A DNA stretch of 64,000 bases from positions 46,573,001 through 46,637,000 of the forward strand of contig CP142451.1 of assembly GCA_038049695.1 (NCBI GenBank), written 5' to 3'. Below, in pieces: positions 1 through 64,000 of this stretch. Positions within the stretch are counted from its first letter, which is position 1, and each line of letters begins with the position of its first letter. The stretch comes from Cinnamomum chago (Eukaryota > Streptophyta > Magnoliopsida > Laurales > Lauraceae). The notes beneath the pieces are model-generated. The model made no database searches. It was not told the DNA's origin and saw nothing but the letters and a program-made list of their open reading frames with translations. The position numbers and the translations under genes were made by a program.

Positions 1-516
1 AAAGCATCAAGCGTTCTCATCTGAAGGACGATGGTGAAGTCCATACATGACTTGCGAACGTCGATCTGAACGGGTCGTGAGAAGTCGAATTCACTTTCTT
101 GTTTTTCCGTTGTATTTTGTATTTTCTTTAAGAGACAAAAAAATCACATTTCTTGTCTTTCTTCATTGATGAGATTTGTAAATCGCCTGTCACGGCACAA
201 ATCGCCTCCTCCGGTATAAAATCGCCTTTCACGGCAAACAAAATGAAATTGCCTCTCACGGCATTTAAAAAAAAATTGTCTCTTTCTTAAAATATATGTG
301 CAATGGAAAGTTAGAAAAGGTTGATTTCCATTCTACTTGCGAAGGTGGATCTTCGGATCACCATTCTAAATTCTAAGTAGAATAGAAAATTTGGCATACC
401 CGTACAAAAAATGTAGATGCCCTTTTTTTCTCCCCCTTTCTTCCCTCCATTCGGATCCTCTCGGTGACCTCGGGGACGGATGGGAGAGGAGAGGAAAGAA
501 AAAATCAGGTCCATCA
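1..516 (+). mobile_element. Outer Tat/Ogre element, right part of its 5' LTR
   Basis: The window opens inside an LTR. This stretch aligns by eye with about 5670-6176 of the inner element's LTR and ends in the same terminal sequence, GGTCCATCA. It shares the block of CGCC...GGC mini-repeats near 185-265 (in the inner LTR at 5862-5935). It is clearly more diverged than the three other Tat/Ogre LTRs in the window, so it belongs to an older insertion. The left part of the LTR lies outside the window. Confidence 0.85.
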
Positions 517-1595
517 AGCTGGCATACCCGGTGGGACTCGTTCATTTGAGAACGCGATGCTTAAATTCTTAGGCTTCCTTCTAGTTGGTGGCCTATGTTG
601 GATCTTGCATCAAAAAAAAAATGAGATGGGATTTTTGGAAATTTTCTACCTTTGAACTTATTTCCATTCTTTCTCATGTCAAAAAAAAATTTCAAGAAAA
701 AAAAATCTGATTTCTCTTTTTTGGATTCAATTTTGAGAAACTTTGATCCTCTCCTCTTTGAACTTGATAGCTCATAGAAATGTTCGCAGCTATTGTTCTT
801 ATCGGGGAATGGGCCATCTTTTCTCTTTGATGAGTCCGATGGATTTCCAAAAAAAAAACTCTTCAAAAAACTCCTTCAAAAAAAAATTTCTTTTCTTTTG
901 GAATCAAATTTGAGAAAGTTTGGTCCCCTCCTTCTCGGATTTAGCGCTCGCAGAAATGTTTGAGCCCTTATTCGGATTGGAACATCATTCCTTCTCTTTG
1001 ATGAATCCATCCAAAAAAAATAAAAAATAAAAACTTTTCAAAACCCACTAAGGTTGCACCAATTGCGTTCTTTGACCAAAGTGGATCTAAGTAAAGCCTT
1101 GTCCAGAGTGTGGAGACAACTAGACTGTTTGAGGCAAGGGTCCTCCAAACGGGTTCATTAAGTAATCCTACCCTTACCTAAGGGCTGATCTATTTTACAA
1201 GGTTTCATAAGACCGAATTGAAAACCTTTGTGTTTCATAAGACCGAATTGAAAAAGTACGCCCTACCGGGTCTACTCTATTCGCGACCAACACATCTGTA
1301 TCTCCAACCTTATATCATCTTACCTCGAGTGAGCTTCATTTCTCAGTAATTTGAATTAAGGTTCACAATTGCTTCTAGCAGTCACTGGAATGCTCGCTCC
1401 GAGCCTCCTGTACTTGCATTCAGAACAATTGTATCCTCTATGACTTTTTGCCTTCTTCACCTCGCTTGGACTGGGCCATGTTCCCTTGAGCGATTTGAAA
1501 AGACAAAACCATAGTTCTTTACCATTTATGATCACTATATTCTTGAGATTATTAATGGACGTGGTCTTGTTTCAGAAGTTTCCCAAAAACTAACA
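517..1595 (+). other. Untranslated leader of the outer Tat/Ogre element
   Basis: No gene is seen here. The leader is AT-rich with many A and T runs. It holds two diverged copies of the leader repeat (about 706-865 and 888-1010), recognisable by the 'GAGAAA(C/G)TTTG' and 'CGCAGAAATGTT' words, where the inner element has four conserved plus two diverged copies. Block 1045-1210 is strongly conserved with 7045-7200 of the inner element. The stretch just before the gag ATG is also conserved, including a pyrimidine-rich TTGTTTCAG at about 1567-1575. Confidence 0.7.
520..538 (+). other. Primer binding site of the outer Tat/Ogre element
   Basis: TGGCATACCCGGTGGGACT begins three bases after the LTR end and is identical to the site at 6180 in the inner element. 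A primer site starts with TGG, the complement of the tRNA CCA end. Ogre relatives are known to use tRNA-Arg. That this sequence matches tRNA-Arg is my expectation and has not been checked. Confidence 0.75.
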
Positions 1596-2588
1596 ATGGC
1601 GGCTTCATTAACCATCACTTTCGAAGAGAACAAGTACCAGCTCATGCTCTAGGAGAAGCGGAACAAGCACACTCATAAGCGCCCTGCCAGCTGCCGAAGC
1701 GTCATCTCCCTCGGCAAATCTCAGAACACCGGGTCGACCTCTACTCCCCGGACTATCGTCTTCGGGTCGCTGGGACCGTTCCCACTTTCCATAGAGGAAA
1801 TCATACCTGCTAAGAAGCAGAAGATCGCTCCGCAACGTGTCACTGCCATGACACCAAGGGCGAACGCGAAGAAGCCTGAAGCCCGTGGTAACCCCACGAA
1901 GCCTCAACCTGCAGAGAACCAGGTCTGTCCGAAGACTTGGTCCCCAAGACCTTCACCAAAACAAAGGAGGTCACGAGCATCTGCAAGGCCAGAGTACCTG
2001 GCCCCTCTCAAAGAAAACCGGTTCTATCCTTTTGCATACATGAAGGAGGAGAAACCAGCCTCTTGCCTGACAAAAAAGGAAACCCATCATGAGTCGGCTT
2101 GGTCCTACAAGCCAAAAATCAAATCATACATCACCAGGCCTCTGCAAGAACCTGCCAAAGCCTGCACTCCAACAGTTCGACCATTTATCTCAACGGGGGC
2201 CGAACTCGCAAAATTCAAAGCTTCGCTACGACAGTCGAAGGACCGAGTCCAAATCCTGTCTATGCCTAGCTTCAAAGAAGACAGGCTTGGCTGCTGCGCT
2301 CGAGGGAGTACATCCTTCATTGCTAAAGCCTAGCTAGAGCTGACAGACGCTCAAATTGCCCTTCGCATACGTCGCCGCGTGTCGTATCGACAAAAGAGAC
2401 TAGAAAAGCAAAGGACCCAGCATCCCACCCTCCAAGTCTCCCAAAAGTGGGTCGAAAAAGAAAGACCCGATCAAATTGCTGATGTCTATATGGTCGGCAA
2501 AACCAGAAGACGTCAAAAGTCAGCAACCAAAATTCATGTCCGACGGCCGGTGACTCACAGCGTCTCCCGGACACGAAGACGCCTGGAA
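1596..2588 (+). pseudogene. Outer Tat/Ogre gag, N-terminal part (fossil)
   Basis: This is homologous to codons 1 to about 327 of the inner gag-pol frame. It starts at the equivalent ATG (MAASLTITFEENKYQLML...) and shares the basic, proline-rich N-terminal extension. It is interrupted at 2588 by the type-A Copia insertion, and the same gene resumes at 49396. The coding sequence is degraded, with a few interruptions in this piece. It is a relic of gag-pol and is not expected to make protein. Confidence 0.85.
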
Positions 2589-2964
2589 GAATCTATTAGG
2601 GATTTTGTATATTGCAATTTGATGGATGCATTAACATTTAAGCATCATTTGATTTACAGACATATACTTTGAATTATAAAAAGTTGAAATCTTGAGTTAT
2701 TCATGCATTGCTTTTAAGATTTGTAAAAGTATCGATTTATGCATGATTTGTTTTTAAACTTGGATACATTTGTTTAGAAAAAGAATTTCTTAGAAATCAA
2801 GCAAGCCATTGGTCTTAAAGTTTTGAATCATTTTAGGCTTCTTATGTTTCATGTTTTTAAACCACTTAGTTTGATTTAAAACATGTTTCCAAGCTTGGTT
2901 TAATGGCCCAAAAGTTCCCACCAAGAAATACTTTGAAATATGAAATTTTTGGGAATTTTGGTCC

Positions 2965-3112
2965 CAGGCCTGTCCCGTAGAAGGCCAGGTCAACCGGGCC
3001 TGCAGTGTGCCAGGTCGATTGGGTAAAGAGCCGTTGTCTCCTGAAATGACAGTTTTATGACCGTTGTGAAGGCCAGGTCGACCCGGGGGTCATGGGGTCG
3101 ACCGGGGAGTAG
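2965..3112 (+). repeat. GGTCGACC palindrome cluster, type-A 5' LTR
   Basis: Several close variants of CCAGGTCGACCGGG occur within 150 bases of an otherwise AT-rich LTR. The core GGTCGACC is its own reverse complement. Matching clusters lie at about 47868-48045 (right LTR), 32596-32640 and 41964-42112 (type-B LTRs, minus strand) and 44630-44681. The TATA box follows about 20 bases later. Confidence 0.75.
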
Positions 3113-3131
3113 CCGTTGGGCAGTTTTGGGC

Positions 3132-3139
3132 TATAAAAT
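3132..3139 (+). promoter_or_regulatory. TATA box of the type-A Copia LTR
   Basis: TATAAAAT lies in the context TTTTGGGCTATAAAATGAAG. The same sequence is conserved in the right LTR at 48060-48067 and, in related form, in both type-B LTRs. It sits directly downstream of the GGTCGACC cluster, so it is the probable core promoter of the element. Confidence 0.65.
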
Positions 3140-4599
3140 GAAGTTCATTTCTTTGTCAAAGTAGGAGATTTTTAAGCCTTCTTTAGGTATTTGGAGACAT
3201 GACAAAGGGGATGAACTAAAAGAGACCAAGGGGTCAATTGGAGAGCTAAAGCTTGGATTAATGAAGTTAAATCTCTAAGTAAGCTCTACCTTCCTTAATC
3301 ATATGTTCTATGCTTTGTTTAAATTATTGGCAAATGAATTTTAGCATTATAACTATGATGTGTTGAATCCATTCTTCTCTTAATCTTTGATCCAATTAAG
3401 ATTGGATTCTTCACCTTGATTTCAATCCAAGTAGTTTTAAAATCTTTCTTAATCATGCTTAGACAAAGTCTTTGTTTTTCTTTTATAGCATGAGTCTTTT
3501 ACTTGGTTGAATCTTCATTTGTTGTTTTCATTTGAACTTTAGTTAAATTAATTTGGTTTTGAAAACAACATTGCACATGCATCACATGTTCTAAGTTAGT
3601 CATTTTCATACAACTTGTGAATCTTTGATTTTCATATCATTAACAAGTTGATATTCATACATGTGATTTGCATTAAACTTCAATCAAATCTTTTATGTGC
3701 CTTAAACTTTGAAATGCTTTAAGCATATATTTGTTGACAACAAAAATGTCACTTTGCCTCTTCACACCAAAAGCTACACGGAGCTGCATCCTACCAAAAT
3801 AGGCAGGCGCCACTTCAAGCATCAGATCTTGTCAGAATCAAACAAAAACTGCAAAGTCACTCAAAAGAACCAAAAGAGAGGTACACATGAAGTTTCGGGT
3901 CATTTCGATATCATTTGGCCTAGCTTCACTTCTCCAACAGCTAAGCAGCAGCTCCCGGCAGCTGAGCACCCCGGGACCATGGCACCCAATTCGGAGCTTG
4001 TGGATCATCTCAAAATAACTCCAAAAGGCTCCCCATCAAATTTCAGGTCAATCGGACATCGTTTGACCGAAAGTCAAAGCTCGGCATCTCTCTCGCAGGA
4101 GAAACAAAGGCAAGCGTTTGCATGACTCCAAACGGCTTCAAAACTCAAACGAAAGCCTATGGTTGGTCCTAACTACTGATGAGGGAGTCACACGTCGAAT
4201 TTCAGGTCAATCGGACAACGTTTGACCAAAAGTCAAAGCTCGGCATTTCCCTCGCAGTGAAATCAAAGGCAAGCATTTGCATGACCCCAAACGGCTTCAA
4301 AACTCAAAAGAAAGCCCATGGTTGGTCTTATTTAATGCTCAAGAAGCTTCACCTCAAATTTCAGGTCATTCCGACATCGTTTGACCCTGTTTCAGCTTCT
4401 GGCGGAAAATCAGCAGTTCTGCGCTCGGCTTTTCCCGGAAAATCGGAAACTTTGCAAACCAATTTGCAAGGATTCTCATCATGTTTTTCAGAGGGAAATC
4501 AAGCCAAAAATGTGGAGAAATGTCATAGAAAACAAACAAAAAAAACGGAAGCGAAAAACGACGAAAAACGGCCAGAAACGGGCCCCGGGAAGCAATTTT

Positions 4600-4690
4600 C
4601 CCCCCAGGGCCGCAGAGCCCCGCGACCCTGGGCCATGGTCGCCGGAGACCATGGGGCCGGCGACCCTGGGAGGTCCGGGGCGCCGATTTC
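4600..4690 (+). repeat. GC-rich palindrome cluster in the Tat/Ogre LTR
   Basis: GGTCGCCGG(A/C)GACC, CCATGG and GCGACCCTGGG words are packed into about 90 bases with almost no AT. The 3' LTR version (about 27990-28110) and the solo LTR version (about 20320-20440) contain a perfect 30-bp palindrome at 28038-28067 and 20365-20394, centred on GCCGGC. The surrounding LTR is AT-rich. Confidence 0.8.
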
Positions 4691-5352
4691 GCCCCGGGAC
4701 CCCCCGTTTCGTCCGTTTTCGCGAGACGAGTTGTTTTGTCCCTGTGATTTTTCCAGATTCAGACTTTTGAGGCTCCAAATTCGCCGATATTCGCCAAGAT
4801 CACAGGAATCCTTCCAAGAACTTCAAAAACTTCGTTGATCGCCAGCTGAACAACCAAAAAGTGCACTTTTTGCCCGCCCGATCGCGAAATCGACTGGACA
4901 GATGCTGCCGGCCCGCTGGTATCAACCAATGTCTGAAACTACATGATCATCTGATGTTGATTTACATAAGGATCCATCGATGATCATCGCAAAGGGAATT
5001 CCAAGAGACGCAACATGGCCCGCGACTCTTCAGCTACCAAGGTGGCCACTTAGTGCAATCAATTGGCCCGTTTATGGCAAGTTAATGCGGTCATTAACCC
5101 ATTATCTTGAACGGCCCAATCAGAAGCCTCCGTTCAGGAGTTACAAGTCCAAGCAATCATGGCATTCAAGCCATGAAACTCCTAACATAATGGAGATTAA
5201 AGGCGATTAAATGCCCATGACTCTCCTCCGGCCAATGAAATCCAAGGGTCAGGAGTTACAAAACAAAAAGCAATTAAACTCGTAACTCCTCCCTTAATGA
5301 GCTTTATTACCATAAAGGCTCATAAATCACTCCTAAAGGCTACCTAAAGGCC

Positions 5353-5360
5353 TATAAATA
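5353..5360 (+). promoter_or_regulatory. TATA box of the Tat/Ogre 5' LTR
   Basis: TATAAATA lies in the context GGCCTATAAATAGGAGTCC. It is conserved in the 3' LTR (28792-28799) and in the solo LTR on the minus strand (19640-19647). It is a good candidate for the start of the genomic transcript. Confidence 0.7.
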
Positions 5361-6179
5361 GGAGTCCCCTCCAAGCATTTCAAAAAAAAAAGGGGGACAC
5401 ACACAGAAAGAGCCAGAAAATCATTCAAAAATCCTTGGAGAAATCTCTACAACCCTGCTCCTTCAAGAAAACTCTGCTGCAACAAGTTCAACAAGGTGAT
5501 TGAAGCCCCTTGGGGGGCCACCCCCCCTCAAAGACCACCTATCCTTCTATCCAACATGGCTAGATGCGGCTTTTCAGCCCGTCTACTCAGCCTTTTACCG
5601 GATATAGGACCTTATCTTGGTCCTTACCCTCTAAAAATCTGAGGTTGGAGCCAAGCCAAGAAATCAAGCACTATGTTCTCATCTGAAGGACGATGGCGGA
5701 GCCCATACATGACTCGCGACCATCGATCTGAACGAGCCCTCCCACAATCGCATGAGAAGTTAGATTCCTTTTTCTTACTTTTCTGTTGTAAATTGTATTT
5801 TTTCTAAAGAGACAAAAAAATCACATCTCTTGTCTTTCATTATTGATAAGATTTGTAAATCGCCTTTCATGGCAAAATCGCCTCCAACGGCACCAAACCG
5901 CCTTCTACGGCACAAAAACGCCTTTCACGGCATTCAAACAAAACTGTCTCTTTTATTAAAATATGTATGCAATGGAAAACTAGAAAAAAGTTTCATTTCC
6001 CTTTTTACTTGTGAAGGTGGATCTCCGGATCACCATTTCTAAATTCCAAGTATTAAAGAGAAATTGGCATACCCGTACAAAAAAACTGATGCCCGCTTTT
6101 CCTTTTTCCCTCCACCATACCCCGTCAGCCCCGGGGCGGAGGCAGCTTTGGAAAAAGACAAAAGCCGGGACCATCAAGC

Positions 6180-6198
6180 TGGCATACCCGGTGGGACT
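6180..6198 (+). other. Primer binding site of the inner Tat/Ogre element
   Basis: TGGCATACCCGGTGGGACT starts four bases after the LTR end. It is identical to the outer copy's site at 520. It probably pairs with a tRNA-Arg 3' end, as known for Ogre relatives, but I have not checked the match. Confidence 0.75.
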
Positions 6199-6370
6199 CG
6201 TTCATTTGATGAACATGTGCTTAGATTCCTTTTGGCTCCTTTTTATTTGGTGGCCTATGTTGGATCTTGCATCTAAAAAACAAACACATGAGATGGGATT
6301 CTTGGAAATTTCTTCTTTTGAGTTTATTTCCAGTCTTTCTTGTTTCTAAAAAAAAAATTTTCTCAAAAAA

Positions 6371-7030
6371 AAATCAAAAACAAAATCTGATTTAAAAAAA
6401 AATTTCAGATTTTTCTCTTTTGGGTTTAAGTTGAGAAACTTTGGTTTTTTCCTTTTCGGACTTCGGGATCGCAGAAATGTTGAACCCATTTTCGGAATGG
6501 AACACCATTCGCTCTCTTCTATGAATCCATAAAAAAAAAATCAAAAACAAAATCTGATTTAAAATTTTTTTTTCAGATTTTTCTCTTTTGGGTTTAAGTT
6601 GAGAAACTTTGGTTTTTTCCTTTTCGGACTTCGGGATCGCAGAAATGTTGAACCCATTTTCGGAATGGAACACCATTCGCTCTCTTCTATGAATCCATAA
6701 AAAAAAATCAAAAACAAAATCTGATTTAAAATTTTTTTTTTCAGATTTTTCTCTTTTGGGTTTAAGTTAAGAAACTTTGGTTTTTTCCTTTTCGGACTTC
6801 GGGATCGCAGAAATGTTGAACCCATTTTCGGAATGGAACACCATTCGCTCTCTTCTATGAATCCATAAAAAAAATCTGATTTACAAAAAATTTTCAGATT
6901 TTCCTCTTTTGGGTTTAAGTTGAGAAACTTTGGTTTCTTCCTTTTCGGACTTCGGGATCGCAGAAATGTTGAACCCATTTTCGGAATGGAACACCATTCG
7001 CTCTCTTCTATGAATCCATAATAAAAAAAA
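6371..7030 (+). repeat. Leader tandem repeat, four copies of about 165 bp
   Basis: Four consecutive, nearly identical units each contain AATCTGATTT, a T-rich run, GGGTTTAAGTT(G/A)AGAAAC, GGACTTCGGGATCGCAG and CCATTCGCTCTCTTC. Unit starts are near 6371, 6540, 6705 and 6868. Two diverged units at about 7290-7425 and 7438-7560 keep the CGCAGAAATGTTGA core. Long minus-strand reading frames across this array are repeats without coding meaning. Confidence 0.88.
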
Positions 7031-7968
7031 AATCTTTCAAAACAAAAAGCCACTAAGGTTGCACCAATTGCGTTCTTTGACCAAAGTGGATCTAAGAAAA
7101 GCCTTGTCCAGAGTGTGGAGACAGCTAGACTGTTCTAGGCAAGGGTCCTCCAAACGGGTTCATTAAGTAATCCTATCCTTACCTGGGGGCTGATCTATCA
7201 ACTGAGGTTTCATAAGATCGAATTGGAGATCTATGTGAACTCTTAAAAAAAAAAAAAATCTTCAAAAAAAAAAAAAAAAAACTTCTGTCATTTTTGGATT
7301 CATATTTGAGAAATCCTGGTTCCTTCCTTTTCGGACTTCGAGATCGCAGAAATGTTGAACTCATATTCGGATTGGAATACCATTTGCTCTCTTCTATAAA
7401 GTCCAATCTTGACACTTTCAAAAAAAAAACTTCCGTCACTTTTGGATTCATATTTGAGAAATCCTGGTTCCTTCCTTTTCGGACTTTCGAGCTCGCAGAA
7501 ATGTTGAGCTCATTTTCGGATTGGAATACCATTTGCTCTCTCCTATGAATCCAATCTTGACCTTTCAAAAATCCCATCTCGTGTCCTTTCCAAGGATGCG
7601 ATTTGCAACATTTGTGCCTAGCGGTGCTAGTACGCCCTTTCGGGTCTACTGTATTCGCAACCGACACATTTGTATCTCAACCTTATATCATTTTACCTTG
7701 AGTGAGCTTTGCTTCTCGGTAATTTGAATTAAGGTTCACAATTGCTTCTAGCAGTCACTGGGACGCTCATTCTGAGCTGACCCTACCTGCGTTCAGAACA
7801 ATTGTGCCCTCTATGGCTTTTCTGCCTTCCTCATATTGCTTGGGCTGGGCCATGTCCCCTCGGGCGACTTGAAAAGGCGAAACCATAGTATTTTCCATTT
7901 ATGATCACCATATTCTTGTGATTACTAATGGATATGGTCTTGTTTCAGAAGTTTTCCAAAAACTAACA

Positions 7969-10900
7969 ATGGCAGCTTCATTAACCATCACCTTTGATGA
8001 GAACAAGTACCAGCTCATGCTCCAAGACAAACAAACCAAGCGCACTTACAAGCGCCCCGCCAGCTGCCGAAGCGTCATTTCCCTCGGCAACTCAGAAGAC
8101 ACCGGGTCAAACTCTACTCCCCGGACCATTGTCTTCGGGTCATTGGGACCATTCCCACTGCCCGCAGAAGAAACCGCACCTGCCAAGAAGCAGAGAACCG
8201 CCCCTCAACGTATCACTACAGTGATACCAAGGGCGATCATCAAGAAACCTGAGGCCCGTAGTGCTCCTGCAAAGCCTCAACCAGCAAGAAACCAGGTCTG
8301 CTCAAAGACTTGGTCTCCAAGGCCTTCACCCAAACAGCGAAGGTCACAAACATCAGCAAAGCCAGCATACCTGGCCCCTCTCAAGGAGAACCGGTTCTAC
8401 CCTCTTGCTTACATGAAAGAGGAGAAGCCTACCCTCCGCCAAACAAAACCAACTCAGCACGAGCCGGCTTGCTCATACAAGCCCAAAATCAAATCGTGCA
8501 TCGTAAGGCCTCCGCAAGAACCTGTCAAGGCCTTCACACCTACGAGTCGACCCTTCCTCTCAACGGGAGCCGAACTCGCAAAATTCAAAGCTTCGCTGCG
8601 ACAGGCAAAGGACCGCGTCCAGATCCTGTCCCTGCCCATCTTCAAAGAAGACAAGCTTGGCTGCTGCGCACCAGGGACTACTTCCTTCATTGCTAGGGCA
8701 CAGCCAGAGCTAACCAAAGCTCAAATCGCTCGTCGTATGCGTCGCCGAACGGCATATCGACAAAAGAGACTAGAGAAGCAAAGAACCCAGGATTCTGCAC
8801 TTCAAGTCTCCCAAAAATGGGTCGAAAAAGAAAGACCCGACCAACTTGTTGCTGTTCATATGGTTGGCAAAACCAGAAAACGCCAGAAGTCAGCAACTAA
8901 AATCCATGTCAGACGACCGGTGACTCGCAGCGTCTCCCAGACACGAAGACATAAAGAAAACTCTCCCGCTCCTTCAAGCCAAGGACATCAGAGTGACCAC
9001 TCTTCGAGCTCTTCATCTAAAAGAATGAGCTCCAGCTCAGTCACCAAGACTGTATCCTCTTTCGACTCTCGAAGAATGAACGTCTTGGTAACAAATGCTG
9101 AGCAACCTCCGCCGCATGATGACGTAACCGCACGCATCCAGCAGCTGGAGCAAGGGCAGCAGAGGATAGAGACTCTAATAGAGAACCTAATTCTCAATCT
9201 TCAGCGTCCACAAAACAATGAAGCTCCTCCGAGCCATCAAGGCGACGAGGAAAATGCGGAAAACAGTGAGTCACGCGCCCTTACCAAAAAGGACGTTGAC
9301 GATATCCTCGCCAAAGCAAAAGAAGAGGATACACTAAAGGAGCATGGGATCAAGCCACCATATCCCTTGTGGATGGACTCGGTCCCGTTCCCTACAAAAT
9401 TCAAGCAACCTACTCTCCAAACATATACGGGGAAAGGTTCAGCCAGACAACACGTCATCCATTTCAAGATCCTGACGGGAGCTATTGCGGATCAAGATGC
9501 CCTCAAAATCCGCCTCTTTGCAAGTACCCTAAAAGGTACGGCCTTTGATTGGTACTCCACTCTGCCGGAGGACTCCATTCAAAATTGGGCCATGTTGGAG
9601 ACACGCTTCCTAACCCACTTCAAAGGTGAGGATCATCCTGTTAGTATGGCTCAGCTCTGCAGCCTAAAACAGGGAGAGAATGAGTCAACATATGACTTCA
9701 TTCACAAGTGGAAGGCAATGGCATACAAATGCTCCGATGTACTGCCACAAGCATCACTGGTCGACATCTGCCGAAACAACATGAGAGCAAGAATCCGCTC
9801 CATGATCATCGGCAACAAATCAAAGAACCTGGGAGAACTCCTGGAAGCATCTATGGAAGCTGAAACGGTGATCAAAGACCTCAACAGTCAGAAATCATTA
9901 AAGAAAGAGCCGACTACCATTGCAACCTCAAAACCAAAGAAAAAGGAGGTTCTCAATGTGCAAACCAAGTCAGCTCCTCAGCAGCCAAAGAAAGATGAAA
10001 ACAAAGCTACAGGTAAAAAGCCTGAACTCTCTGATGCCTTCAGAGAACGGGTAGAAAAGAAATACCCGTTTGATGAAGACGTTGAAGAAATCTTTGGGGC
10101 ACTCCTAGCAAACGGCAAACTTACATTGCCTGACCCCAAAAGACCAGGAGATGTTGGCAAAACCAACGATCCTCGGTACTGCCCATACCATCAGATGGTC
10201 TCGCATCCTCTCAATCAATGTTTTGTTGTGAGAGAGAAGATAAATGAGATGTGGAAAAACGGAGTCATTACCTTCGACAAGAACTATGGGTCTGCCTCCG
10301 TCAACATGGTGTCGTGTGGACAAAAACAAAAATCACCAAAAGAGAAGATCACTACTTCCTTCAAGGTGATAAAGATGACCCAAACGTCCCAAGAGTTGGT
10401 TCCATATCCAACATCAGACGGACAGCCCATATGGGTACACCCTGATCTCCTAGAAGATGAAAATTGGGAGGTCGTCAAAACAAAGCCAACCGCTCAACAG
10501 CGAAGGCAAGCCAGGAGACAACTCCGCAAGCTCAAACAGCAGGAGAAAGCTCCGAAAAAGCAAGAAGTCGCTGAAAAGGCAGAAACCTCCTCTACCGCTT
10601 CACTGGGGGCAACAGAAGAGTCCTCTCCTAAGGCTTCAAAGGCGGTAAGAAAATTCACTCTTGGTGATTTCATGCCACCACATCTCAAAGATGAAACTAC
10701 GCAGGGGGCATCATACTCTTGCAACTCAGTGGTCGGATTCTCCATGGATGGATATGAGTCCAGTGACACCGCCAGTGACATCGATGAGTGGGAAGAATCC
10801 CTCGAAACAGGAGAATATCTCTCCGACGAGGAATGGATCCCTGAATCTCATCTTATGCCAGTAATCTGGTATAACCCATTACAGCCGCAAGGATCCTGGT

Positions 10901-13900
10901 CTGATGATGAAGAAGACCAAGAGGCTGTCCAAGAAAATACTCCAGTGGAACCCAACCATGTTGAACCACAAGGAGCAGACGAAGAAGAAGATTTGGCTCC
11001 CGTGCCTGATCTCGATGAATACGCAAGGATCTTGCAGTACCTTGCTATAGAGCAAGAACAAGGTCGCATCAATCAGCTTCGTCACAACCCAGCACCGGAA
11101 GTTCCTGAAAATCTACAGGAATCTCCTCCGGTAACCCCGGAAAACGAAGAAAGCTGTTGGATCGACGATCCTCTTACATCTGAGGACGAATCTGATTCCC
11201 AACAGTTCATCTTGGAGGCATCTTCCGTCAAAGTTACTTGCAATGCAATAACTCAGGATGATAATTCCTCACCTTCTCAGGCTTCGTCTCCTGGAACAGT
11301 GACATCGGAACTCAAACCTCTTCCGACCGATCACCTTGAAGAAATTCCAGCCGGTGAAATCTTCTTCAGAGAAAATCCGGTCAATTGGTCCCAAATGCCC
11401 GATCTCATCGGTGATGTCTGGACCAACAAAATATTCGACAAAGAAGGAAAGTTGCTGGATGCTGTTCAGGACTTGCTCCCGGAAAATGCTCCATGCAACA
11501 CAATTACTGAAGATGGCAATGCTGACACAGAGAAATCTTCAGCAAATGAGAAGGAACAACCCCTCGATCTCGAGGGTGATCTTCTAAACAAAGACCCTTC
11601 TCCAGAAGCTCTTGAAGTTGGTAGAGGTACCCGTTCTGGCCGGGATTACCACAAAAACTACAACCAACCTTCTGCTTCTTATATAAATCCTTCAGGAAAA
11701 CAAGTTGTAAACGCCCCTAGTGGCAAGAATAATGAAAATGCAGGCCCCAAGGAGGCTTTCAAGTACGACTTGATTCAGCACTTCAAACACATACCTGCAC
11801 GTCTGCACATCCTAGACTTATTACGAATGTCACCACAGACTCGTGATAGTCTCATTTCAGAACTACAAATGCTGGATGCGGATGTCGACAAACATGCCCC
11901 ACAAGTCCTACAAATTGAAATGGACTATAGGGTCGAAAAATCAAAAACTCTCTCAAAAGGAGAAAAGAAGAAAACTGAGGGATCCTGCATCGAATGCCTC
12001 TCGGTTCAAAAAGCAGCAAGTGCAACCATCGCCTTCACCAAGGAAGACCTCCTGCTAGGCGAGACAAAGCACAACCGACCCCTGTACTTCACCGGGTACA
12101 TCAAAGAGGTGCCAGTACGCAAAATCCAGATCGATCCAGGTTCTGCACTCAACCTCATCTCCACTTCGGCACTCGAAGAACTGGGCATTCCGCCTAGCAA
12201 GCTGAGCCACACGTCTGTGTCCATCTTTGGATATGATGGCAGCGCTCAAAGGCCGATCGGCAAAATCAGGTTCAAGTTGCAAATCGGTGATCTTATCTCC
12301 GAGGTCACTGTCTATGCGATAAAGACCCCTTCATGCTACAACATCCTTCTCGGACGCCCCTGGATACACGAGAATGGTGTTGTCCCTTCGACTTTACATC
12401 AGTGCATCAAGTTCGTTGGCAATGACGGCTTGATACATCGAGTGTTTGCAGACAAAAAGCCCTTCAAAGGCAAAGAAGTCTATTTCGCAGATGCTCAGAT
12501 GTACAAAGATGAAAAAGAAGAAAGGGAGGAAGAAACAGCATCCTTTGCCGAAAATCTCCAGAAAGACAAAGGCAAGGCTCCTCAGCAATCACCGGAAGAA
12601 AATAAACCCTCTATCAAAACCGAAGAGAATAATCAATTTCCCTTCATGGTCTCCCTCAAGTCTTCAAAGCCTCTGGTGATCACCACCAAAGCAAAGAAGA
12701 CAAAACAGAGGGCTGGGGGCAAGTTTGCTGTCTCCTTCGTGTCTATCTTGCAAGACACGGATTCGGACTCAGAGCCAGAAGACGATACATCGTCAAGCCA
12801 AGCTGATGATCAACAAGTTCAGCCCGCTCTCACTCCGATGGAGACAACCGTTGACATAGAAGATCCGGCATCTGCTTCCTTCGTTGTTCCAGCAACATCA
12901 GCAGAAGAAAAGCCAATCTTCTTCCATAAATCGGGAGTTTCTTCATCAAATTCTTCGCTTGAACCTTTCAAAAATGAAGGTATGCCTCAACTATCCCTGT
13001 ATAGTCCAATGGCGCAAGCTATCATGAAGAAAATGGGCTACGACGCTCAGAACCCAACCGGTTTGGGAGATGGCCGTGGTATTATCACGCCATTGGAACC
13101 AACCCTGACCAAAAGTCAACTGGAAGGTTGGAAACCCCACCGCCACATAGAAAAGTCTTCATATGGGCTGGGGCATGATCCTGACGCCCCCTTGAGACAG
13201 TTGACACAAAGGCTGCAAAATCATCTTGCCAACCAAGCCTCAACATCTCATATTAATGAAGACATCGATCTCCCTGGATATCTCTTTGAAGAGTTGGTCG
13301 TCAAGGATCCAGGAAGTTCATCCAATTGGTACGATTTCTTTGATGATGAAGAGGAATTGTCCGATGATACAGACACACGGTTCTCTGACCCAGAAGAACC
13401 ACTGTCTCCAAAGGAAGTGCCCTACTTCGACCTAGTTTCAACAGGTGATTGGGACCATCTCATAGCAAATCTTGAGAAAAGTACCAATCAAGAAGACCCA
13501 TGGACAAAAGCAGAGCCGTGGTCTGTAGATACCTTTGGAACTCCAGAAGGCTTTGTTGGGTTGGAAGCCTCCGAAAATATTGTGGAGGAACCACCTTCAA
13601 ATCTTCCAACAGAAGATTCTGTTCAAAAGATAGACTTGGGAAAACCTGATAACTCACGTCCTGTATTCATAAGCAAGAATATAAAGGATGATGAGTTACC
13701 CGAGTATATCGCGTTTCTTCATGAGTTCATTGATTGTTTTGCATGGTCTTACGTTGAGATGCCTGGCTTAGACCCCAAAATAGCAATCCATAAACTCAAT
13801 CTTCAAAAAGATATCAAGCCTGTCAAACAAGGCCAAAGAAGGTTCCGTCCTGACGTGATGGACAAAATTGAACAAGAAGTTCAAAAACTCAAAAGCGTTG

Positions 13901-16900
13901 GCTTCATCCGTGAGGAACAACATCCTGAATGGTTGGCCAACATCGTCCCTGTGACAAAGAAAAATGGGCAAATCAGGGTCTGCATTGATTACAGAGACCT
14001 GAACAATGCATGCCCAAAAGATGAATTCCCGCTCCCTATACCGGAGGTGATGATCGACAATACCTGTGGGTTCGAGCGAATGACATTCATGGATGGCTTC
14101 TCTGGCTACAATCAGATAAAGATGCATCCTGAAGAAGGAAAACACACAGCATTTCGGACCCCGTTTGGCGTGTATTGCTACACTGTCATGCCATTCGGTC
14201 TGAAGAATGCCGGCGCTACATATCAGAGGGCTATGATGAAGATATTCCAAGATATGCAGCACAAGACGGTCGAATGTTATGTCGATGACCTCGCCGTCAA
14301 AAGCAAAAGAAAAGAAGACCATCTCAAAGATCTTCGAGAAGTCTTCCTCCGACTTCGCAAACACAAACTGCGAATGAATCCCCTCAAATGCTTTTTCGGT
14401 GTTTCATCGGGTAAGTTTCTCGGATTCATAGTACGGAAAGCTGGCATAGAGCTTGACCCCACCAAAGTCAAGGCTATCCTAGAAATGCCATCTCCAAGAA
14501 CCCTAAGACAATTAAAAGGGCTCCAAGGAAGATTGGCATACATTCGGCGGTTCATCTCCAACCTATCAGGAAAGTGCCGTCCATTCTCTCGGTTAATGAA
14601 GAAAGGTGTCGATTTTGTCTGGGATGCTGAATGTGAAGCCGCGTTCCAGGACATCAAGTCATACCTGACTAAACCTCCAGTGTTGGCTGCCCCCACAACT
14701 GGAAAACCATTCCTCTTGTACACAAGAGCCCTTGACTGTTCTTTAGGCGCTCTACTCGCACAAAAGAATGACCAGGGAAAAGAAGCTGCTCTATATTACC
14801 TTAGCCGCATGTTGGTAGGTGCAGAGCATCGCTACTCTCCAGTCGAAAAAGAATGCTTGGCAGTGATGTTCGCCGTACAAAAACTGCGTCACTATCTGCT
14901 ATCCAACACAGTGCACCTGATTTCGAGGATCAACCTCCTAAAGGTCCTTGTCACAAAAGCAGGTTCTCTCAATGCCCGACTGGCAAAATGGTCCATCCTC
15001 CTGTCACAATTTGACATTAGGTATGTACCACAAAAAGCAATCAAAGGCCAAGCTCTAGCAGACTTCCTCGAGGAGCATCCATTGCCTAAAGATTCTCCAC
15101 TCAGGGATGACCTCCCAGACGAATCAGTCTACAGTGTGGAGACTTCCTTATCAAATGCTTCCTGGCACATGTACTTCGATGGCGCAACCAGGACAAATGA
15201 AAAGGGAAATCAAATATCGGGAATTGGCATTCTCTTTGTTAATCCCGACAAATACATGATTCCACACGCATTCTCGCTACTGGAACCATGTTCAAACAAT
15301 GCAGCTGAGTACCAAGCCCTAATCATAGGATTGGAACTCGCCCTTGAATCCGGCATCACTACGCTGGAAGCTTTTGGAGACTCTCAACTGATCGTCAACC
15401 AGATGAATCAGAAATTTGAAGTCAGGAAGCCCGATCTGTTGCCTTACTACAACAAAGCACAATCGCTTCGACAAAAGTTCGACATCTGTCATATCACCCA
15501 CATCCTCAGAGGTGGAAACATTCGTGCAGATGCCCTGGCTGGACTTGCTGCGTCTATGGCAATCCAAGAAGGGGAAAACATGCAAATTACAGTGTGTCAA
15601 AAAAGGATTCTCCCTCCTCTCAACACACATCAAGCAGTTGCTGAATGCCACCAAGTGGTTGGAAGTCGGATTTCCGTCCTTAAACCTCTGATCGGCGACT
15701 GGAGGGATCCGTTCATTGATTACATAATGTTCGGAATCCTACCTGAAGATCCAAAAGAACGGGTAAGCATCCAAAGACGAGCCCCAAACTTTCATTTGGA
15801 TATTCCTGCAAAAATGCTGTATAGAAAATCCTACAATGGAGTACTTCTACGCTGCTTGTCACAACAAGAGGCTGAGGGAACACTCAAAGAAGTACATGCT
15901 GGTCTTTGTGGAGCCCATCAGGCTGGGCCTAAGCTCTACGATCAGATAAAAAGGTTAGGTTATTATTGGCCTACCATGGTGGCTGATGCAATGCAATTTG
16001 CTAAGCGCTGCCAACAATGCCAAGTTCATGGAGATTATGTCCACATGCCTCCGGAATGGCTACATCCTACAGCAATCTCATGGCCTTTTGAAGCCTGGGG
16101 TATGGACATCATAGGTCCAATCTCCCCTCCATCGAGCAAAGGTCATCGCTTCATCTTCGCCGCTACGGATTATTTCTCCAAGTGGTCAGAAGCATTCGCG
16201 CTTAGTGAAATGAAGACGTCATCAGTCCTTCACTTCTTGCGCACCAACATCATTTGTCGCTTCGGCATACCTAAAAGATTCGTCCATGATAACGGACCAC
16301 AGTTCCGCGATCACCGATTCTACAGGTTCTGCGACAAATACAAAATCCAAAGTTGTCCTTCAACTCCGTACAATCCGGCAGCGAATGGACTAGCAGAGGC
16401 CTTCAACAAGACGCTCTGCAAAATCCTCAAGAAAATGGTCTCTAGTCACAAAAGAGAATGGGGCGACAAACTGCCTGAAGCTTTGTGGGCCTATCGAACC
16501 ACCGTTCGAGGACCAACCCATAGCACACCATTCTCCTTGGTCTATGGATGCGAAGCTGTTGTCCCTTTGGAGGTTCAAATTCCTTCCTTAAGGGTATCTC
16601 TACAAAATGACATGACGCAAGAAAGCAATGTCAAATTGAGACTCCAAGAGCTGGATAACCTCGATGAGAGACGGCTCGAAGCTCTACAAAGCATTGAACT
16701 CTACCAAGCACGCATGGCAGGATCTTTTGACAAGAAGGTCAGGCAACGCGCCTACAAAAAGGGAGACTTGGTTCTTACAGTAAAAAGACCAATGGTTTTT
16801 GCCAACAAATTCAAAGGCAAATTTGAACCAAAATGGGAGGGACCTTTCGTCATCGACAAAGTCTTCTCCAACGGCGCATACGCTCTTCTAAACATGGAGG

Positions 16901-16956
16901 GTGACAGATGTATGCTGCCCATCAATGGGAAGTTCTTGAAGCGGTACTACCCTTGA
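7969..16956 (+). CDS. gag-pol: Inner Tat/Ogre gag-pol polyprotein (2995 codons, looks whole)
   Basis: One continuous frame encodes the whole Ty3/Gypsy replication machinery. The frame is open from 7918, but the first in-frame ATG is 7969 and is conserved in the outer copy, so I start there. Domains by residue are as follows. An N-terminal basic, Ser/Pro-rich extension spans 1-450. The gag core (LWMDSVPFPTKFKQPTLQTY) begins near 461. A Cys/His knuckle (CPYHQMVSHPLNQC) lies near 738. A long acidic, disordered linker spans about 880-1300. The aspartic protease has its catalytic Asp at 1389 (IDPGSA). A G-patch-like segment (MKKMGYDAQNPTGLGDGRG) lies near 1685. Reverse transcriptase has YVDD at 2104-2107. 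A Ty3-type RNase H follows, then a second archaeal-type RNase H with D2404, E2447, D2471 and D2521. Integrase has H2643, H2650, C2681 and C2684, and the catalytic D2713, D2774 and E2810 with D35E spacing. The dual RNase H is the Tat-lineage signature. Confidence 0.95.
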   Translation: MAASLTITFDENKYQLMLQDKQTKRTYKRPASCRSVISLGNSEDTGSNSTPRTIVFGSLGPFPLPAEETAPAKKQRTAPQRITTVIPRAIIKKPEARSAPAKPQPARNQVCSKTWSPRPSPKQRRSQTSAKPAYLAPLKENRFYPLAYMKEEKPTLRQTKPTQHEPACSYKPKIKSCIVRPPQEPVKAFTPTSRPFLSTGAELAKFKASLRQAKDRVQILSLPIFKEDKLGCCAPGTTSFIARAQPELTKAQIARRMRRRTAYRQKRLEKQRTQDSALQVSQKWVEKERPDQLVAVHMVGKTRKRQKSATKIHVRRPVTRSVSQTRRHKENSPAPSSQGHQSDHSSSSSSKRMSSSSVTKTVSSFDSRRMNVLVTNAEQPPPHDDVTARIQQLEQGQQRIETLIENLILNLQRPQNNEAPPSHQGDEENAENSESRALTKKDVDDILAKAKEEDTLKEHGIKPPYPLWMDSVPFPTKFKQPTLQTYTGKGSARQHVIHFKILTGAIADQDALKIRLFASTLKGTAFDWYSTLPEDSIQNWAMLETRFLTHFKGEDHPVSMAQLCSLKQGENESTYDFIHKWKAMAYKCSDVLPQASLVDICRNNMRARIRSMIIGNKSKNLGELLEASMEAETVIKDLNSQKSLKKEPTTIATSKPKKKEVLNVQTKSAPQQPKKDENKATGKKPELSDAFRERVEKKYPFDEDVEEIFGALLANGKLTLPDPKRPGDVGKTNDPRYCPYHQMVSHPLNQCFVVREKINEMWKNGVITFDKNYGSASVNMVSCGQKQKSPKEKITTSFKVIKMTQTSQELVPYPTSDGQPIWVHPDLLEDENWEVVKTKPTAQQRRQARRQLRKLKQQEKAPKKQEVAEKAETSSTASLGATEESSPKASKAVRKFTLGDFMPPHLKDETTQGASYSCNSVVGFSMDGYESSDTASDIDEWEESLETGEYLSDEEWIPESHLMPVIWYNPLQPQGSWSDDEEDQEAVQENTPVEPNHVEPQGADEEEDLAPVPDLDEYARILQYLAIEQEQGRINQLRHNPAPEVPENLQESPPVTPENEESCWIDDPLTSEDESDSQQFILEASSVKVTCNAITQDDNSSPSQASSPGTVTSELKPLPTDHLEEIPAGEIFFRENPVNWSQMPDLIGDVWTNKIFDKEGKLLDAVQDLLPENAPCNTITEDGNADTEKSSANEKEQPLDLEGDLLNKDPSPEALEVGRGTRSGRDYHKNYNQPSASYINPSGKQVVNAPSGKNNENAGPKEAFKYDLIQHFKHIPARLHILDLLRMSPQTRDSLISELQMLDADVDKHAPQVLQIEMDYRVEKSKTLSKGEKKKTEGSCIECLSVQKAASATIAFTKEDLLLGETKHNRPLYFTGYIKEVPVRKIQIDPGSALNLISTSALEELGIPPSKLSHTSVSIFGYDGSAQRPIGKIRFKLQIGDLISEVTVYAIKTPSCYNILLGRPWIHENGVVPSTLHQCIKFVGNDGLIHRVFADKKPFKGKEVYFADAQMYKDEKEEREEETASFAENLQKDKGKAPQQSPEENKPSIKTEENNQFPFMVSLKSSKPLVITTKAKKTKQRAGGKFAVSFVSILQDTDSDSEPEDDTSSSQADDQQVQPALTPMETTVDIEDPASASFVVPATSAEEKPIFFHKSGVSSSNSSLEPFKNEGMPQLSLYSPMAQAIMKKMGYDAQNPTGLGDGRGIITPLEPTLTKSQLEGWKPHRHIEKSSYGLGHDPDAPLRQLTQRLQNHLANQASTSHINEDIDLPGYLFEELVVKDPGSSSNWYDFFDDEEELSDDTDTRFSDPEEPLSPKEVPYFDLVSTGDWDHLIANLEKSTNQEDPWTKAEPWSVDTFGTPEGFVGLEASENIVEEPPSNLPTEDSVQKIDLGKPDNSRPVFISKNIKDDELPEYIAFLHEFIDCFAWSYVEMPGLDPKIAIHKLNLQKDIKPVKQGQRRFRPDVMDKIEQEVQKLKSVGFIREEQHPEWLANIVPVTKKNGQIRVCIDYRDLNNACPKDEFPLPIPEVMIDNTCGFERMTFMDGFSGYNQIKMHPEEGKHTAFRTPFGVYCYTVMPFGLKNAGATYQRAMMKIFQDMQHKTVECYVDDLAVKSKRKEDHLKDLREVFLRLRKHKLRMNPLKCFFGVSSGKFLGFIVRKAGIELDPTKVKAILEMPSPRTLRQLKGLQGRLAYIRRFISNLSGKCRPFSRLMKKGVDFVWDAECEAAFQDIKSYLTKPPVLAAPTTGKPFLLYTRALDCSLGALLAQKNDQGKEAALYYLSRMLVGAEHRYSPVEKECLAVMFAVQKLRHYLLSNTVHLISRINLLKVLVTKAGSLNARLAKWSILLSQFDIRYVPQKAIKGQALADFLEEHPLPKDSPLRDDLPDESVYSVETSLSNASWHMYFDGATRTNEKGNQISGIGILFVNPDKYMIPHAFSLLEPCSNNAAEYQALIIGLELALESGITTLEAFGDSQLIVNQMNQKFEVRKPDLLPYYNKAQSLRQKFDICHITHILRGGNIRADALAGLAASMAIQEGENMQITVCQKRILPPLNTHQAVAECHQVVGSRISVLKPLIGDWRDPFIDYIMFGILPEDPKERVSIQRRAPNFHLDIPAKMLYRKSYNGVLLRCLSQQEAEGTLKEVHAGLCGAHQAGPKLYDQIKRLGYYWPTMVADAMQFAKRCQQCQVHGDYVHMPPEWLHPTAISWPFEAWGMDIIGPISPPSSKGHRFIFAATDYFSKWSEAFALSEMKTSSVLHFLRTNIICRFGIPKRFVHDNGPQFRDHRFYRFCDKYKIQSCPSTPYNPAANGLAEAFNKTLCKILKKMVSSHKREWGDKLPEALWAYRTTVRGPTHSTPFSLVYGCEAVVPLEVQIPSLRVSLQNDMTQESNVKLRLQELDNLDERRLEALQSIELYQARMAGSFDKKVRQRAYKKGDLVLTVKRPMVFANKFKGKFEPKWEGPFVIDKVFSNGAYALLNMEGDRCMLPINGKFLKRYYP

Positions 16957-17339
16957 AGGCTTCTTCCATCGGGTCAGAGCGACGCCTGCACGACCAAAGC
17001 CTATTCCTAGGTATCTGCTCGTCAAACCCACTCCTTTTGGAATTTTCATCCTCTTGTTGAAATTTCTAAAAAAAAAACCCCTCAAAACAATGTTTCTTTC
17101 ATCGTTTCATTGTTAAAAAAAAAAAAAGAAGCAAATCCAAAAATCCAAGTTTAGGAGCTTCTTCCCAAACTTGACCAAAATTTTCGATCCTTGAAACCAA
17201 AATTCATGGTTTGAAACAAAATCAGGACCTAGGGATTTCAGCCCTAGTCCACCTCGACTTTTACCACCAAAATGGTTTTGAGTCAAAATTTACGACCCTC
17301 GTGTCTTTAAACAAAAAAAATGGTTTTTCAAAAACCGCA

Positions 17340-17850
17340 GGGAAGCGACGTTCAGTCGATACTTGCAAAACCCAAAATCGGAAGGATGCGAACCCCATTC
17401 GATACTTCCAAAATCCCAAAATTTCAAAAATCGTGGAGACGCAACGTTCCAGTTGATATCCACAACCCAAATTTTAAAACAAACAAAAAAAAACAAAACA
17501 AAGGTTCGAAAAAACCTCAAACTTCAAAAATCGTGGGGAAGCGACATTCCATCGATACCCACAAAACAAAATTTTTGAAGACAAAAGCAGGGAAGCGACG
17601 CTTAGTCGATACTTGCACCCAAATCCGCGAGGAGGCGACATTCCATCGATACTCGCAACCGAATGAGCAAGGAGGCGACATTCCATCGATACTTGCAATA
17701 CCATTCAGCAGGGAAGCGACGCTTAGTCGATACTTGCACCCAAATCCGCGAGGAGGCGACATTCCATCGATACTCGCAACCGAATGAGCAAGGAGGCGAC
17801 ATTCCATCGATACTTGCAATACCATTCAGCGGGGAGGCGACTTTTTAGTC
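17340..17850 (+). repeat. GCGAC-TCGATAC tandem repeats with a 121-bp higher-order unit
   Basis: The basic unit is about 55-60 bases and built on GAAGCGACGCTTAGTCGATA or GGCGACATTCCATCGATA followed by CTTGCA or CTCGCA. From 17588 a 121-base composite of such units occurs twice, starting at 17588 and 17709, nearly identical. Open frames here in both directions reflect the repeat period and not a gene. Confidence 0.85.
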
Positions 17851-17877
17851 GATACTTGCATTTTTGAAAACCAAAAA

Positions 17878-18480
17878 CCTGGCTTTCACGCCAAAAAACC
17901 CGGCTTCCATGCCAAAAATCCGGCTTTCATGCCAAAAAATCAAAAATCCGGCTTTCATGCCAAAAAATCAAAAATCCGGCTTTCATGCCAAAAATCAAAA
18001 TTCGGCTTCCATGCCAACAAAACAAAACTCGGTTTTCAAAAAAAAATCTGGCTTTCATGCCAAAAACAAAAAATCTGGCTTCCATGCCAAAAAGAAATTT
18101 CGGCTTTCATGCCAAAAACAAAATCTGGTTCTTACACCAAAAACAAAACTGGCTCTCATGCCACAAACCAAATCTTGGCTTTCATGCCATCTCAAAAATT
18201 TTGGCTCTCATGCCATAAACCCAAATTTGGCTTTCATGCCACCTCAAAATTCGGCTTTCATGCCATCAAAAAAAAAAAAAACCTGGCTTTTACGCCAACC
18301 AAAACAGAAACCCGGCTTTCATGCCAACAAAACAAACTGGTTTTCAAAACAAACCGGCTATAGATGCCATCCAAATCCGGCTATAGATGCCACTCGAAAT
18401 TTGGCTTTCATGCCGTGAACAAAATCTGGCTCCCATGCCAAAACATGTCTCAAAAACTGGCTCCCATGCCAAAACAATCA
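17878..18480 (+). repeat. GGCTTTCATGCC mini-repeat array, about 22 copies
   Basis: The core GGCTTTCATGCC (variants GGCTTCCATGCC, GGCTCTCATGCC, GGCTATAGATGCC) recurs every 20-35 bases, separated by A-rich spacers. The ends GGC and GCC are complementary, so each core could form a short stem. The LTRs carry a related run with inverted ends, CGCCTTTCA(T/C)GGC (5862-5935). On the minus strand this array lies just downstream of the antisense gene. Confidence 0.85.
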
Positions 18481-18718
18481 TTTGTCAAAAGATTTCTCAC
18501 AAAATGACAAACTTTTGATCACATCCCATTTAGCAATCACTTTAATCACAATATTTGAGTGAGCGTAGGGAAAACAAAAAAAAAAAACAAAAAAAAAGTA
18601 CCAAAAATACATGTGGTACCAAAAAAAAGAAAAAGAAAAGAAAAGTGTTCACAAGCACTACAAAAATGTATACCAAAAAAAAATACATGTGGTATATAAA
18701 AAGAGAGAAAGAGGGGTC

Positions 18719-18825
18719 TCAGCCAAAAATGCCCTCCAGCCAAGCTTTCAGTTCCTCAAGCAGACTCTTGGCTTCATCCGTTAGAGTCTCCAAGGCACGC
18801 TTCTTCAAGAAACTGCCATGAGTAG
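18719..18825 (-). other. C-terminal coding piece of the antisense gene, beyond the solo LTR
   Basis: The minus strand carries an open stretch (HGSFLKKRALETLTDEAK..., ending with a stop at 18719-18721) that abuts the solo LTR's target duplication AGTAG. Its position, strand and Lys/Glu-rich character fit the end of the PMD gene's coiled-coil tail, so I infer it belonged to the same gene before the LTR arrived. It could also be untranslated sequence. Confidence 0.6.
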
Positions 18826-21310
18826 TGATGGTCCCGGCTTTTGTCTTTTTCCAAAGCTGCCTCCGCCCCGGGGCTGACGGGGTATGGTGGAGGGAAAAAG
18901 GAAAAGCGGGCATCAGTTTTTTTATACGGGTATGCCAATTTCTCTTTAATACTTGGAATTTAGAAATGGTGATCCGGAGATCCACCTTCACAAGTAAAAA
19001 GGGAAATGAAACTTTTTTCTAGTTTTCCATTGCATACATATTTTAATAAAAGAGACAGTTTTGTTTGAATGCCGTGAAAGGCGTTTTTGTGCCGTAGAAG
19101 GCGGTTTGGTGCCGTTGGAGGCGATTTTGCCATGAAAGGCGATTTACAAATCTTATCAATAATGAAAGACAAGAGATGTGATTTTTTTGTCTCTTTAGAA
19201 AAAATACAATTTACAACAGAAAAGTAAGAAAAATGAATCTAACTTCTCATGCGATTGTGGGAGGGCTCGTTCAGATCGATGGTCGCGAGTCATGTATGGG
19301 CTCCGCCATCGTCCTTCAGATGAGAACATAGTGCTTGATTTCTTGGCTTGGCTCCAACCTCAGATTTTTAGAGGATAAGGACCAAGATAAGGTCCTATAT
19401 CCGGTAAAAGGCTGAGTAGACGGGCTGAAAAGCCGCATCTAGCCATGTTGGATAGAAGGAGAGGTGGTCTTTGGGGGGGGTGGCCCCCCAAGGGGCTTCA
19501 ATCACCTTGTTGAACTTGTTGCAGCAGAGTTTTCTTGGAGGAGCAGGGTTGTAGAGATTTCTCCAAGGATTTTTGAATGATTTTCTGGCTCTTTCTGTGT
19601 GTGTCCCCCTCTTTTTTTGGAATGCTTGGAGAGGACTCCTATTTATAGGCCTTTTGGTAGCCTTTAGGAGTGATTTATGAGCCTTTATGGTAATAAAGCT
19701 CATTAAGGGAGGAGTTACGAGTTTAATTGCTTTTTGTTTTGTAACTCCTGACCCTTGGATTTCATTGGCCGGAGGAGAGTCATGGGCATTTAATCGCCTT
19801 TAATCTCCATTATGTTAGGAGTTTCATGGCTTGAATGCCATGATTGCTTGGACTTGTAACTCCTGAACGGAGGCTTCTGATTGGGCCGTTCAAGATAATG
19901 GGTTAATGACCGCATTAACTTGCCATAAACGGGCCAATTGATTGCACTAAGTGGCCACCTTGGTAGCTGAAGAGTCGCGGGCCATGTTGCGTCTCTTGGA
20001 ATTCCCTTTGCGATGATCATCGATGGATCCTTATGTAAATCAACATCAGATGATCATGTAGTTTCAGACATTGGTTGATACCAGCGGGCCGGCAGCATCT
20101 GTCCAGTCGATTTCGCGATCGGGCGGGCAGAAAGTGCACTTTTTGGTTGTTCAGCTGGCGATCAACGAAGTTTTTGAAGTTCTTGGAAGGATTCCTGTGA
20201 TCTTGGCGAATATCGGTGAATTTGGAGCCTCAAAAGTCTGAATCTGGAAAAATCACAGGGACAGAACAACTCGTCTCGCGAAAACGGACGAAACGGGGGG
20301 TCTCGGGGCGAAATCGGCGCCCCGGACCTCCCAGGGTCGCCGGCCCCATGGTCTCCGGCGACCATGGGCCATGGTCGCCGGCGACCATGGCCCAGGGTCG
20401 CAGGCCTGGCCCAGGGTCGCGGGGCTCTGCGACCCTGGGGGGAAAATTGCTTCCCGGGGCCCGTTTCTGGCCGTTTTTCGTCGTTTTTCGCTTCCGTTTT
20501 TTTTGTTTGTTTTCTATGACATTTCTCCACATTTTTGGCTTGATTTACCTCTGAAAAACATGATGAGAATCCTTGCAAATTGTTTTGCAAAGTTTCCGAT
20601 TTTCCGGGAAAAGCCGAGCGCAGAACTGCTGATTTTCCGCCAGAAGCTGAAACAGGGTCAAACGATGTCGGAATGACCTGAAATTTGAGGTGAAGCTTCT
20701 TGAGCATTAAATAAGACCAACCATGGGCTTTCTTTTGATTTTTGAAGCCGTTTGGGGTCATGCAAATGCTTGCCTTTGATTTCACTGCGAGGGAAATGCC
20801 GAACTTTGACTTTCGGTCAAACGATGTCCGATTGACCTGAAATTCGACGTGTGACTCCCTCATCAGTAGTTAAGACCAACCATAGGCTTTCGTTTGAGTT
20901 TTGAAGCCGTTTGGAGTCATGCAAATGCTTGCCTTTGATTTCACCGCAAGGGAAATGCCGAGCTTTGACTTTCGGTCAAACGATGTCCGATTGACCTGAA
21001 ATTCGACGAGGAGCCTATTTGAGTCATTTTGAGATGATCCGCAAGCTCCGAATTAGGTGCCATGGTCCCGGGGTGGTCCGCCGCCGGGAGCTGCTGCTTA
21101 GCTGTTGGAGAAGTGAAGTTAGGCCAAATGATGTCGGAATGGCCCGAAACTTCTTGTGTACCTCTCTTTTGGTTGTTTTGAATGACCTTGCAGTTTTTGT
21201 TTGATTCTGACAAGATCTGATGCTTGAAGTGGCACCTGCCTATTTTTGGTAGGATGCGGCTCATGTAGCTTTTGGTGTGAAGAGGCAAAGTGACATTTTT
21301 GGTGTCAACA
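18826..21310 (-). mobile_element. Solo LTR of the Tat/Ogre family, nested in the inner element
   Basis: The solo LTR is 2485 bp, TG...CA when read on the minus strand, flanked by AGTAG at 18821-18825 and 21311-21315. It is nearly identical to 3732-6176 and 27132-29615. No internal sequence remains, so this is a solo LTR left by recombination between the two LTRs of a full insertion. It carries the palindrome cluster (20365-20394 is the perfect 30-bp palindrome) and a TATA box at 19640-19647. It interrupts the 3' end of the antisense PMD gene. Confidence 0.95.
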
Positions 21311-21315
21311 AGTAG

Positions 21316-24300
21316 CTGGAGAAGGCTCTATCCCTTCTGCTACACCAGGAAGACTATCCCGTGCAGTCTGCCATCGTTCATTCTCTCTAGCCTTCCTATT
21401 GAGAATCCGATCGGCCTCTGCAACTTGGCGAATCAAAGCACTCTCCCTGTCACGAGCCTCTGTTATGGCGGACCACGTACTGGCGACTTGGGCCTTTCGG
21501 AGTTCGAGATGCTTCCTTGCCTCCTCAACCTCTCCATCAAGGATGCTAAGGTCATGTTGCAGCCTGATGATGTCTAACTCCGCTCGGTTCCTCTCCCGAA
21601 CCAGCTGCTTCCTGCCCTGTGTAGTCTCTTTCAAATCCGATTGAGCCTTCGCAGCAGGGTTCAGGAACATTTCTTGGAAGAACTGGTCATCAGGATAGCT
21701 GATGGTCTCAAACCATCCCTCGCCTAATGCAATGATCTTATCAACGATCGCCCGGGCGTCCGTAACATCCAGACCAATATCTTCCTCAGCATCTTTGAGA
21801 ATCTCTTTCACATGCGAAATCTTGCTACGTGCAACATCCAAGTGTCCAGAAAGGAGGGTCTCAATCCAAGAACTCAAAACCCGCATCACCACCTTCTTCG
21901 CATACTGAAGAGATGGGCCAGATGAAGAATCACCCTTCTCTGTCGATTGGCTGCCCAAGTCATGTCCCATCGAAAGAGTAACAATAGAACACTTTCCAAT
22001 CGGGGCCGCTGGAGAAGGAATCTCAACATGAGGTCTTGCCTCTACCGCGTCAGAATTGGCTGGAGAAGTCCCAATTACTGGGTCAACTTCTGGCATCCCT
22101 GGCTCTGGCTCTGAAGGAAGCGATGGACTCTCTTCTGTCACTTCAAAATCTGCCAAACACAAAAAGGTATGAATATGATCTTGTCAAAAAAAAAAAAAAT
22201 CAATGTCAAGATTATCACTATGAAATACCTTCTTCCATGATGGACGGAGTACTTTCTATCTCCATTTGCTCATCCGAAGCATCGTCGAAAGCCATATCCA
22301 TAGATGGCTCGAAGTCGGAACCCTCTGGCAAGTCAGCTGACAAGAAAACAAAAATATGTGTCAGCAAATTCAAAAAAAAAAAAAAAAAAAAAATCATCAT
22401 CATCCTCATACCAGGTGGAGATTCTGGGTCCTCCCCAGAGTCCCTCAACTTTTCTTCAGATGCCGCAACTGGATCCATCACCGCCTCATCGGCAGGAACC
22501 TCGGGCATCACCAAGTTTTCATCTTCTGCAAAAGAAAGAAAACAACAGATCAAAAAAAAATCCCTCATAAAAGGAAAGAAGCGAAAATAGAGAAGAAGGA
22601 AAATCATACCAACATCAGCGGACTCTTCTTCACGACTCCTCTTCTCTGGAGGCTCATCAGCATCTCCTGATACCTCCTCAGCAATGGTAGGAGGGACTTC
22701 TAGATCAAGAGAGTCTTCGTGGCGTCTCTCAGTGCGACGCTGTCCTCTCCTCCTCTTTTTTCTACGAGCCGGTCTACTTGAAGTACCTGCCTCACTGTCA
22801 AAGTCAGGACTTCCACTTGGCTCCTCACTGGACGACCCGCTCCTACCAGTGGACCCCATGGAAGCCTTCATTCGCTCTGCTTGCATCCAAGTGTCGATCT
22901 CGGCTTCCTCCTCCTCGAGCTGTCTCAAGACCTCAGCAGGTATCTCTTGAGCGGCTCCGGATCTAATGAAATCTTGTTCCTCGAGAAAGCCTATCCTATG
23001 CTTCTCTCCAGAAAGGAAGAACAAAACTTCCCCTCGACGGATGCCATCTGATCTACCAAGACCCTTCCCAGGAGATTGCTTGACATTCAGCTCCTTCTTG
23101 GAAAGCCCTCGGTACACAGCAAAGCTCTCCACGAACCACTTCGTGAAGCCAGCAGTCCGGAAAATGGGCAACTCAGGATAGGAAATCATGGCAGTAGTGT
23201 CCTCCGCACTATAGAAAGCCCATGCATTTCTCCCGTCCTGCAAACCTCCAAAACGCTTCACCATGCTCGAAGGCGCTCCAACAACGCCTTGAGAGAAGCC
23301 TAACTGCAACGCAAAACGCGAAGGGACATACGGCTGGATATCAACAAAAAGATGTCTGCGGTACACCATCGTGCCAACACGTATGTTTAAAAGCCACCTC
23401 TTCTCTGCGTTGGTCAAAGAATAGTGTCTTCCCGATCCCGCCCTGGTAGAATCTCGGGAGACACCAAAATCAAAAGCCTTCTTCCGCAAATCTGGAGAAA
23501 GCTTTACTGAAGATTGCCCAATCTCGACATCCCTGAATCGTCGGATTCTCAAGCGGGCAGACAAAAGTGAATCAGAAACGGCTTTTCCCCTAGCCAACCG
23601 AATCATAAAAGGGTCATCATCATGAGCAGCGCCCAAACGGTGGAGGCCGGGACAGTGGTACACATACCACGAATAAAAAATATGGGCTGAAAATACCCTA
23701 TTCATAGGAAGCCCAAGCCGAACCAGAAAAGCAGCAGCCTGCAGTTCGGTGCACAAATAGGAGTAAAGAGCAGGCACCAAAGCCAACTGCTCTCCGAACG
23801 CCGTCTGACAAGCCGGAAATATACAATGCGGCCTGATGTGTGTTCCGTCTCCTCCAGCAAAAACAGCCTCACCCAGCCAATAAGTGAGGTACGCAGCAAC
23901 GTCTCTCCGCAGCGCAATGTCGGAGCAAACGGCGTCTGTACTTGTGAGAAAGTTCTTCAAATTCTCTCGCATGGCAGAAATCTTCTTCCCCGGATTCTTA
24001 GTCTTGGCTTCCTGGGTCATACTCTCAGAAGATTCTTCGTCGCCAAAAAAGTTTGGAGACAAAGAGCTGAAACTCCTCCAACTGCTACACCGGACTTTCA
24101 AGCCCTCCTTCTCCCTCAAAAAATCGTAGAAGGCGACGAGCTGAAAGTACAAAAGCCTGAACTCCTCAGACTGCTCCTCAAGGACGCTGTCAATCGGCAT
24201 AAATTCCTCATAGAGTTTGCCGAGGATGGGTAACCCGGTAATGGCACTCAGCTCCTTCAAAGAAAGACCAATCTCACCATTCGTAACAATGAAGGTGTTG

Positions 24301-26091
24301 GTTTGTGGAAGGAAGGACTCCAGCATGGCCATAAAAGCCTCATCGGAGAAAAATACGGTTTGCCTAAAAGCGCGAACCGCATCAAAAATCTCGGCCTCCT
24401 TCAGAATGGCACCGCCGATCTGCAGGATGTGATCAGTCCACGACTCCCAGCCCGAGTCAACACTGAAACGGCCACGAAGTCGAAAAGGCTTCACCCAATT
24501 GCTGCCATCGCCCCTGAAAATGCCAAGGCCCACCTGTCTCAAATCAACCAATGGATGATCAGATCCTTGGTAGCCGCTGGCCGGCATCAACATGTCCAGA
24601 CGGACAGGCGACTTCTCTGCATAACCAGAAGGACCGCCAACAAAAACCCCGGTCTTGACCACAGTGGTCCTCTTTACCCAGCTTGGAGGATCTTCTCTCT
24701 TAGAGCAAGTGGGAGAAAGACTCATGATCGAAATAGTACGATCAAAAGGCGACCGGGTAGAAATGGTTCTCTCCTCACCATCGGCTGTGTAAGAGAACTG
24801 AAAGCATCTCCTTTGATATGACGAGTCATCAGGAGCTGCATCACCAAAGAAAAAGGTAGGCTTGGGCACAACGCTCTGATCGTCCATGACCCAAGGACGA
24901 TTGCTTGCCATAATCTTGTAAAACTCCTCATCCTTGAGACCGATCAGTCGCTGTCTCATCTCATCTCGGTTGAGCGAGTCACACTCTTCCAAGTTTCTCT
25001 CCACATACTGGACCTTCTCCCAAGCCTGCTGTACAGCAGCATTGGAAGATCTGGCAGATCGACGAGGTGTATCAGTAACGGGCTTCTTACCCTTGTTCGT
25101 TCTGGAGGAACTACCTGCAAAGATTGAAAAAAAAAAAATCAATCAACAGAATGACAGAATTTTGCTAAAAAAAAATCCTAGCGAAATTTTGGCATGACTC
25201 CGAGGCAATTCCGAAGAAAAGGGAATCACCCCGAAAAGAAAGGAAGCCTGAAGATGAGCTCATGATCAATGAAGGATTCTCAAAGAAGACTCGAACTCAA
25301 ACATTGCTGCGAGATCAAGACAGTCTTCTCAAATTTCCGCAAGAATCGGAAAAGAGCTCAACATTGCTGCGAGCTTCAAATCCCAAAACTTGCAAAAAAG
25401 CTCCTCGAAACCCCCGCAAGACTAAAGAAAGAGCTCAACATTGCTGCGAGCTTCAAATCTCAAGACTTGCAAAAGATTTCCAGGTGTGCATCATCATCAT
25501 GCTCCCAATTCAATTTACCAAAAATCATGCATAAAAGAAAATCATCATGCACTAGATGCTAGGAAAACCTTGACAAAATTTGACCAATTCCAACCCAACT
25601 TGGTCAAAATCAAACTTTGTCTAAGTCAAAATTCATGTTGACTTAACATAGAAACTCTAGCCTTCTATCTTGATGCATCAAACAAAAAAAAAAAAAAAAA
25701 AATGCATAAACATCTTGAAATGCATGAAACCTCATTATCATGATGATACAAAAAGGGGAGAAAGGAAAGTTTTTTTTTTTAAAAAAAAAAAAGAAAAAAA
25801 GTTATGGGCTGGCCCACAGGCCGTGGCCCATGGGCCACATGGCCGTACGGCCCAAAGCTGTACGGACATGTCCGTACAGCAGCAAAAAAAAAAGGAGAAA
25901 AGAAAAAAAAAAGAAGAAGAAAAAAAAAAGAAAAAAGAAAAAAAAGAACACGTGCAAAAAAAAAAAAAGAAAAAAAAGAACACGTGCAAAAAAAAAAAAA
26001 AAAAAAAAGAAGAGAGAGAAGAAAAAAATGATGAAACTTTCTTTACATGGAACTTCTTGTAAAAAGAAATAAAAAACTTACTTGAAGCCAT
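21316..26091 (-). CDS. Antisense PMD-like gene with a coiled-coil tail, carried by the Tat/Ogre element
   Basis: This is a spliced minus-strand gene downstream of pol. I propose start ATG 26089-26091 (MAS, then a GTAAGT donor at 26081) and acceptor TTTGCAG ending at 25115. Three short introns follow: 22526-22609, 22337-22411 and 22150-22228. All are GT-AG with T-rich 3' ends, and all keep frame. Exon 2 (22610-25114) encodes the plant mobile domain, including NTFIVTNGEIGLSLKELSAI and TGLPILGKLYEEFM, followed by a basic RRKKRRRGQRR stretch that may be a nuclear signal. Exons 3-4 are acidic. Exon 5 ends in a heptad-rich coiled coil (KQLVRERNRAELDIIRLQHD and on). PMD proteins in plants act in silencing of transposons, and Tat elements are known to carry antisense PMD-like frames. 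Its role here is unknown. The solo LTR splits its 3' end. Confidence 0.82.
25290..25460 (+). repeat. Three copies of an AACATTGCTGCGAG repeat in intron 1
   Basis: (A)GCTCAACATTGCTGCGAGCT with downstream TTCAAATC(C/T)CAA(A/G)ACTTGC occurs at about 25359 and 25434, with a partial copy at about 25301. The period is about 75 bases. This lies in the long first intron of the antisense gene. No coding meaning is apparent. Confidence 0.7.
25823..25880. repeat. Three adjacent perfect palindromes in intron 1 of the antisense gene
   Basis: GTGGCCCATGGGCCAC (25823-25838, 16 bp), GGCCGTACGGCC (25841-25852, 12 bp) and a 24-bp perfect palindrome (25857-25880, core GTACGGACATGTCCGTAC) follow one another within 58 bases. 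The flanks are A-rich runs. The GC content contrasts sharply with the rest of the intron. Confidence 0.9.
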
Positions 26092-26212
26092 GGATGGAGA
26101 AGAAAGAAGAACTTGAAGACTCTTGAAGAAGGAGGATTCTTGATCTTAGAGCAACTCTTGAAGACTTTTGCAAAAAGAAAGCAATAGGAGCAAGAGATCC
26201 CACCTCAATTGC

Positions 26213-26220
26213 TTTTATAG
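26213..26220 (-). promoter_or_regulatory. Probable TATA box of the antisense PMD gene
   Basis: On the minus strand TATAAAAG lies about 120 bases upstream of the proposed ATG at 26091. That spacing leaves a leader of roughly 90 bases. The position suggests the antisense gene has its own promoter and is not driven from an LTR. Confidence 0.55.
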
Positions 26221-26229
26221 AAGAGAGCA

Positions 26230-27120
26230 AACCAAAAGAGGAAACAAGAGAAAAGCAAGGAGGTAAGTGCTAAAAATTAGCAACCTTCCCAAAAGAAAAG
26301 GAAACTTGGATCCTTTGAGAAATTCTCTCCCAAAGAAAGATATTTTGAGAGAATATCTCCCAAAATCAAGAAAACTTGAGAAAATCTCTCAAAGTAAAGA
26401 TATTTTTAGATATTCTCCACCCAAAAGAGATATCTTTAGATATTCTTTACGAAAATGACACCATATGAGATCTAAGCCATTCCCAAAAGCTTAAGGTCCC
26501 ATGGGTTAGCCCATATGAGCCAGGTTTGACCACCTAGGCACTAAAAGTGGCTTTTAGTCAAAATTCCTCTTACCAAGAGCATACAAAAAAAATGGTTCCA
26601 TGCCTCTCTTTTGAGTTGATTGGACCATACAAAAATTCCAAGCCTCATGAGCTTCCAAGATCCAAAACCATCTCACCTCATGAGCCAAATTGAGCCAAAC
26701 CTTGAAATTGACATTTCACCAAAAATCAAACCGGTCCCCTAACATTCCACATACAGCTTGTTAGGTCACAAGACCAAAACCAAAAACCAAAACCTGACCC
26801 CCCAACATTCCACATACAGTTTGTTGGGTCACACGGTCAAAACCAAAATCCGACCCCCTAACTTGCCACATACAGCCTGTTAGGACTCAAGGTCAAAACA
26901 AAAATCCAAATCCGCATCCCCGATGTCATCTTCAATACTTTGCCTCAAGATGGTACATGATTCCTATCACTACCATAAAATCTCTTGGAAGCTCAAAAGG
27001 CTACTCCATAAAAAAAAAAAAAAAAAAAATGCTCAAAGACTCTTGGTCAAGTCAGAAGCTCTTCTTCAAGATTCTCTTCGAGGCACATCGACTACAAAAG
27101 CTATATCATCGCTGTACCTC
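26230..27120 (+). other. Untranslated 3' part of the inner Tat/Ogre element
   Basis: No gene is seen. 26270-26460 has short repeats around GAGA(T/A)ATCTC and AGATATTTT. 26735-26900 holds the TTCCACATACAG array. 26990-27030 includes an A run. The sequence runs into the polypurine tract at 27121. Confidence 0.6.
26735..26900 (+). repeat. Three copies of a TTCCACATACAG repeat upstream of the antisense gene
   Basis: CCCCTAACATTCCACATACAG followed by (C/T)TTGTTAGGTCACA and an A/C-rich tail recurs three times with a period of about 67 bases. The array lies between the 3' LTR and the antisense gene's probable promoter, so it could be a regulatory repeat. That is only positional inference. Confidence 0.7.
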
Positions 27121-27131
27121 GAGGGGGCATT
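27121..27131 (+). other. Polypurine tract of the inner Tat/Ogre element
   Basis: GAGGGGGCATT directly precedes the 3' LTR start TGTTGACACC at 27132. A purine-rich tract at this position primes plus-strand DNA synthesis in LTR elements. Confidence 0.8.
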
Positions 27132-29615
27132 TGTTGACACCAAAAATGTCACTTTGCCTCTTCACACCAAAAGCTACACGGAGCTGCATCCTACCAAAAT
27201 AGGCAGGCGCCACTTCAAGCATCAGATCTTGTCAGAATCAAACAAAAACTGCAAAGTCACTCAAAAGAACCAAAAGAGAGGTACACATGAAGTTTCGGGT
27301 CATTTCGATATCATTTGGCCTAGCTTCACTTCTCCAACAGCTAAGCAGCAGCTCCCGGCAGCTGAGCACCCCGGGACCATGGCACCCAATTCGGAGCTTG
27401 TGGATCATCTCAAAATAACTCCAAAAGGCTCCCCATCAAATTTCAGGTCAATCGGACATCGTTTGACCGAAAGTCAAAGCTCGGCATCTCTCTCGCAGGA
27501 GAAAAAAAGGCAAGCATTTGCATGACTCCAAACGGCTTCAAAACTCAAACGAAAGCCTATGGTTGGTCCTAACTACTGATGAGGGAGTCACACGTCGAAT
27601 TTCAGGTCAATCGGACATCGTTTGACCAAAAGTCAAAGCTCGGCATTTCCCTCGTAGTGAAATCAAAGGCAAGCATTTGCATGACCCCAAAAGGCTTCAA
27701 AACTCAAAAGAAAGCCCATGGTTGGTCTTATTTAATGCTCAAGAAGCTTCACCTCAAATTTCAGGTCATTCCGACATCGTTTGACCCTGTTTCAGCTTCT
27801 GGCGGAAAATCAGCAGTTCTGCGCTCGGCTTTTCCCGGAAAATCGGAAACTTTGCAAACCAATTTGCAAGGATTCTCATCATGTTTTTCAGAGGGAAATC
27901 AAGCCAAAAATGTGGAGAAATGTCATAGAAAACAAACAAGAAAAACGGAAGCGAAAAACGGCCAGAAACGGGCCCCGGGAAGCAATTTTCCCCCCAGGGT
28001 CGCAGAGCCCCGCGACCCTGGGCCAGGCCTGCGACCCTGGGCCATGGTCGCCGGCGACCATGGCCCATGGTCGCCGGAGACCATGGGGCCGGCGACCCTG
28101 GGAGGTCCGGGGCGCCGATTTCGCCCCGGGACCCCCCGTTTCGTCCGTTTTCGCGAGACGAGTTGTTCTATCCCTGTGATTTTTCCAGATTCAGACTTTT
28201 GAGGCTCCAAATTCGCCGATATTCGCCAAGATCACAGGAATCCTTCCAAGAACTTCAAAAACTTCGTTGATCGCCAGCTGAACAACCAAAAAGTGCACTT
28301 TTTGCCCGCCCGATCGCGAAATCGACTGGACAGATGCTGCCGGCCCGCTGGTATCAACCAATGTCTGAAACTACATGATCATCTGATGTTGATTTACATA
28401 AGGATCCATCGATGATCATCGCAAAGGGAATTCCAAGAGACACAACATGGCCCATGGCCCGCGACTCTTCAGCTACCAAGGTGGCCACTTAGTGCAATCA
28501 ATTGGCCCGTTTATGGCAAGTTAATGCGGTCATTAACCCATTATCTTGAACGACCCAATCAGAAGCCTCCGTTCAGGAGTTACAAGTCCAAGCAATCATG
28601 GCATTCAAGCCATGAAACTCCTAACATAATGGAGATTAAAGGCGATTAAATGCCCATGACTCTCCTCCGGCCAATGAAATCCAAGGGTCAGGAGTTACAA
28701 AACAAAAAGCAATTAAACTCGTAACTCCTCCCTTAATGAGCATTATTACCATAAAGGCTCATAAATCACTCCTAAAGGCTACCTAAAGGCCTATAAATAG
28801 GAGTCCCCTCCAAGCATTTCAAAAAAAAAAGGGGGACACACACAGAAAGAGCCAGAAAATCATTCAAAAATCCTTGGAGAAATCTCTACAACCCTGCTCC
28901 TTCAAGAAAACTCTACTGCAACAAGTTCAACAAGGTGATTGAAGCCCCTTGGGGGGCCACCCCCCCTCAAAGACCACCTATCCTTCTATCCAACATGGCT
29001 AGATGCGGCTTTTCAGCCCGTCTACTCAGCCTTTTACCGGATATAGGACCTTATCTTGGTCCTTATCCTCTAAAAATCTGAGGTTGGAGCCAAGCCAAGA
29101 AATCAAGCACTATGTTCTCATCTGAAGGACGATGGCGGAGCCCATACATGACTCGCGACCATCGATCTGAACGAGCCCTCCCACAATCGCATGAGAAGTT
29201 AGATTCCTTTTTCTTACTTTTCTGTTGTAAATTGTATTTTTTCTAAAGAGACAAAAAAATCACATCTCTTGTCTTTCATTATTGATAAGATTTGTAAATC
29301 GCCTTTCATGGAAAAATCGCCTCCAACGGCACCAAACCGCCTTCTACGGCACAAAAACGCCTTTCACGGCATTCAAACAAAACTGTCTCTTTTATTAAAA
29401 TATGTATGCAATGGAAAACTAGAAAAAAGTTTCATTTCCCTTTTTACTTGTGAAGGTGGATCTCCGGATCACCATTTCTAAATTCCAAGTATTAAAGAGA
29501 AATTGGCATACCCGTACAAAAAAACTGATGCCCGCTTTTCCTTTTTCCCTCCACCATACCCCGTCAGCCCCGGGGCGGAGGCAGCTTTGGAAAAAGACAA
29601 AAGCCTGGACCATCA
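27132..29615 (+). repeat. Inner Tat/Ogre 3' LTR
   Basis: The LTR is 2484 bp, TG...CA, almost identical to the 5' LTR apart from a larger palindrome cluster (about 27990-28110) and scattered single-base differences. TATA is at 28792-28799. It is followed by the target duplication ATATT at 29616-29620. Open frames within it are not genes. Confidence 0.93.
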
Positions 29616-30383
29616 ATATTAATTGGGCTTTGTTTTTAACTTGATTGAAGTTATCACACACACACATCATGAGCATACATCTTTGCATTAAACTTCAATC
29701 AAATCTTTTATGTGCCTTAAACTTTGAAATGCTTTAAGCATATATTAATTGGGCTTTGTTTTTAACTTGATTGAAGTTATCACACACACACACACACACA
29801 CACACACTTCATGAGCATACATCTTTGCATTCATATAGTATTTGTGTGAGTTGTTTTTCACTTTCATATTAGCCTAATTAAGAGGCAATTCCATTGAGCT
29901 AAAATTGTATCTCTTAGAGTGTTCTTTTGTGAAGACACCTTCTTAGAGAAATCTTCATTTGTAAAGGTTATTGCTTAGCCTAAGAAAAGCATTGTGTAAA
30001 GGTTATTGCTTTGCCTAAGAAAAGCATTGTGTAAAGGTTATTGCTTAGCCTAGAAAAGCATCTTGTAAAGGTTGTTGTTGAGCCTAGAAAAACAACATTG
30101 TAAAGGTTATTGCTTAGCCTAGTAAAAAGCATAATTAGTGGAAATCCGGTGGGGTGATTGGTTCACAAGCCGGTAGTGGACGTAGGCATTGAGGCCGAAC
30201 CACTATAAATCCTTGTGTGGTGGTGAATGCATTGTGGTGATTGTTTTATTAGCTTCCGCATTTAGATTGTTTATCATCACTTGTGACTAGTTTAGTTTAA
30301 GAAGTTAAAATTTGCCTATATTAGTCACTTATTGTAGCTCACCCTATTCACCCCCCCTCTAGGGTTAGATCCCAGGACTTTCA
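29616..30383 (+). repeat. Type-A Copia 5' LTR, right part
   Basis: This continues the LTR begun at 2594 and matches 48654-49390. It includes CA microsatellites (about 29656-29666 and 29779-29807), a 128-base tandem duplication shared with the 3' LTR, and a run of about five 33-base units built on GTAAAGGTTATTGCTTAGCC (about 29965-30125). It ends GGACTTTCA at 30383. Confidence 0.9.
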
Positions 30384-30385
30384 AT

Positions 30386-30397
30386 TGGTATCAGAGC
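30386..30397 (+). other. Primer binding site of the type-A Copia element
   Basis: TGGTATCAGAGC begins two bases after the LTR end. This is the classic complement of initiator tRNA-Met used by most plant Copia elements. Confidence 0.9.
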
Positions 30398-30483
30398 CTC
30401 GTGCTCTATCTTATAAGATCAAGTGTTTGGAACTCTTGATTAGTTGTAAAAACCTAGAGTCAAAACCCTAGTGTTGTGCTTTC

Positions 30484-31918
30484 ATGAAAATCATTAGAAT
30501 GGATTCCATTATGATAGATAGTTTAGATTCTTTTGTAGATTCTTCTAGACCCCTCCTTCTTCCTTCTATTGGTTCAAACTCTCAAATTAATGAATCTCAA
30601 TTTGATTTAAAAGAAGAAGAAAATGATTATAATGAAGATGACCTTCAACAAGCCTTTGAAGAATTATATGAATTATCCTTAAAGCTTGAGAAGAAAAACA
30701 ATAAGTTAAGAGAAGAATCTAAAAGACTAAACAAAGAACTAGTCTCTTCAAAAGATGAACTTAGAGAGAAAGAAGAAGTAATACAATGTCTAGACTCTAA
30801 GTTCATGATCTCTTTAAATAACCTATCTACTATCAAAGATGAACTAAATGAATTAAAGATATGAAATGATGATCTTAAAAAGGAAAATTTAAACCTAAGA
30901 GATCAATTAAAAAGGCAAGACAAAGACTTTATCAATTTAGAATCCAAGTTGACAATTTCCATGGAAAACATGTCTAATGTTCAAAGTAAGTTAAAAACCT
31001 TAGAACTTGGATCTAATGTTGTTAATGAACTTAATTTCAAATTAAAACTTGCCAATGAAGAGCTAATCAAATATAAGGAAATTGAAAATGATCTTTTAAA
31101 AGTAAAAAATGAAAATTCAATCCTTATAACCAAAGTCACTCAACTTGAAGGATATAAACAAAAGTATGAGTGCAAGTTTACCCAAAGTGAAGAGAGACTT
31201 GAAAAATTATTTAAATTGGGTAAATCTCATGGAGATAGGACGGGTCTTGGTTTTGATAAGTATACTTCATATGACCCTAAATTCACCAACACTTTTGTGA
31301 AAGGTGAGTCCTCTTTCTCCTTTGCCCAAAACTAAATGTATTTATTGTGGCATTGAAGGGCATTTTAGGTTTGAGTGCAAATTAAGAAGAAGCCATGTGT
31401 CTAAACCCATCTTTGAACCCAAAAAGGTAGAATCTAAATCTATGAAGGGTAAGACACTAAACACCAAAGAAGACTCCAAAAAGATTAAACAAGTTAAATC
31501 AATTAAAATGGAGTCTCTTAAAATAGATTCTAAAAAGTTTAAACAAGTTAAACCAAGTTTAAAAGAATCTATAAACAAAAAGCTTCTTAACCTATCTCCC
31601 TTATATCAACCCATGAAAGAACTTTTGAATAAAGTAACAAAGTTAAATTTAAAATTCAAAAGTCAAATAAAGGGAGAATATAAGAAGAAAAGAAAAATGA
31701 ACAAATCCCCAAAGAAACAAACTCACCAACGTCAAAAGACTAATCACCAATCTAAGATAAATTTAGTCAAATCTAAATATCATGGCGATAAGTTCAAATT
31801 TAAAATTTATCAAGTCAAATCTCCTATAGTTGGTGAGACTCCTAAACTAGACCTCAAAGTTCAACCCTCTCAAGACCTTAGGTGGATTCCTAAAGTTAGA
31901 TACTTAGACAAACCTTAA
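30484..31918 (+). pseudogene. gag: Type-A Copia gag-like gene (fossil)
   Basis: This is homologous along its length to the whole type-B gene at 39789-41204. It starts MKIIRMDSIM about 85 bases after the primer site and encodes Lys/Glu-rich coiled coils, then a CCHC zinc knuckle (CIYCGIEGHFRFEC) and a very basic C-terminal part. The usual Copia gag capsid core is not recognisable. The frame is broken, with about two interruptions. The SIRE/Maximus-like flavour comes from the LFKLGK(S/P)HGDRTGLGF motif before the knuckle. Confidence 0.82.
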
Positions 31919-32481
31919 GGCCTTGAACCTCTTTGACCAACCTATTCTTTTTAAGTTAAATCATATTGTTGGTCATGTTGCATTTGCATTTTGTTCTTTA
32001 GTTACATTTCTTAAAATGCATTGTTTCTTTATGATCAATTGATTTTGTCTTCATGCACCATTCTATTTACATATCATGGTTTTCAAAATCTTTTGATTAT
32101 AATTTCATCATGTTAGATTTGCTTTTTGCTCACATTGAGTTATATGACTTGCATTGCATTTCTTTACATGATCAATTGATTGTGATTTCAAAAGCTTTCT
32201 AGCTAGAATAGTCATGATCGATTGTTGTTTTAAGTCATTTGCATGTTTGATTATTTAGTTATATTCTTTTTATATGCTAATGTCATTTGGTTCCATGTAT
32301 GGTTGTGATATTAGTTATATTTGTAGAAACCATACTAGAACTCAAATCCATCCTCTATGCCTTCTAGTCATTTCTTTTTGGATGGTCATGATGTTGATTC
32401 ATGTATATTTTCTAAGTGATGTCATCCTTATACATGTTTCAACATCATAGTAGTGTTCTTGATCATATGAAACTCTTTGAA
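31919..32481 (+). other. Type-A Copia interior without a recognisable gene
   Basis: AT-rich sequence (GCATTTGCATTTTG and CATGATCAATTGATT words) shared with the type-B interior at about 38900-39788 on the other strand. I see no protease, integrase or reverse transcriptase motifs. It ends at the ATCCA target site of the type-B insertion. Confidence 0.75.
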
Positions 32482-32486
32482 ATCCA

Positions 32487-33214
32487 TGAAAGTCCTTGGA
32501 TCCTAAATGGTCTCAAAAGTTCATGGTTCAAGCCCCAAAGAAGGTTGGAAATGAATGGACTTTATAGCCAAAAAGTGCCCAACGGCTAGTCCTCGGTCGA
32601 CCTGCAAAGAGGCCTCGGTCGACCATGAACACACAACGGTAAAAAAAATGACCGTTTGAAAAACTGCTTTTAGCGGCGGACACAGAGACCGCCGGTAAAA
32701 GTGGTTTTGTCCTCCGGTAAAAGTCCTGTTTTCCCAAAAATGCAACTTTTCAAAGTATTTCTTGGGGGAACTTTTGGCCACTAAATCAAGCTTGAATAAC
32801 ATGTTTTAGATCAATCTAAGATGATTAAAAACATGAAACACAAAGAGCCTAAAATGATTCGAAACTTTAAATCCAAAGGCTAGCTTGATTTCTAAAAACT
32901 CTTTTCACATAAAAAAGCATACAAAGATGATTCTGAAAGAGATGAATGCATGCAAGGCACAAACCTAAATTCTCAATATGATTTCACAAAAGTAATGCAC
33001 AAAGAATTAGGTTTTCAAAAGAGTTTGAATTCTAAAATCAATGCATCCAAGTTTAGAAACAAAACATGCATAAAACAATACTTTTACAAATCTTAAAAGC
33101 AATGCATGTATAAAACCAGATTTCAAGGTTTTCTAAAACAATGCATGAGTGTAAATTCAAATGATGTGAATATGTTAATGCATCCATCAAATTGCAAATA
33201 CAAAATCCCTAACA
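32487..33214 (-). repeat. Type-B Copia 3' LTR
   Basis: 728 bp, bounded TGAAAGTCC...CCCTAACA on the + strand. It carries GGTCGACC words at about 32596-32640 and a TATA-like TTTATAGCC at about 32567. It aligns with both ends of 41306-42625. Confidence 0.85.
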
Positions 33215-33226
33215 ATCTCCCCCTTT
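33215..33226 (-). other. Polypurine tract of the type-B Copia element
   Basis: On the minus strand AAAGGGGGAGAT immediately precedes TGTTAGGG of the LTR. The same tract occurs on the + strand at about 44092-44103 before the LTR-B fragment. Confidence 0.8.
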
Positions 33227-33484
33227 GCAATTTGATGGCAACTTACTTATCATTGAATTAACACAACAAGTCTCCAGCTCCCCCTAAGCTGGACAAGTCT
33301 TGAAATCTTCTTGGATGCTCCTCCTCTTAGCTTGGGCTCTTGGGCTCTCTTCTTCAATCTTCTTGATGCTTGGTGCTTGATCAATCTTCAAGCTTTCTAT
33401 TCATCTTCCTTTCTTTGGCCAAGCACCTTCTTTAGCTCCAAGTTTTCTTTCTTCTATAAGCTCTTCCCCTTTGACCATGCCTCT

Positions 33485-36400
33485 TGTGAGAACCCGACCC
33501 CTGATCTCTTGGATTAGTGTTGTTTTATTTGTGGATTAGTTCTTTTCGCGGGATTAGTGGTTGTTGGGTTGAGTTTGTGAGCTAGAATGGTTTTTCTTCT
33601 AGTTTTGGGCTTTTGAGTGCTTTGGTAGCTTGTGGGGCCCTTTGGGGGTTCCATTTTCGGCTTTGCATTTACTTGTGAGATTTTCCCGATTTGTTTCGTA
33701 TTGTGTTTTTGGCCCGTTGCATTCATCTTGAGGAATCCTACAACTTTCATGTTGATCTCGTATCCATTTGAGAACCCGAAACCCGATTTCTTGGCCTTGA
33801 GGGCAAAACAGTCTTTTCACACCAAATCTGTATCCAAAACTTGATATTCCCGAAACCCGCGAAACATATACTTTTTGGAAACTAGATATTTCGACGATCA
33901 TTTCTTCCTTCTTCGTCGAATTCATCCGAGGTCCCGAATTAGATGATTTCAGCCAAACTAGTCTCTTAAGTTGTGGGACCCAACCTTCTTTGTTAACATA
34001 AGAGAACCCACCCCCTTCATTGCATCCCATTCTTCATTTCCAGCACAAACCAGCAACCTAGGGTTTTCCCTTGTGTTTCTCTCCTTCTTCTTGCTTCTTC
34101 ATCTCCAAGCCACACCAAGAGTTCATCAATCAAGAAATGGAGACCACCTTCTTCTTCCTCATCTTGCAAGCTTTCCATTGATACCATTTGTGAAGAGAAC
34201 CCTCCATCACAAGACTTCCCTTGAGCTTACCTTGTCCATTAGAGGACCTTGTAAGTAAGTGATCCCTCTCATCTTCTAGATTTGTAATCTTCTAGCCTTA
34301 GGGAAGCTACATTTGCATTATTGGAAGTTCTTTCATTTTCATTCCTTGTTTGACCCATTTTAGGGTTTGTTTTGGGGGTTTTTGTAGAGATTGTGGATCT
34401 TGAGCTTGAGAGGTGATTAGGAGCTTGATTTGCTTGATTAGAGTCAAAGGCAAGTGGATGAATGGATGGTTTCAATGTTATCAAATTTTTATGAGAAAAT
34501 CCTAAGTTTTATTACTTGTTCTTGATAATGTGATATATGTTTCTACACATGCTTCTTGTCATCTTTCTATTGATTTCGAAATTGCATATTAATGGTGGTT
34601 TCTCTCTTGTTAATCTCTTGGAAAAATGTGCTTTCATTTGGTCAAGTTTGTTCATATGGTTTTAAAAGGAATGAGGTTGGATTGGCTATTCATGGTTATG
34701 TTTATAAGTTACATTGACTTGAAATTGATACCCGTTTAAAGAGGTGTTTGAATTTAATTGTTCATTGGAGTTTTAATGAGGTTTTGAAGTGATTATGGAA
34801 GAGAAATGCTAGTGGTTTAAGTGTTGGAAAGGAAAGGAAAAAGGAAGAGAAAGAGGACAGCTGAACTGGTTCGGAACCCATTTCTGGACAGTTCGCTCGA
34901 GCGACCATGACAGTTCGCTCGAGCGACCTGTCCAGGAAAGGATTCGGGCATTTCCAGTAGCCCGGTCGCTCGAACGCATTTTAATAACCGCTCGACCGAT
35001 GGGTTCGCTCGAGCGAACTCTTCGATTCGCTCGAGCGATGCGGTCTACCTGGCATAGGTCACGCTGGTACAGAAATTTCAGCCGATCGATCGGCCCTTCG
35101 GTCCGATCGATCGGAGGACTCAGTTTGAGTCCAGTGAAATTTGATATTGTTTATTTTTGGAAACCTTTGGGCTTTCTATGAGTCCTAGGGGTATATACCT
35201 TAGTGTTAAGACCAATTGTGCCCTAATCTAAGGTCTTTAAGACTAGGGAACTAAAAGAAAAGAATGGTGTTGATTTAGATACTAATTCGTGGTTTTAGGT
35301 GGGACCCTGACTACCCTTTTTGGACTGTTTGGACCATATGTGAGAGCGTCTTGAGCCGATGCTCTTCATGGTTGGTTCGGAATGCATCGAAGTTCAATCT
35401 ATTCAATCTTGAACGGGATGGAACGACACGATATCCTCTTCATACCTAAATGCAAAGTCTATTTCCTTGGGTATCGCGAATTCTATTCCTTTCGGTGACT
35501 GAGTAGGTTGCTCGATAGTTCCGGGTTGACATCATACTTAGGATGGACCGTTTATAGTCTTGATTTTTCTATCATAGCATCTAGTACTATCTATAAGCTC
35601 ATGATAAGTTTTAAAAATAGTAAAAGTGCATAAGGAGCCCGAAATGTCTTCAAACTCAAGGAGTACCAAGTAATGACTATAATCGACATACGGGACCCCT
35701 ATTCACTTAAATAGATCTTGAAATTAATGCTTTTCCCGAAATTGTTATAGTTTATGGTTTCACCTCATTTCCCGAGATTTGCATCACATGACTTGTTTCC
35801 CGAAAGCATTGGAGTTACTCTAGTAACAGTTACTTGTCCCGAAGTGCATTGCACCACATGATATGTCAGTGTGCCCTTGAGCACCCCCGTCTTGCCCGTT
35901 TGATTATGTATTTATACTTGATTTACTTGCATTGTCTCGATTGGATTTGACCTATGAGTCGGCACCACTAAGCTTGGATAACCTTGTTGGTCTGATCCAC
36001 CGACTTGGAGATCCCCCTCTTGTCCCGCCAGCTGCAGCTTGGATCCCGTTACCCGGTTATTACCGTGGTCTTGTCCCGATACCGCAGATTGCTACTGTGG
36101 TCCCCGATGCCCGGCTCGCTACCGTGGTCATGTATAGTATATGTATATGCATTCATGAGATCCACTGTTTCTCCTCACCTCGAGTGACTGAGATCAGTGC
36201 CTAGTATATGTATTTATATGAGATCCCCTGTTTCTCCTCACCTCGAGTGACTGAGATCAGGGCCTAGTTATTGCTCTATCGCTTTGGTGATAGAGGACTT
36301 AGCTTCGTGTGGTTGCCATCTTGCCAGTTCCCGATTCCTTGGATACCCGACATGTTTTACATTGTTTACTTGCTTTCCGATAAATGATTCGTTTCCTTTA

Positions 36401-37684
36401 TGAAAGTTGTTATTTAAACAAGTGCTAATATTCTCCAATGTAAATTCAATTATTATTATATTGTTTTCTGTCCTTTGTAACCGCACATGTTTTAAATGAA
36501 TGCCAGTTGGGTGAATAACCATGCTTTTACATATGTTCCATACGATCAATGATTTTGCTAGATGTATATGATTACACGTGTTTTAAAGGAATACCCAAAT
36601 TGTTAAATATCCGTACCTTGTTTTAAAGGACATTTGGTTTGTCAGATATCTATGTGTATACCTGTTTTTAAATGAATACCCGAATTGTTAAATACCCATG
36701 CTTTGAAATATGTTTCAAATGACACTCGTTTTGCCAGATCACTATGTTTATACCGATTTCAAATGAATATCCGATTTGTTAAATATCCCTGCTTTGAGAT
36801 AGGATTTAAACGAACATTAGTCTTGTCAGATTTCTTTGGTTACACCTGTTTTAAATGAACACCCGGTTTGTTAAATATCCGTATTTTCACATATGTTTCA
36901 AATGGACTTTGGTTTTGCTAGACTGCTATGAATGTCTGGTTTGTTGTATACTTATGTTTTTACTTAAGTTTCAAATGAACACATGTTTTATTAGATAGTC
37001 ATGTTTTACCCATGCTTGAAATGAATACAGGTTTTCCCCGAGATTCCCGACTTTTGCACCCGTTCAATTATATGCAGCATTTGATCGAATAGCATGATTT
37101 ATCTTATGTTTTATTCTTCAGTATATTTGTTATCTTTTCATCCACCTGCCAGACCGTCGTGTCTGACCCACTACTTTTGGTACTCAGGTTCAGATTTCTT
37201 CGCCCCGAGTTGAGTGCTTTTGTTGGTTGTAGAGCCATGCTTTGCAGGTTAGTTTGTCGGCTATGTCATGTAGACATTGAGCTCGACATCGGAGCTACGT
37301 CACACTTGAGTAGTAGTTAATAGCTTATTGTTGTATGGCTTCTATTAGCCTTTTTCTTGGGGATTCTTAATTAATGTACATTGATAATTGTAACTTGAAC
37401 ATATTTGGGAATGTAATATCCTGTTACTGTCAGCTCTGTAATTTATTGTGATGGTTACTCCAGTCTGATATGATTCTTGATATAATAGCTATGTGCTAAA
37501 GGTTGAGTGCGACGCGGAATCCGATGGCCACGGGCTTCGGGTCGCAACGCCACAAAAGCTTCCGCAAAATATTCAAAATATTCAGAATGTGTTGTCTTCA
37601 CACACGCGGATCCTGGGAGAAGTAAAATACATTTATGCTTAATCCCATTTCCCGCCCCCGAGGTTTCGGTTTGGGGGCGTGACA
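33485..37684 (+). mobile_element. Chromovirus-like solo LTR, 4.2 kb
   Basis: TGTGAGAACCCGACC... to ...GGGGGCGTGACA is bracketed by CCTCT at 33480-33484 and 37685-37689. Segments around 33870-33935 (TATTTCGACGATCATTT, CTTCGTCGAA) and 37140-37190 (CCTGCCAGACCGTCGTGT) match the Tekay-like LTRs at 44702 and 58315, so it is a related but longer LTR. It has no interior, so it is solo. At 34890-35115 it holds a cluster of CGCTCGAGCG and CCGATCGATCGG palindromes. 36540-37030 has diverged repeats of about 110 bases around GTTTTAAATGAA and (T/C)TTGTTAAATA. No genes are seen. Confidence 0.88.
34890..35115. repeat. CGCTCGAGCG palindrome cluster in the 4.2-kb LTR
   Basis: About five copies of (G)TTCGCTCGAGCGA(A)C lie within 150 bases, one of them a perfect 16-bp palindrome at 35003-35018. 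They are followed by two CCGATCGATCGG palindromes at about 35083-35115. The cluster is GC-rich inside an AT-rich LTR. Confidence 0.88.
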
Positions 37685-37689
37685 CCTCT

Positions 37690-39788
37690 CTCACCCTTTG
37701 GCAAGATATGCATTCTCTCTTCCCCTCTTGAGAACTTGAATGCTTTCTCCTCCTTTGAAGAGTAGGAGATCTTTGAGTACTTGAACTCTCTCTCCCCCTT
37801 TGACATTAAATTGCAAAGGTACCTACACACATGAAATAAGGAAAATACCTTTAGTAGCACCTGTTAACAAAAGAAATAAAAAATGATAATCATAACAGGC
37901 TAACATGTATGGAAGTTATCTCTAAGGGCTCAAAGGCAATCCAAGGGTCAATTTGATCAAAACTAATACTTCCTATGAAGGTTTACACTCCCCCTCAATC
38001 CATTATCTCCTTTTGTCAAACTTTTGACAAAGATTTAACTATTAGGTGCAAGAAGAAGATGGTTTAACCAATTGAGGGTCAACTTCAAGAGAAGGATTAG
38101 ATTCATTTAACTATAAAGCTCAATATGATCAAATTACCAAAAGAGAGCTAGGTCTAATGGAAAAAGCAATCATGGATACCAATTGGAAAAACAAAGAATA
38201 CCAATTGAGATTTAAGGATATGACTATTAAATCAATCACTCTAAAATGGATTTACAAGTATGACTATTAGGAAAAATCCAAATTAGAGCTATCCATGAAG
38301 CAATGGGGTTTATTAATCATAGCATCAAATAGTCTAACTATGGAAAGCATATGCTATGAAGGTTTTGAAAATCATTTCATTCAATCAATAAATATGACTT
38401 ATCATGTGCAAGATGAGTGAAATGAAATTCAAGCATGAAGCCAACCTCAACTAATAACCAACCCATATTATGAACACATAAACATGGTGGTCATGAGATA
38501 TACCTATATGAGCAAAAGAGGTGGCAACATGAACATTATGATGCTAATGGAATGTGACATGGAACAAATATATAACTATCAAGCTCAATCCAATGCACAC
38601 AAGGTCTATCACATACACAAGAAATCAAATCAATCTTAAATTATACCAAATGAAACCAATTGAATTTGACAACATGTTAAAGAGCAAGGATGTGACAAAC
38701 ACAAAATTCCAACAAGCATCATAAATGCATATTCATCACTTTTAAAGATATAACTAATAAGCATAGTGATGAACAAGGTAAATTGCAATGCAAAATTATA
38801 TAACTTTGAAATGCATGCAATTTCCAAAGTGACTAAATCATATGAATTCAACTACTAAGATATCCATCAACCATCATAAATGCAAGGAATGGATTTCAAA
38901 GAGTTTCATATGATTAAGATCACTACTTATGAAGTTGAAACATGTATAAGGATGACACCAAGAGAATCTACATGAATCAACACCATAACCATCCAAAAAG
39001 AAATGACTATAAGGCATAGAGGATGGATTTGGGTTCTAGTATGGTTTCTACAAATATTACTAAGATCACAACCATACATGGAACCAATTGTCATTTGCAT
39101 ATAAAAAGAATAACTAAAAAAGCAAAGATGCAAACAACATACATTTCCATTTCTAAGATAATGAAACCAAAAGAAAAGGAAATGAGAACATGGAACATGC
39201 TTTGATGAATATGACTAATGAATTTATAGAGAATTTCCATTCAAACAATCTTCAAATCATTTTGATAAACAAAATCCACCAATGAGCATAAAAAGAATGA
39301 TTTTGAAGATCAATTTTCAACATTGTATTTTAAAAGATATAACTTAATTGAAACACATACAAGTTGATTTTTCAAAACAATGTTCTCCATATAAAAGTCT
39401 AACTTAGAAATCCATGGAAAACTTAAGTTGATTCAAATCATTTGTTCAAATAATATTACTATGACATCTACACAAATGATCCAACAACAATTGATCATGA
39501 ATAAATTAGCTATGAAAGCTTTTAAAAACACAATCAATTAATCATGTAAAGAAATGCAATGCAAGACATATGTGTGCAAAAAGCAAATCAAACATGATGT
39601 AATTATAATCAAAAGATTTTGAAAACCATGATATGTAACAAGAATGGTGCATGAAAACAAAATCAAATGATCATAAATAAAAATTGCATTTTAATAAATG
39701 TAACTAAGAAAGAACAAAATGCAAAGCAACATGACCAACAAAGTGATTTAACTTAAAAAGAATAGGTTGGTCAATGAGGTTCAAGGCC
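37690..39788 (-). other. Type-B Copia interior without a recognisable gene
   Basis: About 2.1 kb, AT-rich, rich in CATG and AATTGATT words, and homologous to 31919-32481 plus 42626-44103 of the type-A element. Short open frames are not conserved between the copies. No pol motifs are seen. Confidence 0.75.
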
Positions 39789-41204
39789 TTAAGGTTTGTC
39801 TAAGTAAACAACTTTTGGAATCCACCTAAGGTCTTGGGAGTGTTGAACTTTGAGTTCTATTTTGGAAGTCTCACCAACTAAAGGAGATTTAACTTGATAA
39901 ATTTTCAATTTGAACTTATCACCATGATATTTAGATTTGACTAAATTTAGCTTAGATTGGTGATTAGTCTTTTGATGTTGGTGAGTTTGTTTCTTAGGGG
40001 ATTGTTTCACTTTTCTTTTCTTCTTATTTTCTCCCTTTATTTGACTTTTGAATTTTAAATTTAACTTTGTTACTTTATTCAAAAGTTCTTTCATGGGTTT
40101 ATATAAGGGAGATAGGTTGAGAAGCTTTTTGTTCATAGATTCTTTTAAGCTTGGTTTAACTTGTTTAAACTTTTTAGAATCTATCTTAGGAGACTCCATT
40201 TTAAATGATTTACCTTGTTTAGTCTTTTTGGAGTCTTCTTTGATTTTTAGTGTCTTACCCTTCATAGATTTAGGTTTTACATTTTTTAGTTCAAAGATGG
40301 GTTTAGACACATGACTTCTTTTCCTTAGTTTGCACTCAAACGAAAAATGCCCTTCAATGCCACAATAATTACATTTGGTTTTGGGCAAAGGAGAAAGAGT
40401 GCTAGAGAAAGAGGACTCACCTTTCACAAAAGTGTTGGTGAATTTAGGGTCATGAGACATATTCCTATTAAATCCAAGACCCGTCCTATCTCCATGAGGT
40501 TTACCCAATTTAAATAATTTTTCAAGTCTATCTTCACTTTGGGTAAACTTGCACTCATACTTTTGTTTATAGCTTTCAAGTTGAGTGACTTTGGTTATAA
40601 GGATTGAATTTTCATTTTTAACTTTTGAAAGTTCATTTTCAATTTCCTTATATTTGCTTAGCTCTTCATTGGCAAGTTTTAATTCAAGTTTTAGTTCATT
40701 AACAACATTAGATCCAAGTTCTTTGGTTTTTAACTTACTTTTAATCAACTTGGCTTCTAAATTGCTAAAGTCTTTGTCTTGACTTTTTATTTGATCTCTT
40801 AGATTTAAATTTTCCTTATTGACATTATCATAATCCATCTTTAATTCTTTTAGTTCATCTTGAATGTTAGATAGATTATTTAAAGAGATCATGAACTTAG
40901 ATTCAACACAATTTATTACTTCTTCTTTCTCTCTAAGCTCATCTTTAGAAGAGACTAATTCTTTGTTTAGTCTTTTAGATTCTTCTCTTAACTTTTTGTT
41001 TCTCTTTTCAGTCTTTAAGGATAATTCATATAATTCCTCAAAGGCTTGTTGAAGATCTCCTTCATATTCATTAAAATCTTCTTCTTTTATGTCACATTGA
41101 GATTCATTAGATTGAGGGTTTGAATCTCCAATAGAAGGAAGAATGAGGGGTCTAGAAGAATCTACAAGATCTAGCATAATGGAGTCCATCCTAATGATTT
41201 TCAT
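39789..41204 (-). CDS. gag: Type-B Copia gag-like protein, 471 codons
   Basis: The frame starts ATG at 41202-41204, about 90 bases after the primer site. Residues 45-235 are Lys/Glu/Leu-rich and predicted coiled coil. LEKLFKLGKPHGDRTGLGFN lies before a single CCHC knuckle with C278, C281, H286 and C291 (CNYCGIEGHFSFEC). The remaining 180 residues are very basic (Lys-Ser-rich) and could bind nucleic acid. The canonical capsid-type gag core is absent or unrecognisable. It therefore resembles the C-terminal half of a SIRE-type gag and not a full one. The frame looks whole. Confidence 0.85.
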   Translation of the reverse strand: MKIIRMDSIMLDLVDSSRPLILPSIGDSNPQSNESQCDIKEEDFNEYEGDLQQAFEELYELSLKTEKRNKKLREESKRLNKELVSSKDELREKEEVINCVESKFMISLNNLSNIQDELKELKMDYDNVNKENLNLRDQIKSQDKDFSNLEAKLIKSKLKTKELGSNVVNELKLELKLANEELSKYKEIENELSKVKNENSILITKVTQLESYKQKYECKFTQSEDRLEKLFKLGKPHGDRTGLGFNRNMSHDPKFTNTFVKGESSFSSTLSPLPKTKCNYCGIEGHFSFECKLRKRSHVSKPIFELKNVKPKSMKGKTLKIKEDSKKTKQGKSFKMESPKIDSKKFKQVKPSLKESMNKKLLNLSPLYKPMKELLNKVTKLNLKFKSQIKGENKKKRKVKQSPKKQTHQHQKTNHQSKLNLVKSKYHGDKFKLKIYQVKSPLVGETSKIELKVQHSQDLRWIPKVVYLDKP

Positions 41205-41291
41205 GCAAGGACAACTCTAGGGTTTTTGACTCTAGGTTTTTACACCTAATCAAGAGTTCCAAACACTTGATCCTAAAAGATAGAGCACTTG

Positions 41292-41303
41292 GCTCTGATA
41301 CCA
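41292..41303 (-). other. Primer binding site of the type-B Copia element
   Basis: The minus strand reads TGGTATCAGAGC two bases after the LTR end at 41306, the tRNA-Met complement. It is the same site as in the type-A element. Confidence 0.9.
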
Positions 41304-41305
41304 AT

Positions 41306-42625
41306 TGAAAGTCCTTGGATCCTAAATGGTCTCAAAAGTTCATGGTTCAAGCCCCAAAGAAGGTTGGAAATGAATGGACTTTATAGCCAAAAAGTGCCCA
41401 ACGGCAACACATCATAGGTTAACATGCTACTAAAGATTTATCAAAGATAAAACAAAACATGAAAACATATGATTTGTAAAGAAGTTGAATCCAAAACATA
41501 AGATAGTTTTGAAAGTGATTTTCTTATGTTGGAAAACAACAACCAAAGATTCAACCAAGTATATGGATCATGTTACATCTAATTTCAAAGATGTTTCCAT
41601 TAACATGATCTACTTAGGTTTACCAAAGATAAAGTACTACTTGGATTGAATCAATGGTGATGTATCCAAAACAATAAATCAATTCAAAACATAAAACATG
41701 TTAAGGATACAACACAACATAGTTTATCATGCTACAAATGATTTACCAAAAATAAAACAAAGCATGAAAACATATGATTAAGGAAAGTAGAGCCTACTTG
41801 GTGATTTAACTTCATTAATCCAAGCTTTAGCTTTCCTAATGATCCCCTTCATCCCTTAGTTCATTTCCCTTCTATTTGCCTCAAAACCCCTCAAGGAGGG
41901 CCTTAAAATTCCCAACTTTTGGCAAAGGAAAGAACTCATATTTATAGCAAAAAGTGCCCAACGGCTAGTCCCCGGTCGACCTGGAAACAGGTCTCGGTCG
42001 ACCGGGAACACACAACGGTCAGAAATATTACCGTTGGTGCTCCAGGGCAAATTCTGCTTGCAGTGTTCCCGGTCGACCTGGCCCTTCCCGGTCGACCTAG
42101 AACACAACGTTTCTGGCCCGGGACCAAAATTCCCAAAATTGCATATTTTTTGCATATTTCAAAGTCTTTTCAAGTGGGAATTTTTGGGCCATCAAATCAA
42201 GCTTGGAAACATGTTTTAAATCAAACTAAGATGATTAAAAACATGAAACACAAAGAGCCTAAAATGATTCGAAACTTTAAATCCAAAGGCTAGCTTGATT
42301 TCTAAAAACTCTTTTCACATAAAAAAAGCATACAAAGATGATTCTGAAAGAGATGAATGCATGCAAGGCACAAACCTAAATTCTCAATATGATTTCACAA
42401 AAGTAATGCACAAAGAATTAGGTTTTCAAAAGAGCTTGAATTCTAAAATCAATGCATCCAAGTTTAGAAACAAAACATGCATAAAACAATACTTTTACAA
42501 ATCTTAAAAGCAATGCATGTATAAAACCAGATTTCAAGGTTTTCTAAAACAATGCATGAGTGTAAATTCAAATGATGTGAATATGTTAATGCATCCATCA
42601 AATTGCAAATACAAAATCCCTAACA
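41306..42625 (-). repeat. Type-B Copia 5' LTR
   Basis: 1320 bp, homologous to 32487-33214 and to the fragment at 44104, and more distantly to the type-A LTRs. It contains the GGTCGACC cluster at 41964-42112. On the minus strand a TATA box (CTATAAATATG, about 41936-41946) lies just downstream of the cluster. Two copies of a GCAAAAAGTGCCCAACGG-type direct repeat lie at about 41387 and 41947. Confidence 0.85.
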
Positions 42626-44103
42626 ATCCATTCCTCGTATTTCTATATGTTTGATGGATATCTTAGATGTTGAATTCATATGATTTTGACACTTCGAAAA
42701 TTGCATGCATTTCAAAGCTATATCCTTTTGCATTGCAATTTATCTTGTTCATCACTATGCTCATTAGTTATATCTTTAAAAGTGATGAATATGCATTTAT
42801 GATGCTTGATGGAATGTTGTATTTGTCACATTCTTGCTCTTAATCATGTTGTCAAATTCAATTGGTTTCAATTGGTATAATTTTCGATTGATTTGATTTC
42901 TTGTGAATGTGATAGACCTTGTGTACATTGGATTGAACTTGATAGTAATATATTTGTTCCATGTCACACACCATTAGCATCATAATTTTCATGTTTTCCA
43001 CCTCTCTTGCTCATATAGGTATATTTCATGACCACCATGTTTATGTATTCATAATCTTGGTTGGTTATTAGTTGAGGTTGGCTTCATGTTTGAATTTCAT
43101 TTCACTCATCTTGCACATGATAGTCATATTTATTGATTGAATGAAATGATTTCAAAACCTTCATAGCATATGTTTTTCATAGTTAAATTGATTGATGCTA
43201 TGATTAATAAACCCTATTTCATCATGGATAGCTCTATTTTGGATTCATCTTGATAGTTATATCCTTTATAACTCCATTTTAGAGTGATTGTTTTAATAGA
43301 CTTATCTTTGAATCTCAATTGGTATTCTTTGTTTTTCCAATAGGTATCCATGATTGATTTTCTCTTTGACCTTGCTCTCGTTTGGTAATTTGATCATATT
43401 GAGCTTTATAGTTAAACATGTCTAATCCTTTCCTTGAAATTTTTCCCTCAATTGGTTAAACCATCTTCTTCTTGCACCTAATAGTTAAATCTTTGTCAAA
43501 AGTTTGACAAAAGGAGAGAATGGATTGAGGGGGAGTGTAAACCTTCATAGGAAGTATTAGTTTTGATCAAATTGACCCTTGGATTGCCTTTGAGCCCTTA
43601 GAGATAACTTCCATACATGTTAGCCTGTTATGATTATCATTTTCGATTTCTTTTGTTAACAGGTGCTACTAAAGGTATTTTCCTTATTTCATGTGTGTAG
43701 GTACCTTTGCAATTTAATGTCAAAGGGGGAGAGAGAGTTCAAGTACTCAAAGATCTCCTACTCTTCAAAGGGGGAGAAAGCATTCAAGCTCTCAAGAGGG
43801 GAAGAGAGAATGCATATCTTGCCAAAGGGTGAGAGAGGCATGGTCAAAGGGGAAGAGCTTATAGAAGAAAGAAAGCTTGGAGCTAAAGAAGGTGCTTGGC
43901 CAAAGAAAGGAAGATGAATAGAAAGCTTGAAGATTGATCAAGCACCAAGCATCAAGAAGATTGAAGAAGAGAGCCCAAGAGCCCAAGCTAAGAGGAGGAG
44001 CATCCAAGAAGATTTCAAGACTTGTCCAGCTTAGGGGGAGCTGAAGACTTGTTGTGTTAATTCAATGATAAGTAAGTTGCCATCAAATTGCAAAGGGGGA
44101 GAT
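42626..44103 (+). other. Type-A Copia interior, right part, with purine tract
   Basis: AT-rich sequence homologous to the type-B interior, with no recognisable gene. It ends in the purine tract CAAAGGGGGAGAT just before 44104. A second purine-rich run GATTGAGGGGGAGTG lies at about 43524. The Ser/Lys-rich open frame 43663-43917 is not convincing as a gene. Confidence 0.7.
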
Positions 44104-44681
44104 TGTTAGGGATTTTGTATTTGCAATTTGATGGATGCATTAACATATTCACATCATTTGAATTTACACTCATGCATTGTTTTAGAAAACCTTGAAATCT
44201 GGTTTTATACATGCATTGCTTTTAAGATTTGTAAAAGTATTGTTTTATGCATGTTTTGTTTCTAAACTTGGATGCATTGATTTTAGAATTCAAACTCTTT
44301 TGAAAACCTAATTCTTTGTGCATTACTTTTGTGAAATCATATTGAGAATTTAGGTTTGTGCCTTGCATGCATTCATCTCTTTCAGAATCATCTTTGTATG
44401 CTTTTTTATGTGAAAAGAGTTTTTAGAAATCAAGCTAGCCTTTGGATTTAAAGTTTCGAATCATTTTAGGCTCTTTGTGTTTCATGTTTTTAATCATATT
44501 AGATTGATCTAAAACATGTTATTCAAGCTTGATTTAGTGGCCAAAAGTTCCCCCAAGAAATACTTTGAAAAGTTGCATTTTTGGGAAAACAGGACTTTTA
44601 CCGGCGGACAAAACCACTTTGTGTGTTCATGGTCGACCGAGGCCTCTTTGCAGGTCGACCAAAGACTAGCCGGTGGACCAA
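44104..44681 (+). repeat. Type-B Copia LTR fragment, + strand
   Basis: TGTTAGGGATTTTGTATTTGC matches the type-B LTR and not type A, although the element's outer LTRs are type A. It runs through the GGTCGACC words at 44630-44670 and then gives way, near 44681, to sequence ending in a Tekay-like purine tract. The rest of this LTR is missing. Confidence 0.75.
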
Positions 44682-47489
44682 ATATCCTAAGGGGTGGAGG
44701 ATGTTAGACCCCGACCCAGACCAATTCCATTAGTGTACGATTAGTGTGTGTTTAGTCCTAAGTGAGTTTAGTGGTTGTTGGGTTAGAAATGATTAGTTTA
44801 GTCTTGGACATAGCTTTGGGAATTTTGAGAACGTTTAGTATTAGTCAGACACACTCAGGAAGGCCTGGGTGCACGTGTAAGTTTGGGAAGATCGTGTCGT
44901 TTTCCGTGTGAGTGTGATTTTGATTTCATTTGAATGATCTTTTTATGTGTTACAACTTTCGTTTTAAGGCCATTCGTGTTTGAAGCCCAAAAACCCATGT
45001 TTTGGCCCAAAGAGGGTAAAATTGCCTTTTATGCACAAATCTGGACACAATTTTCGAGATCTCAAAACCATGTCAAAAATATACTTTTTAGAAACTAGAT
45101 ATTTCGACGATCATTTTATCCTTCTTCGTCGAAGTCATCCGAGGCCCACAAGATCGTGTTTGAGTCACTTCAAGATTCAAGTCAATGGGACCCATTTCCA
45201 TAGCTTAAGTCCCTTCTCCCTCTCATTTCATTCATTTCCCCATTCTCTGCAATTTTTCTGAAGTTAGGGCAAGGAAACCCTTTCTCTCTTCTTCTCCATT
45301 CCCTTACATGCTTTGGTTAGAGAACTCCAAATAGAATTCCAAGCTCTTCATCTTCTTCCTTCCCTTGCAAGCTCTCTATCCATACAAGTTCTTGGAGCTT
45401 CTTTTGGGGACAAGCTCTACATTTCCTCTCTTCTTTCTTGTTTGGCCATTGTTAGGTAAGAGCTTCAATCCTTGTATTTCATGAAGTCTTTTGGTTCCTT
45501 GAAGAGCATGTTTTCCATGTTTGCAAACCCTTTGGTAAAATGGTTCCTTGTTTTCAAGATTTAGTGATTTGTGTGGTTTTTCTCTTGGGTTCTTGTAGTG
45601 TGGGATTAGCTTGAGGAAGTGCTTGAAGAAGAGTATTGTTAGCTTTGGTCAAGGCAAGTGATCTCTATAGGAATGATGCATGTGTATTTGGATTTCATTG
45701 TATTTTAGAAATTGTGCATTTATCTTGTTTATAAGCTTCATGTTTATGTTTTCTTTTGATTTGGATGTGAAATGGTGATAAATGAACCCTTGGTGAGCAT
45801 GAAGGCTCAAGGGATGATATGTGATTGATGGATGAGAAAAAGGAGAAGAATGTAGTGAAAGATGTGCAAAGGAAAGGAGATTTCTGCACTCAGCGAGCTC
45901 AGGCAGCAGCCTGTTCGCTCGAGCGACCCCTGGGTCCGCTCGAGCGAACAAGCCACTGTCTGCTATGGAACGAGACAGAGATTCGTTCGTTCGAACGCAT
46001 TTTATTATCCGCTCGAGCCAACATTCGCTCGAGCGAACGGTATGCGCCTTGTAATGTTCGCTCGAATGAACGGTCTCGCTCGAGCGAAGTGTCATCAACG
46101 TGGCAGGTCCGCTCGAGCGAACCTGCCAGATTCAGGAAGATGAGTTTTTTTCCATTTTGTGTATTTTCTTGAGGGTTGAAAACTAGACTATGTTAAGGGT
46201 TTTAACTTGACATTGTGTAAATGGAACTTCGAAATGAAACCCAACTTCGGGGACACCAATTCTTGTATTTTCTGACGTTTGGGGTTTCAATTACACAAAG
46301 GTCAATTAGTAGCCTTAGCACATGCTTGTCAGATTTTGTATTTGAACTTCCGTCTTGGTACGATAAGTATAAACGTGCACTTGTTTTGAAGTTTTGTTTC
46401 AAGAAAAAGGGGATCACTTCCTAAGCGTGTTATGCATAATTATTATGCCTCTTGCTAGTCGTGTTCGTCGTGTTTTGATAAGTGATTTCCCCCTTTTTAT
46501 CTCGACATGCTTTGATCGTGTTTCACGTGTTTTGTGCATTCATGAATTAAGTAAACACCACTGAGCTTAGACTGCCCTTTCGGTTTGATCCACTGTCTGG
46601 GGGTCTTTAAACATGTGGACTGTCTGCAGACTGGTCGTGTATTTATTACACATCGTGCGTGTCCGGTTCCGCGGCCGGAATTCCCGTCTTTGTGGGAAAT
46701 TGTGTCGTGCTTATATTATGTATATCGTGCTTGTCGTGCGTGCTTGCTCTTTTCATTATATAAATGATAGAGAAAGGATGGGCTCTTTGTGGATTGTAAC
46801 TATTCATGATATATTATGTACTCATGCTAGTTTGTTTTGTATCTCAGCTTTGTTCGTATTCTTGAAAATGTATCTCAGCTTTGATAGTACTTCATACCAA
46901 AGATTTGCTTACATGTTTTCTCTAAGAGTTATGGTTCATGTTCATGCCTACATTGATTACCTGCCAAACCGTCGTGTTTGACCCTTGTTTGTTGGTGCCC
47001 AGGTGCAGGAGACGTTGCCTTTGAGGAGGAGCGTCAGGAGGAGGCTTGTGAGCCAACTCCCGTGAGAGAGTGGCAGCCCGACGATGTCATTTAGACGTCG
47101 GGCGGGTTCTTGAGTCTCGTCACCTTTAGTCTTGGGGTTTCTTTTGGTTATTTTGAGATTGTACTGACCTTTATTGGTCTCTTATGGGTTGTACTAAACT
47201 TAACTTACTTTCGTGTTAAACTTATAACTTGAACTATGTTTGGGAATGCCATGATAACTCTTTTCTTTGATGCTATGTCTTGTTATTAAATGTTATAGCA
47301 CTTAAAGATTTGATTGTGCTTATCGTGATGTGTTTTGCTACACGCTTCCGCAAACTTGATCGTATGAGTCAGATTCCGCGTGTCTTTGGGAATCCTCACC
47401 GCGGGAACCTGTGGGAAAATAATGAACCATTAAGCATAAACATCATCACCAACGTCGCGGGCCCGGGGACCCGTTCCGGGGTCGCGACA
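44682..47489 (+). mobile_element. Tekay-like chromovirus 3' end: purine tract plus LTR
   Basis: A purine tract AAGGGGTGGAGGA (44689-44701) precedes an LTR, TGTTAGACCCCGACCC... to ...GTCGCGACA (44702-47489, 2788 bp). The LTR is a close homologue of 58315-61167. No matching target duplication is found, because the left part of this element is gone. A CGCTCGAGCG cluster lies at about 45911-46128, and a TATA-like ATTATATAAATG at about 46756. No genes are seen. Confidence 0.82.
45911..46128. repeat. CGCTCGAGCG palindrome cluster in the Tekay-like LTR
   Basis: About six copies of (T/C)CGCTCGAGCGA occur in 220 bases, including TTCGCTCGAGCGAAC at 46024-46038. The offset from the LTR start (about 1.2 kb) is close to that of the palindrome clusters in the two homologous LTRs. 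Confidence 0.88.
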
Positions 47490-47496
47490 GGGAGAT

Positions 47497-49390
47497 TGTT
47501 AGGGATTTTGTATATTGCATTTTGATGGATGCATTAACATTCAAGCATCATTTGATTTACACACTTATGCATTGATTTATAAAAACTTGAAATCTTGATT
47601 TATTCATGCATTGCTTTTAAGATTTGTAAAAGTATCGATTTATGCATGATTTGTTTTTAAACTTGGATGCATTTGTTTAGAAAAAGAATTTCTTAGAAAT
47701 CAAGCAAGCCATTGGTTTTAAAGTTTTGAATCATTTTAGGCTTCTTATGTTTCATGTTTTTAAACCACTTAGTTTGATTTAAAACATGTTTCCAAGCTTG
47801 CTTTAATGGCCCAAAAGTTCCCACCGAGAAATACTTTGAAATATGAAATTTTTGGGAATTTTGGTCCCAGGCCTGTCCCTTAGAAGGCCAGGTCGACCGG
47901 GCCTGCAGTGCGCCAGGTCGACCGGGTACACTAAAGGCTAGGTTGATCGGGTAAAGAGCCGTTGGCTCCTGAAATGACAGTTTTATGACCTTTGTGAAGG
48001 CCAGGTCGACTCGGGGGTCATGGGGTCGACCAGGGACTAGCCGTTGGGCAGTTTTGGGCTATAAAATGAAGTTCATTTCTTTGTCAAAGTAGGAGATTTT
48101 TAAGCCTTCTTTAGGTATTTGGAGACAAGACAAAGGGGATGAACTAAAAGAGACCAAGGGGTCAATTGGAGAGCTAAAGCTTGGATTAATGAAGTTAAAT
48201 CTCTAAGTAAGCTCTACCTTCCTTAATCATATGTTCTATGCTTTGTTTAAATTATTGGCAAATGAATTTTAGCATTATAACTATGATGTGTTGAATCCAT
48301 TCTTCTCTTAATCTTTGATCCAATTAAGATTGGATTCTTCACCTTGATTTCAATCCAAGTAGTTTTAAAATCTTTCTTAATCATGCTTAGACAAAGTCTT
48401 TGTTTTTCTTTTATAGCATGAGTCTTTTACTTGGTTGAATCTTCATTTGTTGTTTTCATTTGAACTTTAGTTAAATTAATTTGGTTTTGAAAACAACATT
48501 GCACATGCATCACATGTTCTAAGTTAGTCATTTTCATACAACTTGTGAATCTTTGATTTTCATATCATTAACAAGTTGATATTCATACATGTGATTTGCA
48601 TTAAACTTCAATCAAATCTTTTATGTGCCTTAAACTTTGAAATGCTTTAAGCATATATTAATTGGGCTTTGTTTTTAACTTGATTGAAGTTATCACACAC
48701 ACACACATCATGAGCATACATCTTTGCATTAAACTTCAATCAAATCTTTTATGTGCCTTAAACTTTGAAATGCTTTAAGCATATATTAATTGGGCTTTGT
48801 TTTTAACTTGATTGAAGTTATCACACACACACACACACACACACACACTTCATGAGCATACATCTTTGCATTCATATAGTATTTGTGTGAGTTGTTTTTC
48901 ACTTTCATATTAGCCTAATTAAGAGGCAATTCCATTGCGCTAAAATTGTATCTCTTAGAGTGTTCTTTTGTGAAGACACCTTCTTAGAGAAATCTTCATT
49001 TGTAAAGGTTATTGCTTAGCCTAAGAAAAGCATTGTGTAAAGGTTATTGCTTAGCCTAGAAAAGCATCTTGTAAAGGTTGTTGTTGAGCCTAGAAAAACA
49101 ACACTGTAAAGGTTATTGCTTAGCCTAGTAAAAAGCATAATTAGTGGAAATCCGGTGGGGTGATTGGTTCACAAGCCGGTAGTGGACGTAGGCATTGAGG
49201 CCGAACCACTATAAATCCTTGTGTGGTGGTGAATGCATTCTGGTGATTGTTTTATTAGCTTCCGCATTTAGATTGTTTATCATCACTTGTGACTAGTTTA
49301 GTTTAAAAAGTTAAAATTTGCCTATATTAGTCACTTATTGTAGCTCACCCTATTCACCCCCCCCTCTAGGGTTAGATCCCAGGACTTTCA
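47497..49390 (+). repeat. Type-A Copia 3' LTR
   Basis: 1894 bp, TGTTAGGG...ACTTTCA, followed by GAATC (49391-49395). It contains GGTCGACC words (47868-48045), TATA (48060-48067), CA microsatellites, a 128-base tandem duplication (about 48603-48854) and the 33-base GTAAAGGTTATTGC units (about 48999-49135). It is the uninterrupted version of the LTR that is split by the inner Tat/Ogre element. GGGAGAT (47490-47496) before it is a partial purine tract. Confidence 0.92.
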
Positions 49391-49395
49391 GAATC

Positions 49396-52379
49396 TTTTA
49401 CTCCTCTAAGTTAAGAACAACGGAGTAATCCTGCCTCAAGCTCTTCAAGAATGAGCCCTAGCTCAGTCACCATGACGATCTCCTCATTCGAATCATGGGG
49501 GATGAACGTCTTGGCTACAAACTCTGAGTAACCTCGCAATCCACCTCCTGATGAAACGACCATACGCATCCAGCAATTGGAGCAAGGTCAGCAGAGGATT
49601 GAGGCCCTGATGGAAAATCTTCTTCTCGCTTTTCAGCGTCAAGAAAACAATCAACCTCCTCCAGATAACGAGGAAAATGCAGAAACAGTGAGTCACGCGC
49701 CCTTACCAAAAAGGACGTTGATGATATCCTTGCCAAAGCAAAGGAAGAGGATACACTGAAGGAGCGTGGGATCAAGCCACCATTTCCCTTATGGATGGAC
49801 TCGGTCCCGTTTCATGCAAAATTCAAACAACCTACTCTCCAAACATATACGGGGAAAGGTTCAGTCAGACAGCACGTCATCCACTTCAAGATAGAGTCAA
49901 CCTCTGACTTATTCACAAGTGGAAGGCGATGGTGTTCAAATGTTCAGATGTGCTGCCTCAAGCGTCGCTTGTCGACATCTGCCGTAACAACATGAGAGCA
50001 AGGATCCGTTCCATGATTATCGGCAATAAATCAAAGAACCTGGGAGAAACCCTAAAAGCTTCCATGGAGGCTGAAACGGTGATCAAAGACCTCAACAGTC
50101 AGCAGTCATCAAAGAAAGAGATGGCTACCATTACGACCTCAAAGCCAAAGAAAAAGGAGGTTCTTAATGTGCAAACCAAGTCAGCTCCCCAGCAGCCAAA
50201 GAAAGCTGAAAACAAAGCTGCATGTAAGAAACCTAACCCCTCTGATGCCTTCAAAGAACGAGTAGAAAAGAAATACCCGTTCGATGAAGATGTTGAAGAA
50301 ATTTTCGAGGCTCTCGTAGAAAATGGTAAACTCACCTTACCTGAGCCCAAAAGACCGGGAGATGTTGGCAAAACCAACGATCCTCGGTATTGTCCCTACC
50401 ACCAGATGATATCGCATCCTCTCAATCAATGCTTTGTTGTGAGAGAAAAGATCAACCAGATGTGGAAAAACGGAGTCATCACCTTTGACAAAAGCTATGG
50501 GTCTACCTCCGTGAACATGGTGTCGTACGGACAAACTTCAAAATCACCAAAGGAGAAAACCACTACTTCCTTTAAGGTGATAAAAATGACCCAGACGTCC
50601 CAAGAGTTGGTCCCTTATCCAACACCTAACGGACAACCTATATGGGTGCATCCTGACCTCCTAGAAGATGAAAATTGGGAGATCGTCAAAATAAAGCCTA
50701 CCGCTCAACAACGAAGGCAAGCTAAGAGACAACTCCGCAAGCTTAAACAGTAGGAGAAAGCTCAACAAAAGCAAGAAGTCCCTGAAAAGGCAGAGACCTC
50801 TTCCACTGCTTCGCTAGGGGCAATGGAAGAATCCAAGGCTCCGAAGGTGGAAAGAAAATTCACCCTTGGTGATTTCATGCCACCTCAATTTAGAAATGAA
50901 ACTGCGCATGGGGCATCATACTCTTGTAATTCGGTAATTGGATTCTCCATGGATGGATACGAGTCCAGTGACACCGCCAGTGACACCAACGAGTGGGAGG
51001 AATCCCTTCAAACAGGAGAATACCTCTCCGACAAAGAATGGGTTCCCGAATCTCACCTTATGCCGGTAATCTGGTATAACCCATATCAGCAACAAGGATC
51101 CTGGTCCGATGATGAAGGAGACCAAGAGCCTGTTCAAGAAAATCCTATTGACTTACCACCCTTCAACGCTCCAGTCGAACCCAATCATGTTGAACCACAA
51201 GGGGCAGACGAAGAAGAAGATTGAGCTCCCATACTTGATCTTGAAGGGCATGTGAGGATCTTACAGCACCTTGCCTTAGAACAAGAGCAAGATCTTCGCG
51301 ATCAAAACCCGGAACCGGAAGTCCCTGAAAATCAACAGGTACCTCCTCCCTCAACTCTTGAAAATGGAGAAAACTGCTGGATAGATGATCCTCTCACATC
51401 TGATGATGAGTCCGACTCCCAACAGTCCACTCTGGGGGAATCTCCCATCAGGGCAACTTGGAATGCGATAGCTCAGGATGATAGCGCCTCTGAAGCATCA
51501 TCTACTGAAGACACGTACTCTCCGGCTACACCTGATAGTATATCTTCCGGAGCTACATTTTCTCGGGTGACTTCCACTGAGATAACGTCTTCTCAGCCTT
51601 CGTCCCCTGAAACTATGCCGTCGCAACTCACAACTCTTTCGACTGATCATCCTGAAGAAACTTCAGTCGATGGAGACCTGGTCAGTCGGTCCCAGAAACC
51701 TGACCTCATAGGAGATATCTGGACCAACAAATTACTTGATAAAGGAGAAAAGTTACTGGATGTTGTTCAGGACTTGTTCCTGGAAAATGCTCCATTTAAC
51801 GCAATCACTAAGGATGGTGACTCTGCTGCAGACACATTTCAGCAAATAAGAAGGATCAGCCCTTGCATTCTAAGGACGATCTTCCAAATGAAGACCCTTC
51901 TCAAGAAGCTCTTGAAGTCGGTAGAGGTACCCGTTCTGGCCGGGATTACCACAAAAACTACAACTAATCTTCTTCTTCTTCTTATGTAAATCCTTCGGGA
52001 ACACAAAATGTAAACGCCCCAAGTGGCAACAATAATGAACACGCAGGCCCGAAGGAGGCTTTCAAGTACGACTTGATTAAGCACTTCAAACACATACCTA
52101 CACAACTGCACATCCTGGACTTATTACGAATGTCTCCACAAATTCGTGATAGTCGCATTTCAGAACTACAAAGGCTGAATGCGGATGTCGACAAACATGC
52201 CCTACAAGTCCTACAAATTGAAATGGATTGTAGGGTCAAAAAATCAAATACTCCGTCAAAGGGAGAAAAGAAGAGAACTGAGGGATCAGGCATTGAATGC
52301 CTCTCGGTACATAAAGCAGCAAGTGAAACCAATGCCTTCTGTAAGGATGACCTCCTGCTAGGCGAGACAAAGCACAACC
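49396..52379 (+). pseudogene. Outer Tat/Ogre gag to pre-protease region (fossil)
   Basis: This resumes the gene interrupted at 2588 and aligns with about 8955-12080 of the inner gag-pol frame. It covers the gag core (WMDSVPFHAKFKQPTLQTY), the Cys/His knuckle (CPYHQMISHPLNQC) and the acidic linker. It is degraded, with several interruptions and some shortening compared with the inner copy. It is split from the protease part by the solo LTR at 52380. Confidence 0.88.
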
Positions 52380-54142
52380 TGTTGGAAAATAGGTGGGCCA
52401 TTCAGATAGGTTTCAAAAACTTTTGACCCACTTGATGCAAGGATCAACTATCTAGAAGGCAACAAACCCAATCCAGGATGCAATCCCTCAAACTCATAAA
52501 TCATGTACAACAATATAACCTATCTAGACGATAGACAACAACACCTGCACATGCAACCACGAAATCTACAACATACAAGGATGTAGATTATACCTTTGGA
52601 GCTTAGTTGTGCTCTAATGGAGAATTTGAATTCTTTCTTTGATGATGAACACCTTCACTAATCAAATTAGAATCTCCAACACCTTTTGATCTTCCACACT
52701 ATGACCCGTATCAGATTCTCTTTTCTCAAGAAGGTGGTGGAACCTCCAAGAGAATAACCCTAAAGGAAACTAGAAGAAAAACTAGAAGAGGGAGAGGAAG
52801 AGAGGTGTGCAACTCTTGCACTAGGGATCTTGGGCATGAATTCCAAGATTGGATCATGCATAGGGGACGTCCAAGGGCTCTCCTCTCCTCCTTTTATAGC
52901 ATTCAAGCCACCTCCTCTTACTAATTGAAATAGAAGTCTTACTTCCACCACAATTAGTTGCTTACTAAATCACAATTAGAAGTCTTACTTCAAATATGAT
53001 TAGTAACTTCCTCTTTTACTAATTAAAATATAAGTCCTACTTCCATTAATAATTAGTAACTTACTATTACCACTTTTAGAAGTCTCACTTCAAAAAGAAA
53101 TAGTAACTTTCTATTTCCTTTTAGAGTTCTACTATAATTAGTATCTTTTTAATATCTTGGGCTAGCGTGGGGACCACTAGGGATTCCTTAGAAAGCTGGC
53201 TCCAACTGGGACACGCGACCCCACATCTCATGTGCAATCCGGGCCTACAGTTAATTGCAAATAACTCCACTATATAAATGCAACTGAACTCCAGTCTTAG
53301 GAATATATTACAATGAAGACCCTAAACTTCCTCTTTACCACAAGTAGGCCCCTCCATCTATATCCATGGATCAATTGGACCTGTCCACCAAAATAGATCC
53401 ATATCTTATTATCCTTGAGCCCCAATTAATTATAATGATCATTTGGTACCGATCCAATTAACTCTTAATTGGAATGGGTGCGCACTTACCAATGATAAAT
53501 TCATTAATTGGCATAAGGGGATATTAAAGATAGATTCCATCTTGACCATTGAATGTTCCCACAACTCTACTACCATGTACCCAAATCACCGATGTGTTCA
53601 CCTACAATTGGCCTCACTCATTGGTGACTCAAAGCAAATGAATAGATAGAAACTTGAGTTCATTAATGTCTCAGGATTATGAGCTTATTGCTAGGGAATT
53701 ATGAGAGCATACCTTAAAGTAAAGACAGTGTATATAAGGTGCTTTTCATGGTCCTTCAATACATCCAATGTACCGGCACCATAATCCAGAATCTTACATT
53801 CTGATGATCAAGACAAATCACACTATCTCATAGTGATCAAAGTGCTGCAACCTTGTCAGATGAGATGTCCAATCTCATCACTGGTTGTGAAGATATTTAA
53901 GTATAAGATTTGCAATACATGTCTCCTGTATGTGGATCTCATCCACACACATATATTACATCTAGTATACTTGTGGACTCCGATTCATCTCATGAATCAT
54001 TATGTCATTCGTATTGGTTATGTGCAAGCAAGTAATAAAACACCATTCATCTCATGAAAGGAAAGCAATAATATATATTGATAAATAAAGAAATTAATCA
54101 ATTTATTCATCATATACTGGTATTGAGACCGTAAAACTAACA
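52380..54142 (-). mobile_element. Solo LTR, 1.76 kb, Copia-like
   Basis: The boundaries TGTTGGAAAATAGG...AAAACTAACA are flanked by CAACC at 52375-52379 and 54143-54147. Nothing internal remains. The only good TATA box (CTATAAAAGGAGG, 52890-52900) reads on the minus strand, so I orient it that way. A second copy in the opposite orientation lies at 56606. The ends and length resemble Copia LTRs; the lineage is not certain. Confidence 0.85.
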
Positions 54143-56605
54143 CAACCGACCCATGTACTTCACAGGGTACATCAAAGAAATGCCAATACACAGAGTCCAG
54201 ATCGACCCAGGGTCTGCACTCAACCTCATCTCTACTTCGGCACTTGAAGAGCTGGGCATCCCACCTAGCAAGCTGAGTCACACGTCTGTATCCATCTTTG
54301 GATACGATGGGAGCGCTCAAAGGCTTATCAGTAAAATCAGGTTCAAGTTGTAAATCGGTGATCTTATCTCTGAAGTCATAGTGTATGCGATAAGAACCCC
54401 TTCATGCTACAACATCCTCCTCGGACGCCCCTGGATACACAAGAATGGTGTCGTCCCTTCAACTCTACATCATTGCATCAAGTCCGTCGGTAATGACGGC
54501 TCGATACATCGAGTGTTTGCAAATAAAAGGCCGTTCAAAGGCAAAGAAGTCCATTTTGCAGATGCTCAGATGTACAAAGATGAAAAAGAAGAAAATGAGG
54601 AAGAAATAGCACCCCTTGTTGAAAATCTTCAGAAAGACAAAGGCAAGGCTCCTCAGCGATCATCGGAAGAAAAAAGACCTTCCGGTAAATCTGAAGAGAG
54701 AGATCCATCTCCATTCATTGTCTCCCTCAAATCTTCAAAGCCTTTGGTCATGACAACCAAAGCAAAGAAGACAAAGCAAAAGTCTGGGGGTAAGCTTGTT
54801 GTCTCTTTTGTGTCTATCATGCAAGACACGGATTTAGAGTTAGAGCCAGAAGACGACACACCGTCATGCCAAGCTGACACTCAACAAGTTCAGTCTGCTC
54901 TACCTCCAATAGAGACACATGCTGACATAGAAGATCTTACGTCTGCTTCCTTTGTTGTTCCGGCAACTTTAGCAGAAGATAAACCAATCTTCTTCCATAG
55001 ATCAGAAGCTTCTTCATCAAATTCCATGCTTGAACCTTTCCAAAACGAAGGTATGCCTCAACTATTTCTATATAGTCCTATGGCACAAACTATTATGAAG
55101 AAAATGGGTTATGACACTCAAAACCTAGTCGGTCTGGGGTAAGGTCGCGGTATTCTCGCACCATTGGAGCCCGCCTTAACCAAAAGTCAACTGGAAGATT
55201 GAAGACTCTACGGTCATGTAGAAAGATCTTCACATGGGCTGGGGTATGATCATGACGCTCCCATGAGACAGTTGACACAAATCCCGAGGAGTCAATTTGC
55301 CGACCAAGCCTCAACATCTCATGTCCTTGATGACATCGATCTCCCTGGATATCTCTTCGAAGAGTCACCCGTCAAGGATCCAGGAAGCTCTACCAATTCA
55401 TATGATTTTTCTGATGATAAAAAGGAATTGTCCGGTGATAAAGACATGTGGCATTCTGACCAAGAAGAACCATCGTCTCCAAAAGAAGTACCCTACTTCG
55501 ACCCAGTTTCAATAGGCGATTGGGACCATCTCATAGCAAGCCTTGAGGAGATCACCGATCCTAAAGACCCATGGTCAGAAACAAAGCCTTGGCCTAAAAA
55601 TGCCCTTGAAACTCCAGAAGGTTTCGTTGAGTTGGAAGCCTCCGAAAATATTATGGAGGAACCACCTTCGAACCTTCCAACAGAAGATCCTGTTCAAAAG
55701 ATAGACTTGGGAACACCAGATAACCCGCGGCCTGTATTCATAAGCAAGAATATAAAGGATGATGAGTTACCCGAGTATATCTCTTTTCTTCGTGAGTTCG
55801 TTGATTGTTTTGCATGGTCTTATGCTGAAATGCCAGGCTTAGATCCCAAGATAGCAGTCCTCAAACTCAATCTGCAAAAAGTTATCAAGCTTGTTAAACA
55901 AGGCCAAAGAAGATTTCGTCTAGACGTGATGGAAAAAATTGAACAAGAAGTTCAAAAACTCAAAAGCGTTGGCTTCATCCGCGAGGAACAACATCCAGAA
56001 TGGTTGGCCAATATTGTCCCGGTGACAAAGAAAAATGGGCAGATCAGGGTCTGTATTGATTATAGAGACCTAAATGGTGCTTGCCCCAAAGATGAATTCC
56101 CGCTCCCCATACCAGAGGTGAGGATTGACAACACCTGTGGGTTTGAGCGAATGACATTCATGGATGGATTCTCTGCCTACAATCAGATAAAGATGCATCC
56201 TGAAGATGAAAAACACACATCATTTCGGACCCCATTTGGCGTGTATTGCTACACTGTCATGCCATTTGGTCTGAAAAATGATGGTGCCACATATCAGAGG
56301 GCTACGATGAAGATATTCCAAGATATACGGCACAAGACGGTTGAATGTTACGTCGATGACCTCGCCGTTAAAAGTAGAAAAAAAGAAGACCATCTGAAAG
56401 ACCTTTGGGAAGTTTTCCTCCGACATCGCAAACACAAACTGCGAATGAATCCCCTGAAATGCTTCTTCGGCGTCTCGTCAGGTAAGTTTCTCGGATTCAT
56501 AGTCCGGAAAGCTGGAATAGAACTTGACCCCATCAAAGTCAAGGCTATTCTAGAAATGCCTTCTCCAAGAACCTTAAGAGAACTGAAAGGATTGCAAGGT
56601 AGATT
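54143..56605 (+). pseudogene. Outer Tat/Ogre protease to reverse transcriptase region (fossil)
   Basis: This aligns with about 12080-14545 of the inner frame. It has the protease (IDPGSALNLIS, LLGRPWIH), the G-patch-like segment and reverse transcriptase with YVDDLAVKS. It is broken, with a few interruptions, though the RT part has a long open stretch. RNase H and integrase are missing because the sequence ends against another LTR at 56606. Confidence 0.88.
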
Positions 56606-58145
56606 TGTTAGTTTTATGGTCTCAATACCAGTATATGATGAATAAATTGATTAATTTATTTATTTATCAATATATATTATTGCTTTCCTTTCATGAGATG
56701 AATGGTGTTCTTTTACATGTTTGCACATAACTAATACGAATGACATAATGGTTCATAAGATGAACCGGAGTCCACAAGTATACTAGATGTAATACATGTG
56801 TATGGATGAGATCCACATACAGGAGACATGTATTGCAAATCTTATACTTAAATATCTTCACAACCAGTGATGAGATTGGGCATCTCATCTGACAAGGTTG
56901 CAGCACTTTGATCACTATGAGATAGTGTACTTTGTCTCGATCATCGGAATGTAAGATTCTGGATCATGGTGCCGGTACATTAAATGTATTGAAGGACCAT
57001 GAGATGCACCTTATATACATTGTCTTTACTTTATGGTCTACTCTCATAATTCCCTAGCAATAGGCTCATAATCCTGAGACATTAATGAACTCAAGTTTCT
57101 ATCTATTCATTTGCTTTGAGTCATCAATGAGTGAGGCCAATTGTAGGTCAACACCTCGGTGATTTGGGTACGTGGTAGTAGAGCTATGAGAACATTCAAT
57201 GGTCAAGATGGAATCATTGGTAATTAATGGATTTATCATTGGTAAGTGCCAATTGTAGGTCAACACCTCGGTGATTTGGGTACGTGGTAGTAGAGCTTTA
57301 ATATCCCCTTGTGCCAATTAATGGATTTATCATTGGTAAGTGCGCACCCATTCCGATTAAGAGTTAATTGGATCAGTACCAAATGATCATTATAATTAAT
57401 TATGGCTCAAGGATAATAAGATATGGATCTAATTTGGTAGACAAGTCCAATTGATCCATGGATATAGATGGAGGGGCCTACTTATGGTAATAGGGAAGTT
57501 TAGGGTCTTCATTGTAATATATTCCTAAGACTGGAGTGCAATTGCATTTATATAGTGGAGTTATTTGCAATTAACTGTGGGCCCGGATTGCACATGAGAT
57601 GTGGGGTCGCTGTCCCAGTTAGAGCCAGCTTTCTAAGGAATCCCTAGTGGTCCCCACGCTAGCCCAAGTTATTAGAAAGATACTAATTCTACTTGAACTC
57701 TAATAGGAAGGAATTGAAAGGTTACTATTTCTATTTGAAGTGAGACTTCTAATAGTGGTAATAGTAAGTTACTAATTATTAATGGAAGTAGGACTTCTAT
57801 TTTAATTGGAAAGGAGAAAACTACTAATTGTTGTGGAAGTGAGACTTCTATGGCAACTAGCAAGGGAGAAGGTTACTATTTTTTAATGGGAGTTAAACTT
57901 CCATTTCAAATAGGAAAAGAGGTGGCCTTAAGGGCTATATAAAGAGGAATTAACCCCTTTTGGATGTCCTCCATGCTATTCCATCTAGGGATTCACGCTC
58001 AGCCCCTTATTTGAGTGCAAGTGTTGCATCTCTTCCTCCCTTCCCTCTTCTAGTTCTTTTCTCTTTCTCCTCTAGTTCCTTGGAGTTACTAGTTGGGTTT
58101 TCTCTTGGAGATTCCACCATCTTCTTGAGAAAAGAGAATCTGATA
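56606..58145 (+). mobile_element. Second copy of the 1.76-kb Copia-like LTR, incomplete
   Basis: TGTTAGTTTTATGGTCTC... is the inverse of the right end of 52380-54142, and homology continues to about GAGAATCTGATA (58145). A TATA box (TATATAAAG) lies at 57936-57944, consistent with + orientation. A local duplication of about 70 bases around GTAGGTCAACACCTCGGTGA occurs at about 57145 and 57255. The far end is missing, so there is no target duplication to read. Confidence 0.82.
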
Positions 58146-58314
58146 ACTGGTTCTTTGTCAATACAAGGTTCAGATTCCTTAGGTCCCACCCACTACTGTT
58201 TAAGTCATCACTCCTTCTCTTCCACTCTTTTCATTCACTTTCCCCCGATTTCTACAACTTTCTTAACCTAGGGCTGAAAATCCCTCTTTCCTTTCCATCT
58301 TCCTCACCTTGCAT
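58146..58314 (+). repeat. Fragment resembling a Tekay-like LTR
   Basis: CTTTTCATTCACTTTCCCCC and AACTTTCTTAACCTAGGGC match the homologous block of the LTR that follows (about 58800-58890). It looks like a piece of an older related LTR into which the element at 58315 inserted, but the boundaries are uncertain. Confidence 0.5.
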
Positions 58315-61167
58315 TGTTAGACCCCGACCCAGACCTTTACGATTAGTGTGCGATTAGTATGTGTTTAGTCCTAAGTGGGTTTAGTTGTTGTTTGGTTAGA
58401 AGTAATTAGTTTTAGTCTTGGACATAGCTTTGGGAATGTTGAGGACGTTTAGTATCAGTCAGACACACTCAGGAAGGCCTGAGTGCACGTGTGAGCTTGG
58501 GAAGATCGTATCGATTTCAGTGTGATTGTGATTTTGATTACATTTGAATGAGGTTCCGACGTGTTGCAACTTTAGTTTTAAGCATATTCATATTTGAAGC
58601 CCAAAAGCCCATGTTTTGGCCCAAAGAGGGTAAAATTGTCTTTTATGTACAAATCTAGACACAATTTTTGAGATCTCAAAACCACGTCAAAAATATACTT
58701 TTTGGAAACAAGATTTTTCGACGATCGTTTTATCCTTCTTCGTCGAAGTCATCCGAGGTCCCCAAGACCATGTTTTCGTAGTTTCAAGTTCAACTAGTTG
58801 GGGCCCATTTTCCTCACTTAAGCCCCATCTCCCTCTCTTTTCATTCACTTTACCAATTCCTGCAACTTTCTTGAACTAGGGCAAGGAAAGCTCTTCTTCT
58901 CTTCAATCTTCTCCATCTTGCATGCTTTGGCCAGAGAGCTCCAAATAGAATTCCAAGCTTATCATCTTCTTCATCTCCTTGCAAGCTCTCTATTGGTATA
59001 AGCTTATTGGAGTTTCTTGTGGAACAAGCTCTACATTTTCTTCCTCCTCTCTTGGTTGACCTTCTCTAGGTAAGAGCTTCCACTCATATCCTTCATGGAG
59101 TTATTTTGGTTCCTCAAGATCATGTTTTTCATGTTTTCAAACCATTTTGTTCAAATGGGTTCCTTGGTTCCATTTTTGAGTAAGTTGTGTGGTTTTCTCT
59201 TGGGTTTTCTTGTAGTGTTGGCTTAGCTTGAGAGAAGTGCTTGAGAAGGATTGTTTAGCATTTGGGCAAGGCAAGTAATCTCTATAGGACCATTGTGCAT
59301 GTGTATTTTAAGCTACATTGTTGTTTTGGAAATTTTGCAAACAAATATGTTTACAAGCTTCATGATTATGTTTCTTCGGATTGAATGTTTAAGATTGGGA
59401 AAAATATGTGTGTTTTACCCTTGGAGAGCAGGTAGGCTCAAGGGAATGCATGTGGAATGAGAATAAGAAGAAGGGTAGAAGAAGATGTGAAAAACCTGCA
59501 CTGAACCGCGCGTCCCGTGCATTGGCGGTCAGCTCGCGGCTAGCCGCCAGTCTCCACTTCGGCTAACCGCAGGCTAACCGAACTCGGCGGTTGCTTTTCC
59601 AGTAGCTGCCTTTTGCATCAGGGTTCGGCGGTCAGCCCTGCGGTCAGCTCGCGGTTAACCGTCAGCTTCCCTTGCGGCTAACCGTGAGCCAACCGTGGGC
59701 ATTTCGGTTCATTTTCCAGAGAGCTGTTTCAGACCTGGGTTTCCAGCGGTCACCCTGTCGGTCAGCTTGCGGCTAGCCGCCAGTTCCCATTTCAGCTAGC
59801 CGACAGCTGACCGAAATTGACCCATTTGCTTGTTTTGAAGAGTTTTTGCAAGAATGAAAACTAGAACATGTTTAGGAGCCTTTAGTCTGATATTATACAC
59901 TCGAAACTCGAGATGTCCTTGAACTTCGGGGGCACCAATTCTGTTTTAATTCCAACATCTGGGCTTCGGCTGCATAACGATCAACCAAGGGTCCTTGCAT
60001 GAACTTGATAGGCTTTGTATTCGTGCTTTGGTTTCGATATAATGAAGATCCTCGTGTACTCGTTTTGAAGTTAAATACAAGCTAGTTTTGAAGATGTGTT
60101 TCAAGAAAAAGGGGATCACTTCCTAAGCGTGTTATGCATATTAATTATGCCCTTGCTAGTCGTGTTCATCGTGTTTTGATAAGTGATTTCCCCCTTTTTA
60201 TCTCGACGTGTTTAGAACGTGTTTCGCGTGTTTTGTGCATTCGTGAATTAAGTAAACACCACTGAGCTTAGACTGCTCTTTCAGTCTGATCCACTGTCTC
60301 GGGGTCTTTAAACATGTGGACTGTCTGCAGACTCGTCTTGTTTTTATTACACATCGTGCGTGTCCGGTTCCGAGGCCGGAATTCCCGTCTTTGTGGGAAA
60401 TCGTGTCGTGCTTATATTATGTATATCGTGCTTGTCGTGCGTGCTTGCTCTTTTCATTATATAAATGATAGAGAAAGGATGGGCTCTTCGTGGATTGTAA
60501 CTATTCATGATATATTATGTATTCATGCTAGTTTCTTTCGGTATCTCAGCTTTGTTCGCATTCTTGAAAATGTTCCTCAATTTTGATAGTATTTCATATC
60601 AAGGATTTGCTTATATGTTTTCTCTAAAAGTTATTGTTCATGTTCATGCCTAAATTGATTACCTGCCAAACCGTCGTGTTTGACCCTTGTTTGTTGGTGC
60701 CCAGGTGCAGGAGACGTTACCTTTGAGGAGGAGCGTCAGGAGGAGGCTTGTGAGCCAACCCCTGTGAGAGAGTGGCAGCCCGACGATGTCATCTAGACAT
60801 CGGGCGGGTTCTCGAGTTTCGTCACCTTTTGTCTTGGGGTTTCTTTTGCTATATTTTGAGAATTGTATTGGCCTCTGTTGGCCTCTTATGGAATTGTAAC
60901 TTAACTTACTATTGATTAGTCTTATAACTTGAATATTAATGGGAATGCCATGTTAGTCTCTTCCTTTGATACTATGCCGTGTGATCATTTGTTATGGCAC
61001 CTAAATGTTTTGTTGGTGCTCATCTTGATGTGTTTTGCTACACGCTTCCGCATACTTGTACGTGTGAGCCAGATTCCGCTTGTCCTTGGGAATCCTCACC
61101 ACGGGAACCTGTGGGAAAGTATCATCTACTGTGTCGCGGGCTCGGGATCCGTTCCGGGGTCGCGACA
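58315..61167 (+). repeat. Tekay-like chromovirus 5' LTR
   Basis: 2853 bp, TGTTAGACCCCGACCC...GGTCGCGACA, homologous to 44702-47489. A palindrome cluster at about 59510-59815 uses a different word, GCGGCTAGCCGC or GCGGCTAACCG, from the CGCTCGAGCG of the homologous LTRs. A TATA-like ATTATATAAATG lies at about 60456. Confidence 0.9.
59510..59815. repeat. GCGGCTAGCCGC palindrome cluster
   Basis: Repeats of CGGTCAGCTCGCGGCTAGCC, CGGCTAACCGC and CAGCTGACCG words are arranged in three diverged units of about 120 bases. A perfect 12-bp palindrome GCGGCTAGCCGC lies at 59536-59547, and another close copy at about 59771. It occupies the same relative place as the CGCTCGAGCG cluster of the sister LTR. 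Confidence 0.85.
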
Positions 61168-61171
61168 GGAC

Positions 61172-61183
61172 TGGTATCAGAGC
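61172..61183 (+). other. Primer binding site of the Tekay-like element
   Basis: TGGTATCAGAGC begins five bases after the LTR end. It is the initiator tRNA-Met complement typical of chromoviruses. Confidence 0.9.
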
Positions 61184-61327
61184 GAGACATGTTTCAGGCA
61201 CTTAAAAGAAACTAGAAAGATCTTAGGAACGTGGCGAGGATTCGTGAGTTCGATAGATTCGTTCGTATAGGATCTTAAAACCCCTTGTACTATGATTTTG
61301 AGTTCTAACTCTAGGTTTTACAGCAAT

Positions 61328-62410
61328 ATGCCTCCAAGAAAAGCTCCAAATCATCATGCTTCAGGCAGTAATCATAATGAGTCAGATGCATCTGAGACAC
61401 CTACAGCCACACAGTTTCAAGAACTTATGCAAGCCATGATAGCACAACAAAGGCAGGCTAATGAGAACCAAGCAAGGTTTCAAGAACAGTTGGCAAGGAA
61501 GGATGATGAAATGGCACAAGTCCAAAGGCAGTTGTTAGAAGTTCTTCAAAACAGGAATGTAGCACCACCCGTGGGTCCACAGATTGTTATTCAGAATAGG
61601 CATCCTGACCCTAATGCACTATTTGAGAAGTTTAGAAAGAGGGCACCGAAGGAGTTTTCGGGCAATGAGGACCTGCTAGTGGCAGATGACTGGCTAGTCA
61701 ATACGGAGAAGATCTTTGATGTCTTCATGTGCACGGGTGTGCAGAAAGTCAACCTCACAGCTTCATTATTTTATGGGCTTGCAGACCGGTGGTGGCAAAC
61801 AGTCAAGGATCCATATGCAGTGATGGCAGATGAAGAGGCATGGGCAGCTTTCAAGATACAGTTTCAGGATAAATATATTCCCTCTCATGTCAAGAGGCAG
61901 AAGGCTATTGAGTTCCAGCAGCTTAAGCAGGGTAGCATGACGGTGCTAGACTATGTCACCAAATTTGAGAGATTGGCTAGATATGCTACCGAACTGATTG
62001 ATACGGAAAGGAAGAAGATAACCAAGTTCTTGGAAGGGTTGAATCCGATTATCATGAGAGATGTCATAGGAGTAGTTCCTCCAGCTACATATGATGAGGC
62101 AGTCAAGCGGGCATATACATTTGAAGATATTAACAACATGATTGTTCAGGACAGGAAGCAGCAATATCAACAACAGAATCAGAGGCAACAGCAGGGCAAG
62201 AAGCCAAGGCAAGAGCAAGGCCATGTGAGGCAGGGTTGTGGCCATTGTGGCAAGAATCATGAGACACATGAATGTCGTAAGGCCATGGGTGCCTGTTTCA
62301 AGTGTGGGGCCATGAACCATGCAATCAAGGATTGCCCACTACTTCAGAATCAGGGGAACATGAACCAGCAGCAGAGACAAGTAGCTCCTCAGAATCAAGC
62401 ACCAGTTTAG
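61328..62410 (+). CDS. gag: Tekay-like gag (360 codons; part of a broken element)
   Basis: I take ATG 61328 (MPPRKAPNHH), the usual chromoviral gag start; the frame is open from 61292. The capsid-type core runs from FEKFRKRAPKEFSGNEDLLV to about residue 260. A Gln-rich stretch follows. Two Cys/His knuckles end the protein: CGHCGKNHETHEC from about residue 304, and CFKCGAMNHAIKDC from about 323. It packages the element's RNA in virus-like particles. The frame ends in the Gln-rich tail after the knuckles. Confidence 0.85.
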   Translation: MPPRKAPNHHASGSNHNESDASETPTATQFQELMQAMIAQQRQANENQARFQEQLARKDDEMAQVQRQLLEVLQNRNVAPPVGPQIVIQNRHPDPNALFEKFRKRAPKEFSGNEDLLVADDWLVNTEKIFDVFMCTGVQKVNLTASLFYGLADRWWQTVKDPYAVMADEEAWAAFKIQFQDKYIPSHVKRQKAIEFQQLKQGSMTVLDYVTKFERLARYATELIDTERKKITKFLEGLNPIIMRDVIGVVPPATYDEAVKRAYTFEDINNMIVQDRKQQYQQQNQRQQQGKKPRQEQGHVRQGCGHCGKNHETHECRKAMGACFKCGAMNHAIKDCPLLQNQGNMNQQQRQVAPQNQAPV

Positions 62411-62536
62411 AATCAGATGAGACCACCTCAGTAACAGTAACAGGCTAGGCCACCAGCGCAGAACCAGAATGCTCGTCCTCCACAGCAGAACAGACAAGGC
62501 CAGGGAAGGCAGAACCAAATACCGAACATACTAAAG

Positions 62537-64000
62537 ATGCATGGACGCTTGTATTATCTCAACCGTGCAGATGCTGAAGCTGCAGGAGACGTGGTAGAAG
62601 GTAAACTTCTTGTTTGTGGGGTAGAAGCCCAGATTTTATTTGATCCCAGATCCACACATTCTTTTTCATCTCCTAGTTTTGCTAAGTTGATTGATGCACC
62701 ATGTAGTGAGTTGGATTATATTTTAGTGGTTACCACTCCAGTAGGGAAACAAGTTATGTGTAGAAACCATTACCCTAGTTGTATAGTTTTGTTAGGAGAT
62801 GTTAATCTACCGGCCAACCTCATAGTTTTGGACATGCATGATTTTGATGTCATATTAGGCATGGATTGGTTAGAAGCATATCATGCCACTATGGATTGTT
62901 TTAGTAAGACCATCACATTCAGATTCCAAGGACCACAGGCAGAGTTGATATTTCAGGGGAACAGGAGAAAATCTCAGGCAGGGTTTATTTCAGTTTTGAA
63001 GGCAAGAAGATCAATGCAGAGTGGATGTCAGGCATTTATTGCGTTTATCACGGAGGATAAACAGTCCCAAGGGGTGGAGGATATCCCCCATTGTGTGTGA
63101 ATTTCCGGACGTTTTTCCAGAAGAAATCTCGGGTTTACCACCAATTAGAGAAGTTGAGTTTACAATTGAGCTCCTTCTAGGGACGACTCCAATCTCTATT
63201 GCACCATACAGGATGGCTCCAGCAGAAATGGGTGAGCTAAAGCTCCAATTGCAGGATTTGTTGAGCAAAGGCTTTATTAGGCCAAGTGTTTCACCGTGGG
63301 GAGCACCGGTGTTGTTTGTGAAGAAGAAGGATGGAAGCTTGAGAATGTGCATTGACTACAGGAAGTTGAACCATGTGACCGTGAAGAACAAGTACCCTTT
63401 GCCAAGGATAGATGAATTGTTTGACCAATTGCAAGGAGCAGCCTATTTTTCCAAGATAGACTTGAGGTCAGGGTACCATCAGTTGAGAGTTAGAGACTCA
63501 GATGTTCAGAAGACAACCTTTAGAACAAGATATGGGCACTATGAATTCTTAGTGATGCCCTTTGGTTTGACAAATGCACCCGCAGTCTTTATGGCTCTGA
63601 TGAACAAGGTCTTTGCGCCTCATTTGGATCACTCTACGGTAGTGTTTATTGATGATGTCTTTGTGTATTCCAAGAGTAAGAAGGAGCATGAAGAACATTT
63701 GAGGACAGCGTTGCAGCTCTTGAGGGACAACCAGTTATATGCGAAACTCAGTAAGTGCGAATTCTGGTTAGAGCAAGTTGCTTTTCTAGGCCACATCATC
63801 TCTAGAGAAGGTTTAGCAGTTGACCCAGCCAAGATAGAGGCAGTTGTTAGCTGGGCAAGGCCAAGCAGTGTGATAGAGATTAGAAGCTTTTTGGGGTTAG
63901 CAGGCTACTACAGAAGATTTGTCCAAGGTTTTTCGTCTATTGCAGCCCCGTTGACAAAATTGACTAGGAAGAATGTCCCATTTGTTTGGACCGATCAGTG
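62537..64000 (+). pseudogene. pol: Tekay-like protease and reverse transcriptase region (fossil, partial)
   Basis: The protease region (LLVCGVEAQILFD, STHSFSS, VILGMDWLEAYHATMDC) is followed by reverse transcriptase ([51 protein letters not shown]). Similarity is clearly to chromoviral pol. The region is broken, with a few interruptions. It continues past the window. Confidence 0.88.

Follow-up and report, generated by a model that had tools for sequence, protein, structure and literature searches.

An antisense five-exon plant mobile domain gene predicted within a Tat-clade retrotransposon family of Cinnamomum chago

Known relatives and the carrier element

Antisense accessory genes, plant mobile domain (PMD) genes of Tat/Ogre elements, and the guess that such genes counteract silencing are all already in print. 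PMD-bearing extra ORFs of Ogre elements were reportedly the subject of Steinbauerova et al. in 2011. The locus described here, which lies in a 64,000-nucleotide stretch of the C. chago genome (the window), can be likened by domain and carrier to the PMD-A proteins, which belong to Ty3/gypsy elements (Ikeda et al. 2017, PMC5418596), and to the PMD-bearing extra ORFs of Ogre elements (Neumann et al. 2019, PMC6317226), as PF10536 occurs in each case as an extra gene of a plant Ty3/gypsy element. An initial sequence-only reading of the window had stated that antisense PMD-like frames are known in Tat elements, and PMD genes of Tat/Ogre elements are indeed in print (PMC6317226). Beyond these reports, we have worked out a five-exon structure, a TATA box, and the native C-terminus, and have tested for selection by comparing copies. 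In its position as an antisense gene in the interval between pol and the 3' LTR, the gene also resembles the aORF-3R genes, i.e. maize Grande gene23, for which an own promoter is reported (PMC7264820), and the Retand TRP28 ORFs (PMC7264820, PMC11963269). Tandem arrays occur in the pol–3' LTR interval of roughly half of Retand elements (PMC7264820, PMC11963269), and our carrier likewise has them in this region, where they separate pol from the PMD gene (17586–18400, no strand assigned). Unlike gene23 and the TRP28 ORFs, the gene encodes a PMD and has a multi-intron structure, and its protein, which was the antisense product scanned, has no match to Transposase_28, the antisense domain that marks the Retand subclade (PMC11963269).

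Two further systems bear upon function. The host PMD proteins MAIN and MAIL1, which work with the phosphatase PP7L (PMC7156037), share the same Pfam domain, whereas the gene in the window is element-borne, much larger than the three top-scoring PMD genes of the genome, and encodes basic, acidic, and coiled-coil parts. VANC21 of VANDAL21 is a transposon-carried protein that opposes host silencing (PMC8616336), and the likeness to it is counter-silencing by a transposon-carried protein, which for TE-borne PMDs is a conjecture in that same paper. VANDAL21 belongs to a different element class from our carrier. The VANC21 protein is also not known to be related to the PMD protein.

The carrier is a 25.9-kb LTR element (3732–29615) flanked at both ends by the target site duplication (TSD) ATATT. 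Self-comparison together with end/TSD analysis delimited its 5' LTR (LTR A, 3732–6176, plus strand) and its 3' LTR (LTR C, 27132–29615, plus strand), which differ by a K2P distance of 0.0070. A paralogous empty site of the element was also noted near 48655–48659. A single gag-pol frame of 3027 codons (7873–16956, plus strand) encodes gag, protease, RT, RNase H, a second RNase H (RVT_3), and integrase; gag, RT, both RNases H, and integrase score above their Pfam cut-offs, while the protease falls slightly below its own. The second RNase H (aRH) defines the Tat clade and lies in the interval between RNase H and integrase in the angiosperm Ogre and Retand types (PMC6317226). This is the arrangement found in the carrier, with RT_RNaseH at residues 2277–2380, RVT_3 at 2436–2557, and the integrase zinc and core domains at 2666–2835. 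The carrier also shares the extra PMD gene (PF10536 above cut-off), which is found in 57% of Ogre elements (PMC6317226). However, Ogre elements have two ORFs split by a region averaging ~274 bp, which is an intron in pea and Medicago Ogre (PMC6317226), and this split is absent from the single open frame at 7873–16956. Thus, the Tat part of the earlier Tat/Ogre label stands, as does its PMD gene, while the Ogre layout does not, and we assign the element only to the Tat clade. The Ogre subclade is further characterized by a tRNA-Arg primer binding site (PMC9289625). An Rfam scan of 3000–30000 yielded no matches.

The predicted PMD gene and its possible roles

The PMD gene is situated in the stretch separating pol from the 3' LTR and runs antisense to gag-pol. 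Its predicted structure on the minus strand begins with a TATA box (TATAAA, 26214–26219) located 128 bases 5' of the ATG at 26091, followed by a 10-nt exon 1 (26082–26091), a 967-nt T-rich intron 1 containing palindromes and repeats (25115–26081), and exon 2 (22610–25114), which encodes the N-terminal region, the PMD, the basic stretch, and the beginning of the acidic region. Three short introns follow, i.e. intron 2 (22526–22609, 84 nt), intron 3 (22337–22411, 75 nt; 64–80 in other copies), and intron 4 (22150–22228, 79 nt; 72–88 in other copies), which separate the acidic exons 3 (22412–22525) and 4 (22229–22336) from exon 5 (21311–22149), which encodes a coiled-coil-like region. All four introns are GT-AG, the five exons join in frame, and the spliced frame of the window copy is open over 1193 codons. 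The start codon, tiny first exon, ~970-base first intron, and three short introns of the sequence-only reading were therefore borne out at every junction, and the predicted five-exon model holds up. That reading had also proposed the domain order PMD, basic, acidic, and coiled coil, and all four parts occur in the spliced product, as they do in the uncut family protein of ~1225 residues. The HMM search it had suggested places the protein in the PF10536 family (56.5 bits against a Pfam gathering cut-off of 34.9, E 3.4e-15), with residues 372–664 as the best-matching stretch. The conserved PMD core is ~20% identical to the three highest-scoring PMD genes of the same genome. Structure prediction of the PMD region from a five-sequence alignment returned no usable fold (mean pLDDT 33.9), a sequence search of exon 2 against solved structures returned nothing useful (one match, E 0.48), and a PHROGs search found nothing.

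On balance, we consider it probable that this is an element-borne, five-exon antisense PMD gene which is selected during replication of the element and encodes a nuclear accessory protein, with the copy in the window being truncated. Seen from the plus-strand genomic RNA, the introns of this antisense gene have CT...AC ends, for which reason they should pass through retrotransposition unspliced. The PMD protein would accordingly come only from a separate, spliced minus-strand transcript. It may then serve the element in trans as a nuclear accessory factor that mimics host PMD proteins of the MAIN/MAIL type or competes with them, with chromatin or transcription as its most likely target. The protein might instead serve the replication cycle, by helping the preintegration complex into the nucleus, directing integration, or handling RNA, rather than act upon host silencing. 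We judge such a role rather unlikely, even though a published review places antisense accessory proteins such as Grande GENE23 in the nucleus and likens them to retroviral accessory factors (PMC7264820) and the spliced protein contains a strongly basic stretch, since its host relatives, MAIN and MAIL1, have roles in gene expression and in the silencing of TEs (PMC7156037, PMC5418596).

A broader proposal extends the accessory-protein reading. Tat elements may keep a complete host-style gene in antisense, with its own promoter and introns, so as to carry it through retrotransposition with the introns unspliced and to free its expression from the LTR, while its PMD protein would oppose host PMD/PP7L-type silencing in trans and thereby aid the spread of the family. 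We offer this tentatively and regard it as unlikely to be correct as a whole. Counter-silencing has been conjectured for PMDs carried by MULEs (PMC5418596) and for TE-encoded PMDs in general (PMC8616336). The PMD-linked promoter motif CATGCAGTTT, which was printed for MORC1 (PMC9899485), shows no significant enrichment across the window (11 matches with ≤1 mismatch vs. 6.9 expected; 7 of 100 shuffles scored as high).

Structure and selection among family copies

The carrier family has dozens of scored copies in the 1.06-Gb genome. Only the best-scoring copies were compared (31 scored of 2989 candidates), of which 30 including the window could be aligned through the gene structure, and this choice may inflate both the apparent intactness and the scarcity of exon indels. 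Coding exon lengths were identical in 29 of the 30, the exception being a 1-nt deletion in L032. Introns 1, 3, and 4 all vary in length. The splice dinucleotides of introns 2–4 were present in every copy, those of intron 1 together with exon 1 (ATGGCTTCAA) in 29/30, and TATAAA upstream of the PMD ATG in 27/30. None of the 30 would keep its frame upon retention of all three short introns or of intron 4 alone, while 7 would do so upon retention of intron 3 alone. PMD and pol are on opposite strands and ~6.0 kb apart in all 15 adjacent pairs, including that of the window (8.66 kb). An antisense PMD gene of the spliced type is thus supported as a regular part of the family.

Intron 2 was also considered as an optional coding 'exitron', as it is 84 nt long in all 30 copies picked by DNA score and has no stop. 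This was rejected by six further copies, which were selected for having a listed frame that ended close to intron 2. All six have an intron 2 T-run that is one T shorter or longer, which causes loss of the frame. Five of them are gap-free across exon 3, exon 4, and the portion of exon 5 that was compared, while L047 breaks off in exon 3.

The conserved splice sites had been taken by the sequence-only reading as a sign of selection until recently. Conservation of these 16 bases is weak evidence, as the copies diverge from the window copy by only ~1% in exons, and more weight attaches to the frame argument and the shared-variant test. A contrast between exon and intron indels was likewise downgraded, since T-runs, which are prone to slippage, hold most of the intron indels, and the way copies were chosen may favor gap-free ones. 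Private exon variants comprise 188 nonsynonymous and 77 synonymous changes, a ratio of 2.44 compared to a neutral expectation of 2.41, although the neutral model is rough, with 372 private exon variants predicted from the noncoding spectrum and 281 observed. In contrast, the 41 shared variants upon which the test rests comprise 22 nonsynonymous and 19 synonymous changes with zero stops (binomial p 0.014, Fisher p 0.017). The data thus statistically support selection against amino-acid changes during element replication and neutral drift of the copies once inserted. The dN/dS comparison among copies, which had also been proposed, was less uniform. It gave 0.56 for the PMD gene in 29 copies (bootstrap 0.41–0.76) and 0.77 in seven matched copies (0.50–1.34, a range that includes 1), compared to 0.29 for pol, for which copies were picked by protein score. 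Since shared variants are poor in amino-acid changes while private ones are neutral, the PMD protein was probably under purifying selection in replicating elements, more loosely than pol.

These data also bear upon the idea that an old captured PMD gene is a passenger, copied along without benefit, its conserved look reflecting only the youth of the copies. The low exon divergence, a constraint weaker than that of pol with the matched copies indistinguishable from neutral, and a stop or frameshift in 14/30 copies (in L034 solely through loss of exon 1) would all fit. However, the deficit of amino-acid changes and stops is confined to shared variants, and exon lengths and the native stop are near constant, which makes a passenger unlikely in our estimation. 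That the antisense transcript rather than its protein matters, by pairing with genomic RNA and limiting the element via small RNAs, has been proposed for antisense ORFs generally (PMC7264820), and the transcribed region here lies wholly within the element; a role of the RNA alone would not preserve exon frame, splice frame, or amino acids, and we regard it as very improbable.

Truncation of the window copy and prospects for the family

The description of the gene in the window as complete and intact did not survive. Exon 5 is interrupted by LTR B (18826–21310, minus strand), which is a full-length solo LTR of the carrier's family, nested in inverted orientation and flanked by a TSD of its own (CTACT), and the apparent stop codon (TGA, 21307–21305) is LTR B sequence. 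The orphaned native end of exon 5, consisting of 33 codons and a stop (18719–18820, minus strand), is still open directly beyond LTR B, and in 28 of 29 sister copies the gene terminates in near-identical sequence. These same 28 have their exon 5 stop at codon 312, compared to 280 in the window copy, whereas in L026 it occurs earlier than codon 312. LTR B is absent from this site in all 29 sister copies, so that a private insertion has deprived the PMD gene in the window of its native 3' end together with the final 33 codons. An inverted LTR as a built-in terminator was consequently rejected as a feature of the family. That the window copy is a working gene ending in the LTR by design, with stop and terminator both supplied by it, is scarcely credible given the private insertion with its own TSD and the family stop codon just beyond, even though the frame is open as far as the TGA and LTR B is oriented in the sense direction of the PMD transcript. 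A truncated product could still be made from this copy.

Published work still debates if antisense genes carried by giant plant retrotransposons act at all (PMC7264820, PMC11963269). The family described here brings together a gene model defined down to its exact junctions, dozens of young copies, and a simple population test in which private mutations behave neutrally and shared ones do not, so that expression and function are both directly testable. It also provides material to ask if PMD proteins borne by TEs counter the silencing pathway of the host PMDs.

The PMD gene and its interruption by a solo LTR

The sequence-only reading described an intact, spliced minus-strand gene at 21316-26091 encoding a plant mobile domain (PMD) protein. 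Its account of the architecture was correct, since the model has in-frame exons and GT...AG introns and its product matches PF10536. Exons 1 (26091-26082), 2 (25114-22610), 3 (22525-22412), 4 (22336-22229), and 5 (from 22149 on), all on the minus strand, join in frame at every junction, the four introns of 967, 84, 75, and 79 nt are all GT...AG, and the spliced product runs for 1193 residues up to the first stop. The PMD scored 56.5 bits in Pfam (cut-off 34.9); Pfam matches of the same protein to CCDC106, HAUS5, and DUF724 were all under their cut-offs. Intron 1 (25115-26081) carries a perfect 22-base palindrome, CTGTACGGACATGTCCGTACAG, which is exact in 20 of 30 family copies, as well as GGCCCATGGGCC, exact in 27 of 30, and both are possible regulatory sites.

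The gene is not intact in the window, however, as LTR B, a full-length inverted LTR copy of the same family (minus strand, 21310-18826), starts within exon 5 and has displaced the native end. LTR B is flanked on both sides by a CTACT duplication, its own target site duplication (TSD), and differs from both LTRs of the host element by a K2P of 0.022-0.024. The last Cys codon and the closing TGA of the PMD frame come from its first bases. In all 29 sister copies, exon 5 runs straight into the sequence found beyond LTR B in the window, stopping at codon 312 with a nearly identical C-terminus in 28 of them (the exception, L026, stops at codon 80). Because the sisters are uninterrupted and the displaced native end persists, still open, at 18820-18719, we conclude that insertion of a private solo LTR deprived the window gene of 33 codons and of its native 3' end, which the sequence-only reading had overlooked. 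LTR B is oriented with the PMD gene and opposite to gag-pol; given this orientation, a promoter within it could yield antisense pol RNA from the window copy.

The carrier element and its surroundings

The host element is an LTR retrotransposon at 3732-29615 with ATATT on both sides, whose 5' LTR (LTR A, 3732-6176) and 3' LTR (LTR C, 27132-29615) were delimited by self-comparison and end analysis. It is 25,884 bp long, including 2,490 bp from the nested insertion (LTR B plus one copy of its TSD), and it inserted recently, since LTR A and LTR C differ by a K2P of just 0.0070 (17 substitutions over 2435 sites). Its flanks (3701-3731 and 29616-29650) also occur uninterrupted, with a single ATATT, within 48620-48700, which is a paralogous empty site of the element; the left flank matches it at 100%, with a second match ~130 bases further on, and the right flank at 97% over 60 bases. 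A single plus-strand frame (7873-16956) encodes, in this order, gag, protease (22.9 bits, short of the 24.3 cut-off), RT, RNase H, a second RNase H, and integrase; by the criteria of PMC6317226 this places the element in the Tat clade, angiosperm type. Its PMD is suggestive of Ogre, yet gag-pol forms one open frame here instead of the split frames reported for Ogre, and the element was assigned no further than the Tat clade. Between the 5' LTR and gag-pol lie an array of ~168-bp repeats (6365-7029, 4.1 copies) and two more repeat copies of 148 bp (7272-7571).

A second, diverged Tat copy occupies 47499-58145, with its frame in pieces and its pol and gag 80-86% identical in DNA; a tblastn search of the window (E up to 1e-3) detected no further PMD gene. 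At 13-2580 lie remnants of the 5' region and gag of one more Tat element, 73-83% similar to 5675-8950. The inverted segments 32698-33484 and 43834-44620 are 99.5% identical across 787 bases and are surrounded by more inverted matches (30368-32241 vs 39473-41321), a pattern suggestive of either a recent duplication in inverted orientation or a pair of insertions. Elsewhere in the genome, three clustered PMD genes (L001, L002, and L003; G000:C10, 59.77-59.80 Mb), each a single long open frame, are the best three among the PF10536 matches listed and are probably host genes.

Family copies and the spliced gene model

A DNA search of the C. chago genome (1.06 Gb, 14 contigs) gave 32 matches, of which 31, out of 2989 first-look candidates, were scored and were mostly 97% identical. 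The comparison covered 30 copies with DNA, including the window and leaving out the partial copy C7. In 29 of 30 copies the exons measure 10/2505/114/108/834 nt, with exon 5 counted as far as window position 21316; L032 has one base missing from exon 4. The first exon, ATGGCTTCAA, was found in 29 copies and is missing in L034. Intron 2 is 84 nt in every copy, introns 3 and 4 range over 64-80 and 72-88 nt, and intron 1 over 701-1010 nt with L034 excluded. The spliced frame, again to 21316, is stop-free in 16 of the 30, the window among them. In a protein search with exon 2, all 54 scored matches (from 4588 candidates) cover exactly 2502 bases and 40 are stop-free, compared with 47 of 54 (from 28070 candidates) for a pol piece of equal length. 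When 41 PMD places (38 of the 54 scored protein matches plus 3 from the DNA search) were set against 54 pol places, all 15 pairs lying within 10 kb of each other had the two genes on opposite strands. The genes are spaced 5.9-6.2 kb apart, and in the window LTR B stretches this distance to 8.66 kb.

The copies speak against an unspliced reading of the three short introns, as retaining all of them destroys the frame in 30 of 30 copies. Retained singly, intron 2 preserves the frame in all 30, intron 3 in seven, and intron 4 in none. Six further copies were taken for an intron 2 check on the basis of a listed open frame ending near that intron; in each, the intron 2 T-run is one T shorter or longer, and five align gap-free across exons 3 and 4 and over the part of exon 5 that was compared. 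The sixth, L047, ends abruptly within exon 3, followed by unrelated-looking DNA. Judged on these copies, we take the spliced model to be the correct one. TATAAA lies upstream of the PMD ATG in 27 of 30 copies, at 128 bases in 25 of the 27, and the 17-base stretch around it matches exactly in 26 of the 30. Minus-strand introns would be expected to go unseen by splicing in plus-strand genomic RNA, which, as a deduction from orientation, would account for their retention in a retroelement.

Selection and possible role of the PMD protein

Pooled pairwise dN/dS for the PMD gene was 0.56 (bootstrap 0.41-0.76; 29 copies, L034 dropped), with regional values of 0.41 for the N-terminus, 0.52 for the PMD, 0.57 for the linker, and 0.76 for the coil, all with wide intervals and that of the coil including 1. 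In the seven copies readable for both genes, dN/dS was 0.77 for PMD (0.50-1.34, including 1) and 0.29 for pol (0.17-0.55), whose copies were chosen by protein similarity and are thus biased to low values. Private variants (in one copy only) and shared variants (in several) were then compared in 28 copies with the window as reference, excluding L034 and positions differing in >14 copies. The 100 private variants present across 1174 noncoding bases served to build a neutral spectrum, under which the exons should hold 251 private nonsynonymous changes, 104 synonymous ones, and 16 stops; we observed 188, 77, and 16, and the model is called rough because this total is one quarter below prediction. 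The private nonsynonymous/synonymous ratio was neutral (2.44 observed vs 2.41 expected) and stops were not depleted (16 vs 16.1 predicted, or ~12 scaled to the 281 changes seen). Shared exon variants comprised 22 nonsynonymous, 19 synonymous, and no stop, with amino-acid changes below neutral (binomial p 0.014) and a ratio different from that of private variants (Fisher p 0.017). A separate count made with a different codon reference pointed the same way, with 80 synonymous and 196 nonsynonymous changes among private variants against 25 and 33 among shared ones; each of its 17 stop variants was private. The simplest reading would be that elements replicated with a working PMD protein and then decayed freely, on a test with few shared variants and with the best-scoring copies.

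According to published work, PMD-A1 and PMD-A2 are encoded by Gypsy elements only, the host proteins MAIL1/MAIN function in silencing, and MULE-captured PMDs were speculated to counter it (PMC5418596). MAIN and MAIL1 are linked to PP7L (PMC7156037), MORC1 is placed downstream of MAIN/MAIL1 (PMC9899485), and a counter-silencing role was suggested for TE-encoded PMDs (PMC8616336). The PMD is the commonest atypical domain among plant Gypsy elements (PMC9289625). Antisense ORFs have been reviewed, including Grande gene23, which has a nuclear protein and is transcribed from a promoter upstream (PMC7264820), and the Retand TRP28 ORFs are treated in PMC11963269. Because of this work on host and TE PMDs and antisense ORFs, the element's PMD protein would most likely be a nuclear accessory factor working on chromatin or transcription; that it antagonizes silencing and that it serves the replication cycle would be about equally plausible. 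Accessory genes in antisense, PMD genes carried by Gypsy/Ogre elements, and the idea of counter-silencing are already known; our limited literature search found no prior description of a multi-exon structure for such a PMD gene, and priority is not claimed. The PMD gene here is better resolved than usual, though the window copy itself is broken.
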